From Microbacteriaceae bacterium (GTDB taxonomy: Bacteria > Actinomycetota > Actinomycetes > Actinomycetales > Microbacteriaceae), in assembly GCA_025463545.1 (NCBI GenBank), contig JAODAR010000008.1, forward strand, positions 1-64,000: a DNA stretch of 64,000 nucleotides, given 5' to 3'. The notes beneath the pieces are model-generated. The model saw nothing but the letters and a program-made list of their open reading frames with translations, had not been told where the DNA came from and did not search any database. Made by a program: the position numbers and the translations under genes. Shown in pieces: positions 1-64,000 of the stretch (position 1 is its first letter; each line of letters opens with the position of its first letter).

Positions 1-701
1 TGACGGTCGGTCGCGGCGCCTACGTGGAGTCCTTCCCGCTGTTCGGCCAGGACCTCCAGCGCTACGACGAGTACTTCGAAGACCGGCTGGACCTACTGCT
101 GATGCTCAACGAGAACCCGGTCGTCACCTGGACTGGCACCACCCGATCCCCCATCGACGGCCTCGGCGTGTGGCCGCGGCCGGCGCAGGAGCGGCTGCCG
201 ATCTGGATCGCAGTCGGGGGGACGCCGTCGTCAGTCGTGCGAGCCGGGCGTCTCGGCCTGCCGCTGTACCTGGCGATCCTCGGCGCCCCCGAGCAGTTCG
301 TGCGGCTGGCCCAGTTATACCGGGCAAGTGCGGCCCAGGCCGGTCACGCTCCAGACGTCCTCCGGGTCGGCGTCACCAGCCACTTCCACGTGGATGCCAC
401 CTCGCAGCGGGCGCGCGACACGTTCTATCCCCACTACGCCGACTACATCGGGCAGAACATGCCTCGCGCCGGTGCTCTCAGCCGCGACGGTTTCGACGCC
501 TGGGCGGCGCCGCACGGAGCACTGTTCGTGGGCAGCCCCGCCGAGATCGTCGACAAGATTCTCTGGGAGCACAGCATCCTCGGGCACGACCGGTTCCTGG
601 CCCAGGTGGGCCTCGGCGGGCTCGGACAGGCCGAAACCCTGCGGTCGATCGAATTGCTGGCAACCGAGGTCCTCCCGGCGGTGCGGCGGGAGCTCGGCTG
701 A
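1..701 (+). CDS. LLM-class flavin-dependent oxidoreductase (3' part, truncated by window edge)
   Basis: About 233 C-terminal residues of a luciferase-like (LLM) flavin oxidoreductase. The frame is already open at base 3 and the first visible residues, TVGRGAYVESFPLFG, match the conserved strand that follows the N-terminal third in this family, so the true start lies upstream of the window. The segment PIWIAVGGTPSSVVRAGRLGLPLYLAILG is the typical barrel strand near the flavin phosphate site. Members use FMNH2 or F420 to oxidise small organic substrates; the substrate cannot be told here. It ends 95 bases before the next gene on the same strand. Confidence 0.85.
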   Translation, partial: TVGRGAYVESFPLFGQDLQRYDEYFEDRLDLLLMLNENPVVTWTGTTRSPIDGLGVWPRPAQERLPIWIAVGGTPSSVVRAGRLGLPLYLAILGAPEQFVRLAQLYRASAAQAGHAPDVLRVGVTSHFHVDATSQRARDTFYPHYADYIGQNMPRAGALSRDGFDAWAAPHGALFVGSPAEIVDKILWEHSILGHDRFLAQVGLGGLGQAETLRSIELLATEVLPAVRRELG

Positions 702-757
702 GGCGTTGGCCACCGCGGCAATATTGACCATCGCGCGAATGAGGTGTGGGGTTAGTG

Positions 758-781
758 CTGAGCCATCACCGAACGGCTCAG
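758..781. promoter_or_regulatory. Inverted repeat upstream of the SDR gene
   Basis: CTGAGCC (758-764) and GGCTCAG (775-781) form a perfect 7-bp inverted repeat with a 10-base spacer just upstream of the SDR start. It could be an operator or a short RNA hairpin. There is no T-run, so it is not an obvious terminator. Confidence 0.25.
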
Positions 782-796
782 TGAGTGAGGTGCGCG

Positions 797-1675
797 ATGA
801 ACGCAGCATCGAGGAAGACCTACCTTGTAACCGGGGCTACGAGCGGGATCGGGGAGGCGACAGCGACAGAGCTGGCGCGCGAGGGCCACAGGGTGTTGGT
901 CGGCGCACGATCGGCGGAGCACGCGGAGATGGCGCTTTCACGAATTCGCTTCCGGGTTCCCGACGCCGCCCTGGAGACGGTCATCGGCGACCTGGCCGAA
1001 ATGAACGAGGTTCGCAGGGTGAGTGAGCAGGTGTTCGGGATGACCGACGAGCTCGACGGTCTCATCCTGAACGCCGCAGTTTCACGGCCGCACCACGAAC
1101 TCACGCGCGAGGGAATCGAGGTGAACTTCGCGACGAACTACCTCTCCGGTTTCCTCCTGACGACTCTGCTGATGCCGCTGCTGAAGAGCTCAGACCAGGG
1201 TCGTGTCATCACCCTGTCTTCGTCGTTCCATGCGCACGTGACATCCCTCGAGGTGAGCGCCCTCGCCTCCGCCAACGGCATCGAACCGTCGAAACGGTAC
1301 GAGACCACGAAGCTGTTGGCGGTGCTCTTCGTGACCGAACTCGCTCGCCGTTTCAGGACCACGCGCCTCACCGCGAACGTGGCCGATCCGGGCTTCGTGC
1401 ACACCAACCTGGGCCGATACACAACGGGCGCGTTCGGCCTGATGCTCAAGCTCACCCGCCCGATGCAGGACACGCCCGAGAAAGCGAGCGAGACGGTCGT
1501 CTACCTCGCAACCTCTCCGGACGTCGCAACAACCAGCGGCGGGTATTTCGCGGGCCGCGCGGCGACCACGCCGAGTCCGCTGTCGCAGGATCCCCGACTC
1601 GCCGGCCGGCTGTGGGACTACAGCACGCGGCTGCTGGTGGAGATGAAGATGCTTTCCCCGGGCGAAGTCGTGTAA
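797..1675 (+). CDS. Short-chain dehydrogenase/reductase (SDR)
   Basis: A 292-residue NAD(P)-dependent SDR. The N-terminal Rossmann motif TGATSGIG (TGxxxGxG) is near residue 12, LNAAV replaces the usual NNAG, the Ser of ITLSSSFHAH and the YETTK (YxxxK) pair supply the catalytic triad, and DPGFVHTNL follows. Overall it resembles the retinol dehydrogenase/WW-oxidoreductase-like branch. I chose ATG 797, preceded by a GAGG about 7 bases upstream, over an in-frame GTG at 785. The next gene on the same strand, an AhpD-like protein, starts 67 bases later. The substrate is unknown. Confidence 0.88.
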   Translation: MNAASRKTYLVTGATSGIGEATATELAREGHRVLVGARSAEHAEMALSRIRFRVPDAALETVIGDLAEMNEVRRVSEQVFGMTDELDGLILNAAVSRPHHELTREGIEVNFATNYLSGFLLTTLLMPLLKSSDQGRVITLSSSFHAHVTSLEVSALASANGIEPSKRYETTKLLAVLFVTELARRFRTTRLTANVADPGFVHTNLGRYTTGAFGLMLKLTRPMQDTPEKASETVVYLATSPDVATTSGGYFAGRAATTPSPLSQDPRLAGRLWDYSTRLLVEMKMLSPGEVV

Positions 1676-1742
1676 ACGCCTCGCACGGGTCCGATTCCCG
1701 CGGCCCGTTACGAAGTGTGTCGGCCGGAAAGCCGTCGAGTCC

Positions 1743-2177
1743 GTGCGCCCGGAGCGTCGAAAGGAACAACCGCCTATAGACACAGGAGACACGGCCACGA
1801 GCGATTTCTACGTAGCCGACGACAAGAAGCACACGAGCGTGTACAAGAAAGAGACGCCGGATATCCTGGCCGCGTTCGCTGCGTTCGACAGCGCCGTGTT
1901 CGCGCCGGAAGGGCGTGAAATTCCGCTCAAATACCGCGAACTGATCGCCCTCGCCGTTGGCATCGCCACGCAGTGCGCGTATTGCATCGACGCACACAGC
2001 AAGAACCCAGTGAAGGCCGGTTCCACCGAGGCTGAACTCGCCGAAGCCGCCTGGGTAGCCACGGCGATCCGCGCCGGAGGCGGTTACCCCCACGGCCGTC
2101 TGGCCTTCAAGCTCTCGGGGGCGAACGGGCGTTCCGCGGAGCCGGAGTTCGCCGGAGCGCACCAGCACTCGCTCTAG
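1743..2177 (+). CDS. Carboxymuconolactone decarboxylase / AhpD-like protein
   Basis: A small AhpD-fold protein. The CxxC-H motif is visible as QCAYCIDAH, and the rest (YRELIALAVGIATQ... ELAEAAWVATAIRAGGGYPHGR) fits the carboxymuconolactone decarboxylase family, which includes alkylhydroperoxidases that work by a Cys-Cys disulfide relay. The start is odd. Related proteins begin at the SDFYVADDKKH segment, and at that spot (1797) the codon is ACG with an AGGAG 8 bases upstream. The only in-frame standard start is GTG at 1743, which has a poor ribosome site and adds 18 atypical residues. The 3' end overlaps the convergent arsC by 4 bases. Confidence 0.8.
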   Translation: MRPERRKEQPPIDTGDTATSDFYVADDKKHTSVYKKETPDILAAFAAFDSAVFAPEGREIPLKYRELIALAVGIATQCAYCIDAHSKNPVKAGSTEAELAEAAWVATAIRAGGGYPHGRLAFKLSGANGRSAEPEFAGAHQHSL

Positions 2178-2608
2178 CGAGGACCGGGGAGGATCTCGGC
2201 GAGAAGCTGCTCGATGCGACCCTTGATGTCATCACGGATCGGCCGCACGGCATCGATACCCTGGCCGGCGGGGTCGTCGAGTTCCCAGTCCTCATAGCGC
2301 TTGCCGGGGAAAATCGGGCACGTGTCGCCGCAGCCCATCGTGATGACGACGTCTGACTCCCTGACGGCATCCGTTGTGAGGATTTTCGGCACGTTGCCCG
2401 CGATATCGATGCCCTCTTCGGCCATGGCCTGGATCGCCACCGGGTTGATCTGGTCCTTCGGCTCCGAGCCGGCCGAGAGCACTTCGACTCGTCCATCCGA
2501 CAGTGCCGCCATGTATCCGGCCGCCATCTGCGAGCGGCCGGCGTTGTGCACACACACGAAGAGCACCGTCGGCTTGCGTGGCGCGACGGGCGCGTTGATT
2601 TCACTCAC
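2174..2608 (-). CDS. arsC: Arsenate reductase / arsenate-mycothiol transferase
   Basis: A 144-residue low-molecular-weight phosphatase-fold protein that reduces arsenate to arsenite. The P-loop CVHNAGRSQ (Cys-x5-Arg) is near the N terminus. The segment TMGCGDTCPIFPGKRYEDW carries further cysteines, and DDPAGQ gives the aspartate loop. This pattern is that of actinobacterial mycothiol-linked ArsC. The GTG at 2608 (VSEINAPV) fits family N termini; an in-frame ATG at 2629 would add 7 residues. It lies downstream of the FAD oxidoreductase on the same strand and so is probably co-transcribed under the adjacent ArsR. No arsenite efflux pump is in the window. Confidence 0.9.
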   Translation of the reverse strand: MSEINAPVAPRKPTVLFVCVHNAGRSQMAAGYMAALSDGRVEVLSAGSEPKDQINPVAIQAMAEEGIDIAGNVPKILTTDAVRESDVVITMGCGDTCPIFPGKRYEDWELDDPAGQGIDAVRPIRDDIKGRIEQLLAEILPGPR

Positions 2609-2650
2609 GCCAAAAGCATAGACGGTCATCTATGCACCGGCGGCGGGCGG

Positions 2651-3964
2651 CTAGCAGCAGCTTGAGGCGTCGCCGCCGCCGGTGGAGCACGCACCCGTGG
2701 CCGGGAGGACCAGCTGCACCCGCCGCGCGGCCTCCCGGTCGCCAGCCAGCTCGTCGGCGACGGAGCGGACCTGCTCGTAGCCGGTGGCGAGCAGGAAGGT
2801 TGGCGCCCGGCCGTAGCTCTTCATCCCGACAATGAAGAAGTCCCGTTCCGGCTGTGCCAGTTCGGCCACCCCGTGCGGAGGCACCGTACCGCAGCTGTGG
2901 AGGTTCGGGTCGATCAGCGGCGCGAGCGCCCGTGGCGCCTCGACGATGTCATCCAGGGAGAGCCGGATCTCACGAAGCATCTCCAGGTCCGGACGGAATC
3001 CGGTCGCGTTCACGATCCGATCCGCTGCACAATGCTCGATCCCGCCCCGCCGGCTTCCAACGATGTCAACGCCTTCGCCGCGGCGCTCGAGGCGGACGAT
3101 CTCGAACCGGTCGACCTGGTTGATGGCACCGGATGCGACCAGTACGCCGACTCGCGCTCCGATCGAGGCGCGTGCCTGCAGCTCGTCATGTTCAGAGCCG
3201 AGCACGCGGACCGCCGCCTTGTTGCGGATCAGCCAGGTGATCCGGGTGCCGGGCTCCTCGTGGGCGAGGCGCGCCAGGTCGACCAGGGTATTGGCGGCCG
3301 AGTGGCCGGCACCGACGACCACGGTGTGCTTGCCCGCGAAGCGCTGGCGCTCGGCTCCCAGCACGTCGGGAAGGGCGTGGCTGACCAGGTCCGCGACCTC
3401 CGGGAGGCCGAGGGGGTCCAGACCGCTGGAACCCAGGCTGTTCGGGTGCCGGTACGTGCCGGACGCGTCGATGACGGCGGCGGCCTGGACCTCGGCCAGG
3501 GCACCCTGTGGGCCGGCCAGGCGGAGGACGAACGGGCGGGAGAAGCGACCGGCTGTGCGGGTGCGGTCCATCCCGTGCCGGGAGACCGCCACCACCGTGG
3601 TGCCTGTGACGATCCGGGCGGACAGCGCGTCGACAGCTGCCAGCGGGGCAAGGTACTGGTCGATCAGCTCGCTCCCCGTCGGGAGGGATTGTCCGGAGGG
3701 CTGCACCCAGCCGTCGGCCTCCAGGAGCCGCCGCGCCGCCGGATCGACGAGGTGTTTCCACGGCGAGAACAGGCGGGTGTGTCCCCAGGAGGCCAAGCTG
3801 CTGGCGATCCGTTCTCCCGTCTCATAAATCACAAAGTCGATCCCGCGCTCGTTCAGTTGCGCTGCGGCGGCCAGACCGACCGGGCCGGCACCGATGATCG
3901 CCACCGGCAACGTTCCGAGGTGACGATTTCGCGCCGCCGGAGCGGTGAGGTCGATGAGTGTCAT
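2651..3964 (-). CDS. FAD/NAD(P)-binding oxidoreductase of an arsenic operon (ArsO-like)
   Basis: A 437-residue flavoprotein with two dinucleotide-binding motifs: GAGPVG near residue 26 for FAD, and GAGHSA near residue 218 for NAD(P)H. ATGF at about residue 345 is the usual third motif. It resembles flavin monooxygenase/thioredoxin reductase-like proteins found in ars operons (ArsO type). The C terminus ends in a cysteine-bearing tail (CSTGGGDASSCC) that could bind thiophilic metalloid; that is inference. ATG 3964 has a strong AGGAGG 7 bases upstream. It is divergent from arsR and followed by arsC. The exact reaction is uncertain. Confidence 0.8.
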   Translation of the reverse strand: MTLIDLTAPAARNRHLGTLPVAIIGAGPVGLAAAAQLNERGIDFVIYETGERIASSLASWGHTRLFSPWKHLVDPAARRLLEADGWVQPSGQSLPTGSELIDQYLAPLAAVDALSARIVTGTTVVAVSRHGMDRTRTAGRFSRPFVLRLAGPQGALAEVQAAAVIDASGTYRHPNSLGSSGLDPLGLPEVADLVSHALPDVLGAERQRFAGKHTVVVGAGHSAANTLVDLARLAHEEPGTRITWLIRNKAAVRVLGSEHDELQARASIGARVGVLVASGAINQVDRFEIVRLERRGEGVDIVGSRRGGIEHCAADRIVNATGFRPDLEMLREIRLSLDDIVEAPRALAPLIDPNLHSCGTVPPHGVAELAQPERDFFIVGMKSYGRAPTFLLATGYEQVRSVADELAGDREAARRVQLVLPATGACSTGGGDASSCC

Positions 3965-3971
3965 GGGATGC

Positions 3972-4050
3972 CCTCCTATATCGATATCGGTCGATGGATA
4001 GAGTATGGACGCATATATCGATGATTGTCAATATTGCCTATGATGGTTCC
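3972..4050. promoter_or_regulatory. arsR / FAD-oxidoreductase divergent promoter and probable ArsR operator
   Basis: The spacer between the divergent genes is AT-rich, unlike its surroundings. It carries two direct copies of TATATCGAT (3977-3985 and 4014-4022), each built on the palindrome ATCGAT; the first extends to ATATCGATAT. A TATGAT -10-like hexamer (4039-4044) ends 6 bases before the GTG of arsR, which suggests a leaderless arsR mRNA. The repeats are plausible ArsR sites; binding is inferred. Confidence 0.55.
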
Positions 4051-4413
4051 GTGACCACAGCTACGACGACTTCAGGGCTCATTCCGCTCACCGACGTGAC
4101 GGCGTGCTGCGCACCACTCACCCGGCAGCCCCTGGATGCCGCCCAGGCCGAAGAGTTGTCCCGAACGCTGAAGGCGATCGCCGATCCCGCCCGGCTGCGC
4201 CTGCTGTCGATCGTGGCGGCATCCGCTGGCCAGGAGGCCTGCGTGTGCGACCTGACCGAGCCGGTCGGCCTCAGTCAGCCCACCGTTTCCCACCACCTCA
4301 AGGTGCTGACCGACGCAGGGTTCCTCAGCCGCACGAAGCGGGGCACGTGGGCCTACTACGCGCTGGTTCCCGGAGCGCTCGACTCGCTCGCTTCCGTTCT
4401 CGTCACCGCGTGA
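4051..4413 (+). CDS. arsR: ArsR-family metalloregulator
   Basis: A 120-residue ArsR/SmtB winged-helix repressor. The recognition helix region is LSQPTVSHHLKVLTDAGF. Two adjacent cysteines near the N terminus (TACCAPLT, residues 19-20) and ACVCDL around residues 64-66 match the arrangement of the arsenite site in the Corynebacterium glutamicum-type ArsR (two N-terminal cysteines plus one near the DNA-binding domain). GTG 4051 was chosen because a -10-like TATGAT ends 6 bases before it and there is no ribosome site; in-frame ATG codons at 4021 and 3958 would extend into the operator. It is divergent from the arsO-like/arsC pair and probably represses both transcripts. Confidence 0.88.
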   Translation: MTTATTTSGLIPLTDVTACCAPLTRQPLDAAQAEELSRTLKAIADPARLRLLSIVAASAGQEACVCDLTEPVGLSQPTVSHHLKVLTDAGFLSRTKRGTWAYYALVPGALDSLASVLVTA

Positions 4414-4443
4414 GCGGCGAATCCGAGGAGACGTCGCGCGTCG

Positions 4444-5139
4444 TCACGAGGACAGCTCGATCGTGCGCTCCCGGTCCCACGGCTCAGTCCAGTCCAGCGC
4501 ATCGAACATGCGGTCGAGCACGAGCGCGGTGAAACCCCACACCAGCACGTCGTCGACGCTGAAGGCGGGCGAACGGTAGACCTGTCCGCCCCTGCTGAAG
4601 ACCAATGTATGACGGTTACGCGGATCGAGCAGCTGGGCCACCGGCATGCGGAACACGTCAACCGTCTCGCGGTGATCGACCGCCGCAACCTCGGATGTTC
4701 GCGTCCACCACGCTGGCACGGGCGTGACCAGGTTGTTGCTCGCGGGCAGCGCGAGCGGAGCGAGCGTTCCCAGCACCTCGACTCCGCTGGGGTCGAGGCC
4801 CGTCTCCTCCACTGCTTCACGCAGCGCAGTCTGGGTGATGTCGTCGTCGGACGCTTCCACTCCCCCACCCGGGAAGCCGATCTGCCCCGGGTGGTGGCCC
4901 ATCGTGTCGGCCCGGCGTTGCAACAGCACGTCCAGGTCACGCGCGACCGACGCGACCGACGTGCCTGGCGCGACTGACTGTGCCGACACCGAGTCGAGAA
5001 CGCCGAAGAGCACGAGCACCGCCGCTCGACGGGCGCGCGACGAATCGGGCAGGGTTCGCTCAGGACCGACGGCCCAGTCCACGCCGCGCAGGCAGAGCGC
5101 GCGAAGTTCACTGCGCGCATCGCCAGGAGACCGGGTCAC
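4444..5139 (-). CDS. NUDIX hydrolase, CoA pyrophosphatase-like
   Basis: A 231-residue NUDIX protein. The NUDIX box is intact: GGGVEASDDDITQTALREAVEETGL fits Gx5Ex7REUxEExGU, with FPGGGVE just before it as in the YeaB/NUDT7 CoA pyrophosphatases. The N-terminal segment RRAAVLVLFG and HHPGQIGFPGG also fit that group. It probably hydrolyses CoA or related nucleoside diphosphate compounds to 4'-phosphopantetheine and 3',5'-ADP. The GTG start at 5139 lies 9 bases after the stop of the upstream DUF2255 gene, so the two are likely co-transcribed. Confidence 0.85.
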   Translation of the reverse strand: MTRSPGDARSELRALCLRGVDWAVGPERTLPDSSRARRAAVLVLFGVLDSVSAQSVAPGTSVASVARDLDVLLQRRADTMGHHPGQIGFPGGGVEASDDDITQTALREAVEETGLDPSGVEVLGTLAPLALPASNNLVTPVPAWWTRTSEVAAVDHRETVDVFRMPVAQLLDPRNRHTLVFSRGGQVYRSPAFSVDDVLVWGFTALVLDRMFDALDWTEPWDRERTIELSS

Positions 5140-5148
5140 GCCGTCAGC

Positions 5149-5523
5149 CTATTCGGGCTGCAGCCGAATCGTCACCGGCACCGCCTCATCGCCCACGACG
5201 GTGTCCACGATGTTCGGGCCGTAACGGTCGTACTTGGCGTGGTACGCCGCGTCGATGTCGTGGTGAACGCTCGGGTCCGCGTCGGCAAACGCCACATCGC
5301 GTTCGACGCTTCCCGCACGAACGCGGCCGGCGCCGCTCGCCTTGGCGCGCACGTACCACGGGTTGTCCGCGCCGTATGCTGAGCGCACATAGACGTTGTC
5401 GCCGACTCGCACGACCCAGATCGTCACGTAGGGGCGCATCGTGCCGTCAGGCCGCCGCGACGCGATCTGGAGCTCCTCCGTCCGCTCGATCGCACGCAAC
5501 TCATCATCTGTCCACGATGTCAT
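5149..5523 (-). CDS. DUF2255 family protein
   Basis: A 124-residue protein beginning MTSWTDDELRAIERTEEL, with RPYVTIWVVRVGDNVYVRSAYG and WYVRAKASGAGRV in the middle and DAAYHAKYDRYG toward the end. These are the hallmarks of DUF2255 (PF10012), small proteins of nitroreductase/pyridoxamine-oxidase-like fold without an established reaction. ATG 5523 has a GGGAAG-type ribosome site just upstream. It ends 9 bases before the NUDIX gene on the same strand. Confidence 0.82.
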   Translation of the reverse strand: MTSWTDDELRAIERTEELQIASRRPDGTMRPYVTIWVVRVGDNVYVRSAYGADNPWYVRAKASGAGRVRAGSVERDVAFADADPSVHHDIDAAYHAKYDRYGPNIVDTVVGDEAVPVTIRLQPE

Positions 5524-5701
5524 CGGTCTTCCCTTCCTTGCCGCTTGTGGGACCGTTCGGGGCCGAGGAACGCACGGGCCTTGCTCGTCCACCACCACGC
5601 TACGTCCGCCACCACGCTACGGGGAAGCTCTCCTGGCACCGGCAACAGCGGGAGCGCCCTGGCCCGGGACCCTCCGCGCGAAGCTATACCGTTCGCGGCT
5701 G

Positions 5702-6319
5702 TATGGTCTCGGACGTGCTCGGTCGACGCCCGCTCATGATCGCGGGAAACGCGATCTTCGTCCTGAGTCCGATGGCTGTGGTGGTCGCCCCGAGCATCGG
5801 TGTGATGATCGCCCTGCGCGCGCTGCAAGGCGTGGCTGGTGCGGCGGGAGTGGCGATCGCCCGTGCCGTGGTCTCTGACATCGCTTCGGGCCGCGAAGCC
5901 GCCAGACTCTTCTCGATCCAGGCGACCATCAGTTCCGTGGCTCCCGTCGTCGCGCCGCTGTTTGGGCGGAGTGCTCGCAACGGTGGCTCCCTGGCAGCTG
6001 GTCTTCTGGGCGCTGACCGGGTTCGGGCTGCTGATGCTGGCGTGTTCCGTCTTCGTGGTTCCCGAGACCCTTCCACCGGAACGGCGTCACCGCGGTGCGG
6101 GTGCGCTCGTGAATGCCCGGTTGGTGAACCGCACCGAGCCGGGCACCATCCTGAGGGTTGCGATCGTGGTCGCGTGCGCCCAGTTTCTTTCGGCGGCCTC
6201 GTGAGCCCGCTCACCGGAATCGCCGGCGAACACTCTGCGGTTCCCTGGCGGTGATCATGGCCGTGTGCTCGACGCTCGCTGTCGGCGCCGGGCTGAGCGC
6301 CAACCGATGGACGCGATGA
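5702..6319 (+). pseudogene. Decayed MFS transporter (Bcr/CflA-like), 5'-truncated and frameshifted
   Basis: Recognisable pieces of one drug-efflux type MFS protein lie in three frames. VSDVLGRRPLMIAGNAIFVL (the loop 2-3 motif, where the copy begins) through ALQGVAGAAGVAIARAVVSD is in one frame to about 5965. The second piece, GGVLATVAPWQLVFWALTGFG to VACAQFLS, is one base out. The frame then returns briefly (GLVSPLTGIAGEH) and shifts again for a last segment, SLAVIMAVCSTLAVGAGLSA, ending at 6319. The first two or so membrane helices are missing. It cannot encode a transporter. Confidence 0.8.
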
Positions 6320-6341
6320 CCGGCCGTCAACGTGCCGGTAA

Positions 6342-7544
6342 CTACGCCTGCAGGCGCAGATATCGGTCGATGACGTAGTCCGCGATGGCCATGGACGACG
6401 TCGCAGCCGGAGACGGCGCGTTTCGGAGAATGGTCACCGGCCCGACCCGGTCGACTGCGAAATCGTCCAGGAGCGCGCCGTCGCGCCCCCAGGCCTGCGC
6501 TCGAACGCCGGCAGCGGTCTTGGCCGTCAGATCCGACATGGTGAGCTCCGGAATGAACCGCCGGGCCTTGCGGTGGTACAGGGCTTTGACCAGCGAGCCG
6601 CTGATCTCGTCGACGCCCATCCGCCAGTGCTGTCTCGCCAGCGGGACCGCTCCCGGCCACCGCAACGAGTTCCAGGTGTCCCTCGGCGAGATCGAGAGCC
6701 ATCGGTACCCCTCCCGAGCGAGCGCCGGCACCGCATTCGGGCCGACGTGCACGTCGTCATAGACGCCTCGGGTGAAATGCACTCCGAGGAAGGGGAAGCG
6801 CGGGTCGGGCACCGGGTAGATCATCCCCTGCACCAAGTCGTTTCGTTCCGGGTTGAGTGCCCAGTACTCACCGCGGAAGGGGAGGATCCTCGGCGAAGCG
6901 TCAGCGCCGACCAGCCCGGCGACAACGTCAGACTGCAATCCAGCGCACGCCATCACTCGGTCGAAGACGTGCTCGGAGGCGGGCGTTCGCACGCGCACCG
7001 TGTCGCCTTCGATGTCCATCGACAGGACCTCCTGGCCGAGAAGGATTGCGCCGCCCGCTGAACGCACGTCCCGTGCCATCGCTTCGGTGATCGCCGCGTA
7101 GTCGACGACCGCGGTGTGCGGCGAATGCACGGCGGCCACCCCAGCGACATGCGGTTCGATGGCGCGCAACTGTGCGACGTCGTCGATGCGCACCAGGTCG
7201 CGCACGCCATTCGCGCGGGATCGCCGCTCGATGTCCGCCAGTGCCGGAAGCTCAGACTCGTCGACGGCGACGACGAGCTTGCCAACCTCCCGATACGGCA
7301 GGTTCTTCTCCTGGCAGTAGTCCCGGATCGCGAGGCGTCCAGTGGCGCACAACTCAGCCTTCAAGGATCCCGGTTTGTAGTACAGACCGGCATGCACCAC
7401 GCCCGAGTTGTGGCCGCTCTGGTGGGCGGCGACCCGGTCTTCCTTCTCGAAGACGGTGACCTCACCCAGTTCACGCTGTACGAGCGCGCGCGCGAGCGCG
7501 ATACCCACGATGCCACCGCCGATGATTCCGATTCGCTCACTCAC
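6342..7544 (-). CDS. lhgO: L-2-hydroxyglutarate oxidase (LhgO/YgaF)
   Basis: A 400-residue DAO-fold flavoprotein starting VSERIGIIGGGIVG, with the FAD motif GGGIVG. SGHNSGVVHAGLYYKPGSLKA is diagnostic for LhgO, and PFRGEYW plus FLGVHFTRG...VHVGPNAVPAL are further signatures. It oxidises L-2-hydroxyglutarate to 2-oxoglutarate and passes electrons to the quinone pool. I chose GTG 7544 because the frame upstream of it only overlaps the C terminus of the preceding gene. The gap to that MDR gene is 16 bases, so the two are likely one transcript. Confidence 0.9.
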   Translation of the reverse strand: MSERIGIIGGGIVGIALARALVQRELGEVTVFEKEDRVAAHQSGHNSGVVHAGLYYKPGSLKAELCATGRLAIRDYCQEKNLPYREVGKLVVAVDESELPALADIERRSRANGVRDLVRIDDVAQLRAIEPHVAGVAAVHSPHTAVVDYAAITEAMARDVRSAGGAILLGQEVLSMDIEGDTVRVRTPASEHVFDRVMACAGLQSDVVAGLVGADASPRILPFRGEYWALNPERNDLVQGMIYPVPDPRFPFLGVHFTRGVYDDVHVGPNAVPALAREGYRWLSISPRDTWNSLRWPGAVPLARQHWRMGVDEISGSLVKALYHRKARRFIPELTMSDLTAKTAAGVRAQAWGRDGALLDDFAVDRVGPVTILRNAPSPAATSSMAIADYVIDRYLRLQA

Positions 7545-7560
7545 GTCGGCGCATCCGCGT

Positions 7561-8499
7561 CTAATCCGGGATGAGCGCGAATTTTCCGCCCGGGTGCCCC
7601 TGGCTGAGAATCTCGAGCGCCTCCCGCGCCTGCGAAAAGGGGAAGGTACGGGCGACCGGCACGACCAGGTCGCCGCGCGCGGCGAGATCGATGAGATGTC
7701 GACGCACCTGTTCGCGGAATGCCGCGCTCGCGGGCATCGCCCCGCCGATGACCCGGTAGCCCTCCGCCTCGGCACGACCGAACGCCGCGATGCTCACAAT
7801 TCGATGACGGTCGGCCACAGTCGCGAGGGACACATCGATGGCCTCATCCGTGCCGACCGCGTCCAGCGCGGCGACGACACCGGCCGGGGCCGCTTCGCGC
7901 ACCCGGTCCAGAAGTCCTTCACCATACGCGACCGGAGTACCGCCAAAGCGGGCGACGAGCTCGAAGTGTGCCGGGCCGGCGGTGCCGATGACCTTCACGC
8001 CGGCCAGGCGTGCCTGCTGCAACACGCTCATGCCAACCGCCCCCGAAGCGCCATTGAGCAGGATCGTGTCGCCGCTTGCCGCGCCGGCCACGTCGAGCAT
8101 CTCCGCGGCAGTGGCCCCGACGAGGAGAAGATTGGCCGCCTCCGGGAAGCTCAGAGAAGCAGGCTTGGCGAAGACATCTTTCGCCGGCACTGTCACCACA
8201 GACGCATACCCGCCGGGCACCCGATAAGCCAGCACCTCATCCCCCACCGCTCCACCTCCGGAGGCGAGCTGGGTGTCCGGGCCGATCGCCGAGATCACCC
8301 CGGCAACCTCATTGCCGACGGGCAGGGGCAACAGGCGCCGATCCGTACCGCGCAAAACTGACTTGAAGTCCGTGGGATTCATTCCCGCAGCGCGCACCTG
8401 GATGGTGACCTCTCCCGGGCCTGGTGCCGGAACATCCGCTTGGACCTGCTCGAGAAGGTCCAACGCTCCGAAGTCGGACGCAACCCATGTGACAGCCAT
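7561..8499 (-). CDS. MDR-family NADP-dependent oxidoreductase (quinone reductase type)
   Basis: A 312-residue medium-chain reductase without zinc ligands. The N-terminal GroES-like half includes MNPTDFKSVLRG and LPVGNEVAGVISAIG. The nucleotide motif is NGASGAVGMSVLQQARLAG, and PFSQAREALEILSQGHPGGKFAL is the typical C terminus. The likely reaction is NADPH-dependent reduction of quinones or enals. A TACATT hexamer on the minus strand ends 6 bases before ATG 8499, with no ribosome site between, so translation is probably leaderless. lhgO follows after 16 bases. Confidence 0.87.
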   Translation of the reverse strand: MAVTWVASDFGALDLLEQVQADVPAPGPGEVTIQVRAAGMNPTDFKSVLRGTDRRLLPLPVGNEVAGVISAIGPDTQLASGGGAVGDEVLAYRVPGGYASVVTVPAKDVFAKPASLSFPEAANLLLVGATAAEMLDVAGAASGDTILLNGASGAVGMSVLQQARLAGVKVIGTAGPAHFELVARFGGTPVAYGEGLLDRVREAAPAGVVAALDAVGTDEAIDVSLATVADRHRIVSIAAFGRAEAEGYRVIGGAMPASAAFREQVRRHLIDLAARGDLVVPVARTFPFSQAREALEILSQGHPGGKFALIPD

Positions 8500-8511
8500 G
8501 GGGACAATGTA
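8500..8511 (-). promoter_or_regulatory. -10 element of a probable leaderless transcript
   Basis: On the minus strand TACATT (complement of 8506-8511) is followed by 6 bases and then the ATG at 8499. That puts the expected transcription start on the A of the start codon. No clear -35 box is visible. Confidence 0.4.
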
Positions 8512-8540
8512 CCCCCGTGACCCCGGGCGGTGGGAAAGAA

Positions 8541-8767
8541 GTGGCGCCCTGCACGCTCCTAACCCGAATAGGAGCACACAGGGCACCGTCGCCGAGCCTA
8601 TCGGGCTGCAGAAGCGGTGCCTGCCCCCAGTTAGGGGTCATTGCCAGTCGTCCCCACGCGACGTAAGTTGAGCGCGTCGAATCTTTCTAACCCGAATAGA
8701 AGGAATTTCAACAACCCGAAGGCCCCCTGGGTCTCCCACGACGAGGGAGGCTCAGGGGGTCTTTACT
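8541..8767 (+). ncRNA. Candidate structured small RNA with repeated ACCCGAA-loop hairpins
   Basis: There is no open frame with family resemblance here. Hairpin 1 pairs GCTCCTA (8555-8561) with TAGGAGC (8569-8575) around loop ACCCGAA, inside an outer helix GCCCTG/CAGGGC (8546-8551, 8579-8584). Hairpin 2 pairs TCTTTCTA (8682-8689) with TAGAAGGA (8697-8704) around the same loop. Stem positions differ but stay paired (C-G becomes T-A, G-C becomes C-G), which is covariation within one sequence. A third ACCCGAA is at 8714-8720. A 17-bp terminator hairpin closes the region. Several G-U pairs that would be A-C mismatches on the other strand favour transcription from the plus strand. The family is not recognised, and the 5' end is a guess. 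Confidence 0.6.
8721..8767 (+). terminator. Rho-independent terminator of the candidate small RNA
   Basis: Arms 8721-8737 and 8745-8761 pair over 17 bp with three G-U pairs around the loop ACGACGA, followed by TTTACT. The G-U pairs hold only in a plus-strand transcript. The minus-strand VWA gene ends at 8824 and would have to be terminated elsewhere or by the weaker reverse hairpin. Confidence 0.8.
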
Positions 8768-8823
8768 CTGCCGGTGACCCGGTGGATGCGAGCGCAATCG
8801 CGGCGCCGCTCGCCAGGTCGCGG

Positions 8824-10875
8824 TTAGTCGCCGACCCAGAAGCCGCGACCGCCGAACCAGTCGCCGTAGTGGCTGCCGATGTCGCTCCCGGGAGTGGACC
8901 CGCGGGAACCAAGGTACGAGCCGACGACGGCAGCGCCGAGGTCGTCGAGATCGGGAGCGACGACACGCCCGGCGACACGCCGAGCCATCGAGTCCACGAA
9001 CCGGGCGAGGCCCGGGTCCGACCCGAGCCGAAAGAATGTCGTCTGCGCGCCGAGGCGCCTGGAATTGTCGAGTTCATGCAGGGTGTGCGCGATCGTCACC
9101 GGGTGCGGAGGGTAGGAAAAGCTGACCGCGCCGTCAGGCTCCAGGTGAGACGTGGGCTCGCCGTCGGTCACGATCAGCAGCACCGGCTGGGCATTGGGAT
9201 GCTTGCGAAAGTGGCGATTGGCCAGCAGTAGGGCGTGATGAAGGTTGGTGCCTTTGGTCCAGGCCGCGTCAAGAGCCGTGAGCTGCTCGATGTCCATCAC
9301 TTCCGCCAGCCTGCCGAAGCCGATCAGCTGCAGGTGGTCGCCCCGGAACCGCTGCCGGATCAGCGTGTGCAAGGCGAGAGCGGTGCGCTTCATCGGCACC
9401 CAGCGGCCGTCCAGCTCCATCGAGAACGAGGTGTCGACCAGCAGGGCGACCGCCGCCTGGGTGCGCGCCTCTGTCTCGGCCACCTCGATGTCGTCGACCG
9501 CGATGAGGCGGCCTCCACGCTGACGGCCTCCGCCCTCACGGCCTCCGTCCGAAGTGACCCGACGCAGAACGCCGTTGAGCAGCGTGCGCGGAAGGTCCCA
9601 CGGCTCGGTGTCACCGAACTCCCAAGCCCTGGTCGCACCCGAATTGTCGCCGGCGGCGCCGGCCTGGTGCAGTTCCCGCTGGCCCACGCGTCCCGACATC
9701 CGGGTCGCTATATCGCGCAGCAGCGCCTTGCCCAGCTGCCGCATCGCCTTGGGTGTGAGCTTCAGCCGGCCGGTGGAGTCACGGCGCAGGGTGCCGCCTT
9801 CGCGCAGCGCCTTCTCCAGTTCCCGCAACGTGTGGGCAGCAACGACGGCATCATCTCCGAGCTGCCGGGCGAGAGCGTCGAGATCGATGTCGTCCATCCG
9901 AGCGCCACGGTACGCCTGCGAGAGCTGGTCGGTGAGTTGGTCGAGGTCCGTGATGTCCTGCATCACCCCGGTGCCGTCACCGAGTCCGAGTTCTTCCTTG
10001 CCGTCGAATCGCTCTGAGCCTCTCCACTTTTCGCCTGGCCGCAGCGCCTGCAGGTTCGAGTCGAGCTGTGCCAGCGACTGCATCAGCTGCGGCGTACCGA
10101 ACGCCTGCGCGGAAAGTTGCATCAGTTCTTCGCGCTGCTCAGGGCTCATGGAGCTCAGCATCCGCTGCGCCGCTGCCGCGCGCTTCGCCAGGGTGTCGAC
10201 CAGCTCGTCCACGTTCTTGGGGTGCTCAGGGAAGAAATCCCCGTGCTTGTCCATGAAATCGCCGAAGTCCTGTCGGGTATCCTCACCCAGACGGTGCTTC
10301 TCCAACAGGGCGTTGAGGTCGGTGAGCATCTCGTTGATCGCCGCGCGGTCTTCATCAGTGGCGTTCTCGAGGGCCTGTTTCATGCCGGCGAAGTGTTGGT
10401 CGAGCATCTCCCGGCCGAGCAGGTCTTTGATCTTGTCGTAATCCGCACGAGCCTCCGGTGACTGCCAGGAATAGTCGCTGAGCTCGCTGACCGCCGCCGC
10501 GGTTGACGACGGCAGGCTCTCCAGACGCATCTGCGCGAACGCTCGGTCGTCGTCGTCGAGTCCCGCGTCTCGTACCAGTTGCTTACGCTCCTCAAGAACG
10601 GCGTGGTCGAGGAGCTGCTTGACCTGATTGAGGGTGCCGTCGAGGTTGTTGCGATGCAGCAACTCGCGCCGTCGCCCGGCGACCCGTCGGGCGAGGTCAT
10701 CGAGTCCGGTCTGCTTTCGCCCTCCTCGCCGCAGGAATTCGTTCATTGCGCGCTCGGGCGAGGTGCCCGCCATGACACTCTCTCCGATCGCGTCAAGCGC
10801 CTCGGCGATGTCGACGGGCGGGGCGAGGGGGTCGCCGCCGTCATATCGATGGAAGTGGGTCCGGCTCCTAGCCAT
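8824..10875 (-). CDS. VWA-domain protein paired with a MoxR-type ATPase
   Basis: A 683-residue cytosolic protein with no signal peptide. The C-terminal third is a von Willebrand A domain with MIDAS motif DTSFSM, KGTNLHHAL and VTDGEPTSHLEP. The long N-terminal part is helical, charged and rich in leucine pairs (FDGKEELGLGDGTGVMQDI... LTDQLSQAYRGARMDDIDLDALARQL), resembling the linker of magnesium-chelatase D-like proteins. ATG 10875 overlaps the end of the AAA+ gene by 8 bases and has a GGAG upstream; an in-frame GTG at 10887 is the alternative. MoxR/VWA pairs act as metal-insertion or assembly chaperones; the client here is unknown. Confidence 0.82.
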   Translation of the reverse strand: MARSRTHFHRYDGGDPLAPPVDIAEALDAIGESVMAGTSPERAMNEFLRRGGRKQTGLDDLARRVAGRRRELLHRNNLDGTLNQVKQLLDHAVLEERKQLVRDAGLDDDDRAFAQMRLESLPSSTAAAVSELSDYSWQSPEARADYDKIKDLLGREMLDQHFAGMKQALENATDEDRAAINEMLTDLNALLEKHRLGEDTRQDFGDFMDKHGDFFPEHPKNVDELVDTLAKRAAAAQRMLSSMSPEQREELMQLSAQAFGTPQLMQSLAQLDSNLQALRPGEKWRGSERFDGKEELGLGDGTGVMQDITDLDQLTDQLSQAYRGARMDDIDLDALARQLGDDAVVAAHTLRELEKALREGGTLRRDSTGRLKLTPKAMRQLGKALLRDIATRMSGRVGQRELHQAGAAGDNSGATRAWEFGDTEPWDLPRTLLNGVLRRVTSDGGREGGGRQRGGRLIAVDDIEVAETEARTQAAVALLVDTSFSMELDGRWVPMKRTALALHTLIRQRFRGDHLQLIGFGRLAEVMDIEQLTALDAAWTKGTNLHHALLLANRHFRKHPNAQPVLLIVTDGEPTSHLEPDGAVSFSYPPHPVTIAHTLHELDNSRRLGAQTTFFRLGSDPGLARFVDSMARRVAGRVVAPDLDDLGAAVVGSYLGSRGSTPGSDIGSHYGDWFGGRGFWVGD

Positions 10876-12268
10876 AGACGGTTTCACTCCCGTCGGTGTC
10901 CTTCCCGATCTTCCGCGCGAGGTAGAGCCCTTCGAGCGCGAGTTCGATTGCGGCGGCCCGTTGGCCGTCGCTCACGGCATCGAGCTGGCCGCAGACCACG
11001 TCGTAGAGTTCCGACTCGCCGAGAACCGGCAATTCGGCCAAGAACTGCCGGGCGGTGACCTGCTCCCCCGTTGTCACCATGGCGCCGCCGTCGATCGCCG
11101 CAACCAGTGGCCCGAAGTCCAGGCCGCGAAAATGCTGGCGCACCGTGTCGGCGGTTGCGGTGCGCAAGAGGTGCGTGAGCACTTCCGACTCCCGCCCCTC
11201 TTCGCCGGTCTCGAATTCGATCTTGCCGCCGAGAACGTCAACGGCGGTTTCGAGATCCACGACGCGGGCAACGGGGTCGTCCTCGCCGTGAGCCGCGGCC
11301 CGGTGGAGCGCTGCCGCAGCGATCGTCTCGGCCCCTGCGATTGCAAACCTCGCGCTCACGCCGCTGCGCTGGTCCACCGACGAGGAATCCCGCAGGTTGC
11401 TGGTGAACCGCGCGAGAATCTCAACCAGATGGTCGGGCACCTCCGCGACCAGGTCGGCCTCCTGGCGGATCACCGCGATTTCGGCTTCCAGCCGGGTCGG
11501 GTAATGGGTGCGGATCTCCGCACCGAATCGGTCCTTGAGCGGAGTGATGATCCGTCCACGGTTGGTGTAGTCCTCGGGGTTGGCGCTGGCGACAACCAGG
11601 ACGTCCAGCGGAAGTCGGAGCACGTAGCCTCGAACCTGGATGTCACGCTCCTCCATCACGTTGAGCATGGCAACCTGTATCCGCTCGGCGAGGTCTGGCA
11701 GCTCGTTGATCGCGACAATGCCGCGGTGACTGCGCGGGATCAATCCGAAATGGATGGTCTCCGGGTCGCCGAGCGAACGCCCCTCGGCCACTTTCATCGG
11801 GTCGACGTCGCCGATCAGGTCTGCCACGGAGGTGTCGGGGGTCGCGAGCTTCTCGACGTATCGCTCGTCACGATGCCGCCATGCGACCGGTAACCGGTCC
11901 CCCAGCTCAATCGAACGGCGGCGGGACTCGTGAGTGATGGGCTCGTACGGGTGTTCGCCGAGTTCGGAGCCGTCGATCACGGGCGTCCACTCGTCGAGCA
12001 GGCCGGCGATGGTGCGCATGATCCGGGTCTTGCCCTGGCCGCGCTCGCCAAGGAATACGACGTCGTGCCCGGCGATCAGCGCCCGTTCGAGCTGAGGGAT
12101 GACCGTGGCCTCGAAGCCGTGCAGTCCGGGCCAGGGGTTATCACCGGCGCGCAGTTTGGCCAGAAGGTTGTCGCGAATCTCGACCCGCAGCGGTTTCTGC
12201 ACGTGGCCGGAGTCGCGCAACTCTCCGACCGTGCTGAAGTGTGGAGCCTGGGTCACCGGATTGGTCAC
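10868..12268 (-). CDS. MoxR/magnesium-chelatase I-like AAA+ ATPase
   Basis: A 466-residue AAA+ ATPase. Walker A is GERGQGKT near residue 74, GIVAINELPDLAERIQVAMLNVMEERDIQVRG gives the Walker B/sensor region typical of ChlI/MoxR proteins, and VVASANPEDYTNRGRIITPLKDRF holds sensor 1 and the arginine finger. It has a GTG start at 12268. Stop and start of the downstream VWA gene overlap by 8 bases, so the two are translationally coupled. The complex probably remodels a partner protein using ATP. No obvious client oxidoreductase lies next to it. Confidence 0.87.
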   Translation of the reverse strand: MTNPVTQAPHFSTVGELRDSGHVQKPLRVEIRDNLLAKLRAGDNPWPGLHGFEATVIPQLERALIAGHDVVFLGERGQGKTRIMRTIAGLLDEWTPVIDGSELGEHPYEPITHESRRRSIELGDRLPVAWRHRDERYVEKLATPDTSVADLIGDVDPMKVAEGRSLGDPETIHFGLIPRSHRGIVAINELPDLAERIQVAMLNVMEERDIQVRGYVLRLPLDVLVVASANPEDYTNRGRIITPLKDRFGAEIRTHYPTRLEAEIAVIRQEADLVAEVPDHLVEILARFTSNLRDSSSVDQRSGVSARFAIAGAETIAAAALHRAAAHGEDDPVARVVDLETAVDVLGGKIEFETGEEGRESEVLTHLLRTATADTVRQHFRGLDFGPLVAAIDGGAMVTTGEQVTARQFLAELPVLGESELYDVVCGQLDAVSDGQRAAAIELALEGLYLARKIGKDTDGSETVYG

Positions 12269-12316
12269 TCATCAAGGCTAACCCCGCGTCGGCATAATCG
12301 ACCCGGTCATGAGCAG

Positions 12317-12973
12317 TCAGTGGCGTGGTTCGAGCACCGACGGGCCCACGCGCGCGTCAAGCCACTCCGTGAGCGGCCGGGACGCGCGGAGTACGTCGAC
12401 GATGTGCTCCTTCGCATCCGGGGTATTCACCCAGCTCGTTGAGACCGGCCACTGTTTCCAAGCGGCGACGTCCTTCCTGCGCAACAGCTCGGCACGCGGG
12501 TGGTCCTTCGGGTACCCCCGCGGGACGCTCTTGAGACAGTCCCGCGTCGTGACCTCGATCCCGGCGCCCGCCAGGCTTGTAGTCACGCTCTGCAGCACAC
12601 TTCCCTCCGCGTCGTCCGCGACGGCATCCCGATACCGAGCGAGCTGATCGGGCGCCATCGCGTGGTACCCAGCGCCGACGCCGATGCCCCGTGACGAGAA
12701 CTGCACGTACCCGTGTTCAAGCAGCGCGCCGATCGCGGTCTTATACGGGGACTTGTCGGCGCTGAAACGGATGTCGCGATTCGGTCTGAAGATCTTGCCC
12801 TCGCCGAACTCGTCGGCCAATTCCTGTAACAGGGCCTCCATGGGCGCGAGGACGCTCGCCTCATACACGCTCTTCATCCGGGTCCAGTACGCCTTGGAGT
12901 TGTCGGCCTCCAGTCCGAGATAGAACTGGACAGCGGCCGGCGGCCAGCCGGTGAACGTGGATGGGGCCGTCAT
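12317..12973 (-). CDS. DUF2461 family protein
   Basis: A 218-residue protein. FTGWPPAAVQFYLGLEADNSKAYW near the start, RPNRDIRFSADKSPYKTAIGALL in the middle and CLKSVPRGYPKDHPRAELLRRKDV toward the end are the conserved blocks of DUF2461 (PF09365), a widespread family without an assigned reaction. ATG 12973 has GGAG 7 bases upstream; the longer frame above it has no family resemblance. It lies 48 bases upstream of the MoxR gene on the same strand and may be co-transcribed with it. Confidence 0.85.
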   Translation of the reverse strand: MTAPSTFTGWPPAAVQFYLGLEADNSKAYWTRMKSVYEASVLAPMEALLQELADEFGEGKIFRPNRDIRFSADKSPYKTAIGALLEHGYVQFSSRGIGVGAGYHAMAPDQLARYRDAVADDAEGSVLQSVTTSLAGAGIEVTTRDCLKSVPRGYPKDHPRAELLRRKDVAAWKQWPVSTSWVNTPDAKEHIVDVLRASRPLTEWLDARVGPSVLEPRH

Positions 12974-13154
12974 CTCTTTGCTCCAACTGGGCTTGGGGTC
13001 AGGCATGAGGGAGATCAGCCATGCGACGAGCATAATCACGTTCTCCACTGATGCCTCGCGTCTGCCCCGGCCTGGACCGATCGGTTTGCTGGCGAGCAAA
13101 CCCCGCTGGTGACAATCCGTTGTATTCGGTCGCCGGGCCGCAACCCGCCGATGC

Positions 13155-13690
13155 ACGTATGGCTACGGCCGAGCTGAGGATCTCGCGGGATTGTTCATCA
13201 TCGCGATGATCGCGCTGTCAGCCATCCTCGCGGGGTACGAATCTATCGTGCGCCTGATCAACCCGCAAGCACTCACGAACCTCGTCTGGGTGCTCGCTGC
13301 AGGCATCATCGGCTTCGCCGGAAGCGAGCTCGTCGCCATCTACAGCATCCGGGTCGGGCGCCGCATCAGGTCGGCCGCCCTCGTCGCCATGCTCCTCTGG
13401 GGAACCGCCCGCGACATCGGACGCCGGCTGCTGGCGGAGTCGACCCAAACTCGTCGACCGCGCCGAAACAACCCTTCGGGCCGTGCCGGGCGTAGTGGGC
13501 GTCGAGGTGCTTCCATTGCGTTGGAGCGGCAACCGCCTCCATCTGGCCGCCAGCATCTCCACCGATGACGAGATGACGATCAGCGCGTTCAGGGCGGTGC
13601 AGAACGAGGCCGACCGCGCGCTGCACCGAGTAGTGCCCAGCTTGGAATCGGCAGTCTTGAGTGCCCCGTTCGAGCAAGGGCGGTTACCGG
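13155..13690 (+). pseudogene. Decayed cation diffusion facilitator (CDF) transporter
   Basis: The remnant starts inside the family motif YGYGRAEDLAG (13158 on) and continues FIIAMIALSAILAGYESIVRLI, GFAGSELVAIYSIRVGRRIRSAALVA. About 55 residues, including the HxxxD metal-site helix that follows ALVAD in intact members, are missing before ARDIGRRLLAES. A frameshift near 13449 leads into the C-terminal cytoplasmic domain (VDRAETTLRAVPGVVGVEVLPLRW...). The first membrane helices are also gone. The 3' end touches the convergent FAD monooxygenase. It is non-functional as a zinc/manganese exporter. Confidence 0.82.
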
Positions 13691-15330
13691 TTAGAGCCGG
13701 CCGGGGTATCGCATTGCAGCGACCGAAGGTACGCCCGGAGGCCGCCAAGGTCGTTGCCTCGAGCGCGGTAACCGATGTAGCCGTCCGGTCGGATGAGGAA
13801 GTGCGCTGTGGCATCCGGTCCGAGGCCCAACCGGTGGAGCGCTTGGTGGTCCGGGTCCGTCCACATCCCGGGCACCCCGCCGGCTCTCGACGGGCCGGCC
13901 CTCGCCCGGTCGGAACTGAGCCGCGTGACGTGCACCGACTCCGTCCAGGGTCCATCAAGCTCGACTGGTGCGGACCAGCCATCCGTCGGTCCGCAGCACA
14001 GTAAATCAAAGCCGCCGGTCAACGATCGATGAATTGTGGTGGCGTGACCATCCACGACTATCGCGGAGTCGGGAAGACGATCGCCGGCGCGTGCGCTGCG
14101 GCCGAGTCGAGGCCGCCCCTCGACCGAGAGCGGACTCTTCGGGTATCGGATGCTCAGCTGAGAGATCACGTGGAAGCCAACCTTGCGGAGCAGGGCGGAC
14201 CGAAGTGCGAGCGGAACAGCGGCCGCCGCGGCCCGTGGCCGGACGTATCGAAAGAACCGGTTTTGTGACGTCGCGACGCGGAAGGCGCGGTTCGTCATCC
14301 GAAGCACGGACCGGGCGACCGGCAGTCGTTCCCGCTGATAGCTGTCGAGTAGCTTCTCGCCCCCGACGCCACGGCAGGCCAGCCCGAGCTTCCAACCGAG
14401 ATTGACCGCATCCTGGATACCGGTATTCATCCCCTGGGCACCGGCCGGGCTGTGGATGTGTGCGGCGTCCCCGGCGAGAAAGACACGTTCCGAACGAAAG
14501 CTATCGGCCCGGCGGCTCTGCACAGTGAAGTTCGTGAGCCAGACCGGGTCCCGCAGCACGACGTGGTCGGAGGTGTACCGGTCGACGATCGCTTGCACGC
14601 GGTCCAGCGTCGGGGCTTCGGCGACCAGGGTCGGTGACGCCATCACGAGCATCCGCCACGTTGCCGGCGAACCGAGCGGGAAGAAGAACATCATTCCTTC
14701 TGCGGACAGGTAGGCGTGCACGCGCCCGGTCTCGAGTTGGTCGGCCTCCAGGTCGGCGATGACGAAGGTTTGCGGAAATGCAGTGCCCGAGAAACGGATG
14801 CGGCTGCTGCGGCGGACGGCGCTGTGGGCTCCGTCACAGCCGACCACATACTTCGATCGGATCCGAATCTCACCGGCGGCCGTACCCAGCGTCGAGGTCA
14901 CGAAATCGGCCATCTGGTGCAGGTCGCGAAACTCGACGCCGCGTTCGATGGATATGCCGACCTGGGCAAGTCGGTCGACCAGGATCCGCTCCGTCTTTGC
15001 CTGCGAAAGAAGCAGCAGGTAGGGATACGCGGTCTCGTCGAACCCTTCATCGAAGAGTTCGATCCGGGCCGTGCTGCTCGCGAAATGCATCAGGAGAACG
15101 GTTGCCTGGTCCCCCTGGGCGACAAGGTCGGCGCTCAGGCCGACGGGTGTCAGCACTTCCAGGGTGCGCGCCTGAATGACGAGGGCCCGTGACTCGTGCA
15201 CGGAATCCGTCGCTCGATCGACGATCCGAAAGCCGACACCGAGCGCATGCAGTTGCGTCGCCAGGGCAAGGCCGGTCGGTCCTGCACCGACAATCAGAAC
15301 ATCGACCGCCGACTCGTCGAGACTCGCCAT
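13684..15330 (-). CDS. FAD-dependent aromatic monooxygenase (PheA/TfdB family)
   Basis: A 548-residue single-component flavin monooxygenase. FAD motif GAGPTG is near residue 15, the DG motif is VVGCDGAHSAVR, and the GD motif is GDAAHIHSPAGAQGMNTGIQDAVNLGWKL. The C-terminal thioredoxin-like domain ends in LIRPDGYIGYRA. Such enzymes use NAD(P)H and O2 to hydroxylate phenols, polyketides or rifamycin-like aromatics; the substrate is not predictable here. It is a solitary gene. The 3' end overlaps the decayed CDF gene by 7 bases. Confidence 0.88.
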   Translation of the reverse strand: MASLDESAVDVLIVGAGPTGLALATQLHALGVGFRIVDRATDSVHESRALVIQARTLEVLTPVGLSADLVAQGDQATVLLMHFASSTARIELFDEGFDETAYPYLLLLSQAKTERILVDRLAQVGISIERGVEFRDLHQMADFVTSTLGTAAGEIRIRSKYVVGCDGAHSAVRRSSRIRFSGTAFPQTFVIADLEADQLETGRVHAYLSAEGMMFFFPLGSPATWRMLVMASPTLVAEAPTLDRVQAIVDRYTSDHVVLRDPVWLTNFTVQSRRADSFRSERVFLAGDAAHIHSPAGAQGMNTGIQDAVNLGWKLGLACRGVGGEKLLDSYQRERLPVARSVLRMTNRAFRVATSQNRFFRYVRPRAAAAAVPLALRSALLRKVGFHVISQLSIRYPKSPLSVEGRPRLGRSARAGDRLPDSAIVVDGHATTIHRSLTGGFDLLCCGPTDGWSAPVELDGPWTESVHVTRLSSDRARAGPSRAGGVPGMWTDPDHQALHRLGLGPDATAHFLIRPDGYIGYRARGNDLGGLRAYLRSLQCDTPAGSNR

Positions 15331-15403
15331 GCCCTCACCCTAGACCGGGCGCACAAGTCCGATAATGGGATTGCATACAACCGCATAGAAAAGGAGATGC
15401 CGC

Positions 15404-15765
15404 ATGAAGGCATGGCAGTTCACCGGCACCAACAAGCCGCTGGTGTGTGCCACTCCGACCTGACCGCACTGGACGACGCCGGCTGGATACCGCTCTTCCC
15501 GGTGCTCCCCCGCACAACGGGCCACGAGAACGCCGGCGTGATCACCGAGGTCGGCGACGGCATGGACGAATGGAAGGTCGGCGTGTCGGCCTCGCCCCCG
15601 TGAGGAGCGACGGTGACGCCCTCGGCTACGGCAAGTGGACGGCGGCTTCGGTCCGAAGCTCCTGGCGACCAACGACAACCTGGTCGAGCTGCCCGACGAG
15701 GTCTCGTTCGAGCTCGGCGCGATGGCAACGGATGCCGGTCTGACCGCGTACCACGCCATCACGAC
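15404..15765 (+). pseudogene. Decayed zinc-dependent alcohol dehydrogenase
   Basis: ATG 15404 with an AAGGAG ribosome site starts MKAWQFTGTNKPLV, the usual N terminus of an AdhA/AdhT-type alcohol dehydrogenase. About 35 residues are missing, and the frame changes before VCHSDLTALDDAGW and GHENAGVITEVGDGMDEWKVG. Two further frame changes follow (VGLAPVRSDGDALGYG, then DGGFGPKLLATNDNLVELPDEVSFELGAMATDAGLTAYHA). The NAD-binding half is absent; the copy stops at a terminator hairpin. The preserved promoter-proximal start suggests in-place decay. Confidence 0.85.
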
Positions 15766-15802
15766 GCGCCCCACCCGGAAGGGTGGGGCGCCTGTCTTTA
15801 TT
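15766..15802 (+). terminator. Rho-independent terminator
   Basis: A perfect 11-bp stem (15766-15776 with 15781-15791) with GGAA tetraloop is followed by CTGTCTTTATT. It closes the alcohol dehydrogenase remnant and would also face the convergent oxygenase gene. Confidence 0.8.
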
Positions 15803-15991
15803 CGTGCTGTCTTGGCACAGTCGTCGGGATGGGCCGCTGCGCTTACAGGCACCCCTGCAGCGAGAACCGGAAACAGTCAACACACGTCGCCGAAAGCCGG
15901 ACGAAACGAGGCCATTGTGACGTTACTTCCGGTACTCGCGCTGCCCCGAACTATGAGCAAGCCAACCGCCAGCGTCGATCCCGAAAAGTGC

Positions 15992-17020
15992 TCATCGGGC
16001 CAGCGCAGCCGCCGGCACCGCGAGCAGGTCGGCGTGGTGAATCTCGGCAACGTTCGGGTGGGCACGCAGCCGGTAACGGAGTGCGTTATCGCCGTAGGTT
16101 TCGAGGATCGGGCTGTTCGTCGGGTCAACCGATAGCCCCCGAACACCGGCACGCAGTTCGGGCCCCAGCGCCAACTGTGGCATCACGGTACCCAGGCCCG
16201 GGTTGAAGAAGAACGGAATCGAAACCCGGTCGGTGCCGATCAATGGCGATTGCACCCGGTGCAATGTCGCCTTCAGGTAACCCTCGGTTGCCATTTCGAA
16301 CATCTCGCCGATGTTGACGACGAACGCGCCGGGCAGCGACGGTGCCTCGATCCATTCACCGTCGTGTTCGACCTGCAGGCCGTCCTTGCCCGGCTCAACC
16401 AGGAGCAGGGTGAGCACCCCGCCATCACGGTGGGAGCCCACTCCCTGCTTCGCGGTTCCGCCAGATTCACCCGGATACCGCACGATCTTGAGCAGCGAGA
16501 ACGGCTCGGCGAAGGCGTCGTCGAAAACGTCCTCCGCGGCGCCCAGCGAGAGTGCCCAGGCGCGCAGCAGCCGCCGCGAGACGTCGCTGAGAGCCCCGAT
16601 CCACCGGTCGACCACGTCCCGGAACTCGGGAAGCGCGGAAGGCCACAGATTCGGGCCCTCGAGCCGCCAAAAGTCGGCGACTCCGGTGCCGCGCTCGACC
16701 GGACCCCGCTCAACGCCGACATCGATCTGTTCGCGCCAATCGACGTCGCCATTTGTCAGCTCGCCTCCGACCCGCGTGTAACCCCGGAACTGTGGGCTGT
16801 GCACGTTTTCGATGGCGAGCTTGTCTTCGGCCGGCAGCTCGAAGAAACGGCGCGACACCTCGAGCAGATCATCGGTCAGCTGCTGGTCGACGCCGTGCCC
16901 CACGAGGTAGAAGAACCCAACCTCGTGCGCCACAGCACGCAGTTGCTCACGGAATTCGGCGGCCTTTTCCGGGCCGGCGTCGAGAAGGGACAGGTCAATG
17001 ACGGGAAGAGTTGGCAACAT
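15992..17020 (-). CDS. 2-oxoglutarate/Fe(II) oxygenase, isopenicillin N synthase-like
   Basis: A 342-residue protein of the IPNS/2OG-Fe(II) dioxygenase family. The N-terminal DIOX_N domain starts LPVIDLSLLD and includes VGFFYLVGHGV. The iron ligands are visible as HRDG (HxD) in GVGSHRDGGVLTLLL and the distal His in ATLHRVQSP; DRVSIPFFFNP gives the RxS co-substrate motif. It probably oxidises a small molecule. It stands divergent from the ABC importer operon at 17.2 kb and could act on a substrate brought in by it; that is inference. Confidence 0.87.
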   Translation of the reverse strand: MLPTLPVIDLSLLDAGPEKAAEFREQLRAVAHEVGFFYLVGHGVDQQLTDDLLEVSRRFFELPAEDKLAIENVHSPQFRGYTRVGGELTNGDVDWREQIDVGVERGPVERGTGVADFWRLEGPNLWPSALPEFRDVVDRWIGALSDVSRRLLRAWALSLGAAEDVFDDAFAEPFSLLKIVRYPGESGGTAKQGVGSHRDGGVLTLLLVEPGKDGLQVEHDGEWIEAPSLPGAFVVNIGEMFEMATEGYLKATLHRVQSPLIGTDRVSIPFFFNPGLGTVMPQLALGPELRAGVRGLSVDPTNSPILETYGDNALRYRLRAHPNVAEIHHADLLAVPAAALAR

Positions 17021-17236
17021 GGGGAAATCCTTTCAGCTGTCTGGGGCGGATGCGCGCATGTTACGAAACACGCGTCGACCTGACCCGCGCCCCATAGCAC
17101 GACCCGCGTGAGCGTGGGGCCATGCGACTCACGGTGACCGACGACTACCGCATGTGACGGTGGCGATGTTCGCCGCCGACAAAGTTTTCTAAAGTCAACG
17201 CACCGAGCAACGCGCAAACTTAGGAGCCCCGCTTCA

Positions 17237-18871
17237 ATGCCAAGAAGACTGTTCACAGCACTCCCGCTCATCACCCTCGGGGTGACTTCTGCTCTCATGC
17301 TCAGCGCTTGCGCCGGGGGCAGCAGCGCCCGGACCTCCACCCCCGTCGCCGGCGGAACGATCACGTACGGTCACCAGCAGGAGCCGGCCTGCGTCTTCGG
17401 CGGCTGGGTCGAGCAGGCCTACCTCTCCTACAATGTGCTGGACAGCCTGGTCTCACTGGGCGAAGACGGCAAGCCCGTGGCGTGGCTGGCCGAGACCTGG
17501 TCGCAGTCCGACGACGGCCTGACCTGGACGTTCAACCTCAAGAAGGACGTGCAGTTCACCGACGGCACACCGCTCACCGCGGCTGTCGTCGCCTACAACT
17601 TCGACTACTGGGTAAAGGGCGGCAATAGCACGGCCCAGGTCTGGCTGGGCGGCTACTACCGGTCGGCGAAGGCGGTCGACGATCTGACCCTGGAAGTTGC
17701 GCTCGCGAAGCCGTACCGGGCCCTGGCCGAGACGCTCACCCAGGGGTACTTCGGCATCCAGTCTCAGCAGGCGCTCACGACCCGAACCGAGGAGCAGAAC
17801 TGCGAGGCGCCGATCGGAACCGGGGCGTTCACGGTTGAGAAGTGGAACCGCGGCCAGGACATCATCCTGGCGCGAAACGACAACTACACCTCGTGGTCCG
17901 CGAACGCGAAGGTCAAGGGGCCGGCCAAGGTCGAACGTGTCGACTGGAAGTTCATCAGCGACCCGACCACCCGCGTGGCGTCCCTGCGCTCGGGTGAGAC
18001 CGACGCGATCTACGACGTCCCCGCGATCGAGTGGGCCGGAGTCGGCAAAGACGGCTACCAGCTGGAGAAATATGTCACCGGCGGCCGCCCGCAGCAGCTG
18101 TCGTTCAACACGCAGGTCGGCCCGTTCACGGACGAAAACGTGCGGAAGGCCTTCGCGTACAGCCTCGACCGCAAGACGATCGTCGACACCATCGGTCGGG
18201 GCGTCATCCCCTACGACGGCAACGGTCCCGTCAGCCAGTCCACCCCGGGCTACAGCAAGAAGGCCGCCGACTGGTACGACTACGACACGGCCAAGTCGAA
18301 CAAGCTGCTCGACGCGGCCGGCTGGACCGGTCGCGATTCCGCCGGCTACCGCACCAAGGACGGCAAGTCCCTGAAGGTCGTCCTTCCCTACGGGGCAGGT
18401 TCCATCATCAACACTGACGGTGCGGCCATTCTTCAGGGTGTGCAGGAGCAAGCCAAGGCGGTCGGCTTCAAGGTCGACCTGGTCCCGGTTCCTCAGAGCG
18501 AATTCTTCGCCGGGGCGTACTCCAAGCCCGAGGAGCGAGACATCGCCGTCGGATACTGGACCGCGGTGACTTCGGGCATCCTGTACATCAACTGGCGGCC
18601 CAGCACCGCCGACAGCCCGAACTACTGGAACGACGCGTTCTACGACAGCACCGAGCTTGAGAGCAGCATCCTCGAGGGCAATTCGGCGCCGACCGTCGAC
18701 GCCCAGAACGCGGCATTCGAGAAAGCACAGGAGTTCATCGCCGACCATGCGCTCTCGATCGGCCTGTACGACCGGCTGAGCACGCTCGCGGTGAACCCGA
18801 AGCTGAAGGATGTCTGGCAGGAGCACTCGCAGGGAGGACCGGTCTTCCATGACGCTTACTTCACCGAGTAA
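17237..18871 (+). CDS. ABC transporter substrate-binding lipoprotein (family 5, peptide/nickel type)
   Basis: A 544-residue extracytoplasmic solute-binding lipoprotein. The signal peptide has lipobox LSAC (MLSACAGG, Cys near residue 25). The mature protein has the SBP_bac_5 hallmarks LAETWSQSDDGLTWTFNLKKDVQFTDGTPLTA and RKAFAYSLDRKTIVD. The start is ATG 17237 with a TAGGAG site about 10 bases upstream. It heads a four-gene operon with two permeases and a fused ATPase. The ligand is unknown; an acyl-CoA dehydrogenase remnant and an NtaA-type monooxygenase nearby suggest an organosulfur or similar compound rather than plain peptide. Confidence 0.9.
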   Translation: MPRRLFTALPLITLGVTSALMLSACAGGSSARTSTPVAGGTITYGHQQEPACVFGGWVEQAYLSYNVLDSLVSLGEDGKPVAWLAETWSQSDDGLTWTFNLKKDVQFTDGTPLTAAVVAYNFDYWVKGGNSTAQVWLGGYYRSAKAVDDLTLEVALAKPYRALAETLTQGYFGIQSQQALTTRTEEQNCEAPIGTGAFTVEKWNRGQDIILARNDNYTSWSANAKVKGPAKVERVDWKFISDPTTRVASLRSGETDAIYDVPAIEWAGVGKDGYQLEKYVTGGRPQQLSFNTQVGPFTDENVRKAFAYSLDRKTIVDTIGRGVIPYDGNGPVSQSTPGYSKKAADWYDYDTAKSNKLLDAAGWTGRDSAGYRTKDGKSLKVVLPYGAGSIINTDGAAILQGVQEQAKAVGFKVDLVPVPQSEFFAGAYSKPEERDIAVGYWTAVTSGILYINWRPSTADSPNYWNDAFYDSTELESSILEGNSAPTVDAQNAAFEKAQEFIADHALSIGLYDRLSTLAVNPKLKDVWQEHSQGGPVFHDAYFTE

Positions 18872-19877
18872 GCCCGAAGCGCCAGCCGTCGGGGCTTCGG
18901 CCCCGGCGGCTGGCCACCGGCCTACCCGTTCACGTGCGTTGTTCCTGCGCAGGTTCGGCGAGAAAGTAGTCGGCGCCATCATCGTGCTGTGGGGAGCCGC
19001 GACCGCCGCGTTTTTCGCGCAGGTCTCCCTGCCGGGAGACCGAGCGACCACGATCCTCAACATCCGCAGCGGCCAGGCGGTGCAGCGCGCCCCGGATGAG
19101 CTGGCCGCCATCAACGAACAGTTCGGCCTCCAGCATCCGCTCATTGTCCAATACGTCCACTACATCGGCGGACTTCTGCGCGGCGACCTCGGCTCCTCGT
19201 ACCAGCAGTTCCGCCCGGTGTGGGATGTCATTGGGGAGCAACTTGCCGCGACCCTGCTGCTCACGGTGACCGCCGTCGCGCTGGCCTGGCTGATCATGGT
19301 GGTGTGGGTCACCCTCACCGCTGGCCGCTCTCCGCGGGTTCGGGCCTTCGGAGAGTTCACCGACACGGTGACGGCCGGCCTTCCGCACTACTGGCTCGGC
19401 ATCATCCTGCTGCTGGTCTTTGCGCTCCAGCTCGGCTGGTTCCCGGTGATCGGCGGCACCGGCCTGGGCGGGCTGTTCCTGCCGGCCTTGACGCTCGCGA
19501 TCCCCCTCGCCGGCTTCATGGGGCAGGCCACCCGCACCGAGTTCGAACGCTCCCTCGAGCAGCCGTTCGTGATTTCCGCACGGATGCGCGGCATGGGCGA
19601 CCTGCAGGTGCGCCTCAGCCACGTCCTGCGCCACGCGGTGCTTCCCGCGATCACCCTCAGCGGATGGGCGCTCGGCGCCACCATCTCCGGCGCGGTCGTC
19701 GTCGAGACGGTGTTCACCCGGCCGGGCATCGGCAAAGTACTGGTTACCGCGGTCAGTTCCCAGGACCTGCCGGTCGTCTCCGGGGTGGTCGTTCTCATCG
19801 CCGCCCTCTACGTCGTCGTCAACCTCCTGGTCGACCTCGCCTACCTGCTGATTGACCCGAGAGTGAGGAAAGCATGA
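18849..19877 (+). CDS. ABC transporter permease (DppB/OppB type)
   Basis: A 342-residue inner-membrane permease with about six helices. After a Ser/Ala/Pro-rich N-terminal stretch comes LRRFGEKVVGAIIVLWGAATAAFFAQVSLPGD, the DppB-like first helix. The EAA-type loop reads ARMRGMGDLQVRLSHVLRHAVLPA, and VVVETVFTRPGIGKVL is typical. ATG 18849 overlaps the end of the binding protein by 23 bases, with GGAGG upstream. It forms the channel with the next gene. Confidence 0.9.
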   Translation: MTLTSPSKPEAPAVGASAPAAGHRPTRSRALFLRRFGEKVVGAIIVLWGAATAAFFAQVSLPGDRATTILNIRSGQAVQRAPDELAAINEQFGLQHPLIVQYVHYIGGLLRGDLGSSYQQFRPVWDVIGEQLAATLLLTVTAVALAWLIMVVWVTLTAGRSPRVRAFGEFTDTVTAGLPHYWLGIILLLVFALQLGWFPVIGGTGLGGLFLPALTLAIPLAGFMGQATRTEFERSLEQPFVISARMRGMGDLQVRLSHVLRHAVLPAITLSGWALGATISGAVVVETVFTRPGIGKVLVTAVSSQDLPVVSGVVVLIAALYVVVNLLVDLAYLLIDPRVRKA

Positions 19878-20755
19878 CCACGCTCATCTCGCCCAGGCCG
19901 ACCCTGTCCACGCCGGGCGCCTCCAAGCCGGCCACCGCGGTGCGCGGACTGCTCGCCAAACCCGGACTCTTGCTCGCGATCGTGGCCGTCGCATTCTTCG
20001 CGCTCGCCGCGGCCGCCCCGAACCTGCTCGCCACGTACGATCCCACCGCGAGCAGTTTCCTGAGCGCGTTGCAGCCGCCATCAGCCCAGCACTGGTTCGG
20101 AACGGATGAGGCGGGCCGTGACCTGTACAGCCGCGTCGTATACGGAACCAGGGAATCCCTCCTGATCGGCGTCGGTGCCGCGATCGTGAGCATCCTGATC
20201 GCGGTCGTCCTCGGCACGATAGCCGCGCTGTCCGGTCGGTTCATCGCCGGGGGCGCGGGCCGGCTGATCGAGATCCTGTTCGCGTTCCCCACCCTGCTGC
20301 TGGCCCTGCTTCTGGTCGCGATACTCGGGCCGTCGGCGTTCACACAGGTGATCGCAGTCGGCATCGGCTCGGCGCCCGGCTACGCCCGGATTGTGCGCGG
20401 GCAGATCCTGTCGGCCAAGAACTCGGGGTACGTCGAAGCGGCAGTAGCCCTCGGTCACTCACGCGGTCGCATCCTCAGCCGCCACATCCTGCCCAACGCG
20501 ATCCGGCCGCTCATCGCGATCTTCGCTCTCTCGGTCGGCCAATCGATCGTGTGGGCCTCGAGCCTCGCTTTCCTGGGGCTGGGAGTCGCCCCGCCGTCGT
20601 CAGAGTGGGGCGCACTCCTCGACGCCGGCCGGGCATATATAACCCAGGGCCCATGGCTCATCGTCATCCCCGGCATCGTCATCGTGGTGCTCGCGCTCGC
20701 AGCGACCACCCTGGGAAAGCACATCCAGAACCACCTCGAGAAGGGCGATTCCTGA
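19874..20755 (+). CDS. ABC transporter permease (DppC/OppC type)
   Basis: A 293-residue permease. The N-terminal OppC_N-like helix is followed by HWFGTDEAGRDLYSRVVYGTRESLLIGVGA, a DppC signature. The EAA loop is YVEAAVALGHSRGRILSRHILPNAIRPL, and SLAFLGLGVAPPSSEWG is also diagnostic. Start and stop overlap the neighbours by ATGA on both sides, showing tight translational coupling. Confidence 0.9.
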   Translation: MTTLISPRPTLSTPGASKPATAVRGLLAKPGLLLAIVAVAFFALAAAAPNLLATYDPTASSFLSALQPPSAQHWFGTDEAGRDLYSRVVYGTRESLLIGVGAAIVSILIAVVLGTIAALSGRFIAGGAGRLIEILFAFPTLLLALLLVAILGPSAFTQVIAVGIGSAPGYARIVRGQILSAKNSGYVEAAVALGHSRGRILSRHILPNAIRPLIAIFALSVGQSIVWASSLAFLGLGVAPPSSEWGALLDAGRAYITQGPWLIVIPGIVIVVLALAATTLGKHIQNHLEKGDS

Positions 20756-22449
20756 TGACCGCACAAGCGAGAACGCTGACTGCTCCCACTTTCGTCGAGG
20801 CAGCCGCTGCGCAGCCCCGCTTGCGCGTGCGCGGACTCTCCGTCGGCTTCCTGCGCGACGGCCGCCGCACCGATGTCGTGAAGGATGTGTCCTTCGACCT
20901 CGAGGCGGGACAGTGCGTTGCGATCGTCGGCGAGTCGGGTTCGGGCAAGAGCGTCACGGCACGCACGATCGTCGGACTCGCGGGGCAGAACGCCGTCGTT
21001 GAAGCGGCGGAGCTGCTGCTGGACGGCGAGGATGTCACGGCCTTCACCCCCCGACAGTGGCGGGAGATTCGCGGCCGCCGCATCGGCTTCATTCTGCAGG
21101 ACGCGCTGGTTTCGCTCGATCCGCTGCGGCCGGTCGGGCGTGAGATCGCCGAGGCCCTGCGGCTCCACGGCTGGGGCAATCGCGCCAGCCGCCCGCAGCG
21201 GGTTCTTGATCTGCTCACCGCGGTCGGCGTTCCCTCACCGGAACGTCGCGCGAAACAGCGCCCTGGGGAGCTCTCGGGGGGCCTCCGCCAGCGCGCTTTG
21301 ATCGCCTCCGCGATCGCCCTCGACCCGGAGATCGTCGTGGCCGACGAACCCACCACCGCCCTCGACGTCTCAGTGCAGGCGCAGGTGCTGGCACAACTCG
21401 AGCAGATGAAGCGCCGCGGCGTGTCGCTCATCCTGATCAGCCATGACCTCTCGGTGGTCGCCCACCTGGCCGACCGGATCCTCGTGATGAAGGACGGCGA
21501 GGTCGTCGAGCACGGCCAAGCGCACGAGCTCCTGCAGAATCCGCAGCACGAGTACACGCGCCGGCTTATCGCCGCGGTGCCGGGCGGTCACACCCGTGAT
21601 GCCCGGCTGGCTCCGGACATCGACTTGCCTCTCCCCTCCACGACCGAGGTCGCGCGCAGCGAAGAGATCCAACACGACGGCCCCGTACTCGAGGCCACCG
21701 GGCTGGTCAAGCGGTTCACCTCGCCCGACGGCAGCACACAGCTAGCGGTCGATGACGTGTCGTTCGTCCTCGAGAAGGGGCACACGCTCGGCATCGTCGG
21801 CGAGTCCGGCTCCGGAAAGAGCACCACCGCCCGGATTGCGCTGGCCCTTGAGAACGCGGATGCCGGAACCGTCACGCTGCTCGGACGGCCCTGGTCAGCG
21901 ATCCCCGAACCCGCCCGGCGTGCGTTGCGGCGTCGCATCGCGGTCGTGTACCAGGACCCGTTGAGCTCCTTCGATCCGCGTTGGACCACCGAGCGCATCC
22001 TGCTCGATGCGCTGGACGGAACCGAGTTCCGCACCGCGGCCGAGCAGCGATCCCGGGTTCGTGAGTTGATCGGCCAGGTCGGTCTCAACGCGGCCATGCT
22101 GAACCGATTCCCGTTGCGGATGTCGGGTGGCCAGCGGCAGCGCATTGCGATCGCCCGGGCGCTGGCAGGGTCGCCGCAGGTGATCGTGCTCGACGAGGCT
22201 GTCTCCGCGCTGGACGTGTCGGTGCAGGCGCAGATCCTCGACCTGCTGGTCGACCTGCAGGACCGCCTCGGGGTGAGCTACCTCTTCATCTCCCACGACC
22301 TGGGCGTGATCAGCCACATGAGCGACCAGGTGCTGGTGATGAAGGACGGTGCCGTCGTCGAACGCGGAACCCCAGACGACATCTTCCTTCGCCCACAGCA
22401 TCCGTACACCCGGCAGCTGGTCAGCGCCCTGCCGACGCTCGACGACTGA
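20755..22449 (+). CDS. ABC transporter, two fused ATPase domains (DppD-DppF type)
   Basis: A 564-residue protein carrying both ATPases of a peptide-type importer in one chain. The first domain has Walker A GESGSGKS near residue 60, signature LSGGLRQRALIA, Walker B IVVADEPTTALD. The second has Walker A GESGSGKST, signature MSGGQRQRIAIARAL, Walker B VIVLDEAVSALD. Each is followed by the switch His (ISHDL). HPYTRQLVSALP near the end is the usual oligopeptide ATPase tail. It completes the importer begun at 17237. Confidence 0.92.
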   Translation: MTAQARTLTAPTFVEAAAAQPRLRVRGLSVGFLRDGRRTDVVKDVSFDLEAGQCVAIVGESGSGKSVTARTIVGLAGQNAVVEAAELLLDGEDVTAFTPRQWREIRGRRIGFILQDALVSLDPLRPVGREIAEALRLHGWGNRASRPQRVLDLLTAVGVPSPERRAKQRPGELSGGLRQRALIASAIALDPEIVVADEPTTALDVSVQAQVLAQLEQMKRRGVSLILISHDLSVVAHLADRILVMKDGEVVEHGQAHELLQNPQHEYTRRLIAAVPGGHTRDARLAPDIDLPLPSTTEVARSEEIQHDGPVLEATGLVKRFTSPDGSTQLAVDDVSFVLEKGHTLGIVGESGSGKSTTARIALALENADAGTVTLLGRPWSAIPEPARRALRRRIAVVYQDPLSSFDPRWTTERILLDALDGTEFRTAAEQRSRVRELIGQVGLNAAMLNRFPLRMSGGQRQRIAIARALAGSPQVIVLDEAVSALDVSVQAQILDLLVDLQDRLGVSYLFISHDLGVISHMSDQVLVMKDGAVVERGTPDDIFLRPQHPYTRQLVSALPTLDD

Positions 22450-22478
22450 CCGCAGCCGGCTGGCCCCCTTAGGCGTGG

Positions 22479-22968
22479 TCAGGCGCTTGCGTGCGGTGTA
22501 GCCGGCTCCGCCGCCAGAAGCCCGAGGAGCCCCGCGCTGGGTGCGACGCCGTTCACGACGAAGTCCCCCACCGCCTGCTGGCGGTAGATCGCCGGTTGTG
22601 GGAGGAGATGGTGCGGGCGTTGCGCCAGAGCCTGTCCAGTCGACGGGACGTCGAGGTCGCTGAGGCGCCGCCACCAGGTACTCGGTGAACCCGACGTGGC
22701 CACGGAGGGCCTGCGGCAGGTTCGAGTCTGCGGCTCCGAGGCCGATCAGGAGCAGGACCAGCTGATCGATCGTGGCCCCGAAGCCGCCGAACCCAGCTGG
22801 CACGCGCACGCGGCCGAAGCCTGCGTCGCGTAGCCATCCCACCTGCTCGAATGGCAGCTGGCGCGATTCCTCCCGCTCGATGGCGCCGTGCCGGATCAGA
22901 TCGAAAACGGGCTGGAAGATTCCGACAGCTCGCGGTCCGTCAGTGCGCGAACGGTGGCGGGTGAATCG
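22479..22968 (-). pseudogene. Decayed acyl-CoA dehydrogenase-like monooxygenase (DszC/SfnB type)
   Basis: On the minus strand a typical N-terminal part (FQPVFDLIRHGAIEREESRQLPFEQVGWLRDAGFGRVRVP, FGGFGATIDQLVLLLIGLGAADSNLPQALRGH) is in frame. It runs directly into pieces of the C-terminal end (LWRNARTISSHN, then IYRQQAVGDFVVNGVAPSAGL in another frame). About 200 central residues, with the flavin and substrate pocket, are missing. Relatives are flavin-dependent sulfur-acquisition oxidoreductases, which fits the importer and the NtaA-type gene on either side. No other gene is visible between 22449 and 23167. Confidence 0.78.
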
Positions 22969-23166
22969 ATTTCAAGGCGGTGGTCGTCATGAGGGCAACC
23001 GCATTACGCACTTCGCATGCCCCGGTCTCGCATCGCCACAGTACGGAACAGGCCGAAATAGGAGGAAACACTGGCCGGATGAGAGGCGCGCCGGGCGGGC
23101 GCGGGCGGGCGGGACCGGGCCGCGCGACGGGGCCGCCACACGTGTCACGGGCCCGGCGCGATGGTG

Positions 23167-24552
23167 TTACTGCTGCAAGCCCGGCTCGTCGGCGAACGCA
23201 CCGCGGTACCGAGCGGCCGGGTGCCGCTCGTTCAGGCGTGCGTCGCCGAACAGCTTCTGGCGCAGGGGCCCTTCGGTGTACTCGGTCTGGGCCAGGCCCC
23301 GCGCCCGGAGCACGGGAAGCACCTTGTCGGCGAACTCGGCGAACGATCCCGGGATCACCCAGTTGATGACGTTGATGCCGTCGACACCGGCTGCCTGCCA
23401 CTCGGCGAGCACGTCGGCGATCTGCTCCGGCGTTCCCACCACCCGGGAGGAGCGTGACTGTCGGTAGGCGAGGTCGGCGACGACCGGCTCGCGGTCGGTG
23501 ACCGCCTTCGAGGCCCACTCCAGGAAACCCTTCGCGGTGTTGGTGTCGACGTCTTTCAGGGGCGTCTGCGCGTCGTAGACCCGCCCGCTCTTGTCCACGA
23601 CCGCGGCGTGTGCGGCATATCCGTCCACGCTGACGTACGCGTCGTACTCCGCGGACTTCGCCTCCGCCTCCTCCTGCGTGTCCCCCACCACGAAACTCAG
23701 GCCCTGGAAGAACTTGATGTCGTCGGGATTGCGCCCGTTCCCGACAGCCAGTTGGCGGGTCTCCGTGATCTGCTGCGCTGCCACCGCGGGCGTCGGCGCG
23801 ATGATGAAGACGGCTTCGGCATTGCGCGCCGCGAACGCCCGGCCGGCCCCTGACGAACCGGCCTGGTAGAGCACGGGGGTGCGCTGCGGCGACGGCGAGG
23901 GCAGGTGCGGCCCTTCCACGCTGTAGCGCTCACCCTTGTGGTAGATCTTGTGGATCTTCGACGGGTCGGCGTGCGTGCTGCCCTCCCGGTCCTGCAGCAG
24001 CGCATCCTCGTCCCATGAGCCTTCCCACAGCTTGTAGGCGACGTCGACATACTCGTCGGCCCACCGGTAGCGCTCGGCGTGGTCGGTGAGTTGCGAGAGG
24101 CCGAAGTTGCGCGCACCGTTGTCCTGTGTGCCCGTGACGATGTTCCAGGCGATGCGCCCGTTGGAGATGTGGTCGAGGGTTGAGATCTGGCGGGCGAAGT
24201 GGAACGGATGACTCTGCATGACGTTCGAGGTGAGGGCGAGGCCCAGGTGGGTGGTGTTGACCGCCAGCGCGCTGAGCAGGACTGTGGGGTCGTTGCTCGG
24301 GATTTGCAGGCCCTCCGTGACGTAGACGTCGTAATTGGCGTCGGAGTCCCCGTACAGCCCCGTCACATCGGCAAAGAACATCCCGTCGAACTTGGCGTCC
24401 TCCAGCAGCTTGGCGAGGTTGATCCAGGTGTTGACGTCGTTGAATTCAGTCTGTCCGGCGTCCGGGCGGCGCCATTGGCCGTGGTGAATGTGCGAGGTCG
24501 TGTTCATCACGAAGGCGTTGAAGTGGAGGGGCTTCGAGGCGGAAGTTGTCAC
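23167..24552 (-). CDS. NtaA/SnaA/DszA-family FMN-dependent monooxygenase
   Basis: A 461-residue LLM-fold monooxygenase. The N terminus LHFNAFVMNTTSHIHHGQWRRPDA, then NTWINLAKLLEDAKFDGMFFADVTGLY, FHFARQISTLDHISNGRIAWNIVT and LYQAGSSGAGRAFAARNAEAVFI are the family blocks. These enzymes take FMNH2 from a separate reductase to cleave C-N or C-S bonds in compounds such as nitrilotriacetate or dibenzothiophene sulfone. GTG 24552 was preferred; a TTG at 24561 would add three residues. No flavin reductase is adjacent. It lies beside an acyl-CoA dehydrogenase remnant and a complete ABC importer. Confidence 0.88.
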   Translation of the reverse strand: MTTSASKPLHFNAFVMNTTSHIHHGQWRRPDAGQTEFNDVNTWINLAKLLEDAKFDGMFFADVTGLYGDSDANYDVYVTEGLQIPSNDPTVLLSALAVNTTHLGLALTSNVMQSHPFHFARQISTLDHISNGRIAWNIVTGTQDNGARNFGLSQLTDHAERYRWADEYVDVAYKLWEGSWDEDALLQDREGSTHADPSKIHKIYHKGERYSVEGPHLPSPSPQRTPVLYQAGSSGAGRAFAARNAEAVFIIAPTPAVAAQQITETRQLAVGNGRNPDDIKFFQGLSFVVGDTQEEAEAKSAEYDAYVSVDGYAAHAAVVDKSGRVYDAQTPLKDVDTNTAKGFLEWASKAVTDREPVVADLAYRQSRSSRVVGTPEQIADVLAEWQAAGVDGINVINWVIPGSFAEFADKVLPVLRARGLAQTEYTEGPLRQKLFGDARLNERHPAARYRGAFADEPGLQQ

Positions 24553-24677
24553 GCGCCCCAACGTACGGGGACGGGTTCGCCTCCCACCGACAGATGAAGG
24601 AATGTGTCAGTTCCGGGCGCTGTTACCGACCGTGACGCCCTTCCGCACACCACGGTGTACGAGCCGATATCGTCGCA

Positions 24678-26738
24678 ATGGTGTCAGTCACCATTGAAAA
24701 CCTGCTCAGCGAAAACCGCATCTATCCGCCGTCGGCCCAGTTCGCGTCGGCCGCCAATCTCGGTGCCGACGAGTATGCGCTGGCTGCGCCGGACCCGGTG
24801 GCGTACTGGGAGAAGCAGGCCGACCGCCTGGACTGGGCGAAGCGCTGGCACACCGCGCACACCTGGAAGCCGGCGCGCCCGGTCGGCGTGCTGGACGACG
24901 ACGGCGAGCCGGTCCTCAGTATCCCGGAAGCGCAGTGGTTCGTCGGCGGCACCCTCAACGTCGCGGTCAACTGTGTCGACCGTCACGTCGAAGCCGGCCG
25001 CGGCGACACCGTTGCCATCAATTTCGAGGGCGAAGCGGGAGATCGCGAACAGATCACCTACGCGCAGTTGCAGCGTCGCGTCGCGCAGGCCGCCAACGCG
25101 CTGACCGCCCTCGGCATCGCCGCCGGCGACCGCGTCGTCGTCTACCTCCCGGTGATCCCTGAAACCATCGTGGTCACGCTCGCGATCGCCCGCATCGGCG
25201 CCATCCACTCGCTCGTGTTCGGCGGCTTCTCAGCCGAGGCGCTCAAGTTCCGGGTTGAAGACACCGGCGCCAAGCTCCTCGTCACCAGCGATGGGCAGTT
25301 TCGGCGGGGCACCGCCGTCGCGGTGAAGGCCAACGCGGACGAAGCCGTCGGCGGCAACGCCGAGACCGGCGTCAACACCATCGAGCATGTGCTGGTGGTC
25401 CGCCGCACCGGCGAGCTGACACCGGACCTGCCATGGACACCCGGCCGCGACGTGTGGTGGCACGACGTCGTTGAGACAGCCGCCGACACTCATGACGCCG
25501 AATACTTCGACTCAGAGCACCCCCTGTTCATCATCTACACCTCGGGAACGACCGGTAAACCCAAGGGCGTCGTGCACACCAGCGGCGGCTATCTGACGCA
25601 GGCCAGCTGGAGCCACTGGGCGGTGTTCGACGCCAAACCCACCGACGTTTATTGGTGCACGGCCGACCTCGCCTGGGTCACCGCCCACACCTATGTGCTG
25701 TACGGCCCGTTCTCGAACGGCGCCACAAGCGTGATCTACGAAGGCACACCGAACGCCCCGCACTCGGGGCGGCACTTCGAAATCATCGCCCGCTATGGCG
25801 TGACGACCTATTACACGGCGCCCACGCTGATCCGAACGTTCATGACATGGTTTGCGAAGGGGTTGCCCGGCGATGTCGACCTGTCGAGCATCCGACTGCT
25901 CGGCACCGTGGGAGAAGCCATCAACCCCGAAGCGTGGGTCTGGTTTCACGAGAACATCGGCGGCGGGCGTGCTCCGATCGTGGACACCTGGTGGCAATCG
26001 GAAACCGGTTCGGCAATCATCGCGCCCCTTCCGGGCGTCACACCGCTCAAGCCCGGCTCGGCAACCCACGCCCTGCCCGGGCTGAGCGCGAAGATCGTCG
26101 ACGAAGAGGGTCGGCAGGTGGCGAACGGCTCCGGTGGCTACCTGGTTCTCGATGGAACCTGGCCGGCCATGGCCCGCACGGTCTGGGGTAACCCCGAGCG
26201 GTACCGTGATTCGTACTGGAAGAAATACGCGGCCCAAGGTTACTTCTTCGCCGGCGACGGAGCGAAATATGACAATGACGGCTATATATGGCTGCTCGGA
26301 CGAGTCGACGACGTGATCAACGTGTCTGGGCATCGCCTCTCGACCCTCGAAATCGAGTCGGCGCTCGTATCCCACCCTGCTGTCGGCGAGGCGGGCGTGG
26401 TGGGCGTCTCCGACCCGACCACGGGCGAGGCCATCGCCGCGTTCGTAATTCCATCAAGAAACGTTTCAGCCCAGGATGCCGGTGACCCAGCGTTCTGGTC
26501 GGCACTCGAAACCGAGCTGTCCGCTCTCCTGCTGTCGCATGTCTCCCGCGAGATCGGTCCCATCGCCAAGCCGCGCGACCTCGTGGTGGTGCCCGACCTG
26601 CCCAAGACTCGCTCGGGGAAGATCATGCGGCGCCTTCTCGGCGACCTGGTCGACGGGCGTCCGCTCGGCGACACGACCTCGCTCCAGGACGAGACGGTGC
26701 CGGCGCGGATCGCTCTTATTCTGGCCGCACGCGGCTAG
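24678..26738 (+). CDS. acsA: Acetyl-CoA synthetase (AMP-forming)
   Basis: A 686-residue ANL-superfamily ligase. The phosphate-binding motif is IIYTSGTTGKPKGVVHTSGG, CTADLAWVTAHTYVLYGP and DTWWQSETGS are acetyl-CoA synthetase signatures, GDGAKYDNDGYIWLLGRVDDVINVSGHRLSTLEIES covers the hinge, and the acetylatable lysine sits in PKTRSGKIMRR. It converts acetate, CoA and ATP to acetyl-CoA. ATG 24678 is followed by GTG 24681 as an alternative. The 3' end overlaps the convergent reductase remnant by 23 bases. Confidence 0.93.
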   Translation: MVSVTIENLLSENRIYPPSAQFASAANLGADEYALAAPDPVAYWEKQADRLDWAKRWHTAHTWKPARPVGVLDDDGEPVLSIPEAQWFVGGTLNVAVNCVDRHVEAGRGDTVAINFEGEAGDREQITYAQLQRRVAQAANALTALGIAAGDRVVVYLPVIPETIVVTLAIARIGAIHSLVFGGFSAEALKFRVEDTGAKLLVTSDGQFRRGTAVAVKANADEAVGGNAETGVNTIEHVLVVRRTGELTPDLPWTPGRDVWWHDVVETAADTHDAEYFDSEHPLFIIYTSGTTGKPKGVVHTSGGYLTQASWSHWAVFDAKPTDVYWCTADLAWVTAHTYVLYGPFSNGATSVIYEGTPNAPHSGRHFEIIARYGVTTYYTAPTLIRTFMTWFAKGLPGDVDLSSIRLLGTVGEAINPEAWVWFHENIGGGRAPIVDTWWQSETGSAIIAPLPGVTPLKPGSATHALPGLSAKIVDEEGRQVANGSGGYLVLDGTWPAMARTVWGNPERYRDSYWKKYAAQGYFFAGDGAKYDNDGYIWLLGRVDDVINVSGHRLSTLEIESALVSHPAVGEAGVVGVSDPTTGEAIAAFVIPSRNVSAQDAGDPAFWSALETELSALLLSHVSREIGPIAKPRDLVVVPDLPKTRSGKIMRRLLGDLVDGRPLGDTTSLQDETVPARIALILAARG

Positions 26739-27012
26739 GCTGCAACCGGAACAGGCGCACGGTGCGACCGGACTCCCGGTCGTAGAACGATAGCCCGGCC
26801 ATTGCCGCTCCATCGTCCGCCACCTCCTCTCGCTCGGCGTCGGGGATGAGGGCGGCGTTCACGGGCCGCCCGCACAGCTGCCCCGGGCCGCCGCTGAGAC
26901 GGTTGACCAACCGCTCGAGAGGCGGCAGCGCCGTCGGAGCGACCCGGCGGAACAGCCGCGTGTGGGTGACCGGCGCGACGGCAGACCGAACGAGGAAGAC
27001 GATGCGCTGCAT
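26716..27012 (-). pseudogene. Decayed deazaflavin-dependent (F420) nitroreductase-like gene
   Basis: A 98-codon frame begins MQRIVFLVRSAVAPVTHTRLFRRVAP and ALPPLERLVNRLSGG, as in DDN-family F420H2-dependent reductases. It jumps directly to the end of that family (RPVNAALIPDAEREEV and ESGRTVRLFRLQP). Around 60-70 residues carrying the F420 site are missing, and the stretch before the end reads better in another frame (ERQWPGYRS). It is formally open but probably a non-functional remnant. It could also be a small independent protein. Confidence 0.6.
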
Positions 27013-27061
27013 GGAGGCATTCTGCTCCCCGAAAAGCGCGCGTTCCGGGGACACGGTGAGT

Positions 27062-28027
27062 TCAGTCAGCCACCCGGATGACGACATTTCCAACCTTGAC
27101 TCCCGACTCGACGTAGTCGTACGCCTCGCGGATGTCATCCAACGGGTAAGTCCTGTCGATGACGGCACGGAAGGCACCGGCATCCATCAGGTCTTTCAGG
27201 AAGATGATGTCCTCTCGCCTGTCGCGCGGTATGGGGAACATGACCCTTTTCGCGGCGAACAGACGAGTGGTTAGGGCGAGGATCGGGTTCTGCACAAGGA
27301 AGCCCAATTCGCTTGACAAGTAAACTCCCCCTGGCTTCAGGAGTGTCTTGCAACGACCGAACGAGCTCTTGCCCACGGCATCCACCACCATGTCGAATTC
27401 ATCGTCGATCGTGGTGAAGTCCTGCGCCGTGTAGTCGATGACCCGGTCTGCTCCCAAAGAGGCCACGAGGGCGAGGTTCTTCGTGTCGCAGACCGCGGTG
27501 ACAGTGGCGCCGTACTGCCTGGCAAGCTGGACCGCTGCCGAACCGATGGCGCCCGTCGCGCCATAGACCAACACCGACTTCCCGGGTGCGACACCCGCGG
27601 CGCGAAGGAGGTTCAGGGCATAGTGGGAGCCTTCGGTGCTCGGAGCGGCGTCGAAGTACGACATGCCTTCGGGGACCAGCGCCACCATGCCGTGCTCGGA
27701 AATCGTCAGGTACTCGGCGAGCCCGCCCATTTTGACGCCGGTGTAGCCGAACACTCGCTGTCCGACCTCCAACGACGTCACGTGCCTGCCAACGGCTTCA
27801 ACCCGGCCAGCGAACTCGCAGCCCAGGATCTTCTGTTTTGGGCGGCCGAGCCCAATGACCAACCGCACGAATGGTGGCTTGCCGCGGAGGAATCCACAAT
27901 CGGTTCGGTTGACGGATGCCGCGAAAACCTTGACGAGTACCTCGTCATCGTTGGGGCTGGGCTTCGCCACCTCCTCGAACTGGAGAACGGCTGGCGGCCC
28001 GTATTCGGAATAGACGACTGCGCGCAT
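27062..28027 (-). CDS. MDR-family NAD(P)-dependent alcohol dehydrogenase / quinone reductase
   Basis: A 321-residue medium-chain reductase starting MRAVVYSEYGPPAVLQFEEV. The substrate domain includes SVNRTDCGFLRG and ILGCEFAGRVEAVG; the nucleotide motif is VYGATGAIGSAAVQLARQYGATV. No structural or catalytic zinc cysteines are seen, so it is of the quinone oxidoreductase type. The C terminus IDRTYPLDDIREAYDYVESGVKVGNVVI is standard. ATG 28027 was preferred over an upstream start because the family N terminus begins there. The substrate is unknown. Confidence 0.87.
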   Translation of the reverse strand: MRAVVYSEYGPPAVLQFEEVAKPSPNDDEVLVKVFAASVNRTDCGFLRGKPPFVRLVIGLGRPKQKILGCEFAGRVEAVGRHVTSLEVGQRVFGYTGVKMGGLAEYLTISEHGMVALVPEGMSYFDAAPSTEGSHYALNLLRAAGVAPGKSVLVYGATGAIGSAAVQLARQYGATVTAVCDTKNLALVASLGADRVIDYTAQDFTTIDDEFDMVVDAVGKSSFGRCKTLLKPGGVYLSSELGFLVQNPILALTTRLFAAKRVMFPIPRDRREDIIFLKDLMDAGAFRAVIDRTYPLDDIREAYDYVESGVKVGNVVIRVAD

Positions 28028-28046
28028 GAGCCCAAGGTATCGGAGC

Positions 28047-28090
28047 GGGGCCATGAGTTCCGCGTTAAGGGGCCATGAGTTCCGCGTTAA
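28047..28090. repeat. Two tandem copies of a 22-bp unit
   Basis: Bases 28047-28068 and 28069-28090 are identical 22-bp units (GGGGCCATGAGTTCC...GTTAA), head to tail, in the spacer between the MDR gene and the MFS gene. It looks like a recent slippage or repair duplication. It lies upstream of the MDR start on the minus strand and could alter that promoter. Confidence 0.85.
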
Positions 28091-28119
28091 GAGGAGGACT
28101 GCGCGTGCCGTTGCGACCG

Positions 28120-29421
28120 TTACGAAACGTCCGGTACGGCCGGGGCTGCGTCCTCGCGCGCGCGCTTCGTGTCGGCGGGGTCACCTTGCCGCCGACTGGC
28201 GAACAGGAACGGGATCCCGATGAGTTCCACGATGCCGCCGATCACCAGGGAGGTTCCATAACCCCAGAGGTCTGCCGCGCGGCCGAGGGCAGGCTGCACG
28301 AATACCCCGCCGAGGCTGCCGAACAGCGAGTCGAACGAGAGAACTGTCGCGCGCTGCTTCGACGGGATCATGCCGTTGAGGTAGGCCTGCCGCACCGGCC
28401 CGGCCACGGCGAACACGAAACCCCAAATCACCAGCAAGACGATCGCCAGCCAGAAGAGGCTGTTGACGCCGAGCAGCACGAGCGCGACGATGCTGGTGGC
28501 GGACGCCCCGATCACGGTGGTCGTGCGCCTGGCGAACAGCCCACGCACTCGGGGCGCGAGCATGCCGCCGGCCACCTGCGCCAGCGACAACACGGCCGCG
28601 GCCAGCCCGGCGATGGAATAAGCGGACTTGTCGCCGTAAAGCTGCAGCAGATAGGGCTGAAGCGCGTAGAAAGCGTAGATCCCGACCCCGGATGCAAACG
28701 GCGCGGAGAGAATCACGAAGCGCACCGAGCGCTTCCTGAGCCCATGCTCGATCGATTGCGTGAGCACGTTCCGGGTCGCCTTCAGCGGCCCCATCGAGCG
28801 ATCCGGGGTGAAACCGAGGTCTTTCATCACGACGAACGCGAACAGGAACAGGACGATGAGCACCCCGGCCCGCACCAGGAACGGAACCCCGAGGTTTGTC
28901 GCCTGGGCGATCACGCCGCCGAGAACGGAGCCGGCGAACATAGCGATGCCGGTCACCATGAGGCCTCGGCCGAACACAGACTCCAGACTGCCGGTGTAGC
29001 CGGTCGATGTCAGCGCGTCGACCAGCCAGGCATCCACCGCGCCAGAAAAGAACGTGAAGCCGAGCCCGAGCAGCACGGACACGATCGCCCACCAGACAAA
29101 GGGAGCGTGCCCCAGCCACAGCATCCAGTACAGGGCGGTGGTGACGGACAGGGTGATCGTACCGAGCAGGTAGGACGCCTTCCTCCCCACCGTGTCGGCG
29201 ACAACACCGGTCGGGATCTCGAAGATCACCATGCCCACGGTGAAGAACGCGTTCGCGGCGAATGCTTCGAAATTCGATAGCCCCGCGTCGAGAAGAAAGA
29301 GCGTGTTGATGCCCCAGATGAACGACGCCGCCAGGGTGTTGCCGAGCATGAGCGTCAAGTAGACGCGCTGCACGCGGCGCGCCGCCGGGTTCATGCCCCA
29401 CGACCGATTCGGATGCCCCAT
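28120..29421 (-). CDS. MFS transporter
   Basis: A 433-residue major facilitator with about 12 hydrophobic helices. The loop between helices 2 and 3 holds FEIPTGVVADTVGRKASYLLG, matching the MFS A-motif (GxxaDrxGrk). Later segments, PVRQAYLNGMIPSKQRATVLSFDSLFGSLGGVFVQPALG, are typical of a poorly characterised drug/metabolite branch. The first ATG at 29421 was kept; an internal ATG at 29394 is possible. The substrate is unknown. It stands alone between an MDR gene and the Amadori locus. Confidence 0.87.
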   Translation of the reverse strand: MGHPNRSWGMNPAARRVQRVYLTLMLGNTLAASFIWGINTLFLLDAGLSNFEAFAANAFFTVGMVIFEIPTGVVADTVGRKASYLLGTITLSVTTALYWMLWLGHAPFVWWAIVSVLLGLGFTFFSGAVDAWLVDALTSTGYTGSLESVFGRGLMVTGIAMFAGSVLGGVIAQATNLGVPFLVRAGVLIVLFLFAFVVMKDLGFTPDRSMGPLKATRNVLTQSIEHGLRKRSVRFVILSAPFASGVGIYAFYALQPYLLQLYGDKSAYSIAGLAAAVLSLAQVAGGMLAPRVRGLFARRTTTVIGASATSIVALVLLGVNSLFWLAIVLLVIWGFVFAVAGPVRQAYLNGMIPSKQRATVLSFDSLFGSLGGVFVQPALGRAADLWGYGTSLVIGGIVELIGIPFLFASRRQGDPADTKRAREDAAPAVPDVS

Positions 29422-29483
29422 TTCGTCACATCAGCAATCATCGACCCTGAGTGGCGCGGATGGCTAGGCCATCCCGTGGCAGC

Positions 29484-30554
29484 TCATGGCGTCGGCCGAG
29501 TCCCAGAACTGACTTTCCGGTGGATCTCCTCGATGATCCCGATCACGCGAACGGAGTCACGCGGATCCACCGGGAGCGGCGCTCCCCGCAGTAGCGTGTC
29601 AGCAAGGCCTGCGTAGAACGCGCCGTACCGTCCGCGTTTGGCTGGCACTCGCTCCAACGCACCATCGATCCCGAGCAGGCCCCAGGTCGACTCGTCCTCG
29701 GTGCCGAATCCGGGATCGACCGGGGATGCCCCGTGCTTCAGCGCCGGTTCCTGTCCATCCAGCCCCCACTTGGTGTACGCGCTCGTAGAGCCCAGAACGT
29801 GGAATCGGGGGCCCACCTGCGCGGCCAATCCGTTCATCCAGAGGTGAGAACGCACGCCAGAAGCGTGGTGCAGCGAGACGAACGCGTCGTCGTCCGCCGC
29901 GCCACCCTCCCGGCGCGTGGCCACTTCCGCATAAACGTCGTCGACCGAACCGAACAGAATCAGCGCCTGATCAATCAGGTGAGCCCCAAGGTCATAGAGA
30001 ATCCCGCCGCCCTCTGACACCGTGGACTCAGCTTTCCAGGATTTCGCAACCTCGGGTTTCCACCATTCGAACCGCGATTCGAATCGCCGCGGCTGGCCCA
30101 GCGCCCCGGCGTGCATCAAGGACCGCAGCGTAAGGAAGTCCCCGTCCCACCGGCGGTTCTGGAAGACCGTCAGAGCGAGGCCCAGCGACTCCGCTTTACT
30201 GACAAGCTCCTCCCCCTCGTCCGCGGTCACGCTGAACGGCTTGTCCACGACAACATTGAGGCCGGCGTCCAGTGCTGCATGGGCCAATTGCACGTGGGTA
30301 CCCGATGGCGAACCGATGACGACAAGATCGAGATCGGCCGCAGCGGCAAACAGTTCCGTCGTCTCCGCCACGACCTGCGCTCCCGCATGGAGCCGGGTCG
30401 CTTCCTCAATCCGCCCGGGATTGGCTGTGACGATCATGTCCAGGGAGTATTCGGGCATGCTGGAGACGAACGGCGCGTGGAACACGCGGCCGGACGTTCC
30501 GAATCCGATGATCCCGGTGCGGATCGGCGCCCGGCGGGCCGAGCGGTCCGTCAT
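29484..30554 (-). CDS. Gfo/Idh/MocA family oxidoreductase
   Basis: A 356-residue NAD(P)-dependent sugar oxidoreductase. The Rossmann motif GIIGFGTSGRVFHAPF is at the N terminus, VVDKPFSVTADEGEELV is the EKP-type motif (here DKP), and GGGILYDLGAHLIDQAL is the conserved substrate-site helix. ATG 30554 overlaps the stop of the FAD oxidase by ATGA, so the two are coupled. As the last gene of the importer/oxidase operon it may reduce or oxidise a sugar product, for example the osone or keto sugar released by the oxidase; that is inference. Confidence 0.88.
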   Translation of the reverse strand: MTDRSARRAPIRTGIIGFGTSGRVFHAPFVSSMPEYSLDMIVTANPGRIEEATRLHAGAQVVAETTELFAAAADLDLVVIGSPSGTHVQLAHAALDAGLNVVVDKPFSVTADEGEELVSKAESLGLALTVFQNRRWDGDFLTLRSLMHAGALGQPRRFESRFEWWKPEVAKSWKAESTVSEGGGILYDLGAHLIDQALILFGSVDDVYAEVATRREGGAADDDAFVSLHHASGVRSHLWMNGLAAQVGPRFHVLGSTSAYTKWGLDGQEPALKHGASPVDPGFGTEDESTWGLLGIDGALERVPAKRGRYGAFYAGLADTLLRGAPLPVDPRDSVRVIGIIEEIHRKVSSGTRPTP

Positions 30555-31681
30555 GACTGGAATCGCGCCGGCCGGAATCGCTCCAACAGCGGGCTCTCTG
30601 TGCCGGTGAGGATTTCGCCCGCAAGCAGTTCCCCAGCGATCAGTCCCAGGGTTGCCCCACTGTGGCTGAAGGCAACGTAGTAGCCGGCACACTCCTCAAG
30701 CTGCCCGAATACGGGCTCACCGTCGCCGGGGATGGGCTTGGGCCCGGCACCATATGAGTCGAGCTCGAGGGTGGGGTTGCCTTCGAGTACAGCGGATGCC
30801 TCATCCAGCAGACCCTGGACGGTCGAGTCTCGGATCTCGAAGCTGCCGTCCTCGCGGACAACGACCTCTTCCTCCGACCACGCCGAGTCGAGCACCAGCG
30901 CGCCGGTGGGAGTCGGCCGTACGGCGACTCTGGGCGTGTTCAGTACCGCGCGGAGTGCCACATCTACCGGCTTGGTGCGCACGAGGAGCGCGATGGGGGT
31001 CTGGTCGCCAATGTGAACGCCAAGCTCGGCGACCGCCTTCGGGACATCTGCGCCGGTTGCCAGCAGGGCGGCATCCGCTTCAATGACTGACCCGTCAGCT
31101 GTTGCGACCCCGGTGACACGGCCGTCGGAGACCACGACGGATGCGCGTCCGGCGTCGGCCAGTAGTCGGCCACCCAGCCGAACGAATTCCTCCAGCAGGA
31201 AGTCGATCAGCGACGGCAGGTCCACCCAACCCTCGCCCGGGTTGAAGATGGCGCCGTCGGGTGACACTGCGGCCGGGTTCACTCCGGGCGTCACTGTCTT
31301 GACGTCGTCTGCCGCCAGCCACCGGGAGTCGTACCCGATGGATTGTTCGTAGGTGAAGTTCTCCTTCAGCCCGTCGATGTTGCCGGGAGCATTCCAGGTG
31401 AGGCCGCCATCGAAACGCAGGAACGTTGCTGTTTCAGGCGAACGGGCGGCCAGGGTTCGGTACCTGTCGATCCCCAGCACCCGCAGGTGGTGGTATTCGG
31501 TCGAGCGGATGCCCGCCGAATTCAGCCACGACAGTGACCGCCCAGAGGCCTGGCTGGCCACACCGCTGTCGGTCACGAGGGTCACAGCGGCGCCGCCCCT
31601 GGCCAGGTGGACAGCCGTGGAGACGCCGAGGATTCCGCCGCCGATAACGGCGACGCGCTGTGTGGTGTGTGTTGATGTCAT
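30551..31681 (-). CDS. FAD-dependent amine/amino acid oxidase (DAO family), possibly fructosyl-amino acid oxidase
   Basis: A 376-residue DAO-fold flavoenzyme. FAD motif GGGILG is near residue 14, SGRSLSWLNSAG follows, and GAGPKPIPGDGEPVFGQL... YYVAFSHSGATLGLIAGELLAGEIL is the C-terminal FAD block. The size matches bacterial fructosyl-amino acid oxidases and sarcosine/glycine oxidases. Its operon holds an amino acid-type ABC importer, and a FrlD/FrlB-like kinase and deglycase lie nearby, which favours an Amadori-compound substrate. A plain D-amino acid or opine substrate is also possible. Confidence 0.82.
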   Translation of the reverse strand: MTSTHTTQRVAVIGGGILGVSTAVHLARGGAAVTLVTDSGVASQASGRSLSWLNSAGIRSTEYHHLRVLGIDRYRTLAARSPETATFLRFDGGLTWNAPGNIDGLKENFTYEQSIGYDSRWLAADDVKTVTPGVNPAAVSPDGAIFNPGEGWVDLPSLIDFLLEEFVRLGGRLLADAGRASVVVSDGRVTGVATADGSVIEADAALLATGADVPKAVAELGVHIGDQTPIALLVRTKPVDVALRAVLNTPRVAVRPTPTGALVLDSAWSEEEVVVREDGSFEIRDSTVQGLLDEASAVLEGNPTLELDSYGAGPKPIPGDGEPVFGQLEECAGYYVAFSHSGATLGLIAGELLAGEILTGTESPLLERFRPARFQS

Positions 31682-31723
31682 AGAGTGCGCTTTCGTGTGT
31701 GAAACGGCCCGTGGACCGGATCG

Positions 31724-32494
31724 TTAGAGGACTTCTGAGAGGAATCGCTGGAGGCGGGGACTCTGGGGGTTGTCGAACAGGGCGGCCGGGCTGCCGATCT
31801 CGACGACCTTGCCTTCGTCCATGAACACGACCTGGTCGGCGACCCGCCGGGCGAACTTCATCTCGTGCGTGACGACCACCATGGTCATGCCGCGCTGGCC
31901 GAGCGTCGCCATGAGGTTCAGTACGCCCTTGACCAGTTCGGGGTCCAGTGCGCTCGTTACCTCATCAAAGAGCATCACTTCGGGTTCCATGGCGAGGGCC
32001 CGGGCAATCGCGACGCGTTGTTGCTGGCCACCGGAGAGGTCCCGGGGACGGTGGTCCGCTCGCTCAGCGAGCCCAACCTCCGCGAGGCGGCGGTGTGCCA
32101 CCTCGTGTGACTGTGCCCGGGACATCCCCTTCACGTTGCGCAGTGCCAGTGCCACGTTCTCCAGCGCAGTGTGGTCAGGGAACAGGTTGAAGTGCTGGAA
32201 CACCAAACCGATGCGAGTGCGAAGCCGGTCGGGTTTGACCGCAAGTGCGCTCTCTGCGCCGAGCAGGACGTCGCCGCTCTTGGGCTCGTGCAGGCGGTTG
32301 ACACCGCGAAGCAGGGTCGACTTGCCGGAACCTGACGGGCCGATGATGCAGGTGGTGGTACCGGGCGCCACCGCGAAGCTCACCTCGCGAAGCACCTCGA
32401 TGTCGCCATACGCCATCGTCAGATTTCTCAGCTCCAGGCTCGAGCCCCGGTATTTCTGCACGTCCTGTACGGGGGTGGACGATGTGTTGATCAT
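31724..32494 (-). CDS. Polar amino acid ABC transporter ATPase
   Basis: A 256-residue ABC ATPase of the GlnQ/HisP type. Walker A is GPSGSGKSTLLRGVNRL, signature LSGGQQQRVAIARAL, Walker B VMLFDEVTSALDPELVKGVL, and switch His VVVTHEMKFARRVAD. All are standard for PAAT-family importers. The start overlaps the permease stop by ATGA. The next gene downstream is the FAD oxidase, 42 bases on. Confidence 0.92.
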   Translation of the reverse strand: MINTSSTPVQDVQKYRGSSLELRNLTMAYGDIEVLREVSFAVAPGTTTCIIGPSGSGKSTLLRGVNRLHEPKSGDVLLGAESALAVKPDRLRTRIGLVFQHFNLFPDHTALENVALALRNVKGMSRAQSHEVAHRRLAEVGLAERADHRPRDLSGGQQQRVAIARALAMEPEVMLFDEVTSALDPELVKGVLNLMATLGQRGMTMVVVTHEMKFARRVADQVVFMDEGKVVEIGSPAALFDNPQSPRLQRFLSEVL

Positions 32495-33291
32495 GTGTTG
32501 CTCCCATAGGTGAGGGGTGGCACCGTGGCCGGCTGGGCTTCAAACTCGTCGACTTCGTCGAGGCCGCTCTTGGGCGGCGCAGCCTTGCGGCGCCCGATTC
32601 GGAAGCGGTTGTCGAAGTAGTTCACGAGGTGTGTGAGCGGAACCGTGATCACAAGGTAGAAGAGACCGGCCATCACGAGCGGCGACAAGTTGCCGTTCAG
32701 CACCGCTGCATCCTGGCCGACGCGGAAGAGCTCCCGTTCGCCCACCAGCAGCCCGAGGAAGTAGACGAGGCTGGAGTCCTTGACGATAGCGATGAACTGG
32801 TTCACGAGGGCGGGAAGGACTCGGCGGATGCCCTGAGGGATCACAACCAGGCGCATGGCCTTGCCGTAGCTCATCCCCAGGGCACGGCAGGCCTCAAGCT
32901 GTCCGCGCTCGACGCTTTGGATGCCGGCGCGGAAGATCTCGCCGATGTAAGCGCTGGCGATGAGGCTGAGGGCCAGGATGCCGAGCGGGTATGGCGACGG
33001 GCCGAAGATCGACTGCGCGAAGCGAGCGAAGCCCTGTCCGATCAGGAGAATGGTGAGGATGGCGGGGAGGCCGCGGAAGATGTCGGTGTAAACGCGAGCC
33101 GGAAGGCGCACCCACCGCGACGGGGAAATGCCCATTACGGCGATGATCATGCCGAGGACGACTCCGATGATGGTTGCCGCGATCGAGATGATGAGGGTGT
33201 TGACGAGTCCCGTTCCGAGTAGTTGCGGGAACACTGCCCACATCGCGTCGAAATCGAAGAACGTCTTGATGATGTTGTCGAGCCAGTCCAT
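32491..33291 (-). CDS. Polar amino acid ABC transporter permease
   Basis: A 266-residue permease with the HisM/GlnP fold. LPQLLGTGLVNTLIISIAATIIGVVLGMIIAV starts the transmembrane domain, RGLPAILTILLIGQG follows, and the EAA loop is QLEACRALGMSYGKAMRLVVIPQGIRRVLPAL. PLTHLVNYFDNRF ends the membrane part, followed by a charged cytoplasmic tail. Only one permease gene is present, so it presumably works as a homodimer. It lies 82 bases downstream of the binding protein, across an attenuator hairpin. Confidence 0.92.
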   Translation of the reverse strand: MDWLDNIIKTFFDFDAMWAVFPQLLGTGLVNTLIISIAATIIGVVLGMIIAVMGISPSRWVRLPARVYTDIFRGLPAILTILLIGQGFARFAQSIFGPSPYPLGILALSLIASAYIGEIFRAGIQSVERGQLEACRALGMSYGKAMRLVVIPQGIRRVLPALVNQFIAIVKDSSLVYFLGLLVGERELFRVGQDAAVLNGNLSPLVMAGLFYLVITVPLTHLVNYFDNRFRIGRRKAAPPKSGLDEVDEFEAQPATVPPLTYGSNT

Positions 33292-33327
33292 TGGTGTCTC
33301 TCAGACTTGAGGATCGTAGGGGATGAC

Positions 33328-33364
33328 GGTGCGGGCCGGCGCCACTATGGGTTCGGCCCGCACC
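33328..33364 (-). terminator. Attenuator hairpin after the binding-protein gene
   Basis: GGTGCGGGCC (33328-33337) pairs perfectly with GGCCCGCACC (33355-33364), 10 bp, in the 82-base gap between the binding-protein stop and the permease start. There is no T-run, so it more likely stabilises the upstream mRNA and lowers expression of the permease and ATPase than fully terminates. Confidence 0.55.
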
Positions 33365-33373
33365 ATCCGCCGG

Positions 33374-34246
33374 TTATGGGGTCGGCGTGGGGGTTGAGGT
33401 CTGCTCGGCCTTCGGAAGGTACATGTCGGGCATCGGCGAGCCGGGGAACCACTTCTGGTAGAGCTCCTTCCAGGTGCCGTCTTCCATGGCGGCGTGCAGT
33501 CCCTTGTTCAACGCGGCGACAAATGCCTTATTGCCCTTGGCAACCGCGAAGCCGGCAGGTGCGTCGAATGACGGAATGTTGATCGCGAGGTCGAGGTTGT
33601 TGTACTGCTCGCCGTAGGTCTTGGCGCTTTCATAGTCGGTGAAGTGCGCCTGGATGGTCCCGCTGTTCAGCGCGGCAATGCCGGCATTGTTGTCCGGGAA
33701 CTTGACCAGCTCCGTGCCGGGGAAGTGTTTGATCGCATACGCCTCTTGAAGTGTGCCCTGCACGACTCCGAGCCGCTTGCCCTTCAGGTCGTCAGCTTCC
33801 TTGATTCCTGCCGACTTGTCCGCGATCACGGTCAGGTACCCCGCCAGGTAGCCGTCGGAGAAATCGACCGTCTGCTTGCGCTCATCAGTGACGCCGATGG
33901 CAGCGACGCCGACATCGAACTGGTGGTTCGCGACGGCCGAAAGCAGTCCGGAGAAGTCCTGGCCGGTGAAGACCACGTCGTCGTAGCCAATGCGGTGCGC
34001 GACGTCCTTGAACAGCTCCACATCGAAACCGGTGAACTTGCCGTTGGCGTCGGTGAAGGTGTAGGGCTTCGCGTCGCCCATGCTCGCGACCCGGATGGTG
34101 CCGGGCTTGATGAGGTTGAATTCATTAGCGTCAGCGCTCGAGGACGAGCCGGATCCAGCGCCGCTACTGCAGGCGGCCAAAGTCAGCGCTGCGGCTGCCG
34201 ACACGGCGAGCAAGCCGAGCCTGCGGAAGGTGATGCGTTTCTTCAC
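33374..34246 (-). CDS. Amino acid-type ABC transporter substrate-binding lipoprotein
   Basis: A 290-residue SBP_bac_3 lipoprotein. The signal peptide ends in lipobox LAAC ([10 protein letters not shown]). [37 protein letters not shown] is the family opening, and [31 protein letters not shown] is the conserved core. It ends in an unusual PTPTPTP-type tail. GTG 34246 is the start. It heads the operon continuing to the permease, ATPase, FAD oxidase and Gfo/Idh/MocA gene. Expression is probably governed by the divergent LacI protein through the palindromes at 34338-34378. Confidence 0.9.
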
Positions 34247-34337
34247 AGCTTTTCCAATCGTGGTGGTGGGGAGGGTACGTTCAGCCGTGGAGGCTCTCCT
34301 CCGTCATCAACCAGCACGACAACGTTGTGGAGCCCTT

Positions 34338-34378
34338 GTGAGTCCGGTCTCAATGGGTTAGGTTGAGACCGGTCTCAA
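34338..34378. promoter_or_regulatory. Twin LacI-type operators between divergent importer operon and lacI gene
   Basis: TTGAGACCGGTCTCAA (34363-34378) is a perfect 16-bp palindrome with the central CG typical of LacI-family sites. A second, imperfect copy, GTGAGTCCGGTCTCAA, is at 34338-34353. Their centres are 25 bp apart in the divergent promoter region. They are the obvious binding sites for the LacI protein starting at 34443. Confidence 0.75.
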
Positions 34379-34442
34379 TAGCTTGTTAGGGAACCTACAT
34401 GCTCTACGCTGACACGTCAAGAGAAGTTTTCGAGAGGACACC

Positions 34443-35549
34443 ATGAACACTCCGCCTGCACGTCGGCGCGATGTGACGGTCGCGGATGTCGCACGGGAGG
34501 CGCGCGTGTCGAAGGCGACCGCAGCCAGGGCCCTGGGCGATTACGGGGCCGTGAGTGACGCTGTGCGGGACCGGGTACAGGCGGCAGCTGAGTCGTTGGG
34601 ATATCGCCCCAACGAACTGGCTCGGAGCATGAACACGGGAAAGTCGAACACCATCGGCGTCATCGTCGGGGACATCGAGAATCCGTATTTCGGCCTTGCC
34701 ATGCGCGGCATCTCCGATGTCGCCAAGGCGGAGGGCTTCGACGTCATCCTGGTGAACACCAGCGAAGACGTGGACGCGGAAATCGACGCTGTGCGGGTCC
34801 TCCTGGACAAGCGCGTGGACGGCTTGATCGTGGCTCCGGCGTCATCCGGAAGGACGGACCATCTGCATGACGTGTATGAGTCCGGCCGCCCCCTGGTGCT
34901 CCTGGACCGGCGGATAGAGGGTCTTGATGTCGACGTCGTCGAAGCCGACATGGCATCCGTGGCCTACCAGGCGACCCGGCACCTTACCGACGAAGGGCAT
35001 CGGCACATTGCTTTCATCTCCACGCTGGACGTGCAGGGCACTGCTTTCCATGAGGGGATCGATCTTCGCGTTTCCTCGGTGGCGGATCGGCTTGAGGGCG
35101 TGCTCGCCGCGCAGCGGGACGCCGGAGTCCCCGATCCGACTTCGCTGGTGCGATTCGATGCCAACGGCGCTGCAGGGATCAAGCAGGTCGTTCGCGAGTT
35201 GATGGCACTGCCGGATGCTCCGACGGCGATCATCGCTTCGGACAGCCTGATCGCCCTGAGCGTTCTGGGGACGGTGCGGGAGCTCGGCCTCTCGGTCCCC
35301 GCTGACGTATCGTTCATCATGTTCGACGACTTCGAATGGACGACGCTGACGTCTCCCCCGCTGACAGTGATCTCGCAGCCGATCTACGAGATGGGCGCCG
35401 CAGCCGCTCGCACACTCATTGGGCGGGTGCAGGGGCGGGCATTGCCTGACCTGGCCAAATTCACGGCCACGCTCGTTCAGCGCGGCTCGGTTGGCCGACC
35501 ACGTTCGATCGTTCTCACCGGGCCGATGGAGCCTCTCTCGGCGATCTGA
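34443..35549 (+). CDS. LacI-family transcriptional regulator
   Basis: A 368-residue repressor. The HTH is VTVADVAREARVSKATAARALGDYG, followed by a hinge (LGYRPNELARSMNTGKSNTIGVIVGDI) and a periplasmic-binding-like sensor ending VSFIMFDDFEWTTLTSPPLTVISQPIYEMGAAAA. ATG 34443 has AGAGGA just upstream. It is divergent from the binding-protein operon and probably controls it and itself. It is clearly paralogous to the LacI gene at 35477-36616, with which it shares a 73-base tail-to-tail overlap. The effector may be an Amadori compound or its phosphate. Confidence 0.92.
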   Translation: MNTPPARRRDVTVADVAREARVSKATAARALGDYGAVSDAVRDRVQAAAESLGYRPNELARSMNTGKSNTIGVIVGDIENPYFGLAMRGISDVAKAEGFDVILVNTSEDVDAEIDAVRVLLDKRVDGLIVAPASSGRTDHLHDVYESGRPLVLLDRRIEGLDVDVVEADMASVAYQATRHLTDEGHRHIAFISTLDVQGTAFHEGIDLRVSSVADRLEGVLAAQRDAGVPDPTSLVRFDANGAAGIKQVVRELMALPDAPTAIIASDSLIALSVLGTVRELGLSVPADVSFIMFDDFEWTTLTSPPLTVISQPIYEMGAAAARTLIGRVQGRALPDLAKFTATLVQRGSVGRPRSIVLTGPMEPLSAI

Positions 35550-36616
35550 GCCGGCAAGACGACGTGGCGAAATTCAGATTCGTCGCCCGCGATTCGCGAC
35601 AGCAGAAACTCCGCTGCCATTGCTCCCATCTCGTGCACCGGCTGAACGACCGTTGTGATTCCGACGCCGACGAAGCTCATCCAGTCCAGGTCGTCGAAGC
35701 ACACCATCGACAGGTCATCCGGCACAGTGAGGCCCAGAGACGAGATCGCGGCCATGGCGCCCGTCGACATCTTCCCGTCCCCAGTGAAAAGCGCTGTGGG
35801 CCGACGTGCCCTGTCGCGGTTCAGAAGGTCGAGAACTGCCGACTTCGCCGCCCCGACCGAATAGGCGCCCACCCGGACGACGAGGTCCATGTGCGGCTCC
35901 ACGCCTGACTCCTGGTGTGCCTCAAGGTAGCCCAGGAGGCGTTGCCAGCTCGGATAGAGAGACCGCGGATGGACCTTCCCGGCTATCACGGCCGTGACAA
36001 ATTGAGCCAGGTCTCCGAACCCGGAAGACTCCAGCTCCGCTACAAAGGCGATCCTGGTGTGCCCCGCAGAGAGCAACCGGCCCACGCAGTCCTTCGCAGC
36101 TTCCCTGTTGTCGACCGTGACGGAGTCGGCGGGCAGGCCCTCCACCACGCGGTCGATCTGCACCACCCGACATTGCGCCGCCAACGCCGCTCTCAGATGG
36201 CCTGAGCCCACGAGGTCGCAGGGTGAGACGATTAGCCCGTCGACCTGCTTCTCCAGGAGCAGCTGGACGGCTTCACGCTCGAGGTCAAGACTCTCATCAC
36301 TGTTCGTCAGGATGGCGCCAAAGCCTTCAGCGCGAGCGACGTCGGCGATACCGCGCATCGCGCTGGCGTAGAAGTCGCTACTGATGTCCCCCGCGACGAC
36401 GCCGATCGTCTGCGTTTTCCCGGTGATCAGGCCGCGCGCGAGCCGGTTGGGCCGATAACCCAGCGCCTCGGCGGCCTGGTTCACCCGGTCGCGGATCTCG
36501 TCGCTCGAGTACCCGTAGCGCCCCAACACGCGTCCGGCTGTCGCGGTGCTGACTCCCGCACGCTCCGCAACCTGGATGATCGTGACGCTGTCCGCTCGCT
36601 TCTTGGCCACGGTCAC
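35477..36616 (-). CDS. LacI-family transcriptional regulator (paralogue)
   Basis: A 379-residue repressor with HTH VTIIQVAERAGVSTATAGRVLGRYG, hinge LGYRPNRLARGLITGKTQTIGVVAGDI and sensor domain ending LSMVCFDDLDWMSFVGVGITTVVQPVHEMG. The same spacing and wording as the convergent neighbour indicates gene duplication. It has a GTG start at 36616 (a second GTG is at 36610). It is the last gene of the kinase-deglycase transcript, 21 bases after the SIS gene, so it may be autoregulated through the operator at 38571. The 3' end overlaps the other lacI by 73 bases. Confidence 0.92.
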   Translation of the reverse strand: MTVAKKRADSVTIIQVAERAGVSTATAGRVLGRYGYSSDEIRDRVNQAAEALGYRPNRLARGLITGKTQTIGVVAGDISSDFYASAMRGIADVARAEGFGAILTNSDESLDLEREAVQLLLEKQVDGLIVSPCDLVGSGHLRAALAAQCRVVQIDRVVEGLPADSVTVDNREAAKDCVGRLLSAGHTRIAFVAELESSGFGDLAQFVTAVIAGKVHPRSLYPSWQRLLGYLEAHQESGVEPHMDLVVRVGAYSVGAAKSAVLDLLNRDRARRPTALFTGDGKMSTGAMAAISSLGLTVPDDLSMVCFDDLDWMSFVGVGITTVVQPVHEMGAMAAEFLLSRIAGDESEFRHVVLPAQIAERGSIGPVRTIERGRPTEPR

Positions 36617-36637
36617 GACCCTATCTTGAGTGCACCC

Positions 36638-37657
36638 TTAGTATTCGACCTTCCACATGTAGCGGCGGCCCTCCAGGGTGTAGCCCCGGGCCGCCGCATA
36701 GTGAGCTGCGAGCCGTGCCATCCAGGCGTGGAACACGAGCGGAAGCACGTACGGTCGTTGGCGCTGGTCGATCCCCGGCAGCGGAACCTCGGTGCTGTCC
36801 ACGTAGAACGTTTCGCCGCCATACGTTGAGAGGAAGCGCTGCGCGCGCTCCCCCATCGGGCGCGTCTCATCCTCGCCGAGGAAGACGATCGTCTTGGTGT
36901 CCTTATCGATCACCTCGAACGGTCCCTGGAAGAATTCGTCGGCGTTGATCGTCGCCGCGTGCTTCCATTGCATCTCCTGCAGATAGCACATGGTGAAGGT
37001 GCTTGCCGCCCCGAACAGCGGTCCGGATGCCAGCACGTTCGTCACCGGGACGTCCTTCATCTCCCGTGCGATTTCTTCGGCACGCCGCTCGAGTGCGTTG
37101 AGGGCCGCGAGAAGGGCCGTCGGGAGAGCGTGGAGTGCCTCGAGCATCGGCGCGATGTCGAAATTCTTCCGCTTCAGGATGGCGAGCCCGACAAGCTGCA
37201 GCACGACTTGGGTTCCCTGCCCCGTCTCGGCGACAAAACTGGTTTCCAGGCTCCGGGCAAGCGGACCTTCTGCGTTCAGGGTCACGCCCACGACAGGCGC
37301 ACCCTGCGCCGCAGCCCATTCGGCGGCCCTGATGGTCTCAGGTGTGTTTCCGGTGCCGGAGAGAGCGACGACCAGGCTGTTCGGCCCCACGCTCGCGGGG
37401 GCACGGTAGTAGAACTCGTCGGAGTTGAGCGTCACCGCAGGAATGTGGGAATGCTTGTCGAGTACCCACTGGGCGGGCACCATCGCCAGGAACGAGCCGC
37501 CGGCGCCGACCAGGAAAACACGGTTGATGTCTCGATCGAGGCCACCGATGTGATCGTCGATCGCCGGCCACAGGCTGAGCGCCTGCTCCTGCGACGACAC
37601 AACGTTGTCGGGAATGGGTGCAACGGCGTGCGGGCCTACGTATGTTCCGTCAGTCAT
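36638..37657 (-). CDS. frlB: SIS-domain sugar-phosphate deglycase (FrlB-like)
   Basis: A 339-residue protein with two SIS domains, as in fructoselysine-6-phosphate deglycase FrlB and the isomerase half of GlmS. The first domain has VFLVGAGGSFLAMVPAQWVL and SLVVALSGTGNTPETIRAAEWA; the second has NVLASGPLFGAASTFTMCYLQEM and NADEFFQGPFEVID. FrlB splits fructosamine 6-phosphates to glucose 6-phosphate and the free amine. ATG 37657 has AGGAG 5 bases upstream. It lies directly downstream of a FrlD-like kinase, which supports the role; the exact amine is unknown. Confidence 0.82.
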   Translation of the reverse strand: MTDGTYVGPHAVAPIPDNVVSSQEQALSLWPAIDDHIGGLDRDINRVFLVGAGGSFLAMVPAQWVLDKHSHIPAVTLNSDEFYYRAPASVGPNSLVVALSGTGNTPETIRAAEWAAAQGAPVVGVTLNAEGPLARSLETSFVAETGQGTQVVLQLVGLAILKRKNFDIAPMLEALHALPTALLAALNALERRAEEIAREMKDVPVTNVLASGPLFGAASTFTMCYLQEMQWKHAATINADEFFQGPFEVIDKDTKTIVFLGEDETRPMGERAQRFLSTYGGETFYVDSTEVPLPGIDQRQRPYVLPLVFHAWMARLAAHYAAARGYTLEGRRYMWKVEY

Positions 37658-37705
37658 GGGTTCTCCTGGGTTGGGTTGGTGTGGTCACTGTGGTTGGGGG
37701 TCTGG

Positions 37706-38527
37706 TCATTGCGGAGCGGCGGACAGGGCAAGGTCTGCACCGTGGCCGAAAGCGCCGTGCCGGGTGCAGGTGTCCCCGGCACGCGCTGCCGCGGCCGCCA
37801 GGGCTTGCTCCGGCGGCTCACCCGATATCAGGCCGACGAGAACACGGGCAATGAAGGTGTCGCCCGCACCGAGGGTGTCGATGACCCGCTGCGGCACGGC
37901 GGGCACGGCATGCGAACCCTCAGCGTGCGCGAGAAGTGCACCGTGCGCGCCGCGCGTGACGAGTGCCCACGTCGCTCCCGCCGCCAGTGCAGCGGCTGCA
38001 GTTTCGGATGCTTGACTTTCGTTCATGTCGCCCCCTGAGAAAGACGCCAGGAAGCAGTACCGCGCGAGCAATGCGAGCCGGCCGGGATCTGACCTGGTGG
38101 AGAAGTCGTAGGAGAGCAGCGTTCTGTCCGCGATGTCGGCGAGACGATGGTCGAGGCCACTCGACTGGCTCACATGCGCTGCATCATGTTGGGCGATGAA
38201 GGCGAGGTCACTCTCGTCCAGTTCGAACCGGGAGACTCCGAGCGCAGAACCGAGGAAGATGCGATCGCCGTCTCGATGGCCGATCAGGCAATACGCGGTC
38301 TGGCCCTGCGTGTGGCGAAGCCGTCGTATGTCGACGCCCTCCTCCCGGAGCGAGCGCGAAATGAGCGCACCCGCCTCGTCGCGTCCTACGACGCCGATGT
38401 AACTTGCGCGGGCACCTGCCCGCCGAGCGAACACCGAGACGTTGAGCGAATTCCCGCCCGGGAACATCTGCGCGAGCGGCTCATAGCAGTCGACGACGTT
38501 GTCTCCGACGGCGACGATGCTTACCAT
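37706..38527 (-). CDS. frlD: PfkB-family kinase, fructoselysine 6-kinase-like (FrlD)
   Basis: A 273-residue ribokinase-fold kinase. The N terminus VAVGDNVVDCYEPLAQMFPGGNSLNVSVFARRAGA is close to FrlD (GDN.VD.Y.....F.GGN..NV). DTLGAGDTFIARVLVGLISG is the PfkB catalytic motif with the base Asp, and TCTRHGAFGHG matches the FrlD C terminus. ATG 38527 has GGAGG 5 bases upstream. It is the first gene of the kinase, deglycase, LacI transcript, with a LacI-type palindrome 44 bases upstream of the start. Confidence 0.82.
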   Translation of the reverse strand: MVSIVAVGDNVVDCYEPLAQMFPGGNSLNVSVFARRAGARASYIGVVGRDEAGALISRSLREEGVDIRRLRHTQGQTAYCLIGHRDGDRIFLGSALGVSRFELDESDLAFIAQHDAAHVSQSSGLDHRLADIADRTLLSYDFSTRSDPGRLALLARYCFLASFSGGDMNESQASETAAAALAAGATWALVTRGAHGALLAHAEGSHAVPAVPQRVIDTLGAGDTFIARVLVGLISGEPPEQALAAAAARAGDTCTRHGAFGHGADLALSAAPQ

Positions 38528-38570
38528 ACCGACCTCCGACTGACTTTCTGATGCGCGGGAGTCCATCGTA

Positions 38571-38584
38571 TGAGAACGTTCGCA
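38571..38584. promoter_or_regulatory. LacI-type operator upstream of the FrlD-like kinase
   Basis: TGAGAACGTTCGCA is a near-perfect 14-bp palindrome (one mismatched pair) with central CG. It sits upstream of the kinase-deglycase-lacI operon. Its half-site differs from the GAGACC type at 34363, so the two LacI paralogues probably have separate operators. Confidence 0.55.
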
Positions 38585-38669
38585 CACTCCGCAAGGGGTG
38601 AAGTCGAATTGCCGGGCCATCCAGTTGGAGCCTCTGGAACAGGCGCGACAGTTTGGTTACGATTCGACC

Positions 38670-39473
38670 GTGGGTTCACCTTCAGACGCACGCTGGGCCA
38701 CGCTCGGAACGGGCGTTCGGGTGCCGTACCTGTCGCAAGGCGATCCCCATGGCCCATGCGTCATCCTCTTGCACGCCTGGGGCGAGTCGATGGGAGCATT
38801 CGACCGGCTGCGTCCCCTGATGCCAGCATCCATCCGCACGTTCGCCTTCGATCAACGCGGCCAAGGCGATGCGGACAAACCGATGGCAGGTTTCGGTCTG
38901 CACGACCTGGCCGATGACACGGTGGCGTTTTTGGACGCAGTCGGTTTGGCATCGGCCGTGCTGGTCGGCTCATCGAGCGGCGGGTACGTCGCACAACAGG
39001 TTGCGCTCGACCACCCCGAGCGCGTTACGGGCCTCATTCTGGTTGGATCCCCACGCACTCTTCACCAACAATTTCATTTCGCCACCGACGTCGAAAAACT
39101 CGCCGACCCGATCGACCCGCAGTGGGTGCGAGATTCGTTGCGCTGGTTCCCCTCGACCGCCGACGTTCCGTCCTGGTTCATCGAAGACCGAGTACGCGAC
39201 GGAGTTCGGATGCCGGCTCGCGCGTGGATCGGTATCCTGGCCGGCATGATCGCCGCAGATCCGCCTACGGAGACGGGAAAGATTCGGGCACCGACGTTGA
39301 TCTTGTGGGGCGCGCGTGACGAGTTGCTGCCCCGCGGAGATCAGATTGCACTCGCCGCTGCCATACCCGGATCGCGGCTGATGATCCACGAAGAAGCCGC
39401 GCATCTGCTCCTCTGGGAACAACCCGCGTGGGTGGCGAGGGCTATCGCCGCGTTCGTGCTCGGAATGAAGTGA
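38670..39473 (+). CDS. Alpha/beta hydrolase
   Basis: A 267-residue hydrolase. The nucleophile elbow is VGSSSGGY (GxSxG), the acid is in WGARDELLP, and the catalytic His is in EEAAHLLLWEQP. VILLHAWGESMGAFDRLRPLMP is the oxyanion strand. I chose GTG 38670 since the fold begins there and TACGAT (38658-38663) ends 6 bases before it, which fits a leaderless transcript. A longer frame from 38598 exists. The substrate is unknown. Confidence 0.85.
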   Translation: MGSPSDARWATLGTGVRVPYLSQGDPHGPCVILLHAWGESMGAFDRLRPLMPASIRTFAFDQRGQGDADKPMAGFGLHDLADDTVAFLDAVGLASAVLVGSSSGGYVAQQVALDHPERVTGLILVGSPRTLHQQFHFATDVEKLADPIDPQWVRDSLRWFPSTADVPSWFIEDRVRDGVRMPARAWIGILAGMIAADPPTETGKIRAPTLILWGARDELLPRGDQIALAAAIPGSRLMIHEEAAHLLLWEQPAWVARAIAAFVLGMK

Positions 39474-39495
39474 AGTTCTCGGATCTATCCGTCGC

Positions 39496-39540
39496 TGTGC
39501 ACAGCGCACAGGCAGGGCTCGAATTTGTGCTCAACGCACA
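39496..39540. promoter_or_regulatory. Twin inverted-repeat operator TGTGC-N5-GCACA upstream of the permease/DUF917 operon
   Basis: Two copies of TGTGC-N5-GCACA, at 39496-39510 and 39526-39540, have exactly the same start-to-start spacing of 30 bp, about three helical turns, with different spacers (ACAGC, TCAAC). They lie in the 132-base gap before the NCS1 permease gene. The natural candidate protein is the PucR-type regulator at the end of the operon. Confidence 0.6.
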
Positions 39541-39605
39541 TCGCGTGTTTCTTCGGGGCTCACTAGCGTGGCACGCAACCTTTCCCCTCCTCTCGAAGGA
39601 CAGCC

Positions 39606-40934
39606 ATGGCATTCACAGCACACGCCGATGACTCCGCGCTCTCCCGCGTCTCCCCGGACGCCCGGAGGCATTGGTTCGGCATCGCCGTGCAGCGATTCGG
39701 TCAGGTCTCTGCGCTCTCGCAATTCCTCCTCGGCGCGACGCTCGGCTACAGCATGACGTTCGGCGAAGCCGCGCTCGCTCTCCTTCTCGGCTCCATCATC
39801 CTCGAAGTCATCATGTGCGTCGTCGGCATCATCGGGCAGAAAGAGGGCCTGAACACTGCGCTTCTCGCGCGATGGACCGGCTTCGGAGAGGTGGGCGCCT
39901 CGCTCGTCGGCCTCGCGATCGGCATCAGCCTCATCGGTTGGTTCGGCATCCAGAGCGCCATCTCAGCCCAGTCGCTCGACGCGCTCATGCCCGGCGTGAT
40001 GCCGGCTGCAATGTGGAGCCTCATCTTCGGACTCGCCGTCACGGCGATCGTCGTCTTCGGCTTCGCCGGTATGCAGTGGCTCGCCAACATCACCGTGCCG
40101 CTGTTCCTCATCCTTGTCGGGTGGTCGGTCATCAGCGAGCTCGGCAAGCACTCCATCGGCGCGCTGATCACCTCACCCGCCCCCGGGCCAACCATGAGCG
40201 TGTGGCAGGGCACGGGTATCGTCGCCGGCGGCCTCATCGTGGGCGCCATCATCACCGCCGATATGACCAGGTTCAACCGCTCCAGGGCCGACGTGATCAA
40301 GCAGACCGTCGTGGGTGTGTCCCTCGGCGAGTTCGTCATCGGGCTGGCGGGCGTGCTGCTCGCCCACGCCGCGGCATCCGGCAACATCGTGGCGATCGTG
40401 ACCTCGTCGATCGGATTTGTGGGCCTCATCATCGTCATCACAGGCACGCTGAAGATCAACGACTGGAACCTCTACTCCTCGACCCTCGGACTGGTCAACT
40501 TCATCTCGACGACGTTCAACAGGAATCTGCACCGGGTGACGACCACGATCGTGCTCGGCGTGGTGGGCTCGATCCTCGCCGCGGTCGGAATCCTGTCGCA
40601 GTTCACCGGCTTCCTCATCATCCTCGGTGTCGCCTTCCCGCCGATTGCGGGCATCATGGTCGCCGAGTACTTCGTCGTGAAACGCTGGCGGGGTGAACTG
40701 GACGCCACCCGCGAATCGGGCGAACTGCCCCCGACCGCGCCGCGCGTCGTGCCGGTCACGATCATCATCTGGGTGGTCTCGGCGGTCGTCGGCTACATCG
40801 TCACCTGGGGCATCCCTCCGGTGCTCTCCCTCGTGCTTTCGATGGTGCTGTACATCGTCGCCGGCAAGCTCGGCTGGGTGAAGGGCGTTGGCACCGCGCG
40901 CACGATTCAGGCGAAAGCGACCGTCTCGGTCTAA
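39606..40934 (+). CDS. NCS1-family permease (CodB/purine-cytosine permease-like)
   Basis: A 442-residue membrane protein with about 12 helices of the nucleobase:cation symporter-1 family. Typical segments are RFGQVSALSQFLLGATLGYSMTF, GIQSAISAQSLD, ITADMTRFNRSRADVIKQTVVGVSLGEF (the conserved D-x-x-R loop) and IAGIMVAEYFVVKR. NCS1 members import cytosine, allantoin, hydantoins, uracil or related rings. ATG 39606 follows GAAGGA. It opens the operon containing a hydantoinase-like ATPase and three DUF917 proteins, so the cargo is probably a hydantoin-like or other N-heterocycle. Confidence 0.9.
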   Translation: MAFTAHADDSALSRVSPDARRHWFGIAVQRFGQVSALSQFLLGATLGYSMTFGEAALALLLGSIILEVIMCVVGIIGQKEGLNTALLARWTGFGEVGASLVGLAIGISLIGWFGIQSAISAQSLDALMPGVMPAAMWSLIFGLAVTAIVVFGFAGMQWLANITVPLFLILVGWSVISELGKHSIGALITSPAPGPTMSVWQGTGIVAGGLIVGAIITADMTRFNRSRADVIKQTVVGVSLGEFVIGLAGVLLAHAAASGNIVAIVTSSIGFVGLIIVITGTLKINDWNLYSSTLGLVNFISTTFNRNLHRVTTTIVLGVVGSILAAVGILSQFTGFLIILGVAFPPIAGIMVAEYFVVKRWRGELDATRESGELPPTAPRVVPVTIIIWVVSAVVGYIVTWGIPPVLSLVLSMVLYIVAGKLGWVKGVGTARTIQAKATVSV

Positions 40935-41031
40935 CCATGCCGACGGCTTGACCTGGCCTGCGGCCGGCGAGTGCGGCAAACGATTGCGGCCTGTGGCGTC
41001 AGCCGGCCAGTTACCTAGGAAAGCGAGAAAC

Positions 41032-42585
41032 ATGCATATCGGCATCGATGTCGGCGGCACGAACACCGACGCAGTGCTCATGGACGGCAGGCACACCCTC
41101 GCGGGTGTGAAGCACTCGACGACACCGGATGTCACGGAGGGCATCGTCGAGGCGATCGAGGCCCTTCGCGCCGGGCACCACTTCGAGGGCGCGGACATCA
41201 CCGCTGTGATGATCGGTACGACTCACTTCATCAACGCACTCGTCGAGGCGCGGCGCCTCGCCCCGACAGCCGCGCTCCGTCTCGGTCTCCCGGCAACGAA
41301 GGCCCTGCCGCCCCTGGTGGACTGGCCGCTCCCGCTGAAGGAAGCGATCAGCGCCCGCAGCTACCTCGCCCACGGCGGCTACGAGTTCGACGGACGCCCT
41401 ATCTCGCCGCTCGACCCCGAGGAGCTGAAGGCGCACGCCGCCGACATGAAAGCTCACGGCATCCGTTCCGTGGCGATCTCCTGTGTCTTCAGTCCGGTCA
41501 ACCACAACCTCGAAGTGGAAGCCGGCGAGATCATCGCCGCCGAACTCGGCGATGGGGTGGCAATCTCGCTCTCCTACGAGATCGGGCGCATCGGCCTGCT
41601 CGAGCGCGAGAACGCGACAATCATCAACGCGGCCTTGCGGGAGCTCGCGTCGGAGATCGTGGACGGCCTCACCGCGGCGGTGCGGGCCCAGGGCATCCAG
41701 GCGCCGATCTTCCTCAGCCAGAACGACGGCACCCTCATGGACGAGGACTACGTTCGCCGCTACCCCGTGGCCACCTTCGCGTCCGGACCAACCAACTCGA
41801 TGCGCGGTGCGGCCCTGACGAGCGGTCTTGACAACTGCGCCGTCGTCGACCTCGGCGGCACGACGGCTGACATCGGCTTGCTCGTCAACGGCTTCCCTCG
41901 CGAGACCGCCAACGAGGTGAAGGTGGCGGGCGTCCGCACGAACTTCCGGATGCCCGATGTGCTGTCACTCGGCATCGGCGGCGGGAGCATCGTCGACACC
42001 GAGACCGGCGAGGTCGGCCCGGCATCCGTCGGGTATCGTCTCACCACCGAAGCTCTCGTCTTCGGGGGGTCGACGCTCACGGCCACCGACATTGCCGTCG
42101 CCGCCGGTCGAGCCGAGATCGGCGACCCGGAGCTGGTCAAACACCTCGACCCCGCCTTCGTGACGAAGGTGCTGGACCGCATCGCCGAGCGCGTAGCCGA
42201 GGCCGTCGACCGCATGCGCACCTCGCCGGAACCGATTCCGGTCGTAGCGGTCGGCGGCGGCTCGATCCTGCTGCCCGACGAGCTCCCGCTGTTCGGCACG
42301 GTGCACCGGCCGGAGAACTACGCGGTCGCCAACGCCATCGGCGCATCAATCGCCCAGGTCGGCGGCGAGATCGACAAGGTCTACGCCATCGAACCCGGTC
42401 GTCGCGAGGAAGCCCTCGCCGAGGTGCGGGCGGAGGCCGTCGACAAGGCGATCGCCGCAGGGGCCTCACCGCAATCCGTCACCATCGTCGACTTCGATGA
42501 GGTGCCGATCCCCTACCTGCCCGGCAACGCCACGCGTATCCGTGTGAAAGCGGTCGGCGACCTGGACATGGGAGCGCGGGCGTGA
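41032..42585 (+). CDS. Hydantoinase/oxoprolinase-family ATPase subunit (HyuA-like)
   Basis: A 517-residue protein of the hydantoinase A/oxoprolinase family (ASKHA fold). The phosphate-1 loop is GIDVGGTNTDAVLMDG, GTTHFINALVEARRL is conserved, and VVDLGGTTADIGLLVNGFPRE is the phosphate-2 loop; LGIGGGSIVDTETGEVG follows. These proteins activate a cyclic amide with ATP. No HyuB-type partner is present; instead the stop overlaps the first of three DUF917 genes by GTGA. In many genomes a domain of this type is fused to DUF917, so here they probably form a complex. ATG 41032 has an AGGAAAG site. Confidence 0.9.
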   Translation: MHIGIDVGGTNTDAVLMDGRHTLAGVKHSTTPDVTEGIVEAIEALRAGHHFEGADITAVMIGTTHFINALVEARRLAPTAALRLGLPATKALPPLVDWPLPLKEAISARSYLAHGGYEFDGRPISPLDPEELKAHAADMKAHGIRSVAISCVFSPVNHNLEVEAGEIIAAELGDGVAISLSYEIGRIGLLERENATIINAALRELASEIVDGLTAAVRAQGIQAPIFLSQNDGTLMDEDYVRRYPVATFASGPTNSMRGAALTSGLDNCAVVDLGGTTADIGLLVNGFPRETANEVKVAGVRTNFRMPDVLSLGIGGGSIVDTETGEVGPASVGYRLTTEALVFGGSTLTATDIAVAAGRAEIGDPELVKHLDPAFVTKVLDRIAERVAEAVDRMRTSPEPIPVVAVGGGSILLPDELPLFGTVHRPENYAVANAIGASIAQVGGEIDKVYAIEPGRREEALAEVRAEAVDKAIAAGASPQSVTIVDFDEVPIPYLPGNATRIRVKAVGDLDMGARA

Positions 42586-43670
42586 GCTGGACCATCACCG
42601 AGGACCTGATCCCCGAGCTCGCTCGCGGCGCGGCCGTGCTGGGCACCGGCGGCGGCGGCGATCCCTACATCGGCGCGCTGCTCGCCCGGCAGGCCCTCCG
42701 TGAGCGTGGACCCGTGACCGTGGTCGGACTCGGCGAGGTTCCCGACGACGCGCTCGTGCTGACCGTCGCAATGATGGGCGCCCCCACTGTCATGGTGGAG
42801 AAGTTGCCCAGCCTCGAGGAGGTCATCGCCCCGGCACGTGCCCTGAGCACCTACCTCGGCCGCTCCGTCACGCACATCGCGTGCGCCGAGATCGGCGGGG
42901 TCAACTCGACGATCCCCATCGCGGCGGCTTCCGCGCTCGGCCTGCCGCTCATCGACGCCGATGGCATGGGGCGCGCGTTCCCCGAATTACAGATGGTGCT
43001 GCCGACCCTGTACGGCGTGACGGCTTCGCCGCTGGCGTTCAGCGACGAGAAGGGCAACATCGGTGTGCTGCACACCGTCGACAACCACTGGACCGAACGC
43101 ATAGCCCGAGTGGCGTGCGTCGAGATGGGCTGCTCCATCATGATCTCCGGTTTCTCGATGGACGGCGCCAAGGCGCGTGAGGCCCTCGTTGCGGGCTCGC
43201 TGCAGCATTCCCTTTCGATCGGCCGCGGCATCGCCGACGCCCGGGCGGAGAATGCCGACCCGGTCGCACGCGTCGTCGAACTGCTCGGTGGGCGCGAGGT
43301 GTTCTCCGGGAAGGTCGTCGACGTGGAGCGCGGCACGACTGCGGGCTTCGCGCGAGGACGCGCCAGGATCGACGGCGAGAGTTCCACGCTCACGCTCTCG
43401 TTCCAGAATGAGCACCTCATCGCCCAGTCCGACGGCACCACGCTGGTCACCACCCCCGACCTCATCATCGTTCTTGACCACGATTCCGGCGAGCCGATCA
43501 CGACCGAGGCTCTTCGCTACGGCCAGCGAGTGCGGGTCGTCAGCGCCCCGAGCGATCCTCGCTGGCACAGCACCGAAGCACTCGCGATGGTGGGCCCCGG
43601 TTACTTCGGCTACGACATGCCGTCACACCGTTTCGATGGGACCGTGGAGCACGGCGAGGCCGCGGCATGA
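42582..43670 (+). CDS. DUF917 (S-Me-THD-family) protein, copy 1
   Basis: A 362-residue DUF917 protein. LGTGGGGDPYIG opens the family, followed by MMGAPTVMVEKLP, EIGGVNSTIPI and DADGMGRAFPELQM, then SFQNEHLIAQ and TPDLIIVLDHDSGEPITTEALRYGQRV in the C-terminal half. From memory, Pfam now names this family after S-methyl-thiohydantoin desulfurase; most members are uncharacterised. It has a GTG start overlapping the upstream ATPase gene and a 4-base ATGA overlap with copy 2. Its charged motifs are all intact. Confidence 0.88.
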   Translation: MSWTITEDLIPELARGAAVLGTGGGGDPYIGALLARQALRERGPVTVVGLGEVPDDALVLTVAMMGAPTVMVEKLPSLEEVIAPARALSTYLGRSVTHIACAEIGGVNSTIPIAAASALGLPLIDADGMGRAFPELQMVLPTLYGVTASPLAFSDEKGNIGVLHTVDNHWTERIARVACVEMGCSIMISGFSMDGAKAREALVAGSLQHSLSIGRGIADARAENADPVARVVELLGGREVFSGKVVDVERGTTAGFARGRARIDGESSTLTLSFQNEHLIAQSDGTTLVTTPDLIIVLDHDSGEPITTEALRYGQRVRVVSAPSDPRWHSTEALAMVGPGYFGYDMPSHRFDGTVEHGEAAA

Positions 43671-44764
43671 GCTGGGAGCTGACGGGCGCTGATCTGGCCG
43701 ATCTCGCCCGCGGCGCGACGCTGCTGGGCACCGGCGGCGGCGGCGACCCCTACATCGGCAAGATGCTCGTCGAGCGTGTTCTCGGCGACCGGTCGATCAC
43801 GGTGCTCGATCCGGACGAAATCGACGACGCCATGTTCGTCATCCCCACAGCCCAAATGGGCGCGCCGACGGTGATGATCGAGAAGATCCCGGCCGGCACG
43901 GAGCCCACGCTCGCCCTCCGCACCCTCGAAGAGCATCTCGGCCGCACGGCCGACGCGACCATGCCGATCGAATGCGGCGGCATCAACTCGATGATCCCGC
44001 TCGTTGTGGCTGCCGAGACGGGCCTTCCTGTGGTCGACGCAGACGGCATGGGCCGCGCGTTCCCGGAGCTCTCGATGGAGACCTTCGCGGTCTACGGGGT
44101 GCACGGCTCGCCCCTCGCCCTCGCCGGTGAGCGGGGCGAGCGCGTGATCATCGACACGGGCGACGACGATCGGCAGATGGAGTGGCTCGCCCGCGGCATC
44201 ACCATCCGCCTGGGCGGCGTCGGGCACATCGCGGAGTACGCGATGACCGGCGCTGAAGTCAAGCGCACGGCGGTCCCCCGCACGATCTCCATGGCGCTTG
44301 CCCTGGGCCGCGCCATCCGCGAGGCCCGTGAACAGAAGCGCTCACCGTTCGAGGCGATCGCCGAGACACTCTCGACCACCCTCTACTCGCACGTGCGCGA
44401 GCTGTTCGTCGGCAAGGTCACCGACGTCGAACGCCGCACAACCGAGGGCTTCGCAAAAGGCCGGGCGACCATCTCCGCTTTGGATCCGGCGAGCGCCGAC
44501 GCCCTCGAGATCTCCTTCCAGAACGAGAACCTCATCGCCCGTCGCGGCGACGAGGTCGTTGCTATCGTGCCCGACCTGATCTGCGTGGTCGACATCGAGT
44601 CGGGCGAGCCGATCACGACCGAGGGCCTCCGGTACGGGCAGCGCGTGCGAGTGCTCGGCATCTCGACGCCGGACATGATGCGAACCCCCGAGGCGCTGCG
44701 CGCGTTCGGACCTGCGGCGTTCGGATTGGACGAGCCGTTCGTGCCCGTGGAATCCCGCCCCTAG
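43667..44764 (+). CDS. DUF917 (S-Me-THD-family) protein, copy 2
   Basis: A 365-residue paralogue of copy 1. It starts almost identically (MSWELTGADLADLARGATLLGTGGGGDPYIG) and keeps QMGAPTVMIEKIP, ECGGINSMIPL, DADGMGRAFPELSM, SFQNENLIAR and ESGEPITTEGLRYGQRV. The middle portion differs, which suggests a separate substrate or a heteromeric partner role. It overlaps copy 1 by ATGA; copy 3 starts 9 bases after its stop. Confidence 0.88.
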   Translation: MSWELTGADLADLARGATLLGTGGGGDPYIGKMLVERVLGDRSITVLDPDEIDDAMFVIPTAQMGAPTVMIEKIPAGTEPTLALRTLEEHLGRTADATMPIECGGINSMIPLVVAAETGLPVVDADGMGRAFPELSMETFAVYGVHGSPLALAGERGERVIIDTGDDDRQMEWLARGITIRLGGVGHIAEYAMTGAEVKRTAVPRTISMALALGRAIREAREQKRSPFEAIAETLSTTLYSHVRELFVGKVTDVERRTTEGFAKGRATISALDPASADALEISFQNENLIARRGDEVVAIVPDLICVVDIESGEPITTEGLRYGQRVRVLGISTPDMMRTPEALRAFGPAAFGLDEPFVPVESRP

Positions 44765-44773
44765 GCTGACTGC

Positions 44774-45811
44774 ATGGCACGAACCGTCGAGCAGGCGCAG
44801 CTACCGGCGCTCGCCCGGGGATTCTCGCTCCTCGGCTCCGGCGGCGGCGGAACGACCACGATGTTGGAGCTGATGCTCGACGTCGCCCCGGTCTGGCCGG
44901 TCACCCTGCACTCCGCTGACGAGCTCGACCCGTCGACCCCGTGCCTGGCCGTCGCTTTCGTGGGCTCCACCTTCCTCCTCACCGAGCGAATTTCCGGTGA
45001 CTCCCCCTTCGAGGAACTGGTCCGAGCGGCGGAACGCTGGACCGGACGGCGGGCGCCAGCCATCTGCTCGATGGAGGCTGCCGGGCTCAACGGCCTGGCT
45101 CCGTTCACCTTGACCGGGGACCGCAGCTTCGTCGACGCGGACTTCATGGGGCGGGCTCTCCCCCGTCTTGACCAGCTGTCCCTCCTCGTCGACCGCGTGC
45201 CCGGCACCGTGGCCGTGTGTGGTTCGGGCGCGGGCGGAGTCGTTCTCGTCGACACGGACCGCGCGGAGGACGTCGAACGGATTGTGCGCGGCGCCGTAGT
45301 GCAGGCCGGCGGCGTGAGTGAGGTGGTCGTGGCCGGTTTCACGGTCGGCGACCTGCTCGACCATGCGGTGCTCGGCAGTTACGAGCGGGCGCTCGACCTC
45401 GGCTGCGCGTTCGAGGAAGCTGCCGACGGGCCGCTTGTCGCCCTGGCCGGTCGGCTCGGGGCACGGATGCTCGGCCACGGTCGTGTCACGGCGGTCCAGA
45501 CTTCCCAGCAGGACCCCCAGACTTCGGCGATAGAGATCGCCGGCGATGCCGGTGAGGTTTTCCGTGTGATCGCCCGCTCGGAGTCGCTCGCGTTCATGCG
45601 CGACGGCCGCGTGGAGGCTGCGACGCCGGAGATCATCATCACCCTTGACTCCATCTCCCGCGAGGTGCTGCAGGTCGATGGCCTGACGTTCGCGCGACAT
45701 GTCGCCGTCCTGGCGCTGCCCGCGCCGGACTGGTGGACGTCCTCGCCCGACCGCCTCCGCCACGTCCTGCCTTCGGCCTACGATCTCATCGGCTTGGAGG
45801 TTCCCGCATGA
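44774..45811 (+). CDS. DUF917 (S-Me-THD-family) protein, divergent copy 3
   Basis: A 345-residue, much more divergent paralogue. The opening motif reads LGSGGGGTTTM instead of LGTGGGGDPY, GGxNSxIP becomes AAGLNGLAP, and DADGMGRAFPEL becomes DADFMGRALPRL. TPEIIITLDSISREVLQVDGLTFARHV replaces the ESGEPITTEGLRYGQRV segment. The fold seems kept, but residues constant in copies 1 and 2 are lost, so it may be a structural or regulatory subunit. ATG 44774 follows copy 2 by 9 bases; its stop overlaps the PucR gene by ATGA. Confidence 0.8.
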   Translation: MARTVEQAQLPALARGFSLLGSGGGGTTTMLELMLDVAPVWPVTLHSADELDPSTPCLAVAFVGSTFLLTERISGDSPFEELVRAAERWTGRRAPAICSMEAAGLNGLAPFTLTGDRSFVDADFMGRALPRLDQLSLLVDRVPGTVAVCGSGAGGVVLVDTDRAEDVERIVRGAVVQAGGVSEVVVAGFTVGDLLDHAVLGSYERALDLGCAFEEAADGPLVALAGRLGARMLGHGRVTAVQTSQQDPQTSAIEIAGDAGEVFRVIARSESLAFMRDGRVEAATPEIIITLDSISREVLQVDGLTFARHVAVLALPAPDWWTSSPDRLRHVLPSAYDLIGLEVPA

Positions 45812-47328
45812 CCGAGCTGGATCTGCCGTCGTTGCTCGCGCACCCAGCGAACGGCGGCCTGCGTGCCATCGCCGGGGGCGATGGTATCTCGTGGCGCGCC
45901 GTCATCATCGACTCCGCTGAGTCCCGCCTCCTGTCCGACACCGACGGTGACGCCGCAGGCATATTGGCGATCCTCACCTCCGATCCCCCGCCCACTTCGT
46001 GGCAGCAGGATGCGCTCATCCGCCGGGTACGCGATCGCGGCTATCGGGCCCTCGCGCTTCCGAACGCCGGCAGCTTCGGCAGCGGGACGCGCGCGCTGGC
46101 CGAGCGCCTGGGTCTGACATTGCTGCACGTCGACGACCCGATGATCCTTGCGAAGGCCTGCTGGCAGCTCCTGGAAGGCCGGGACGCGCTCACCCTCGGC
46201 TACGTGCGCAAAGTGGCGCAGTCGATCGAGTACCACGCCACCGGTTTGCCAGACCTGCTGCGCCATCTGTCGGCGAGCGTTGGCCACGGTATTGCCCTGA
46301 TCGACGCCGAGGGCACACTGCTCGAAGCCGGTGGCACTTTGCCTGCCAGCGTGCGGGGCGCGATCGACTTCGCGCCATGGCTCGACATCGTCACCCTCGA
46401 AGCGGGCGCCGCGGCATCCGTTCGGGTCGACAGCCCCAGCCGGGCCGGTCTCCGCCTCGCCTTCTTCGGCATGGGGTTGAGCGCCACCCAACTCAGCGCG
46501 CTGGGGGTGGCCGCCGAGGTCGCGATGCCGGCCGTCGCGGCGCGCATCCTCATCGACGAGGTCAACGACGTGAACGACGCCGCAGTGTCGTCCGGCTTGC
46601 TGCGCGATTTCCTGGAGCGGCGTGGCACCCATGACGCCGAACTCGAGCAGCGGATGCTCGACCGTGGCTGGCGTACCACCGGCTACCATCTCGGCTTCCG
46701 CATCATCGGCCGGACGCGCGTTGACACGTTCGAGCTGCTGCGTTTCATCACCCGGGAGTTTGCAGAGCTCCCCGCCGGCTCGCACGCGGCAACGAGCGGC
46801 CGCGGCGTGACGGGCTGGCTCACGTTCGCGGAGCCGCCCACGCCCCGGCAGGTCGAGGACCAGGTGGCGATGATTCGCGCGCTGCACACATCCGCCCGCC
46901 GCGCCTTCAACGTCGCCACGGGCGTCGGCACGGTCGAGAGCGGATCCGCCGGCCTGGTCACTTCGATCAACGGCGCCGCCGATGCCGCGCGCATCGCGGT
47001 CAACCGTTCGGCCACGGGCTGGATCGTGCGCATTGACGCCCTCGGCCTCGAACAGCTGTTGCTTTCCTGGACCGAGAACGACGTCTTCGTTCCCGCAGCG
47101 GAAGCGCTACTGGCGCCCCTGGCGGCCCACGGTCCGGATCTTCTCTCGACCCTGTCGGCCTACCTGGACCATGAATCAGGCATAGCGGCCACCGCCGTCG
47201 CCCTCAATCTGCATCGCAATACGGTCGCCGCTCGCATGGCTCGCGCCCAGAGCATCCTCGGCCTCGACCTCAGCGACCCGGAGATCCGGCTGGCGGTGCA
47301 CCTCGCATGTCGGGCAGTGAGATCCTGA
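45808..47328 (+). CDS. PucR-family transcriptional regulator
   Basis: A 506-residue regulator. The N-terminal half resembles the PucR sensor domain (LPSLLAHPANGGLRAIAGGDGISWRAVIIDSAESRL..., with RDRGYRALALPNAGS), a GGDEF-like/CdaR middle region follows, and the C-terminal HTH_30 helix is ESGIAATAVALNLHRNTVAARMARAQSILGLDL. PucR proteins control purine, hydantoin or amino acid catabolism. Its start overlaps the third DUF917 gene by ATGA, so it is co-expressed with the pathway and probably acts at the twin operator at 39496-39540. Confidence 0.88.
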   Translation: MTELDLPSLLAHPANGGLRAIAGGDGISWRAVIIDSAESRLLSDTDGDAAGILAILTSDPPPTSWQQDALIRRVRDRGYRALALPNAGSFGSGTRALAERLGLTLLHVDDPMILAKACWQLLEGRDALTLGYVRKVAQSIEYHATGLPDLLRHLSASVGHGIALIDAEGTLLEAGGTLPASVRGAIDFAPWLDIVTLEAGAAASVRVDSPSRAGLRLAFFGMGLSATQLSALGVAAEVAMPAVAARILIDEVNDVNDAAVSSGLLRDFLERRGTHDAELEQRMLDRGWRTTGYHLGFRIIGRTRVDTFELLRFITREFAELPAGSHAATSGRGVTGWLTFAEPPTPRQVEDQVAMIRALHTSARRAFNVATGVGTVESGSAGLVTSINGAADAARIAVNRSATGWIVRIDALGLEQLLLSWTENDVFVPAAEALLAPLAAHGPDLLSTLSAYLDHESGIAATAVALNLHRNTVAARMARAQSILGLDLSDPEIRLAVHLACRAVRS

Positions 47329-47845
47329 CGTGCACCCCGTGCAGATTCGAGTTGCTCGCCAGCTGCAGCTGTTCCCAAAGTCATCTGTGTTGAACATGAG
47401 ACAATAGAAGCTGCCAAACTCGCGAGTTCGTGCACTTCCGCACATGCGGCACTGTCTTTCTCGCGCGCTCACCAGCGTTGAACTCGTCATCACGAGTGAC
47501 GCTGTGGGACGACCGTCTGAAACGTGATTACCTCGGTACATCCGGCCATCGATGTCGAGTGTGGCGGCGCCATTTTTTGCCTTCCCGCACACCGGCAACA
47601 GGCTGTCTCTCATCGGCAGCCGGGTCAAGCACAGCCAAGGGCGAACTACTGTACGGCCAGGTTGTTGAAGACCTGACGGCGGACCTGAGCGGGGAGCTGG
47701 TTCGTGAATCCGCGATTTTGTCCGCGTAACGGGACGGCCGTTCAGCAGCGGCCTCCACTTCCACACCCGGGCAACCGCCGCAACCCCCTGAGGAATTGCA
47801 CCCGCCGGAGTAACGTCTAGAGCAATTCTCGAAGGAGCGAGCTCG
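47329..47845. other. Gene-free spacer
   Basis: The 517 bases between the PucR gene and the kinase gene hold short open frames on both strands, but none shows family resemblance, a good ribosome site and codon use like its neighbours. I see no terminator with a T-run. The last 30 bases carry the GAAGGAG ribosome site of the kinase. Confidence 0.5.
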
Positions 47846-49735
47846 ATGAGTACTCCGACCACTCTCGTCGCCGACCGCTACCGACTGGTCAAGCTGCTCG
47901 GCTCGGGCGGGATGGGGATTGTCTGGCAGGCGTGGGACGAACGCCTGCAACGACCGGTCGCACTTAAAATGCTGCGCTCCCAGCCGGAACTTACCGATCA
48001 AGAGCGGGAGATCACTACAAATCGGGCGATGCGTGAGGCGCGCATCACCGCTGGCCTGCACCATCGTCACGCGGTCACAGTGTTCGACGTCGTGGAGCAC
48101 GAGGGCCAGCCGTGCCTGGTGATGGAGCTCATCGAGTCGACGCCGCTATCGGTCCTGCTGCGCGAACACGGCACGCTCACACCGCGGGAAACGGCTCGAA
48201 TTGGGGCGCAGGTGAGCTCTGCACTGGCCGCTGCTCACAGAATGCGGATCGTGCACAGGGACGTGAAGCCGGGCAACATCCTCATCGCGGAGGACGGGTC
48301 CGCCATGATCAGCGACTTCGGAATCTCGCACGCACTCGGAGACGCGACCATCACAGCGACGGGCATGATCCACGGCACTCCCGCCTACCTCGCGCCAGAG
48401 GTAGCCCGTGGGCAGGAGTCGAGTTTCGCGTCGGACGTCTTCTCTCTGGGGTCGACGCTGTACGCCATGCTCGAGGGCACCCCGCCGTTCGGCGCCGAGA
48501 ACAATGCGATCGCGCTGCTGCACAAGGTTGCGCGCGGCGACTACCCTGCCCCGCAGCACGCGGCAGAGCTGACGCCACTCCTGCGGGACATGCTGGCGGC
48601 CGATCCCAAGCGCCGGCCCGACATGAGAACGATCGCAACACGGCTGTCTGCAATCTACGAGGGCACGAGGTCGGGCGCTGGGGCCGCCGCAGCATCCGAG
48701 TCACCGACGGTTCCGCTCGGTCTCCCGGCCGCCGGCCCTGGCATCGAGCGTTCGGAAGCGGGGACAGCGGAGGCGGAACAGGTCGGAGTCACCGCTGAGA
48801 CCGAGCCGCTCGATGAGGCCACTTCCGAGACCGAGCGGCTGCATGACACCACTTCGGATACCGAGCGCCTCCTAGCCGCCGCGCCCGAAGAGACTGAACT
48901 GCAGCAAGGTCCGACAGCGGATATTGTCCGCCTGCACGAGACCCGGAGATACGAAGCACCCACGCTGGAAGCACCGACGGTGAAAGCGGAAGCACCCACG
49001 GTGGACGCCCCAACCGCCGAGACCGAGCGCCTGGTCGGCGCTGCAGCGTCCCCGGCGGCTGCAGCCAGCGTGCCGCGCCCGCCGCTTCCTCCCCCGGCAG
49101 CCTCGACACAGCCAGGCTCCCAGCCGCGCCGCCGACGCGCCGGTGCCCTGATCGGCATCCTGCTGATCGCGGGCATCCTCGTACTCGGCATTGTGGTGCT
49201 GTTCAATTCCCTTCGCCAGGATGCGGGCAACGCGGGTGGCCCGAGCATTCGAGTGTCTCCGAGCACGAATCAGGCGCCGACCGCCGCCGGGACGGCGACC
49301 GCTTCTGAGACGACGGCTGCCGGGACGCAGCCGCCCGAGACGCAGGCCCCCGCCACCCCGCCGGCGCCGGTCAGCCCCAACCCGTCTCCCCCGCCCGCTG
49401 CGGGGAAGACCCAGGAGCAACGACTCGTCGACACGATCACGACGTACTACTCGCTCATGCCGGGCAACCTCGACGGCGCCTGGCCGATGATGACCGCCGA
49501 CTACCAAGAGAACCACGTCGGCGGCCGAGATGCTTACGAATCCTTCTGGGGTGACGTGGAAAAGGTGGCGATCTCCGACGTCAGCGCATCCCCGCCCGAT
49601 GCGGCCCAGGCGACACTGACCTATTACTTCACCGACGGGCGCGCCGTGCAGGAGGTGACGGCGTACCGTTTCGCGGAGGAGGGAGGCACCGCCAAGATCG
49701 CCGAGACCACCGTGCTCAGCAGCAGGGAACTGTGA
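47846..49735 (+). CDS. Membrane Ser/Thr protein kinase (PknB-like) with extracytoplasmic domain
   Basis: A 629-residue Hanks-type kinase. The N-terminal kinase domain spans about 1-270: glycine loop LLGSGGMGIVWQAWD, ATP Lys in VALKML, catalytic HRDVKPGN near residue 136, DFG, and activation segment GMIHGTPAYLAPEV. A Thr/Glu-rich juxtamembrane linker has irregular repeats of TERL and EAPT. One membrane helix (ALIGILLIAGILVLGIVVLF) is near 432-452. Outside lie a Thr/Pro-rich stalk and a compact C-terminal domain (about 521-629) that looks NTF2-like, rather than PASTA repeats. It probably senses an envelope signal. ATG 47846 has GAAGGAG upstream. Confidence 0.9.
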   Translation: MSTPTTLVADRYRLVKLLGSGGMGIVWQAWDERLQRPVALKMLRSQPELTDQEREITTNRAMREARITAGLHHRHAVTVFDVVEHEGQPCLVMELIESTPLSVLLREHGTLTPRETARIGAQVSSALAAAHRMRIVHRDVKPGNILIAEDGSAMISDFGISHALGDATITATGMIHGTPAYLAPEVARGQESSFASDVFSLGSTLYAMLEGTPPFGAENNAIALLHKVARGDYPAPQHAAELTPLLRDMLAADPKRRPDMRTIATRLSAIYEGTRSGAGAAAASESPTVPLGLPAAGPGIERSEAGTAEAEQVGVTAETEPLDEATSETERLHDTTSDTERLLAAAPEETELQQGPTADIVRLHETRRYEAPTLEAPTVKAEAPTVDAPTAETERLVGAAASPAAAASVPRPPLPPPAASTQPGSQPRRRRAGALIGILLIAGILVLGIVVLFNSLRQDAGNAGGPSIRVSPSTNQAPTAAGTATASETTAAGTQPPETQAPATPPAPVSPNPSPPPAAGKTQEQRLVDTITTYYSLMPGNLDGAWPMMTADYQENHVGGRDAYESFWGDVEKVAISDVSASPPDAAQATLTYYFTDGRAVQEVTAYRFAEEGGTAKIAETTVLSSREL

Positions 49736-49760
49736 GCGGCCCAGGCGAGACCGTGGTCCC

Positions 49761-49843
49761 GCCTGCCCTCAGTGCGCCTGCCCTCAGTGCTCTGCTTTCA
49801 ACTCAGGCTCGGCCTCCAACTCAGGCTCGGCTTCCAATTCAGG
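49761..49843. repeat. Short tandem duplications at the 3' end of the YCII-like gene
   Basis: Two perfect 15-bp copies (GCCTGCCCTCAGTGC) occupy 49761-49775 and 49776-49790. They are followed by 18-bp units at 49799-49816 and 49817-49834 (one base different) and half a unit to 49843. The 18-bp units lie in the coding region and give the protein tail its repeated PELEAE. Confidence 0.85.
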
Positions 49844-50170
49844 TATCGACATCTCCTCGAGAACGGTGATCTCACACGAATCGGCCCAACGGAGATGATG
49901 ATGGTCCTTGACCATGTCCAGCGCGTCATCCATGCTTTCCGCTTGCAGGATGGACATGCCGACGATGTCGCTCTTGCCGGGCGAGATCACCCCCGGGCTG
50001 ACATTCATCGCATTGCCGAGCGGCTTGCCGGGATCGATCAAAGCCGACCCGATCCGTCCGGCCCAGTCCACCCATAATTGCAGGCCCTGTTGGGCTTCCT
50101 CCGGCGTCGCGTGGGCGAAACGCTCAGCCACATTCTGCGGTGCGCGATAGAGAACGATGAATCTTCGCAT
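49784..50170 (-). CDS. YCII-related domain protein with repeated acidic tail
   Basis: A 128-residue protein. MRRFIVLYRAPQNVAERFAHATPEEAQQGLQLWVDWAGRIGSAL and DIVGMSILQAESMDDALDMVKDHHHLRW match the YCII/DGPF-type ferredoxin-like family, small cytosolic proteins of unknown or minor enzymatic role. The C terminus carries an extra tail, PELEAEPELEAEPELKAEH, created by 18-bp tandem duplications in the DNA and absent from typical family members. ATG 50170 fits the family start. Confidence 0.85.
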   Translation of the reverse strand: MRRFIVLYRAPQNVAERFAHATPEEAQQGLQLWVDWAGRIGSALIDPGKPLGNAMNVSPGVISPGKSDIVGMSILQAESMDDALDMVKDHHHLRWADSCEITVLEEMSIPELEAEPELEAEPELKAEH

Positions 50171-50189
50171 CGGTTTCCTGCTTCTAGCG

Positions 50190-50471
50190 TCAGCGCGTGG
50201 CGGCGCGATCACGCCCTCGAAGGCGCACCCAGATCAGCAGGACAATGATCGATCCAACGATAGAACCGATGATCCCAGCGGGTTGGAAGAAACCGTCCTG
50301 CGGGTCGTGTTGGAAAATCAGGAAGCCGAGTAGACCGCCGATGAACGACCCAACGATCCCCAGGCCGATCGTCGCAAGGATGGACATGTGCTGCCGGCCG
50401 GGAACGAGCGCGCGGGCAATGAAGCCAGCGATCAAGCCGATGACGATGATGCTGATAATGAGTCCGACCAT
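50190..50471 (-). CDS. GlsB/YeaQ/YmgE-family small stress membrane protein
   Basis: A 93-residue integral membrane protein with three hydrophobic segments: MVGLIISIIVIGLIAGFIARALVPG, ILATIGLGIVGSFIGGLLGFLIF and AGIIGSIVGSIIVLLIWVRLRG. The GRQ/GFIAR and GIVGSFIGG motifs are those of the transglycosylase-associated protein family, usually stress-induced and of unknown biochemical role. ATG 50471 has GGAG 7 bases upstream. The preceding spacer to the Mut7-C gene is 183 bases and holds only the divergent promoters. Confidence 0.88.
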   Translation of the reverse strand: MVGLIISIIVIGLIAGFIARALVPGRQHMSILATIGLGIVGSFIGGLLGFLIFQHDPQDGFFQPAGIIGSIVGSIIVLLIWVRLRGRDRAATR

Positions 50472-50654
50472 AAGAGATCTCCTTGAGTGAGCCAGATGGC
50501 GACATATTCGGATGCGTCTGTCGACAAAAGTTATATCACCGAAGCCGACCCGCCGTGCGATGCGTCGATGATCCACCAGCTCCGGTCCGTGCGTTTGTCT
50601 CGCCTACTCGTTGGAGGGTAGGTGCCGCGGGACGTCATCCAGTGAGCGCTCATC

Positions 50655-51425
50655 TTGAGCAGGCACGATGTCGAAGTGCCGCGAGCCACTATTAAGGTCG
50701 ATCCCTCGCTTCGGTCGTTGCTGCCCAAGCGGGAACGAGGGCGCGACGTCGTACGTGAAGCAGCTCCCACAGAGACGGTGGCACACCTGCTTCAAGTCCT
50801 GGGGGTGCCGCTGACTGAAGTCGGGGCCGCGTCCGTCGACGGTCGAAGGATTGGCCACGAGGCACTCCGCATGACGCATATCGGAAATTCGTCAGTTTTC
50901 GATGTCGAAGCGCGCGAGCGACCGCAGCCGAACTCGGGTCGCTTCCTGCTCGACGTGCACCTCGGCACGCTGACGCGACGGATGCGCCTGCTCGGCATCG
51001 ACGCAGCCTACGAACCAGACGTCGATGACGTCCAACTCGCCGCCCGGTCCGGCGCCGAAAAACGGGAGCTGCTCACCCGGGACCGCGGGCTGCTCTTCCG
51101 TAGGACCGTTTACGACGGTGCTCTCATCCGCTCGGATGACGTGGACGCGCAACTCGATGACGTCCTCAGTCGTTTCGCACCGAGACTCGCGCCATGGACG
51201 CGATGCCTTCGCTGCGGCGCCCTCCTCGCGGAGGTGCCCGCCGCAGAGGTCGCGCCCCAGCTCCAGCCAGGCACCCGCCGTACCTACGACTCGTTCTCGC
51301 GGTGCACCGGTTGCAACCGCGTGTATTGGCGCGGGGCACACACCCAGCGGCTTGAGGCGCTGGTGCGGCGGGCCACCGGGCAAGCGCCGCTCACGCGCGG
51401 TCGACCTGAACCGAATGCTTGGTGA
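50655..51425 (+). CDS. Mut7-C RNase domain protein with N-terminal ubiquitin-like domain
   Basis: A 256-residue two-domain protein. Residues 1 to about 85 form the Mut7-C ubiquitin-like domain (TVAHLLQVLGVPLTEVGAASVDGRR). The rest is the Mut7-C PIN-like RNase: FLLDVHLGTLTRRMRLLGIDAAYEPDVDD with the conserved acidic Asp, ELLTRDRGLLFRR, and two zinc cysteine pairs in TRCLRCGALL and CTGCNRVYWRGAH. Such proteins are predicted nucleases of unknown target. The start is TTG 50655; a later GTG is possible. Confidence 0.82.
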   Translation: MSRHDVEVPRATIKVDPSLRSLLPKRERGRDVVREAAPTETVAHLLQVLGVPLTEVGAASVDGRRIGHEALRMTHIGNSSVFDVEARERPQPNSGRFLLDVHLGTLTRRMRLLGIDAAYEPDVDDVQLAARSGAEKRELLTRDRGLLFRRTVYDGALIRSDDVDAQLDDVLSRFAPRLAPWTRCLRCGALLAEVPAAEVAPQLQPGTRRTYDSFSRCTGCNRVYWRGAHTQRLEALVRRATGQAPLTRGRPEPNAW

Positions 51426-51625
51426 TGCGGAGCTCTGCGATGCGGCCAGGATCGGCAAGGACATCGAAACCCACAATCCGGCCGTGTCGGATCTCGAATG
51501 CCACCAGGGTGACGACGCTGTCGCGAATCACCACGGCGACCCGGGAGCGCCGTCAATGAGCACCGGGATGGAATGCGCCGCGAACGTCTAGCCATGACCG
51601 CGTTCTCGGCGATCTGTCGGGCACC
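51393..51625 (-). pseudogene. Remnant of a SigJ-type ECF sigma factor (C-terminal SnoaL-like domain)
   Basis: Minus-strand pieces in more than one frame read GARQIAENAVM, then IPVLIDGAPG, then VAVVIRDSVVTLVAFEIRHGRIVGFDVLADPGRIAEL. These are the C-terminal SnoaL-like domain of SigJ-family sigma factors. The sigma2 and sigma4 regions are absent; the copy is cut at about 51625 where the divergent NmrA remnant begins. Confidence 0.65.
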
Positions 51626-51965
51626 GCGCAACTGCTCATCTCGGTCATCGGCGCCGACGGGATGCCGATCGGCTACTTCCGCGCCAAAGCCGCTCCAGAG
51701 AAGACCATCGCTGCTTCAGGTGTGCCGTTCAGCATCCTGCGCGTGGCTCAAGTACGCGACTTCGTTCGAAGCACCGTCGGGCCATGGCAAAACTGCCGAT
51801 CGTTCCCGCACCCCGCCCCGGTGGCTCCGCTTCGAGCCGGTAGGCGCTGACGAGGTTGCCGAGGCGCTCACCCGTCTGGCGGGTGCAGGAGCCTGCGGGG
51901 CGCGTGCCGGATCTGGCGGCTCCGGATTCCTGGCGCCGTGGGACGCGTTTACCGCGCGGGCGACA
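51625..51965 (+). pseudogene. Remnant of an NmrA-like NAD(P)-binding protein, 5'-truncated
   Basis: Plus-strand pieces read QLLISVIGADGMPIGYFRAKAAPEKTIAASGVPFSILRVAQ, then KLPIVPAPR and FEPVGADEVAEALTRLAG in other frames, then RVPDLAAPDSWR. This is the C-terminal half of an NmrA/SDR-a7-like protein. The Rossmann N terminus is missing at the same point where the opposite-strand sigma-factor remnant is cut, so one deletion removed both 5' halves. The stretch from 51965 to 52135 shows nothing further. Confidence 0.7.
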
Positions 51966-52134
51966 ATTCTGCGGGATCGGACGCGAAGCGCGGAAGTGTG
52001 ACGTGGAGGGAGTACCTCGCCGTTCGACCTTCAGTGAGTGCTGGCCTCTGATCGGCTTGAGACGGACGTCGAGCCGAAGTCGGTCGAGTCTTCAGATCAA
52101 CAGGTACACGATGCCCGATGCGACTGGAAACGCT

Positions 52135-52455
52135 TTACAGGGCGTCATACTTCGTGCTTCTCCCACGCGCTTTGTCGGCCGGATACTTCTGTCGCGTCAC
52201 GGCGAGCTTGTCGAGGACGATCTGGTTCGGGTCCGCGCCGATGCTGTCAGCAAGAAGAACGCAATACGTGAGTACGTCCGCTAGCTCTTCGCGCACTCGA
52301 TCATGGTTGGCATCGGCGTTCCATTGGAAACACTCGAGCAACTCTCCCGCTTCGATGGCGATGCTCTTTGCGAGGTTCTCGGGAGAATGGAACTGTGCCC
52401 AGTCGCGCTCGGCAACGAATGCTGCGATCTCGTCGCCGACTGAAAAATCGTTCAT
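52135..52455 (-). CDS. MazG-like nucleotide pyrophosphohydrolase
   Basis: A 106-residue all-alpha NTP pyrophosphatase. SPENLAKSIAIEAGELLECFQW supplies the first ExxE motif and VREELADVLTYCVLLADSIG the second (ExxD), both needed for magnesium. YPADKARGRSTKYD is the usual C terminus. The short length matches dCTP-pyrophosphatase/MazG-like housecleaning enzymes that remove non-canonical nucleotides. It is a single gene with its own promoter region upstream. Confidence 0.9.
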   Translation of the reverse strand: MNDFSVGDEIAAFVAERDWAQFHSPENLAKSIAIEAGELLECFQWNADANHDRVREELADVLTYCVLLADSIGADPNQIVLDKLAVTRQKYPADKARGRSTKYDAL

Positions 52456-52553
52456 GTCGTCAACGTATCAGCGTGCCCTCCGTGCGGCGCACGCCCGTAT
52501 ACGGATACCTGCGACGGAAAACGAATGCCGCCCCCTGAGAGGTCAGAAGTGGA

Positions 52554-53963
52554 TCACTCGACCAGCGGCACGGCATTCCGCACCGACGTGACAACGTCGA
52601 GGATTGCCTGGGTGGTGACCGCGGCATATTTTTCGTCCGTGAGCAAGGCCGAGTGTGTGGCACCGTCGATGACCCGGTGTGCGCTGTTGGTCGACAAGGC
52701 GGCCAGGGTGTTCTGCTTGGCGGACCAGTCGGCGGCACTTCCGCTGCCGGCTGTGAGGACGGCCAGGGGCTTGTCGGCGAAGCTGACGAGAGTGGCAGCT
52801 TGCTCCATCGAGGTATTTGCCGCCACGTACTCATCAATCGTGCTCCCAATCTGGCCGACTTTCGCGACGCTGGCGCGTGCCTCGTCCCGGGAGGCCGGCG
52901 GCAGGCTGCCCCAGTCGAACTGGCCGTAGAGGCGGCCCAGACCAAATCGGGTTGAGCCGGAAGCCAGTGCGGAGACGCGACCCGTGATGTTGTACGAGCC
53001 ACCAGCATCCGTTGATGTCGCCATCGGTTTCCCGGTGGGTTTGGGCATGGTGGAGTCGATCAGCACCATTCCGGCAACCTCGTCGGGGTAGAGGGCAGCG
53101 AATCGTTGCACGTAGAGACCGCCGAACGAATGGCCCGCCAACACATATGGCCCTGCAATGTCTCCGCGGTGCAGCAACGTGTGCAGGTCGGACGCAATCT
53201 GTGTTCCGTCCTGGGGCGCTTGCGCGGGCTGGCTCCACCCGCGACCTGCCCGGTCGTAGACGCAGACTCGGGTGTGGCTCGTTACGGCGGGCACTATCCA
53301 CCCGGCATCGGCGGACATCTCGCCTGCGCCTGGTTCGAGCACGACTGTGGGGCTGCCCGAGCCGGTGCAGCTGAGGTGCAGGCTGTGTCCGCCGACGTCG
53401 ATCAGCAGACCAGCCTTCGGGTGTGCGCTTGCATCCGCTGCTTCTGCGAGGGTTTCGTAGCCGCCGCTGATCGAGGCAACAGCGAGCAATGCGATCACCG
53501 GGTACAGAAGCCAGCGTCCGCTCCGGCTATGAAGCTGCCGATGAACGCAGAAAGCGATCCAAATCACCAGCGCCAGCAGGGCGGGCGGCCACACCCAGTT
53601 GAGCACCTCGTGTATCGGAGGGCCGAACACCACGAGGAGAAGACCACCCAGTCCCATGAGCGCTGCGGGAGCCGCAGCCCACCGCTGGGGCTGATCGGTG
53701 TACCGCACGGACAGCACGCCCAACATCGCCCAGCCCAAGGCGAAACCCAGGAGGACTGCGCCAGTCACTGCGCTTTCCTCGGGCCGGATGAACGGGGCCG
53801 CGGCGAGGAGAAAAGCCGCGACGAGACCGGTGGCCAACGAAGCCGCGACGATGAAACCTATGCGTCGCCTCGGGCCGGGACCGGGACGGGCCGGACGGTC
53901 CTGATCCCGGTGCTGGTCTTGATCCTGGTCCTTCGGGATGGGGGTAGTCGGAGTGGCAGTCAT
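52554..53963 (-). CDS. Membrane-anchored alpha/beta hydrolase
   Basis: A 469-residue protein. An Asp/Gln/Arg repeat-rich N terminus (DQDQDQHRDQDRPARPG) is followed by four hydrophobic helices (about residues 36-165) and a C-terminal alpha/beta hydrolase. Nucleophile elbow AGHSFGGLY, VVLEPGAGEMSADAGW for the oxyanion site, and GATHSALLTDEKY with the likely His. The hydrolase domain is probably outside the membrane. The start overlaps the stop of the flavin monooxygenase by ATGA. The substrate is unknown. Confidence 0.85.
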   Translation of the reverse strand: MTATPTTPIPKDQDQDQHRDQDRPARPGPGPRRRIGFIVAASLATGLVAAFLLAAAPFIRPEESAVTGAVLLGFALGWAMLGVLSVRYTDQPQRWAAAPAALMGLGGLLLVVFGPPIHEVLNWVWPPALLALVIWIAFCVHRQLHSRSGRWLLYPVIALLAVASISGGYETLAEAADASAHPKAGLLIDVGGHSLHLSCTGSGSPTVVLEPGAGEMSADAGWIVPAVTSHTRVCVYDRAGRGWSQPAQAPQDGTQIASDLHTLLHRGDIAGPYVLAGHSFGGLYVQRFAALYPDEVAGMVLIDSTMPKPTGKPMATSTDAGGSYNITGRVSALASGSTRFGLGRLYGQFDWGSLPPASRDEARASVAKVGQIGSTIDEYVAANTSMEQAATLVSFADKPLAVLTAGSGSAADWSAKQNTLAALSTNSAHRVIDGATHSALLTDEKYAAVTTQAILDVVTSVRNAVPLVE

Positions 53964-55063
53964 GATGAACTCGATTCCATGCGTTGCTGGTTGCGGGCAT
54001 CCGTGAACTCCACGATCCGTTCAGCGAGGTAGGCGGCGTCGTTCCCTACCCAACCGAGCAGCGCGGAGCCGCGCGTGTGTTGCCAGGCTCGTCCCAGCGT
54101 GTACAGGCCAGGAGACGGTGTGACGCCTCGGGACTGCCGAACCTGGCCTGTCTTGTCCATGACGTCAGGAATGTTGATCCAACGGTTGTCGCTGGTGAAT
54201 CCGGTAGCCCAAATCACGACGCCGTACTCTGAGGTGAACCCATTGGCGAAGGTCACCGCGCGACCGTCGGCTCCGGTCACGCGCGGGCGGAGCCGGACGC
54301 CGTGCTGCCGCTCGAGCCGTCTGGGGCCGACACCGATGATCTGATCGCGCTTGGAGAGGCGTCGCCCGATCCGTGAGCTGGCAGTGACTCGATCCAATCT
54401 CAGTGCCGTGGCCCATGACCACACGTCCCGGCCGAGTGGACGCTGAGGGATGGTCGGCAGTCGTTTCCCGAGGGACAGATCCACGGTGCGTGTCGCCGAT
54501 ATTTCGAGCGCAATCTGGCAGCCCGAGTTGGAGCCGCCGACGACCAGGATCCGACCAGGCGGAAGGTCCTCGGGCTTTCGGTAGTCGACGCTGTGGAGCT
54601 GGGCGATGTCGGCGCCGAGCTCGGCTGAGATCGGTGGGGTGAACGGCGTCTGGAAGGGTCCGGTCGCGATCACCACCTGGTGGGCTGCGACGGCGCCGTT
54701 GACCGTTTCGGCGATGTAGACGCCGTCGGTTCTGATGAGGGAGGTGACGGTGGTGTTCAGCCGCACGGGCAACGCGAACTTGGCCGCGTAGGCACGGAGA
54801 TAGGCCACGGCGTCATCCTTACCCGGGTACGCGTCTGCGGCCGCTGGAAAGGGAAGTCCTGGCAGGTTGTCATAACGGCCAGAGGTGAACATCCGCAGCG
54901 ATTCCCAACGGGACTGCCACACATGCCCGATTTCGGCGCCGGCGTCCACGATGTCGAAGCGAAGCCGCCGCTCGGACAGCTGGCGGCCCATGGCGAGGCC
55001 GGCCTGCCCACCCCCGATGACGAGGACGTCCGCAGGCTGGCGGTCTGATGAATACATGCTCAT
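53960..55063 (-). CDS. Flavin-containing monooxygenase (CzcO-like)
   Basis: A 367-residue FAD/NADP monooxygenase. The FAD motif is VIGGGQAGLAMG near residue 14, WQSRWESLRMFTSGRYDNLPG is the FMO-like block, the NADP motif is VVGGSNSGCQIA near residue 180, and WATGF is the third motif. It probably oxidises a small lipophilic substrate. It ends by ATGA overlap with the membrane hydrolase, so substrate oxidation and ester hydrolysis may be linked (inference). A short frame upstream ends by the same kind of overlap with its start. Confidence 0.85.
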   Translation of the reverse strand: MSMYSSDRQPADVLVIGGGQAGLAMGRQLSERRLRFDIVDAGAEIGHVWQSRWESLRMFTSGRYDNLPGLPFPAAADAYPGKDDAVAYLRAYAAKFALPVRLNTTVTSLIRTDGVYIAETVNGAVAAHQVVIATGPFQTPFTPPISAELGADIAQLHSVDYRKPEDLPPGRILVVGGSNSGCQIALEISATRTVDLSLGKRLPTIPQRPLGRDVWSWATALRLDRVTASSRIGRRLSKRDQIIGVGPRRLERQHGVRLRPRVTGADGRAVTFANGFTSEYGVVIWATGFTSDNRWINIPDVMDKTGQVRQSRGVTPSPGLYTLGRAWQHTRGSALLGWVGNDAAYLAERIVEFTDARNQQRMESSSS

Positions 55064-55194
55064 CGGATCTGCTCCGGCATGCGCGCGGCGCGGGACAGGA
55101 CGAGCAAGCGGCCGGGGCGGTGGATGTGGAAGGCGTGGTGCATCGGGCGATCAGAGAGCGGTACATCCGCGGAGCACCAATCAAGCGGGGCCAT
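55060..55194 (-). CDS. Small hypothetical protein coupled to the monooxygenase
   Basis: A 44-codon frame (MAPLDWCSADVPLSDRPMHHAFHIHRPGRLLVLSRAARMPEQIR) whose TGA overlaps the ATG of the monooxygenase as ATGA. The composition looks protein-like, but I recognise no family, and the start is uncertain (another ATG at 55251). It could be a leader-like gene or the tail of a lost gene. Confidence 0.3.
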   Translation of the reverse strand: MAPLDWCSADVPLSDRPMHHAFHIHRPGRLLVLSRAARMPEQIR

Positions 55195-55251
55195 GACGGC
55201 CTCCGTCCACATCCGAGTAGGACTCGGCCCAGATGTGCGGCGACCCAGCAC

Positions 55252-55777
55252 TCCCGCCGGGCCTACGAGGCCTGGAATGTGAATGAAGGAACGAACGCCG
55301 TGGCAAGACGGCAGAGGATGCTCTGCGCAGAAAACCCGCGTATGGCTGAGAGCCTACTCCGCCGGGTTACCCAGTGAACATAGTCAGACGCACGGTTCTC
55401 GCGAATGATCACCCTCGGAATCTTGTCGGGCAGGATCGCCCCAGTGCGCATATCGCAGGGCGAGAGAGTAGTGACAATAGTGGCGCGCGAGTAGATGCTC
55501 GCAGGCAACCGTCCCGCATTCTGGAGACAGTTCGTCTCTCCGTGGTGGATCGAGCTTCCGTCCTGTACACGCCGGGCGACTTTATCATTCAAGCCCGACC
55601 GCACACGATCGCCGCGCGCCTTCACCACGTTGGGGCAGCGCGAGGCGCGGTGAGTCGCGTGAACCTGTCGCCGAGCGGCGTGCCGCCGATTGACGCCCCA
55701 GTCACGCGCGGATAAAGTGGCGGCACCCCCGAATGGAACGATTCATCCGGGCAATGTCGCCCTGGAGGAAGTCGCTC
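55252..55777. other. Gene-free spacer upstream of the rhamnose isomerase
   Basis: About 530 bases without a convincing gene on either strand; the short frames present have no family resemblance and no good ribosome sites. The last part carries CCTGGAGG, the ribosome site of the isomerase. I found no clear terminator or repeat. Confidence 0.5.
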
Positions 55778-56944
55778 ATGACCGAGTTCGCGTCCATCGC
55801 CCCCCGCCTTGCCGAGCAGGCCATCGAACTGCCCTCGTGGGCCTTTGGTAACTCCGGCACCCGCTTCAAAGTCTTCGCCCAGCCGGGGGTGCCGCGCGAC
55901 CCGTTCGAGAAGGTGTCCGACGCCGCCCAGGTGCACAAGTACACCGGCCTCGCCCCGAGCGTCGCGCTGCACATCCCCTGGGACAAGGTGGACGACTTCG
56001 GCACCCTCGCGAAGCACGCGGAAGACGAGGGCGTCTCGCTCGGCACCGTCAACTCCAACACCTTCCAGGACGACGACTACAAGCTCGGCAGCGTCACCCA
56101 CTCCGACCCCCGCATCCGCCAGAAGGCCATCGACCACCACTTCGAGTGCATCGACGTGATGAACCAGACCGGATCCCGGGACCTGAAAATCTGGCTCGCC
56201 GACGGAACCAACTACCCGGGACAGGACGACATGCGGGGCCGCCAGGACCGCCTCGCCGAGTCGCTCGCGAAGATCTACGAACGCATCGCTGAGAACCAGC
56301 GCCTGGTCCTTGAGTACAAGATCTTCGAGCCGGCTTTTTATCACATGGACGTTCCGGACTGGGGCACAAGCTACGCGCAGGTGAGCGCCCTCGGCGAGCG
56401 CGCCACGGTTTGCCTTGACACCGGCCACCACGCGCCCAGCACGAACATCGAGTTCATCGTCATGCAGCTGCTGCGACTCGGCAAGCTCGGTTCCTTCGAC
56501 TTCAACTCGCGCTTCTACGCGGATGACGACCTGATAGTCGGCGCGGCCGATCCGTTCCAGCTCTTCCGAATCCTGGTCGAGGTGGTGCGCGGTGGTGGTT
56601 ACGGCAAGGACTCCGACGTGGCGTTCATGCTCGACCAATGCCACAACATCGAAGACAAGATCCCCGGCCAGATCCGCAGTGTGCTCAACGTGCAGGAGAT
56701 GACAGCCCGGGCCCTGCTGGTCGACACCGAGGCGCTGGCCGCCGCCCAGTTGGCCGGCGACGTGCTCGCCGGCAACGGCATCCTGATGGACGCCTTCTAT
56801 ACGGATGTGCGCCCGCACCTCGGCGCGTGGCGCGAGTCGCGCGGATTGCCCGCCGACCCGATGGCGGCCTACGCGGCGAGCGGCTACGGCGCCTCGATCA
56901 TCAGTGGACGCGTTGGCGGCAGTCCGGCCGGCTGGGGCGCCTGA
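55778..56944 (+). CDS. rhaI: L-rhamnose isomerase (Pseudomonas/Actinobacteria type)
   Basis: A 388-residue xylose-isomerase-like TIM barrel. Blocks ELPSWAFGNSGTRFKVFAQPGVPRDPFEKVSDAAQVHKYTG, LGTVNSNTFQD, KIWLADGTNYPGQDD and TVCLDTGHHAPSTNIEFIV belong to the RhaI-type L-rhamnose isomerases, which convert L-rhamnose to L-rhamnulose and accept other aldoses. D and H of CLDTGHHAP are likely metal ligands. ATG 55778 has GGAGG about 8 bases upstream; an upstream ATG (55733) is unlikely. It is convergent with the kinase operon, with 33 bases between the stops. Confidence 0.9.
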   Translation: MTEFASIAPRLAEQAIELPSWAFGNSGTRFKVFAQPGVPRDPFEKVSDAAQVHKYTGLAPSVALHIPWDKVDDFGTLAKHAEDEGVSLGTVNSNTFQDDDYKLGSVTHSDPRIRQKAIDHHFECIDVMNQTGSRDLKIWLADGTNYPGQDDMRGRQDRLAESLAKIYERIAENQRLVLEYKIFEPAFYHMDVPDWGTSYAQVSALGERATVCLDTGHHAPSTNIEFIVMQLLRLGKLGSFDFNSRFYADDDLIVGAADPFQLFRILVEVVRGGGYGKDSDVAFMLDQCHNIEDKIPGQIRSVLNVQEMTARALLVDTEALAAAQLAGDVLAGNGILMDAFYTDVRPHLGAWRESRGLPADPMAAYAASGYGASIISGRVGGSPAGWGA

Positions 56945-56977
56945 GGCTCAGCGGGAGCGATCGCCGATGGCCGGTAC

Positions 56978-58402
56978 TCAGGCCGGTACGCCCGTCAGAG
57001 TCGAGCGGCGGTCGAGGACGGCACGGAAGACACGGTACCGCTCCTCCAGCGCGTCGCTGAGCGCGGCATCCGGCTCAATCGTCGTCCGGGGGCCGGCGAA
57101 TCGTTCGGCGACGGTCGCGAGGGGCTCGGAGCCGAGGGCCGCCGCGGCCAGCACGGCGGCGCCACGAGCGCTGCCTGCACCATTGGAGATGATCACCGGC
57201 CGTGCGAGGACGGTCGCGCGGAGGCGGTTCCACAATTCGCTGGCCGCAGCACCGCCGGCCAGGTGGTGTCGCCGCTGGTCGACGCCCAATGCCGAGAGCC
57301 GCTCCAAACCGAGCCGCTCCACGAAAGCCACCCCCTCGTAGACCGCGCGGAATCGGGCGATCGGGTCCTGTGTCTCGCGCGCGGCGCCGTTGAGCGTCAC
57401 CGAGAACCCCGCGAAGCCGGCATCCGCGACCGGGAAGCGCTCGCCGCGTCGGGCCAGCGGGTATGCAACCAACGGAGAGGGGCCGAAGGCCTCGATGAGC
57501 GCCGTGCGCTCGGCCGGGTCCAGGCCCGCGGTGACCCCGGCGTGCAGCACCCCTGCCCCGGTGTTGGACGCGCCGCCCGGCCAGAACCGGCCGTCCGGCG
57601 CGACGTGCGAGTAGATGCCGGTGGCGCCGTCGACCACGTCCCGCGCCGAGACCGCCTTGAGCACGAGGGTGGTTCCAAGCACGCCCACCGTGTCGCCTTC
57701 GAGCACGGCACCGGTCGCGATCTGGCCCGTCGAGCCGTCCGTCATTCCGGACACGATCGCGACTCCCGCAGGGAGGCCCAACGCATCCGGATGCGCAACC
57801 TCGCCGATCACCCGGCCGGGCGCGACGAGCTCGGGCATCCGCTCGACGGGGAGTCCCACCACGGCGAGGGCCGCGAGGTCCCACGACGCAGCGACCGGGT
57901 CGATCCCGCTCTTCAGCGCGTGCGAGGTGTCCGAGGGGAGCAGGTGGCCGGCGAGAGCCGCAGCGACCACGTCCGGCGTGAAGACGTAGCGGGCCGCGGG
58001 AGACACGGAATGCATCCACGCGGCCCGCGCCAACGCCCCGGACGGTCGGATGCCGAGGCCGGCCTCGGCAAGCGCGCGCAGCTGATCGGCGCCACGCGGG
58101 TCGTCGTAGAGCACGGCGTCGCCGACCGGGACACCCTTCACGTCGACTGGGACGACCGTGCCCGAGGTGCCCGTGACGCACAGCGCCCGCACCTCCTGCG
58201 CCCGTCCTGCGAGACGTGCGGTCACGCCGCCGAGCAGGCCGCGCACGACCTCGCCGTAACGCGCCGGCTGGGTGCGCTCCCCGCCTGAGCTGCTGACCGA
58301 GACGGCCGCGCGGAACTCGACGAGCACCTGGCCGGACCCGGCGTCAACGGCCTGCACCCGCGCGTCGGCTGTGGCGAGGTCGATGCCGAGGACAATCGTC
58401 AC
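56978..58402 (-). CDS. FGGY-family carbohydrate kinase (probable rhamnulokinase role)
   Basis: A 474-residue FGGY kinase. The N-terminal phosphate loop reads VLGIDLATADARVQAVD; ALCVTGTSGTVVPVD and SGMTDGSTGQIATGAVLEGDTVGVLGTTLVLK are sugar- and ATP-site segments, and HLAGGAAASELWNRLRATVLARPVI is the C-terminal family block. The sequence is nearer to general xylulokinase-like members than to classical RhaB. With a rhamnose isomerase opposite and an aldolase upstream in the operon it most likely phosphorylates L-rhamnulose or a similar ketose. The start overlaps the HAD gene by 4 bases. Confidence 0.87.
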   Translation of the reverse strand: MTIVLGIDLATADARVQAVDAGSGQVLVEFRAAVSVSSSGGERTQPARYGEVVRGLLGGVTARLAGRAQEVRALCVTGTSGTVVPVDVKGVPVGDAVLYDDPRGADQLRALAEAGLGIRPSGALARAAWMHSVSPAARYVFTPDVVAAALAGHLLPSDTSHALKSGIDPVAASWDLAALAVVGLPVERMPELVAPGRVIGEVAHPDALGLPAGVAIVSGMTDGSTGQIATGAVLEGDTVGVLGTTLVLKAVSARDVVDGATGIYSHVAPDGRFWPGGASNTGAGVLHAGVTAGLDPAERTALIEAFGPSPLVAYPLARRGERFPVADAGFAGFSVTLNGAARETQDPIARFRAVYEGVAFVERLGLERLSALGVDQRRHHLAGGAAASELWNRLRATVLARPVIISNGAGSARGAAVLAAAALGSEPLATVAERFAGPRTTIEPDAALSDALEERYRVFRAVLDRRSTLTGVPA

Positions 58403-59091
58403 TCGCGGGAGCCGATCAGCTGGAAGAGCCGCGGTGCGAGGCCGTCGAGGGTGCGCACGACGATGTCGGGCTCAGCGAGCTGCTCGGAGGTCGGGTGATC
58501 GGGTGCCTCACCGCGGAGCACCCACACGGTGCCGAGACCCAGAGCGTGCGCCGGTCGCACGTCGGTGTCGAGCCGGTTGCCGATGTGCACGGCCTGCTCG
58601 GGGCGCACCCCCGCCTGATCCAGACACCAGTGGAAGAGCTCCGGCGACGGCTTCTCGAATCCGACCAGCGCCGACACCCCCCACACGTCGACGAACGGCG
58701 CGACGCCGTCGCGTTCGAGGGCGCGGATGACGCCTTCCTCCTGATTGGCGAGCACCCCGAACCGCACATTACCGGCGAGCGACCGGATGAACGGAAGCAC
58801 GTCGTCGTACATCGTCCCCGCCGGGTGCACCCAGTGCGCCTTGGTGCGCTCGTGCAGTTCGCCGCGGCGTCTCCGACTGCCGAGGAATGTCTCGGCAAGC
58901 TCGGCGCGCAGCGAACCACCCTGGGCGGCGCGGCCAGCGTCGTAAACCTGCTGGAAATGCCCGCGATCCGCCGGCGAGAGCCCGTCCGCCGCACGAAGCT
59001 CGTCGAGCGCCGTCAGGACTGCCGCAACAAAGTTCTCGTCGTCATAGATCGGCCCCCCGACGTCGCAGAACACCGCAGCGAGTTCGGGCAT
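58399..59091 (-). CDS. HAD-family hydrolase
   Basis: A 230-residue HAD phosphatase. Motif I reads FCDVGGPIYDDE, where the usual second Asp (DxD) is replaced by Gly, a variant seen in several HAD branches. Motif III Lys is in GFEKPSPELFHWCL, and motif IV acidic residues are in HIGNRLDTDVRPA. VLANQEEGVIRALE holds the motif II region. In the sugar operon it may dephosphorylate a by-product. Its start shares bases with the aldolase stop (TGATG), and it overlaps the kinase start. Confidence 0.85.
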   Translation of the reverse strand: MPELAAVFCDVGGPIYDDENFVAAVLTALDELRAADGLSPADRGHFQQVYDAGRAAQGGSLRAELAETFLGSRRRRGELHERTKAHWVHPAGTMYDDVLPFIRSLAGNVRFGVLANQEEGVIRALERDGVAPFVDVWGVSALVGFEKPSPELFHWCLDQAGVRPEQAVHIGNRLDTDVRPAHALGLGTVWVLRGEAPDHPTSEQLAEPDIVVRTLDGLAPRLFQLIGSRE

Positions 59092-59864
59092 CAGGCGGTG
59101 CCGGCCAGGTTCTTGCGGCGCTCGGCCATGTCGGTGCGCTCGAAATAGTGAGCGACGGCATCGTCGCCGAGGCCGGCCAGCCCGCCGATCGACAGCGCCT
59201 GCACGCGGGTTCGCGCACCCTTGACGGTCATCAGGGTGATCGCCTCGACGGCATCTGCGCTGCCGCCGATCGCGACGATTCCGTGATTGCCCAGCAGCAC
59301 GACCGATGGCAACTCACCACGCTCGCCAACGTAGCCGCGCAGACGCTCGAGGAAGATGCGCCCAAGCGCGATCCCGGGTGCCGCGTACGGCACGAAAAGC
59401 GGGATGCCGATGACGACTGCCTCGTCGGAGTAGACCCACTCGGCGAAGGCCGACTCCGCGTGCACGCTCGCGAGCAGCCCGAGCACGGCCGTCGGATGGG
59501 TGTGTGCGACGTACGCGGTCGGGCGCACCGACTGCACGGCCACGTGCACGAGCGTCTCGATCGAGGCGCGTCGCCGCCTACCGGCATGCTCGCCGGCATC
59601 GAGCAGCGCGGTGAGTTCCTCCTGGGTCGAGGCGGCGTCATCCATCAGGTCGATGAGAGGCTGCACGTCGGTGACGACGAAGTCGTCACGAGTGGCCGCC
59701 GCCATGTACGCTCCTGACGCCTTCACGACGATGCGGCCATCGGCGAGATTCTTTGAGGTGTTGCCCTCGGCCAGGATCACCAGATCCTTGGCGGGCTCGC
59801 CGAGGGTACGAGTCAGCGCGACGAGGTCGTCGGTAACGAGTTCGGGATTCCAGATGGTAGCCAT
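59091..59864 (-). CDS. Class II aldolase/adducin family protein (sugar-phosphate aldolase)
   Basis: A 257-residue class II aldolase. The zinc site is HTHPTAVLGLLAS (HxH) plus the distal His in LLGNHGIVAIGG. LAEGNTSKNLADGRIVVKASGAYMAAA is the phosphate-binding segment. Such enzymes cleave L-rhamnulose 1-phosphate or L-fuculose 1-phosphate to dihydroxyacetone phosphate and lactaldehyde. With isomerase and FGGY kinase in the locus it completes the classical pathway. It lies 36 bases after the LacI gene. Confidence 0.85.
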   Translation of the reverse strand: MATIWNPELVTDDLVALTRTLGEPAKDLVILAEGNTSKNLADGRIVVKASGAYMAAATRDDFVVTDVQPLIDLMDDAASTQEELTALLDAGEHAGRRRRASIETLVHVAVQSVRPTAYVAHTHPTAVLGLLASVHAESAFAEWVYSDEAVVIGIPLFVPYAAPGIALGRIFLERLRGYVGERGELPSVVLLGNHGIVAIGGSADAVEAITLMTVKGARTRVQALSIGGLAGLGDDAVAHYFERTDMAERRKNLAGTA

Positions 59865-59900
59865 GGTGATCTCCTTCAGGGGTCGAGAGACGGCAGCGCG

Positions 59901-60923
59901 TCACGCAATCCAGCGCAGCGGATGTGGGCCCGCGCTCGATGCGCGGATCACCAGCTCGGGAACGAGCAGCTCGTGGCGATGCGAATGGGCATCGCCACAG
60001 TCGATCTCGTCGAGCAGCAGGCGCACCGCGCGCCGGCCCAGCTCTTCGCGCGGCTGGCGCACGGTGGTCAGCGGAACGGTCGCTGCTTCCGACCAGGAGA
60101 GGTCGTCGAATCCTACAATCGAGACGTTGTCAGGCACACGGATGCCGCGGCGCGAGAACTCGAGGAGCACGCCGAGCGCGATGAGGTCGTTGCCGCACAT
60201 GATCGCGGTCGGGAGCTCGTCGGCGGCACGTGCGGCCAGCGCTGCGCCTGCCTGACGTCCGTCGGCGATCCGCCACGAGCCGGTGACCACGCGCTCGGGA
60301 ACGACACCAACGGCGGCGAGCGCCGTGGCGAATCCTTCGAACCGGCGATCGACCTGCGCGCTGCTGCCGAGGTTGCCGACGAAGGCGACTTCACGATGGC
60401 CAAGCGCCATCAGGTGCTCGCCGGCGCGCCGGCCTCCGGCGACGTCGTCGGTCGTGACCCAGCAGCGCTCGGACTGCTCGTCGACACGGTCCACGTATAC
60501 CAGGGGGATGTCGCGGGCGTCGAGTCGGTCGAGCGCCCAGTCGAGCACGCGCACCGGCGCGATCATGATGCCGTGCACGCGCTGCTGCACGAGGACATCG
60601 AGGTTGTCCTGCTCACGCCCGGCGTCGTCGCCGTTGTGGATCATGACGACTCCTACACCCAGTGCCTTGGCCTCGGCCTCGGCTCCCAGCGCCACGTCGA
60701 CGAAGAAGGGGTTGGCAAGGTCGGCCAGGGCCAGTCCCAGCGTGCGCTGGCGACCGGCAGGAAACTTGCGGGCCTGCTGGATGGGGGTGAATCCGAGATC
60801 GGCGATGGCCGCCAGAACGCGCTCCCGCGTCGGGGTGGCCACATAACCCGGACGGTTCAGCACGTTGCTGACTGTGCCGGCCGAGACGCCCGCATATCGC
60901 GCGACGTCATGAATGGTCGCCAT
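59901..60923 (-). CDS. LacI-family transcriptional regulator of the sugar operon
   Basis: A 340-residue regulator. The HTH is ATIHDVARYAGVSAGTVSNVLNRPGYV, the sensor domain opens RTLGLALADLANPFFVDVALGAE, and SIVGFDDLSWSEAATVPLTTVRQPREELG is near the end. I chose ATG 60923 because GGAGG lies 6 bases upstream of it; the ATG at 60929 would abut the ribosome site. It sits within the operon between the binding protein and the aldolase, so it probably autoregulates and responds to rhamnose/rhamnulose or its phosphate. Confidence 0.9.
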   Translation of the reverse strand: MATIHDVARYAGVSAGTVSNVLNRPGYVATPTRERVLAAIADLGFTPIQQARKFPAGRQRTLGLALADLANPFFVDVALGAEAEAKALGVGVVMIHNGDDAGREQDNLDVLVQQRVHGIMIAPVRVLDWALDRLDARDIPLVYVDRVDEQSERCWVTTDDVAGGRRAGEHLMALGHREVAFVGNLGSSAQVDRRFEGFATALAAVGVVPERVVTGSWRIADGRQAGAALAARAADELPTAIMCGNDLIALGVLLEFSRRGIRVPDNVSIVGFDDLSWSEAATVPLTTVRQPREELGRRAVRLLLDEIDCGDAHSHRHELLVPELVIRASSAGPHPLRWIA

Positions 60924-60948
60924 CGTCATCCTCCATTCCGCCGGGGAC

Positions 60949-60981
60949 GGGGGCCTGCGACGACGAACGTCGCAGGCCCCC
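60949..60981 (-). terminator. Attenuator hairpin between binding-protein and lacI genes
   Basis: A perfect 14-bp stem (60949-60962 with 60968-60981) and 5-base loop lie about 50 bases after the binding-protein stop. With no T-run on the minus strand it is probably an mRNA-stabilising or partial attenuator that keeps the binding protein more abundant than the downstream enzymes. Confidence 0.65.
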
Positions 60982-61031
60982 GCGGCCCGTTGACTCAGCT
61001 GAACAGGGGTCGAATCAGCTGTCGCTGTGTC

Positions 61032-62072
61032 CTAGAACGAGAAGTCACCGACGTTTGACTTGTCGAACACGAACATGGGCCCGAGGACGACCTCGCCACC
61101 CTTGCCGACCGTGAATTTCCCGAGCTTTCCGGCGCTGAACTTGTCGCCCTCCTTGCCCGTGATGGTGCCCTTGATCAGCGCGTCCGCGGCGTACGCGGCA
61201 AGGTACCCCAGGTCCTCAGGGTTCCAGAGACCGAACTGCTCGACGACGCCGCTCGTGACATAGGTCCCCATCTCGCTCGGCAGGCCGAGGCCGGTGACCC
61301 AGACCTTGCCCTGGAACTGCGGGGTGTCGGACAGGTAGTGCGCGGCTTCCTTCACCGATACCGTGTCCGGAGCGATGATGGCCTTGAGGTCGGGGATGCT
61401 CTGCATGAGTCCCTGAGCCGCCTGGTAGGCCTTCTGGTCGTCGTCCTCGCCGTATGCAACCTTGGCAATTGTGATCTCCGGGTGTTCTTTCTTGATGAGA
61501 GCCGTCATCGCGTCGACCCAGGCGTTCAGGTTCGCCGCGTTCGCGCCACCGGAGAGGATTGCGATGGTTCCGCCGGCTGCACCGAGGTGCTTCGACGTCA
61601 GGTCGACGAGTCCCTTAGCGATGCCGGCGACAGTCGCCTGGTTGATGAAGACGTCGCGGCAGTCGGTGTCGGTGTCGAACGCGACGACCTTGACACCAGC
61701 CTTCTGGGCCGCCTTCAGGTCGTTGCAGACGGCAGCCGGGTCGTTCGCAGCGAGGGCGATCGCCTTCTGGCCGGTCTGGATCGCCGTCTGAATGAACGGC
61801 ACCTGGTCGGCTGAACCCGTCGCGGTCGGACCAACCTCGGAGAATTTCAGGCCGAGTGCATCCGCGGCCTTCTTGGCACCCTTGTCCGACGCCTCGAAGT
61901 ACTTGTTGCCGAGGCTCTTCGGGATGACGGTGAGGCTTCCGCCTGCGGCGGCCGTTCCGGTCGAGCCGCCCGTTGGGGCGGCGCAGCCAGCGAGAAGCAC
62001 GGCCGCGCTCGCGATGGCCGCTGCGGCCAGCGCAGCGCGCCTGTGCGAGGTCTTACTGAATGTGAACCTCAT
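61032..62072 (-). CDS. Sugar ABC transporter substrate-binding lipoprotein (RhaS-like)
   Basis: A 346-residue periplasmic-binding lipoprotein. The signal peptide ends in lipobox LLAGC. LTVIPKSLGNKYFEASDKGAKKAADALGLKFSEVGPT is the ribose/rhamnose-type opening, with IQTAIQTGQKAIALAANDP and the C-terminal GPMFVFDKSNVGDFSF resembling RhaS. ATG 62072 has AGAGGAAGG upstream. Two permease genes precede it on the same strand; the ATPase gene must lie outside the window. Confidence 0.88.
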   Translation of the reverse strand: MRFTFSKTSHRRAALAAAAIASAAVLLAGCAAPTGGSTGTAAAGGSLTVIPKSLGNKYFEASDKGAKKAADALGLKFSEVGPTATGSADQVPFIQTAIQTGQKAIALAANDPAAVCNDLKAAQKAGVKVVAFDTDTDCRDVFINQATVAGIAKGLVDLTSKHLGAAGGTIAILSGGANAANLNAWVDAMTALIKKEHPEITIAKVAYGEDDDQKAYQAAQGLMQSIPDLKAIIAPDTVSVKEAAHYLSDTPQFQGKVWVTGLGLPSEMGTYVTSGVVEQFGLWNPEDLGYLAAYAADALIKGTITGKEGDKFSAGKLGKFTVGKGGEVVLGPMFVFDKSNVGDFSF

Positions 62073-62137
62073 TGTTCTGCCTTCCTCTTGCTATTGGTCA
62101 CTTGGTGCAGATTTTCGATGGGGAATGGGTGGTGCTG

Positions 62138-63214
62138 TTACGCGCCTGCCGCGATCACGGAGGCCTTCGCCCGACGGCGCCGCGAGATGAAACCCGCAAC
62201 ACTGGCGACAACGACGGAGAAGATGAGGGCAGCGCCGGTGACGACGCTGATGGTGTCGGAGCCGAACCCGGCGAGCTGTAGCGTCTTGTTCAGTGTCGCG
62301 ATCAGCACGCCGCCAGCCAGCGCTCCGAGCAGGGAACCTCGGCCACCCCAGATCGAGACGCCGCCCAGCACTATGGCTGTGACGACCTGCAACTCGAAGC
62401 CGGACCCATTGGTACCGATTGCGTTGCTGTACTGCAGTGTGAAGTAGACGCCGGTGGCAGACGCAACCAGCCCGCTGAGGACGAACAGGATGAGCCTGGT
62501 GCGGTTGACCCGAACTCCCGAGAACGCGGCGGTCTCGGGACTCAACCCGATGGCGAACACCCCGCGTCCGAACGGCGTGAAATGCAGCAGCACCGCGAAG
62601 GCGATCGCCAGCACGATGATCGCCACGGTCACGATCGGAAGGGGCGCGCCGGTGAAGAGCGGAGAACTGACAAACTGCGTGACGTCGCTCGGGAATCTGG
62701 TGATCGCCGTGGTGCCGAGCAGTCCGACGGCGATGCCACGGAACAGCGCCAGGGTGCCGATGGTGACCGCCAGACTTGGCAATCCGACGACTGTCACGAG
62801 CACGCCGTTCAGCACGCCGACGAGGCCACCGCCGACGACCGCTACACCGGCGGCGAGTGGAAGCGGCACTCCGGCCTGGTATGTCAGCCCGAATACGGCG
62901 CTCGAGAAACCGAGCACACTGCCGACCGACAGGTCGATGTCGCCCGTGATGATGATCAGGGTCACCGGCAACAGCATGAGCAGGATCGGCGCGGAGTTCA
63001 GGATCAGCGTCAGGTAGGTGTATGGCTGGGCGAAGTACGGCACGGTGGTGATGGCGAAGATGATCAGCAGGATTATGGCAACGATGATCGCTGTCTCTGT
63101 GCGCAGCAGCAGTCGCCGCCAGAGCGGGCGGCTGTGCGTGCGGTACCGTGCGGCAGCACCGTCGGCTGCGGTGCTGGCGGTCGTGGCAGTCGTGGCGGCG
63201 GTGTCGGCGCTCAT
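62138..63214 (-). CDS. Sugar ABC transporter permease (RhaQ/RbsC type)
   Basis: A 358-residue BPD_transp_2 permease with about 8-10 helices. ITGDIDLSVGSVLGFSSAVFGL is the diagnostic motif, GLPSLAVTIGTLALFRGIAVGLLG and FAIGLSPETAAFSGVRVNRTR (EAA-like loop) follow, and VVTAIVLGGVSIWGGRGSLLGALAGGVL is near the end. An Ala/Thr-rich cytoplasmic N terminus precedes the first helix. ATG 63214 overlaps the stop of the next permease by ATGA, with a GGGGGAG ribosome site. Confidence 0.9.
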   Translation of the reverse strand: MSADTAATTATTASTAADGAAARYRTHSRPLWRRLLLRTETAIIVAIILLIIFAITTVPYFAQPYTYLTLILNSAPILLMLLPVTLIIITGDIDLSVGSVLGFSSAVFGLTYQAGVPLPLAAGVAVVGGGLVGVLNGVLVTVVGLPSLAVTIGTLALFRGIAVGLLGTTAITRFPSDVTQFVSSPLFTGAPLPIVTVAIIVLAIAFAVLLHFTPFGRGVFAIGLSPETAAFSGVRVNRTRLILFVLSGLVASATGVYFTLQYSNAIGTNGSGFELQVVTAIVLGGVSIWGGRGSLLGALAGGVLIATLNKTLQLAGFGSDTISVVTGAALIFSVVVASVAGFISRRRRAKASVIAAGA

Positions 63215-64000
63215 GCTCCACTCCCCCTTCTCTTCGCCCGGCGAGTACCGGTGATGAACAGAATCCGGTCGAGCAGGATGGATCCGACGATCAAGATGCC
63301 GACGATCGACTCCTGCCAGAGGCTCGGCACGCCGAGCACCGGAAGTGCGTTGCTGATGGTGGCGAGGAAGAATCCGCCCAGTGCGACGCCCCAAATCGTG
63401 CCGGATCCGCCGACGATGGCGACGCCTCCGACCACGGCAGCCGCGACGGCCTGGAGCTCGTACCCGGTGCCGACCTGCGCGTCACCTGTCGCGAAGATCG
63501 CGAGGTAGACGAGGCCGCCAAGCCCGGCGAGGGCGCCGCTCGTGACGAAGGCGGCTAGCGTCAGGCGACGCTCGCCGAGTCCGAACAGGGTGGCCGCCTC
63601 CGGGTTGGAACCCAGCGCATAGAGGTCGCGGCCCGCGCGCCGACTCGTCATGAACCACCCGATCAGCAGGACGACGATCGCGACGACGATCAGAAGGATC
63701 GGGATGCCGAAGAACTGCTGGGTGCCGAACGAGCGGTACTCGACGGGCAGCCAGCTGGAGCGGATGAAGTGCGGGCCGATCCAGAGGATCGCGATGCCCC
63801 GGTATGCGTACAGCGTGCCCAGGGTGATCACGAGCGATGGCACCTTCAGGAAGGCGACCAGCAGTCCGTTGACGAGTCCGAGCAGGGCTCCGAGCAGGAT
63901 GCCTATGAGCACGACCAGCGGGATCGGAATGCCCGGAACGTTGGCGAACAAGGTGCCAGCAGTGTAGGTCGAGAGGCACAGGATTGAGCCGACCGACAGA
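63211..64000 (-). CDS. Sugar ABC transporter permease (second subunit, truncated by window edge)
   Basis: The C-terminal about 263 residues of a second BPD_transp_2 permease. The frame runs off the window end; the first visible residues LSVGSILCLSTYTAGTLF belong to the DLSVG motif, so roughly the first 60-90 residues lie outside. LVITLGTLYAYRGIAILWIG, LYALGSNPEAATLFGLGERR and AAAVVGGVAIVGGSGTIWGVALGG are family blocks. It pairs with the downstream permease (ATGA overlap) in the RhaS-type importer. Confidence 0.9.
   Translation of the reverse strand, partial: LSVGSILCLSTYTAGTLFANVPGIPIPLVVLIGILLGALLGLVNGLLVAFLKVPSLVITLGTLYAYRGIAILWIGPHFIRSSWLPVEYRSFGTQQFFGIPILLIVVAIVVLLIGWFMTSRRAGRDLYALGSNPEAATLFGLGERRLTLAAFVTSGALAGLGGLVYLAIFATGDAQVGTGYELQAVAAAVVGGVAIVGGSGTIWGVALGGFFLATISNALPVLGVPSLWQESIVGILIVGSILLDRILFITGTRRAKRRGSGA

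Follow-up and report, generated by a model that had tools for sequence, protein, structure and literature searches.

The stretch of DNA analyzed here (64 kb; hereafter, the window) carries six genes on one strand, encoding a permease, a HyuA-type ATPase, three DUF917 proteins (A, B, and C), and a PucR-type regulator (Table 1). Their positions, their overlaps, and the gap between B and C are those named in the original prediction. Tight packing, which had been assumed throughout, was found at the downstream joints but not between the permease and HyuA genes, which lie 97 bases apart, versus a median of 43 bases in 78 core loci.

Table 1. Genes and putative control elements of the locus (window coordinates)
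Feature	Positions	Strand	Remarks
NCS1-type permease (CodB-like)	39606..40934	+	PF02133; CodB structure match
Short HyuA-type ATPase, 517 aa	41032..42585	+	ATG at 41032; PF05378 and PF01968
DUF917-A	42582..43670	+	GTGA overlap with HyuA; probable catalytic partner of HyuA
DUF917-B	43667..44764	+	ATGA overlap with A; PF06032 and PF20906; probable catalytic partner of HyuA
DUF917-C	44774..45811	+	9-base gap after B; degenerate paralogue that may serve PucR as a sensor
PucR-type transcription regulator, 506 aa	45808..47328	+	ATG at 45808; ATGA overlap with C
Operator-like site 1, TGTGC-N5-GCACA	39496..39510	.	Perfect match
Operator-like site 2, TGTGC-N5-GCACA	39526..39540	.	Perfect match, 30 bp after site 1
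Possible -10 element TAGCGT	39564..39569	+	Partly conserved (ta.c.tgg)
Possible terminator hairpin, then T run	47561..47573	+	Weak evidence

In a sample comprising the best 80 of 186 confirmed relatives of C, all six genes occurred in identical order at 77 of 80 loci, and the three loci without the full set were truncated by contig ends; this arrangement is far beyond chance. The A-B and C-PucR overlaps measured 4 bases at 77 and 69, respectively, of 79 loci from the same sample. The conserved order and overlaps bear out the proposal of a single functional unit that includes a dedicated regulator. Flanking genes varied between loci. The open reading frames (ORFs) compared there had been selected for their length, and a Pfam match was missing for 5 of 10 cluster representatives, so some of these ORFs are probably spurious. 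Fructoselysine-type genes adjoin the operon in the window, in flanks that are unconserved among relatives. An apparent A-B fusion at one locus (L055) was rejected as a frame change within A in a metagenome-assembled genome; this locus was excluded from the profiles, yet it is counted among the 80 loci and, with its frame-shifted A, among the 77 complete ones. Searches of the open-licence literature turned up neither a description of this operon nor one of a sensor combining DUF917 with PucR.

Permease, ATPase, and the well-preserved DUF917 proteins

The permease belongs to the NCS1 family (PF02133, 70.8 bits; cut-off 23.5) and matched the structure of CodB (7qoa, 87.0 bits) more strongly than that of Mhp1 (33.8 bits). 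It scored below the cytosine permease CodB model NF008241 (159.8 bits; cut-off 326), and Leu109 stands at the position of the cytosine-binding Gln105 of CodB. The equivalents of Mhp1 Trp117 and Gly219 (Trp112 and Gly209) were present in 79 of 79 permeases, and that of Gln121 (Gln116) in 78 of 79; Asn318 was matched by Asn288 only if a one-residue indel was allowed. This residue match is not specific, because Gln121 and Asn318 are described in the Mhp1 paper as conserved across the family. The permease would import a small oxo-N-heterocycle, for which a hydantoin-like compound is plausible.

HyuA contains PF05378 (127.3 bits) and PF01968 (116.8 bits) and carries the ATP-motif residues that are invariant in 44 of 44 short HyuAs; among PDB chains, those of an N-methylhydantoinase and a 5-oxoprolinase came closest to it. 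It has the N-terminal and middle Pfam domains of the ATPase of HyuA-HyuB enzymes (CapAB, 5-oxoprolinase, and N-methylhydantoinase), but differs from these in being short and in having DUF917 proteins in place of HyuB. A phmmer search (query from L106; E up to 1e-3) of the window ORFs measuring 80 aa or more detected no HyuB. Both the stand-alone HyuA with DUF917 partners and the lack of HyuB had been predicted, and both stood for the window. No counterpart of the CapB metal site (PMC8453981) was seen in DUF917. Nor did we see any relation of DUF917 to HyuB or CapB, so the hydrolysis step proposed below is drawn purely by analogy.

DUF917-A and DUF917-B, which like C belong to the DUF917/S-Me-THD-like superfamily, scored 192.8 and 191.3 bits for PF06032 and 212 and 226 bits for PF20906, respectively (cut-offs 27). 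The family is large, with 7865 matches to A among 8000 candidates that were scored, and the only related solved chain found was the structural-genomics entry 2o3i. At 11 conserved positions, which were selected because core C proteins differ there, A and B keep all residues; B does so in 78 of 79 rows, with one exception (Q275H). Nine further polar family positions are kept in A, B, and C alike. In several relatives, HyuA is accompanied by B alone (L111, L112, and L174), by A alone (L177), or by both (L179), with neither C nor PucR in the fetched stretch. We regard HyuA together with A and/or B as a probable ATP-dependent hydrolase of cyclic amides, which may act on a hydantoin, a diketopiperazine, or a similar compound.

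The combination of one HyuA with three DUF917s proved less unusual than had been thought. HyuA with two DUF917s was found on plasmids of several alphaproteobacteria (Rhizobium, Aureimonas, Aminobacter, and Qingshengfaniella), and a separate set with three was found on the Haloferax mediterranei plasmid pHME132; together with the permease and PucR, such a set is the one kept at 77 of the best 80 loci. The alphaproteobacterial and Haloferax sets resemble the window in placing a short HyuA beside several DUF917s, but the permease and PucR are replaced by ABC importers and different regulators, and a degenerate copy of the C type is absent (in Haloferax, the third DUF917 retains 10 of the 11 positions).

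A desulfurizing role, which had also been suggested, was not borne out. Although A, B, and C share PF06032 and PF20906 with the thiohydantoin and S-methyl thiohydantoin desulfurases (NF058529 and NF058532), they scored 127.6, 87.1, and 32.1 bits, respectively, for the S-methyl thiohydantoin desulfurase model and 80.3, 70.8, and 30.3 bits for the thiohydantoin desulfurase model, against NCBIfam equivalog cut-offs of 450 and 440. In a relative from Streptomycetaceae (L081), two DUF917 genes enclose genes for a Cds1-like cysteine desulfhydrase (572.1 versus 600 bits) and for an OsmC protein, so that variant may act on a sulfur substrate.

Instead of hydantoins, the enzyme may cleave 2,5-diketopiperazines (cyclic dipeptides) or related cyclic amides derived from amino acids, a possibility that we consider somewhat less likely than not. 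Consistent with it, relatives adjoin ABC importers (annotated in L184 and L185 as being of dipeptide/oligopeptide/nickel type), Asp/Glu racemase genes (L087, L088, L182, and L183), or genes for an isoaspartyl peptidase and a dipeptidase (L181), although neighbors of relatives may not have a common substrate, and the window operon itself encodes an NCS1 permease and lacks a peptidase gene. Likewise, DUF917 is enriched in cyclodipeptide-oxidase clusters, according to PMC11055893, and PMC3852281 reports diketopiperazine cleavage by Leifsonia, Microbacterium, Rhizobium, and Bacillus strains through enzymes that it calls unclear; however, some of these strains also cleave hydantoins and dihydrouracil, via other enzymes.

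DUF917-C, PucR, and the operator-like repeat

DUF917-C is still recognized by both domain models (PF06032, 99.1 bits; PF20906, 91 bits; cut-offs 27), but keeps none of the 11 tested residues. Degeneracy was found in 26 of 26 PucR-coupled DUF917s among 116 rows and, in a survey of all 57 DUF917 places in a 199-genome Microbacteriaceae sample, in 15 of 15 located directly upstream of PucR, counts that are not independent, since PucR coupling marks a single lineage. None of the 36 surveyed DUF917s with at least 8 of the 11 residues was directly upstream of PucR. Well-preserved copies were defined by at least 9 positions in the 116-row set and by at least 8 in the survey, because 12 of the 57 rows, all of one type, hold exactly 8.

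A tree was built from 75 of the 116 rows, leaving out the 7 rows of L186-L191 and L195 as well as 34 others, from 18 loci, most of which were near-copies. In it, the PucR-coupled rows lay on one side of one branch; these rows have long branches, and the long rows L108, L117, and L176 were kept. Core C rows fall within this group. The window C is not a row in that tree; it groups with core C in an earlier tree, in which the forks uniting C with L081, L106, and L107 were poorly supported. The window C lies on the same strand directly upstream of PucR, has lost the tested residues, and groups with similar rows. At L117, a degenerate DUF917 gene overlaps a PucR gene, and the pair is transcribed away from permease-HyuA-B. 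Eight other loci encode a HyuA homologue without ATP motifs, then a degenerate DUF917, plus PucR. The distant DUF917 rows L186-L191 and L195 are degenerate at the tested positions with neither a short HyuA nor PucR directly downstream, so degeneracy alone does not imply such coupling. Purifying selection acts on C (dN/dS 0.02-0.19) to a similar degree as on PucR (0.01-0.22).

PucR carries PF13556 (HTH_30; residues 445-503 of 506; 69.4 bits, cut-off 27) and PF17853 (GGDEF_2; 32.8 bits), which it shares with PucR-family regulators that contain HTH_30. PF07905 is the usual N-terminal domain of PucR-family regulators; in the window PucR, neither it nor any further Pfam family was reported at E up to 1e-4, and this regulator also differs in having a degenerate DUF917 gene directly upstream and overlapping.

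The two operator-like sites upstream of the permease gene are the only perfect TGTGC-N5-GCACA copies in the window, and most core loci have a tandem repeat at the same place. At least one copy was present at 76 of 78 core-locus starts versus 11.0 in shuffles, a count made on the same regions in which the motif was discovered. A one-mismatch site occurs at L179, although no C or PucR is in view there, and L081, L110, L172, and L173 have a C-like protein and PucR but no operator-like site. The repeat is a candidate binding site for PucR. The possible -10 element is partly conserved, following the two operator-like sites at a constant spacing in 65 of the 78 loci used for the consensus. A scan for the sigma-70 consensus found no promoter. 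Evidence for the terminator is weak, because positions 39400-47900 contain 5 terminator-like sites versus 2.7 in shuffles.

Proposed mechanism and its alternatives

The best explanation, which we judge about evenly poised as a whole, its sensor part included, is a self-contained catabolic operon made up of an enzyme module and a regulatory module, in which C would act as a dead-enzyme sensor. After import, HyuA would spend ATP on activating a ring amide; as has been proposed for caprolactamase and oxoprolinase, it would probably phosphorylate the lactim oxygen. DUF917-A and/or -B, in place of HyuB, would then hydrolyze the activated carbon and open the ring. C, a dead paralogue retained as a sensor, would bind the substrate or dock on HyuA and signal by contact to PucR, which in turn would bind the tandem site (39496-39540) and activate the operon.

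Alternatively, a catalytically dead C may sit in a HyuA-A-B complex that it activates or stabilizes, its adjacency to PucR reflecting gene order only. Such an arrangement would fit a dead-looking protein under purifying selection and has a precedent in trypanosome prozymes (PMC5201418), where a dead paralogue kept beside a live enzyme, as C is here, activates it. We nonetheless consider it unlikely: HyuA is found with A and/or B at five loci without C, the C-like protein and PucR of L117 are transcribed away from the enzyme genes, and the degenerate DUF917 accompanies PucR at eight loci with no short live HyuA nearby. C further differs from the trypanosome case in its link to a transcription regulator and in that both enzyme halves look dead at those eight loci. 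Still less probable is the original prediction of a single ATP-dependent complex of HyuA with three necessary, equal DUF917 subunits opening a hydantoin or thiohydantoin ring, which agrees with the co-conservation of the coupled genes and with the shared polar positions, but not with the degeneracy of C, its place in the PucR-coupled group rather than with HyuA, the varying number (one, two, or three) of DUF917s in relatives, or the desulfurase scores.

Returning to C as a sensor, we suggest, at slightly less than even confidence, that HyuA and DUF917 have been reused as dead-enzyme sensors for PucR-family activators, in which either both halves are dead (the eight loci, where pseudo-HyuA, pseudo-DUF917, and PucR lie beside a canonical HyuA gene) or C alone is, as in the window, perhaps docking on live HyuA; with such docking, the working enzyme would itself report the substrate to its own gene switch.

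Sorting the probable catalytic A and B from the PucR-linked C shows which proteins experimenters should combine, and the predicted operator is usable in a reporter assay. The operon also provides candidate genes for enzymes that cleave hydantoins or cyclic dipeptides with the help of ATP, the enzymes of known degraders being reported as unclear in PMC3852281. If the sensor reading is true, an enzyme pair would have been redeployed as a ligand detector for transcription.

Gene order and integrity of the six-gene operon

All six genes were verified on the + strand at the coordinates of the original prediction, together with its GTGA and ATGA overlaps (within the A-B-C-PucR block and at HyuA) and 9-base gap. 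Its claim of tight packing holds for these junctions, but not for the permease-HyuA joint, where 97 bases intervene. We used a DUF917-C profile to search species genomes, which yielded 186 confirmed relatives, and examined the best 80 of them (core loci). The complete ordered set was present in 77 of these best 80, and the three exceptions (L018, L031, and L075) are each truncated by contig ends. Flanking ORFs were variable, with the widest-spread flank clusters found in at most 11/78 loci and first flanking ORFs almost evenly split by strand (upstream, 40 versus 35; downstream, 33 versus 38). Junctions were often coupled: A/B and C/PucR overlap by 4 bases in 77/79 and 69/79 loci, respectively, and HyuA-to-A spacing was +1 in 40/79 and -4 in 33/79. 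The conserved order, coupled overlaps and variable flanks support the proposal of a single operon. The A gene of L055 is frame-shifted; an apparent A-B fusion at this locus was rejected, as the frame changes within A in a metagenome-assembled genome.

Positions and gene content of features in the window and in loci fetched from relatives
Feature	Positions	Strand	Observation
LacI regulator, SIS-domain protein, PfkB kinase	35477-38620	-	SIS/PfkB nearest to fructoselysine 6-phosphate deglycase/fructoselysine 6-kinase models, scores below NCBIfam cut-offs; possible Amadori-product catabolism
Alpha/beta hydrolase	38598-39473	+	adjoins operon upstream; closest PcaD-type models far under cut-off
TGTGC-N5-GCACA copies	39496-39510, 39526-39540		both perfect
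NCS1 permease	39606-40934	+	sequence read, Pfam
HyuA	41032-42585	+	both Pfam domains of HyuA ATPases
DUF917-A	42582-43670	+
DUF917-B	43667-44764	+
DUF917-C	44774-45811	+	9-base gap after B
PucR regulator	45808-47328	+
L055	7881-9995		rejected A-B fusion
L082, Haloferax mediterranei plasmid pHME132	9004-13832		one HyuA, three DUF917s, ABC importer alongside
L081, Streptomycetaceae plasmid variant	8926-14216		intact DUF917; degenerate DUF917 adjoining PucR-type gene; OsmC protein and Cds1-like cysteine desulfhydrase (572.1 vs 600 bits) between them
L109 (genome G359)	7309-12510		core-type operon and HyuA; A, C-like, PucR; no B
L110, L172, L173, L175			A, C-like, PucR
L111, L112, L174			permease-HyuA-B
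L117			B; divergent C-like-PucR pair
L176			A, B, C-like, PucR
L177			permease-HyuA-A
L179			A, B

Pairing of a short HyuA with DUF917 is widespread. Plasmid records of Rhizobium, Aureimonas, Aminobacter, and Qingshengfaniella carry one HyuA with two DUF917s (1+2), and one of Haloferax mediterranei carries a 1+3 set. The Haloferax set is a separate 1+3 arrangement, whose third DUF917, beside an A-type and a B-type, is intact, whereas C in the window is degenerate. As A and B each occur as the sole DUF917 beside HyuA in some relatives, 1+3 is not a fixed stoichiometry; B seems to have been lost from G359, which has only two matches to the DUF917 family PF06032. In evenly drawn samples that include the centre genome, PF06032 was found in 12/246 Actinomycetota and 32/199 Microbacteriaceae genomes, and the A-B-C triplet in 8 of the latter 199.

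Chemistry and candidate substrates

In caprolactamase, the lactim is activated in CapA and hydrolysed at the CapB metal site, as proposed in PMC8453981. By analogy, HyuA would activate the ring amide and A/B would hydrolyse it; the predicted ATP-dependent ring enzyme is probably right. Thiohydantoin desulfurases belong to the same fold family as DUF917 and, going by the names of their models, act on a ring carbon that carries sulfur. A phosphorylated lactim would, hypothetically, be a similarly activated carbon, so that one fold could serve with and without the ATPase.

The permease aligned best with CodB (87.0 bits), followed by Mhp1 (33.8 bits). Trp112 and Gly209 (each in 79/79 core permeases) and Gln116 (78/79) correspond to Mhp1 Trp117, Gly219, and Gln121; Asn288 fits Mhp1 Asn318 only via a one-residue indel, and Leu210 (75/79) occupies the place of the second stacking aromatic. 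The window protein has Leu109 where CodB has its cytosine-binding Gln105. These residues speak against cytosine and suggest nothing more specific than an oxo-N-heterocycle. In all 79 core permeases, Lys283-Ile284 replaces the sodium-site Thr-Thr of CodB, rendering sodium coupling doubtful; the transporter may lack it. In other phyla, the enzyme pair is neighboured by ABC importers, racemases, isoaspartyl peptidase, and dipeptidase. DUF917 is described as enriched in cyclodipeptide-oxidase clusters in PMC11055893, and PMC3852281 describes Leifsonia, Microbacterium, Rhizobium, and Bacillus strains that degrade diketopiperazines by enzymes its authors call unclear. Hydantoins, dihydropyrimidines, and cyclic dipeptides are all still candidates.

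Degeneration of DUF917-C and its linkage to PucR

A tree of 97 rows set off A, B, and C, each by one 100/100 branch, with long branches within C. We scored 11 positions (A numbering: D27, P28, K244, D247, R250, Q275, N276, D293, Y313, R316, and G338), selected in an alignment for their divergence in core C; core C rows are thus no test, and rows from loci outside that alignment are. All 11 were kept by 79/79 A rows and 78/79 B rows (exception, Q275H). Window C keeps none of the 11 and retains all nine other polar positions (E73, E103, N108, D125, D127, R131, E172, R176, and E277). Nor is C decaying: its dN/dS over nine close pairs (0.02-0.19, exceeding that of A in 8/9) is close to that of PucR (0.01-0.22), and its predicted model still matches the DUF917-related structure 2o3i.

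Because core loci had been selected via C, linkage to PucR was also approached from the opposite direction, over DUF917 rows in general. In a first survey (116 DUF917 rows, 71 selected loci), 26 rows were PucR-coupled (i.e., a PucR HTH lay as far off as expected for the next gene downstream on that strand), and all 26 keep ≤6/11 positions; 12 of them come from loci outside the position-picking alignment. Among the other 90, 78 keep ≥9, 5 keep 7 or 8, and 7 from a distant family keep 2 or 3. This family (L186-L191 and L195; ~60-126 bits) lacks a short HyuA and a directly downstream PucR. To remove locus choice, a second survey covered every PF06032 place (57) in the sample of 199 Microbacteriaceae genomes: 15/15 PucR-coupled rows keep <8 positions, 0/36 rows keeping ≥8 (24 keep ≥9) are PucR-coupled, and 6 degenerate rows have neither a downstream PucR nor a short HyuA. 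A common Microbacteriaceae type (L116 and L197-L207) has a single DUF917 keeping 8/11 positions, a divergent PucR-type gene, and, in 9/12 rows, a short HyuA within the distance limit.

In a 75-row tree, the 20 PucR-coupled rows grouped on the same side of a single branch (100/97; present in all 200 bootstrap trees). Together, the tree and surveys indicate that the linkage is old and kept; it is, however, one lineage rather than many independent events, and long branches may help hold it together. Thus, C is probably not one of the three equivalent DUF917 subunits originally envisaged, being degenerate and PucR-linked.

A tandem operator-like site and sets with a pseudo-HyuA

The two perfect TGTGC-N5-GCACA copies upstream of the window permease are the only ones in the 64 kb. 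The half-site pair occurs in 30/78 core upstream regions (any pair in shuffled regions, ≤3), the motif having been derived from the same regions. Allowing ≤2/10 mismatches within 250 bp of 78 permease starts (the window and 77 loci; 30 shuffles), at least one copy was present at 76 starts versus 11.0 in shuffles (maximum 16), and at least two at 55 versus 0.9 (maximum 3). Exact 30 bp spacing was found in 48 neighbouring site pairs, and a partly conserved ta.c.tgg element lies at a fixed distance 3' of the tandem site.

The tandem site is a candidate for PucR binding. In line with this, a one-mismatch copy lies in L117 between the permease and the divergent C-like-PucR pair, and the site is absent from L111, L112, L174, and L177, which lack C and PucR. 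Other loci argue against a simple link: L179 (A and B; C and PucR not in view) carries a one-mismatch copy, L081, L110, L172, and L173 (C-like and PucR) carry none, and L109, L175, and L176 have two-mismatch copies only.

We checked the upstream gene at ten PucR-coupled loci that belong neither to the core nor to its close kin. In eight (L106, L107, L108, L118, L192, L193, L194, and L196), it is an ORF of 426-485 aa matching our HyuA profile at 25-57 bits (nine proteins searched); L081 has its Cds1-like gene there, and L117 has no such ORF. All 44 of 44 short HyuAs partnered with DUF917 have D6, D13, D273, the G275-G276-T277 triplet, and D280. In contrast, D13, D273, and the triplet are missing from every one of the eight pseudo-HyuAs, and L108 alone keeps D6; R192 is retained in 8/8 and E193 and D232 in 7/8. 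With the Pfam HyuA domain (run on three of the eight), L118 matched (31.8 versus 25.2 bits), and L108 and L192 gave no match at E 1e-6. A canonical HyuA lies in the fetched stretches of all eight loci, and HyuB in five (queries from L106).

What is new here is the C-PucR pair, together with the tandem site and the fully dead HyuA-DUF917-PucR sets; searches of an open-licence library turned up no paper on them. Our reading, from sequence, is that pseudo-HyuA, pseudo-DUF917, and PucR would constitute a sensor set beside a cyclic-amide enzyme.
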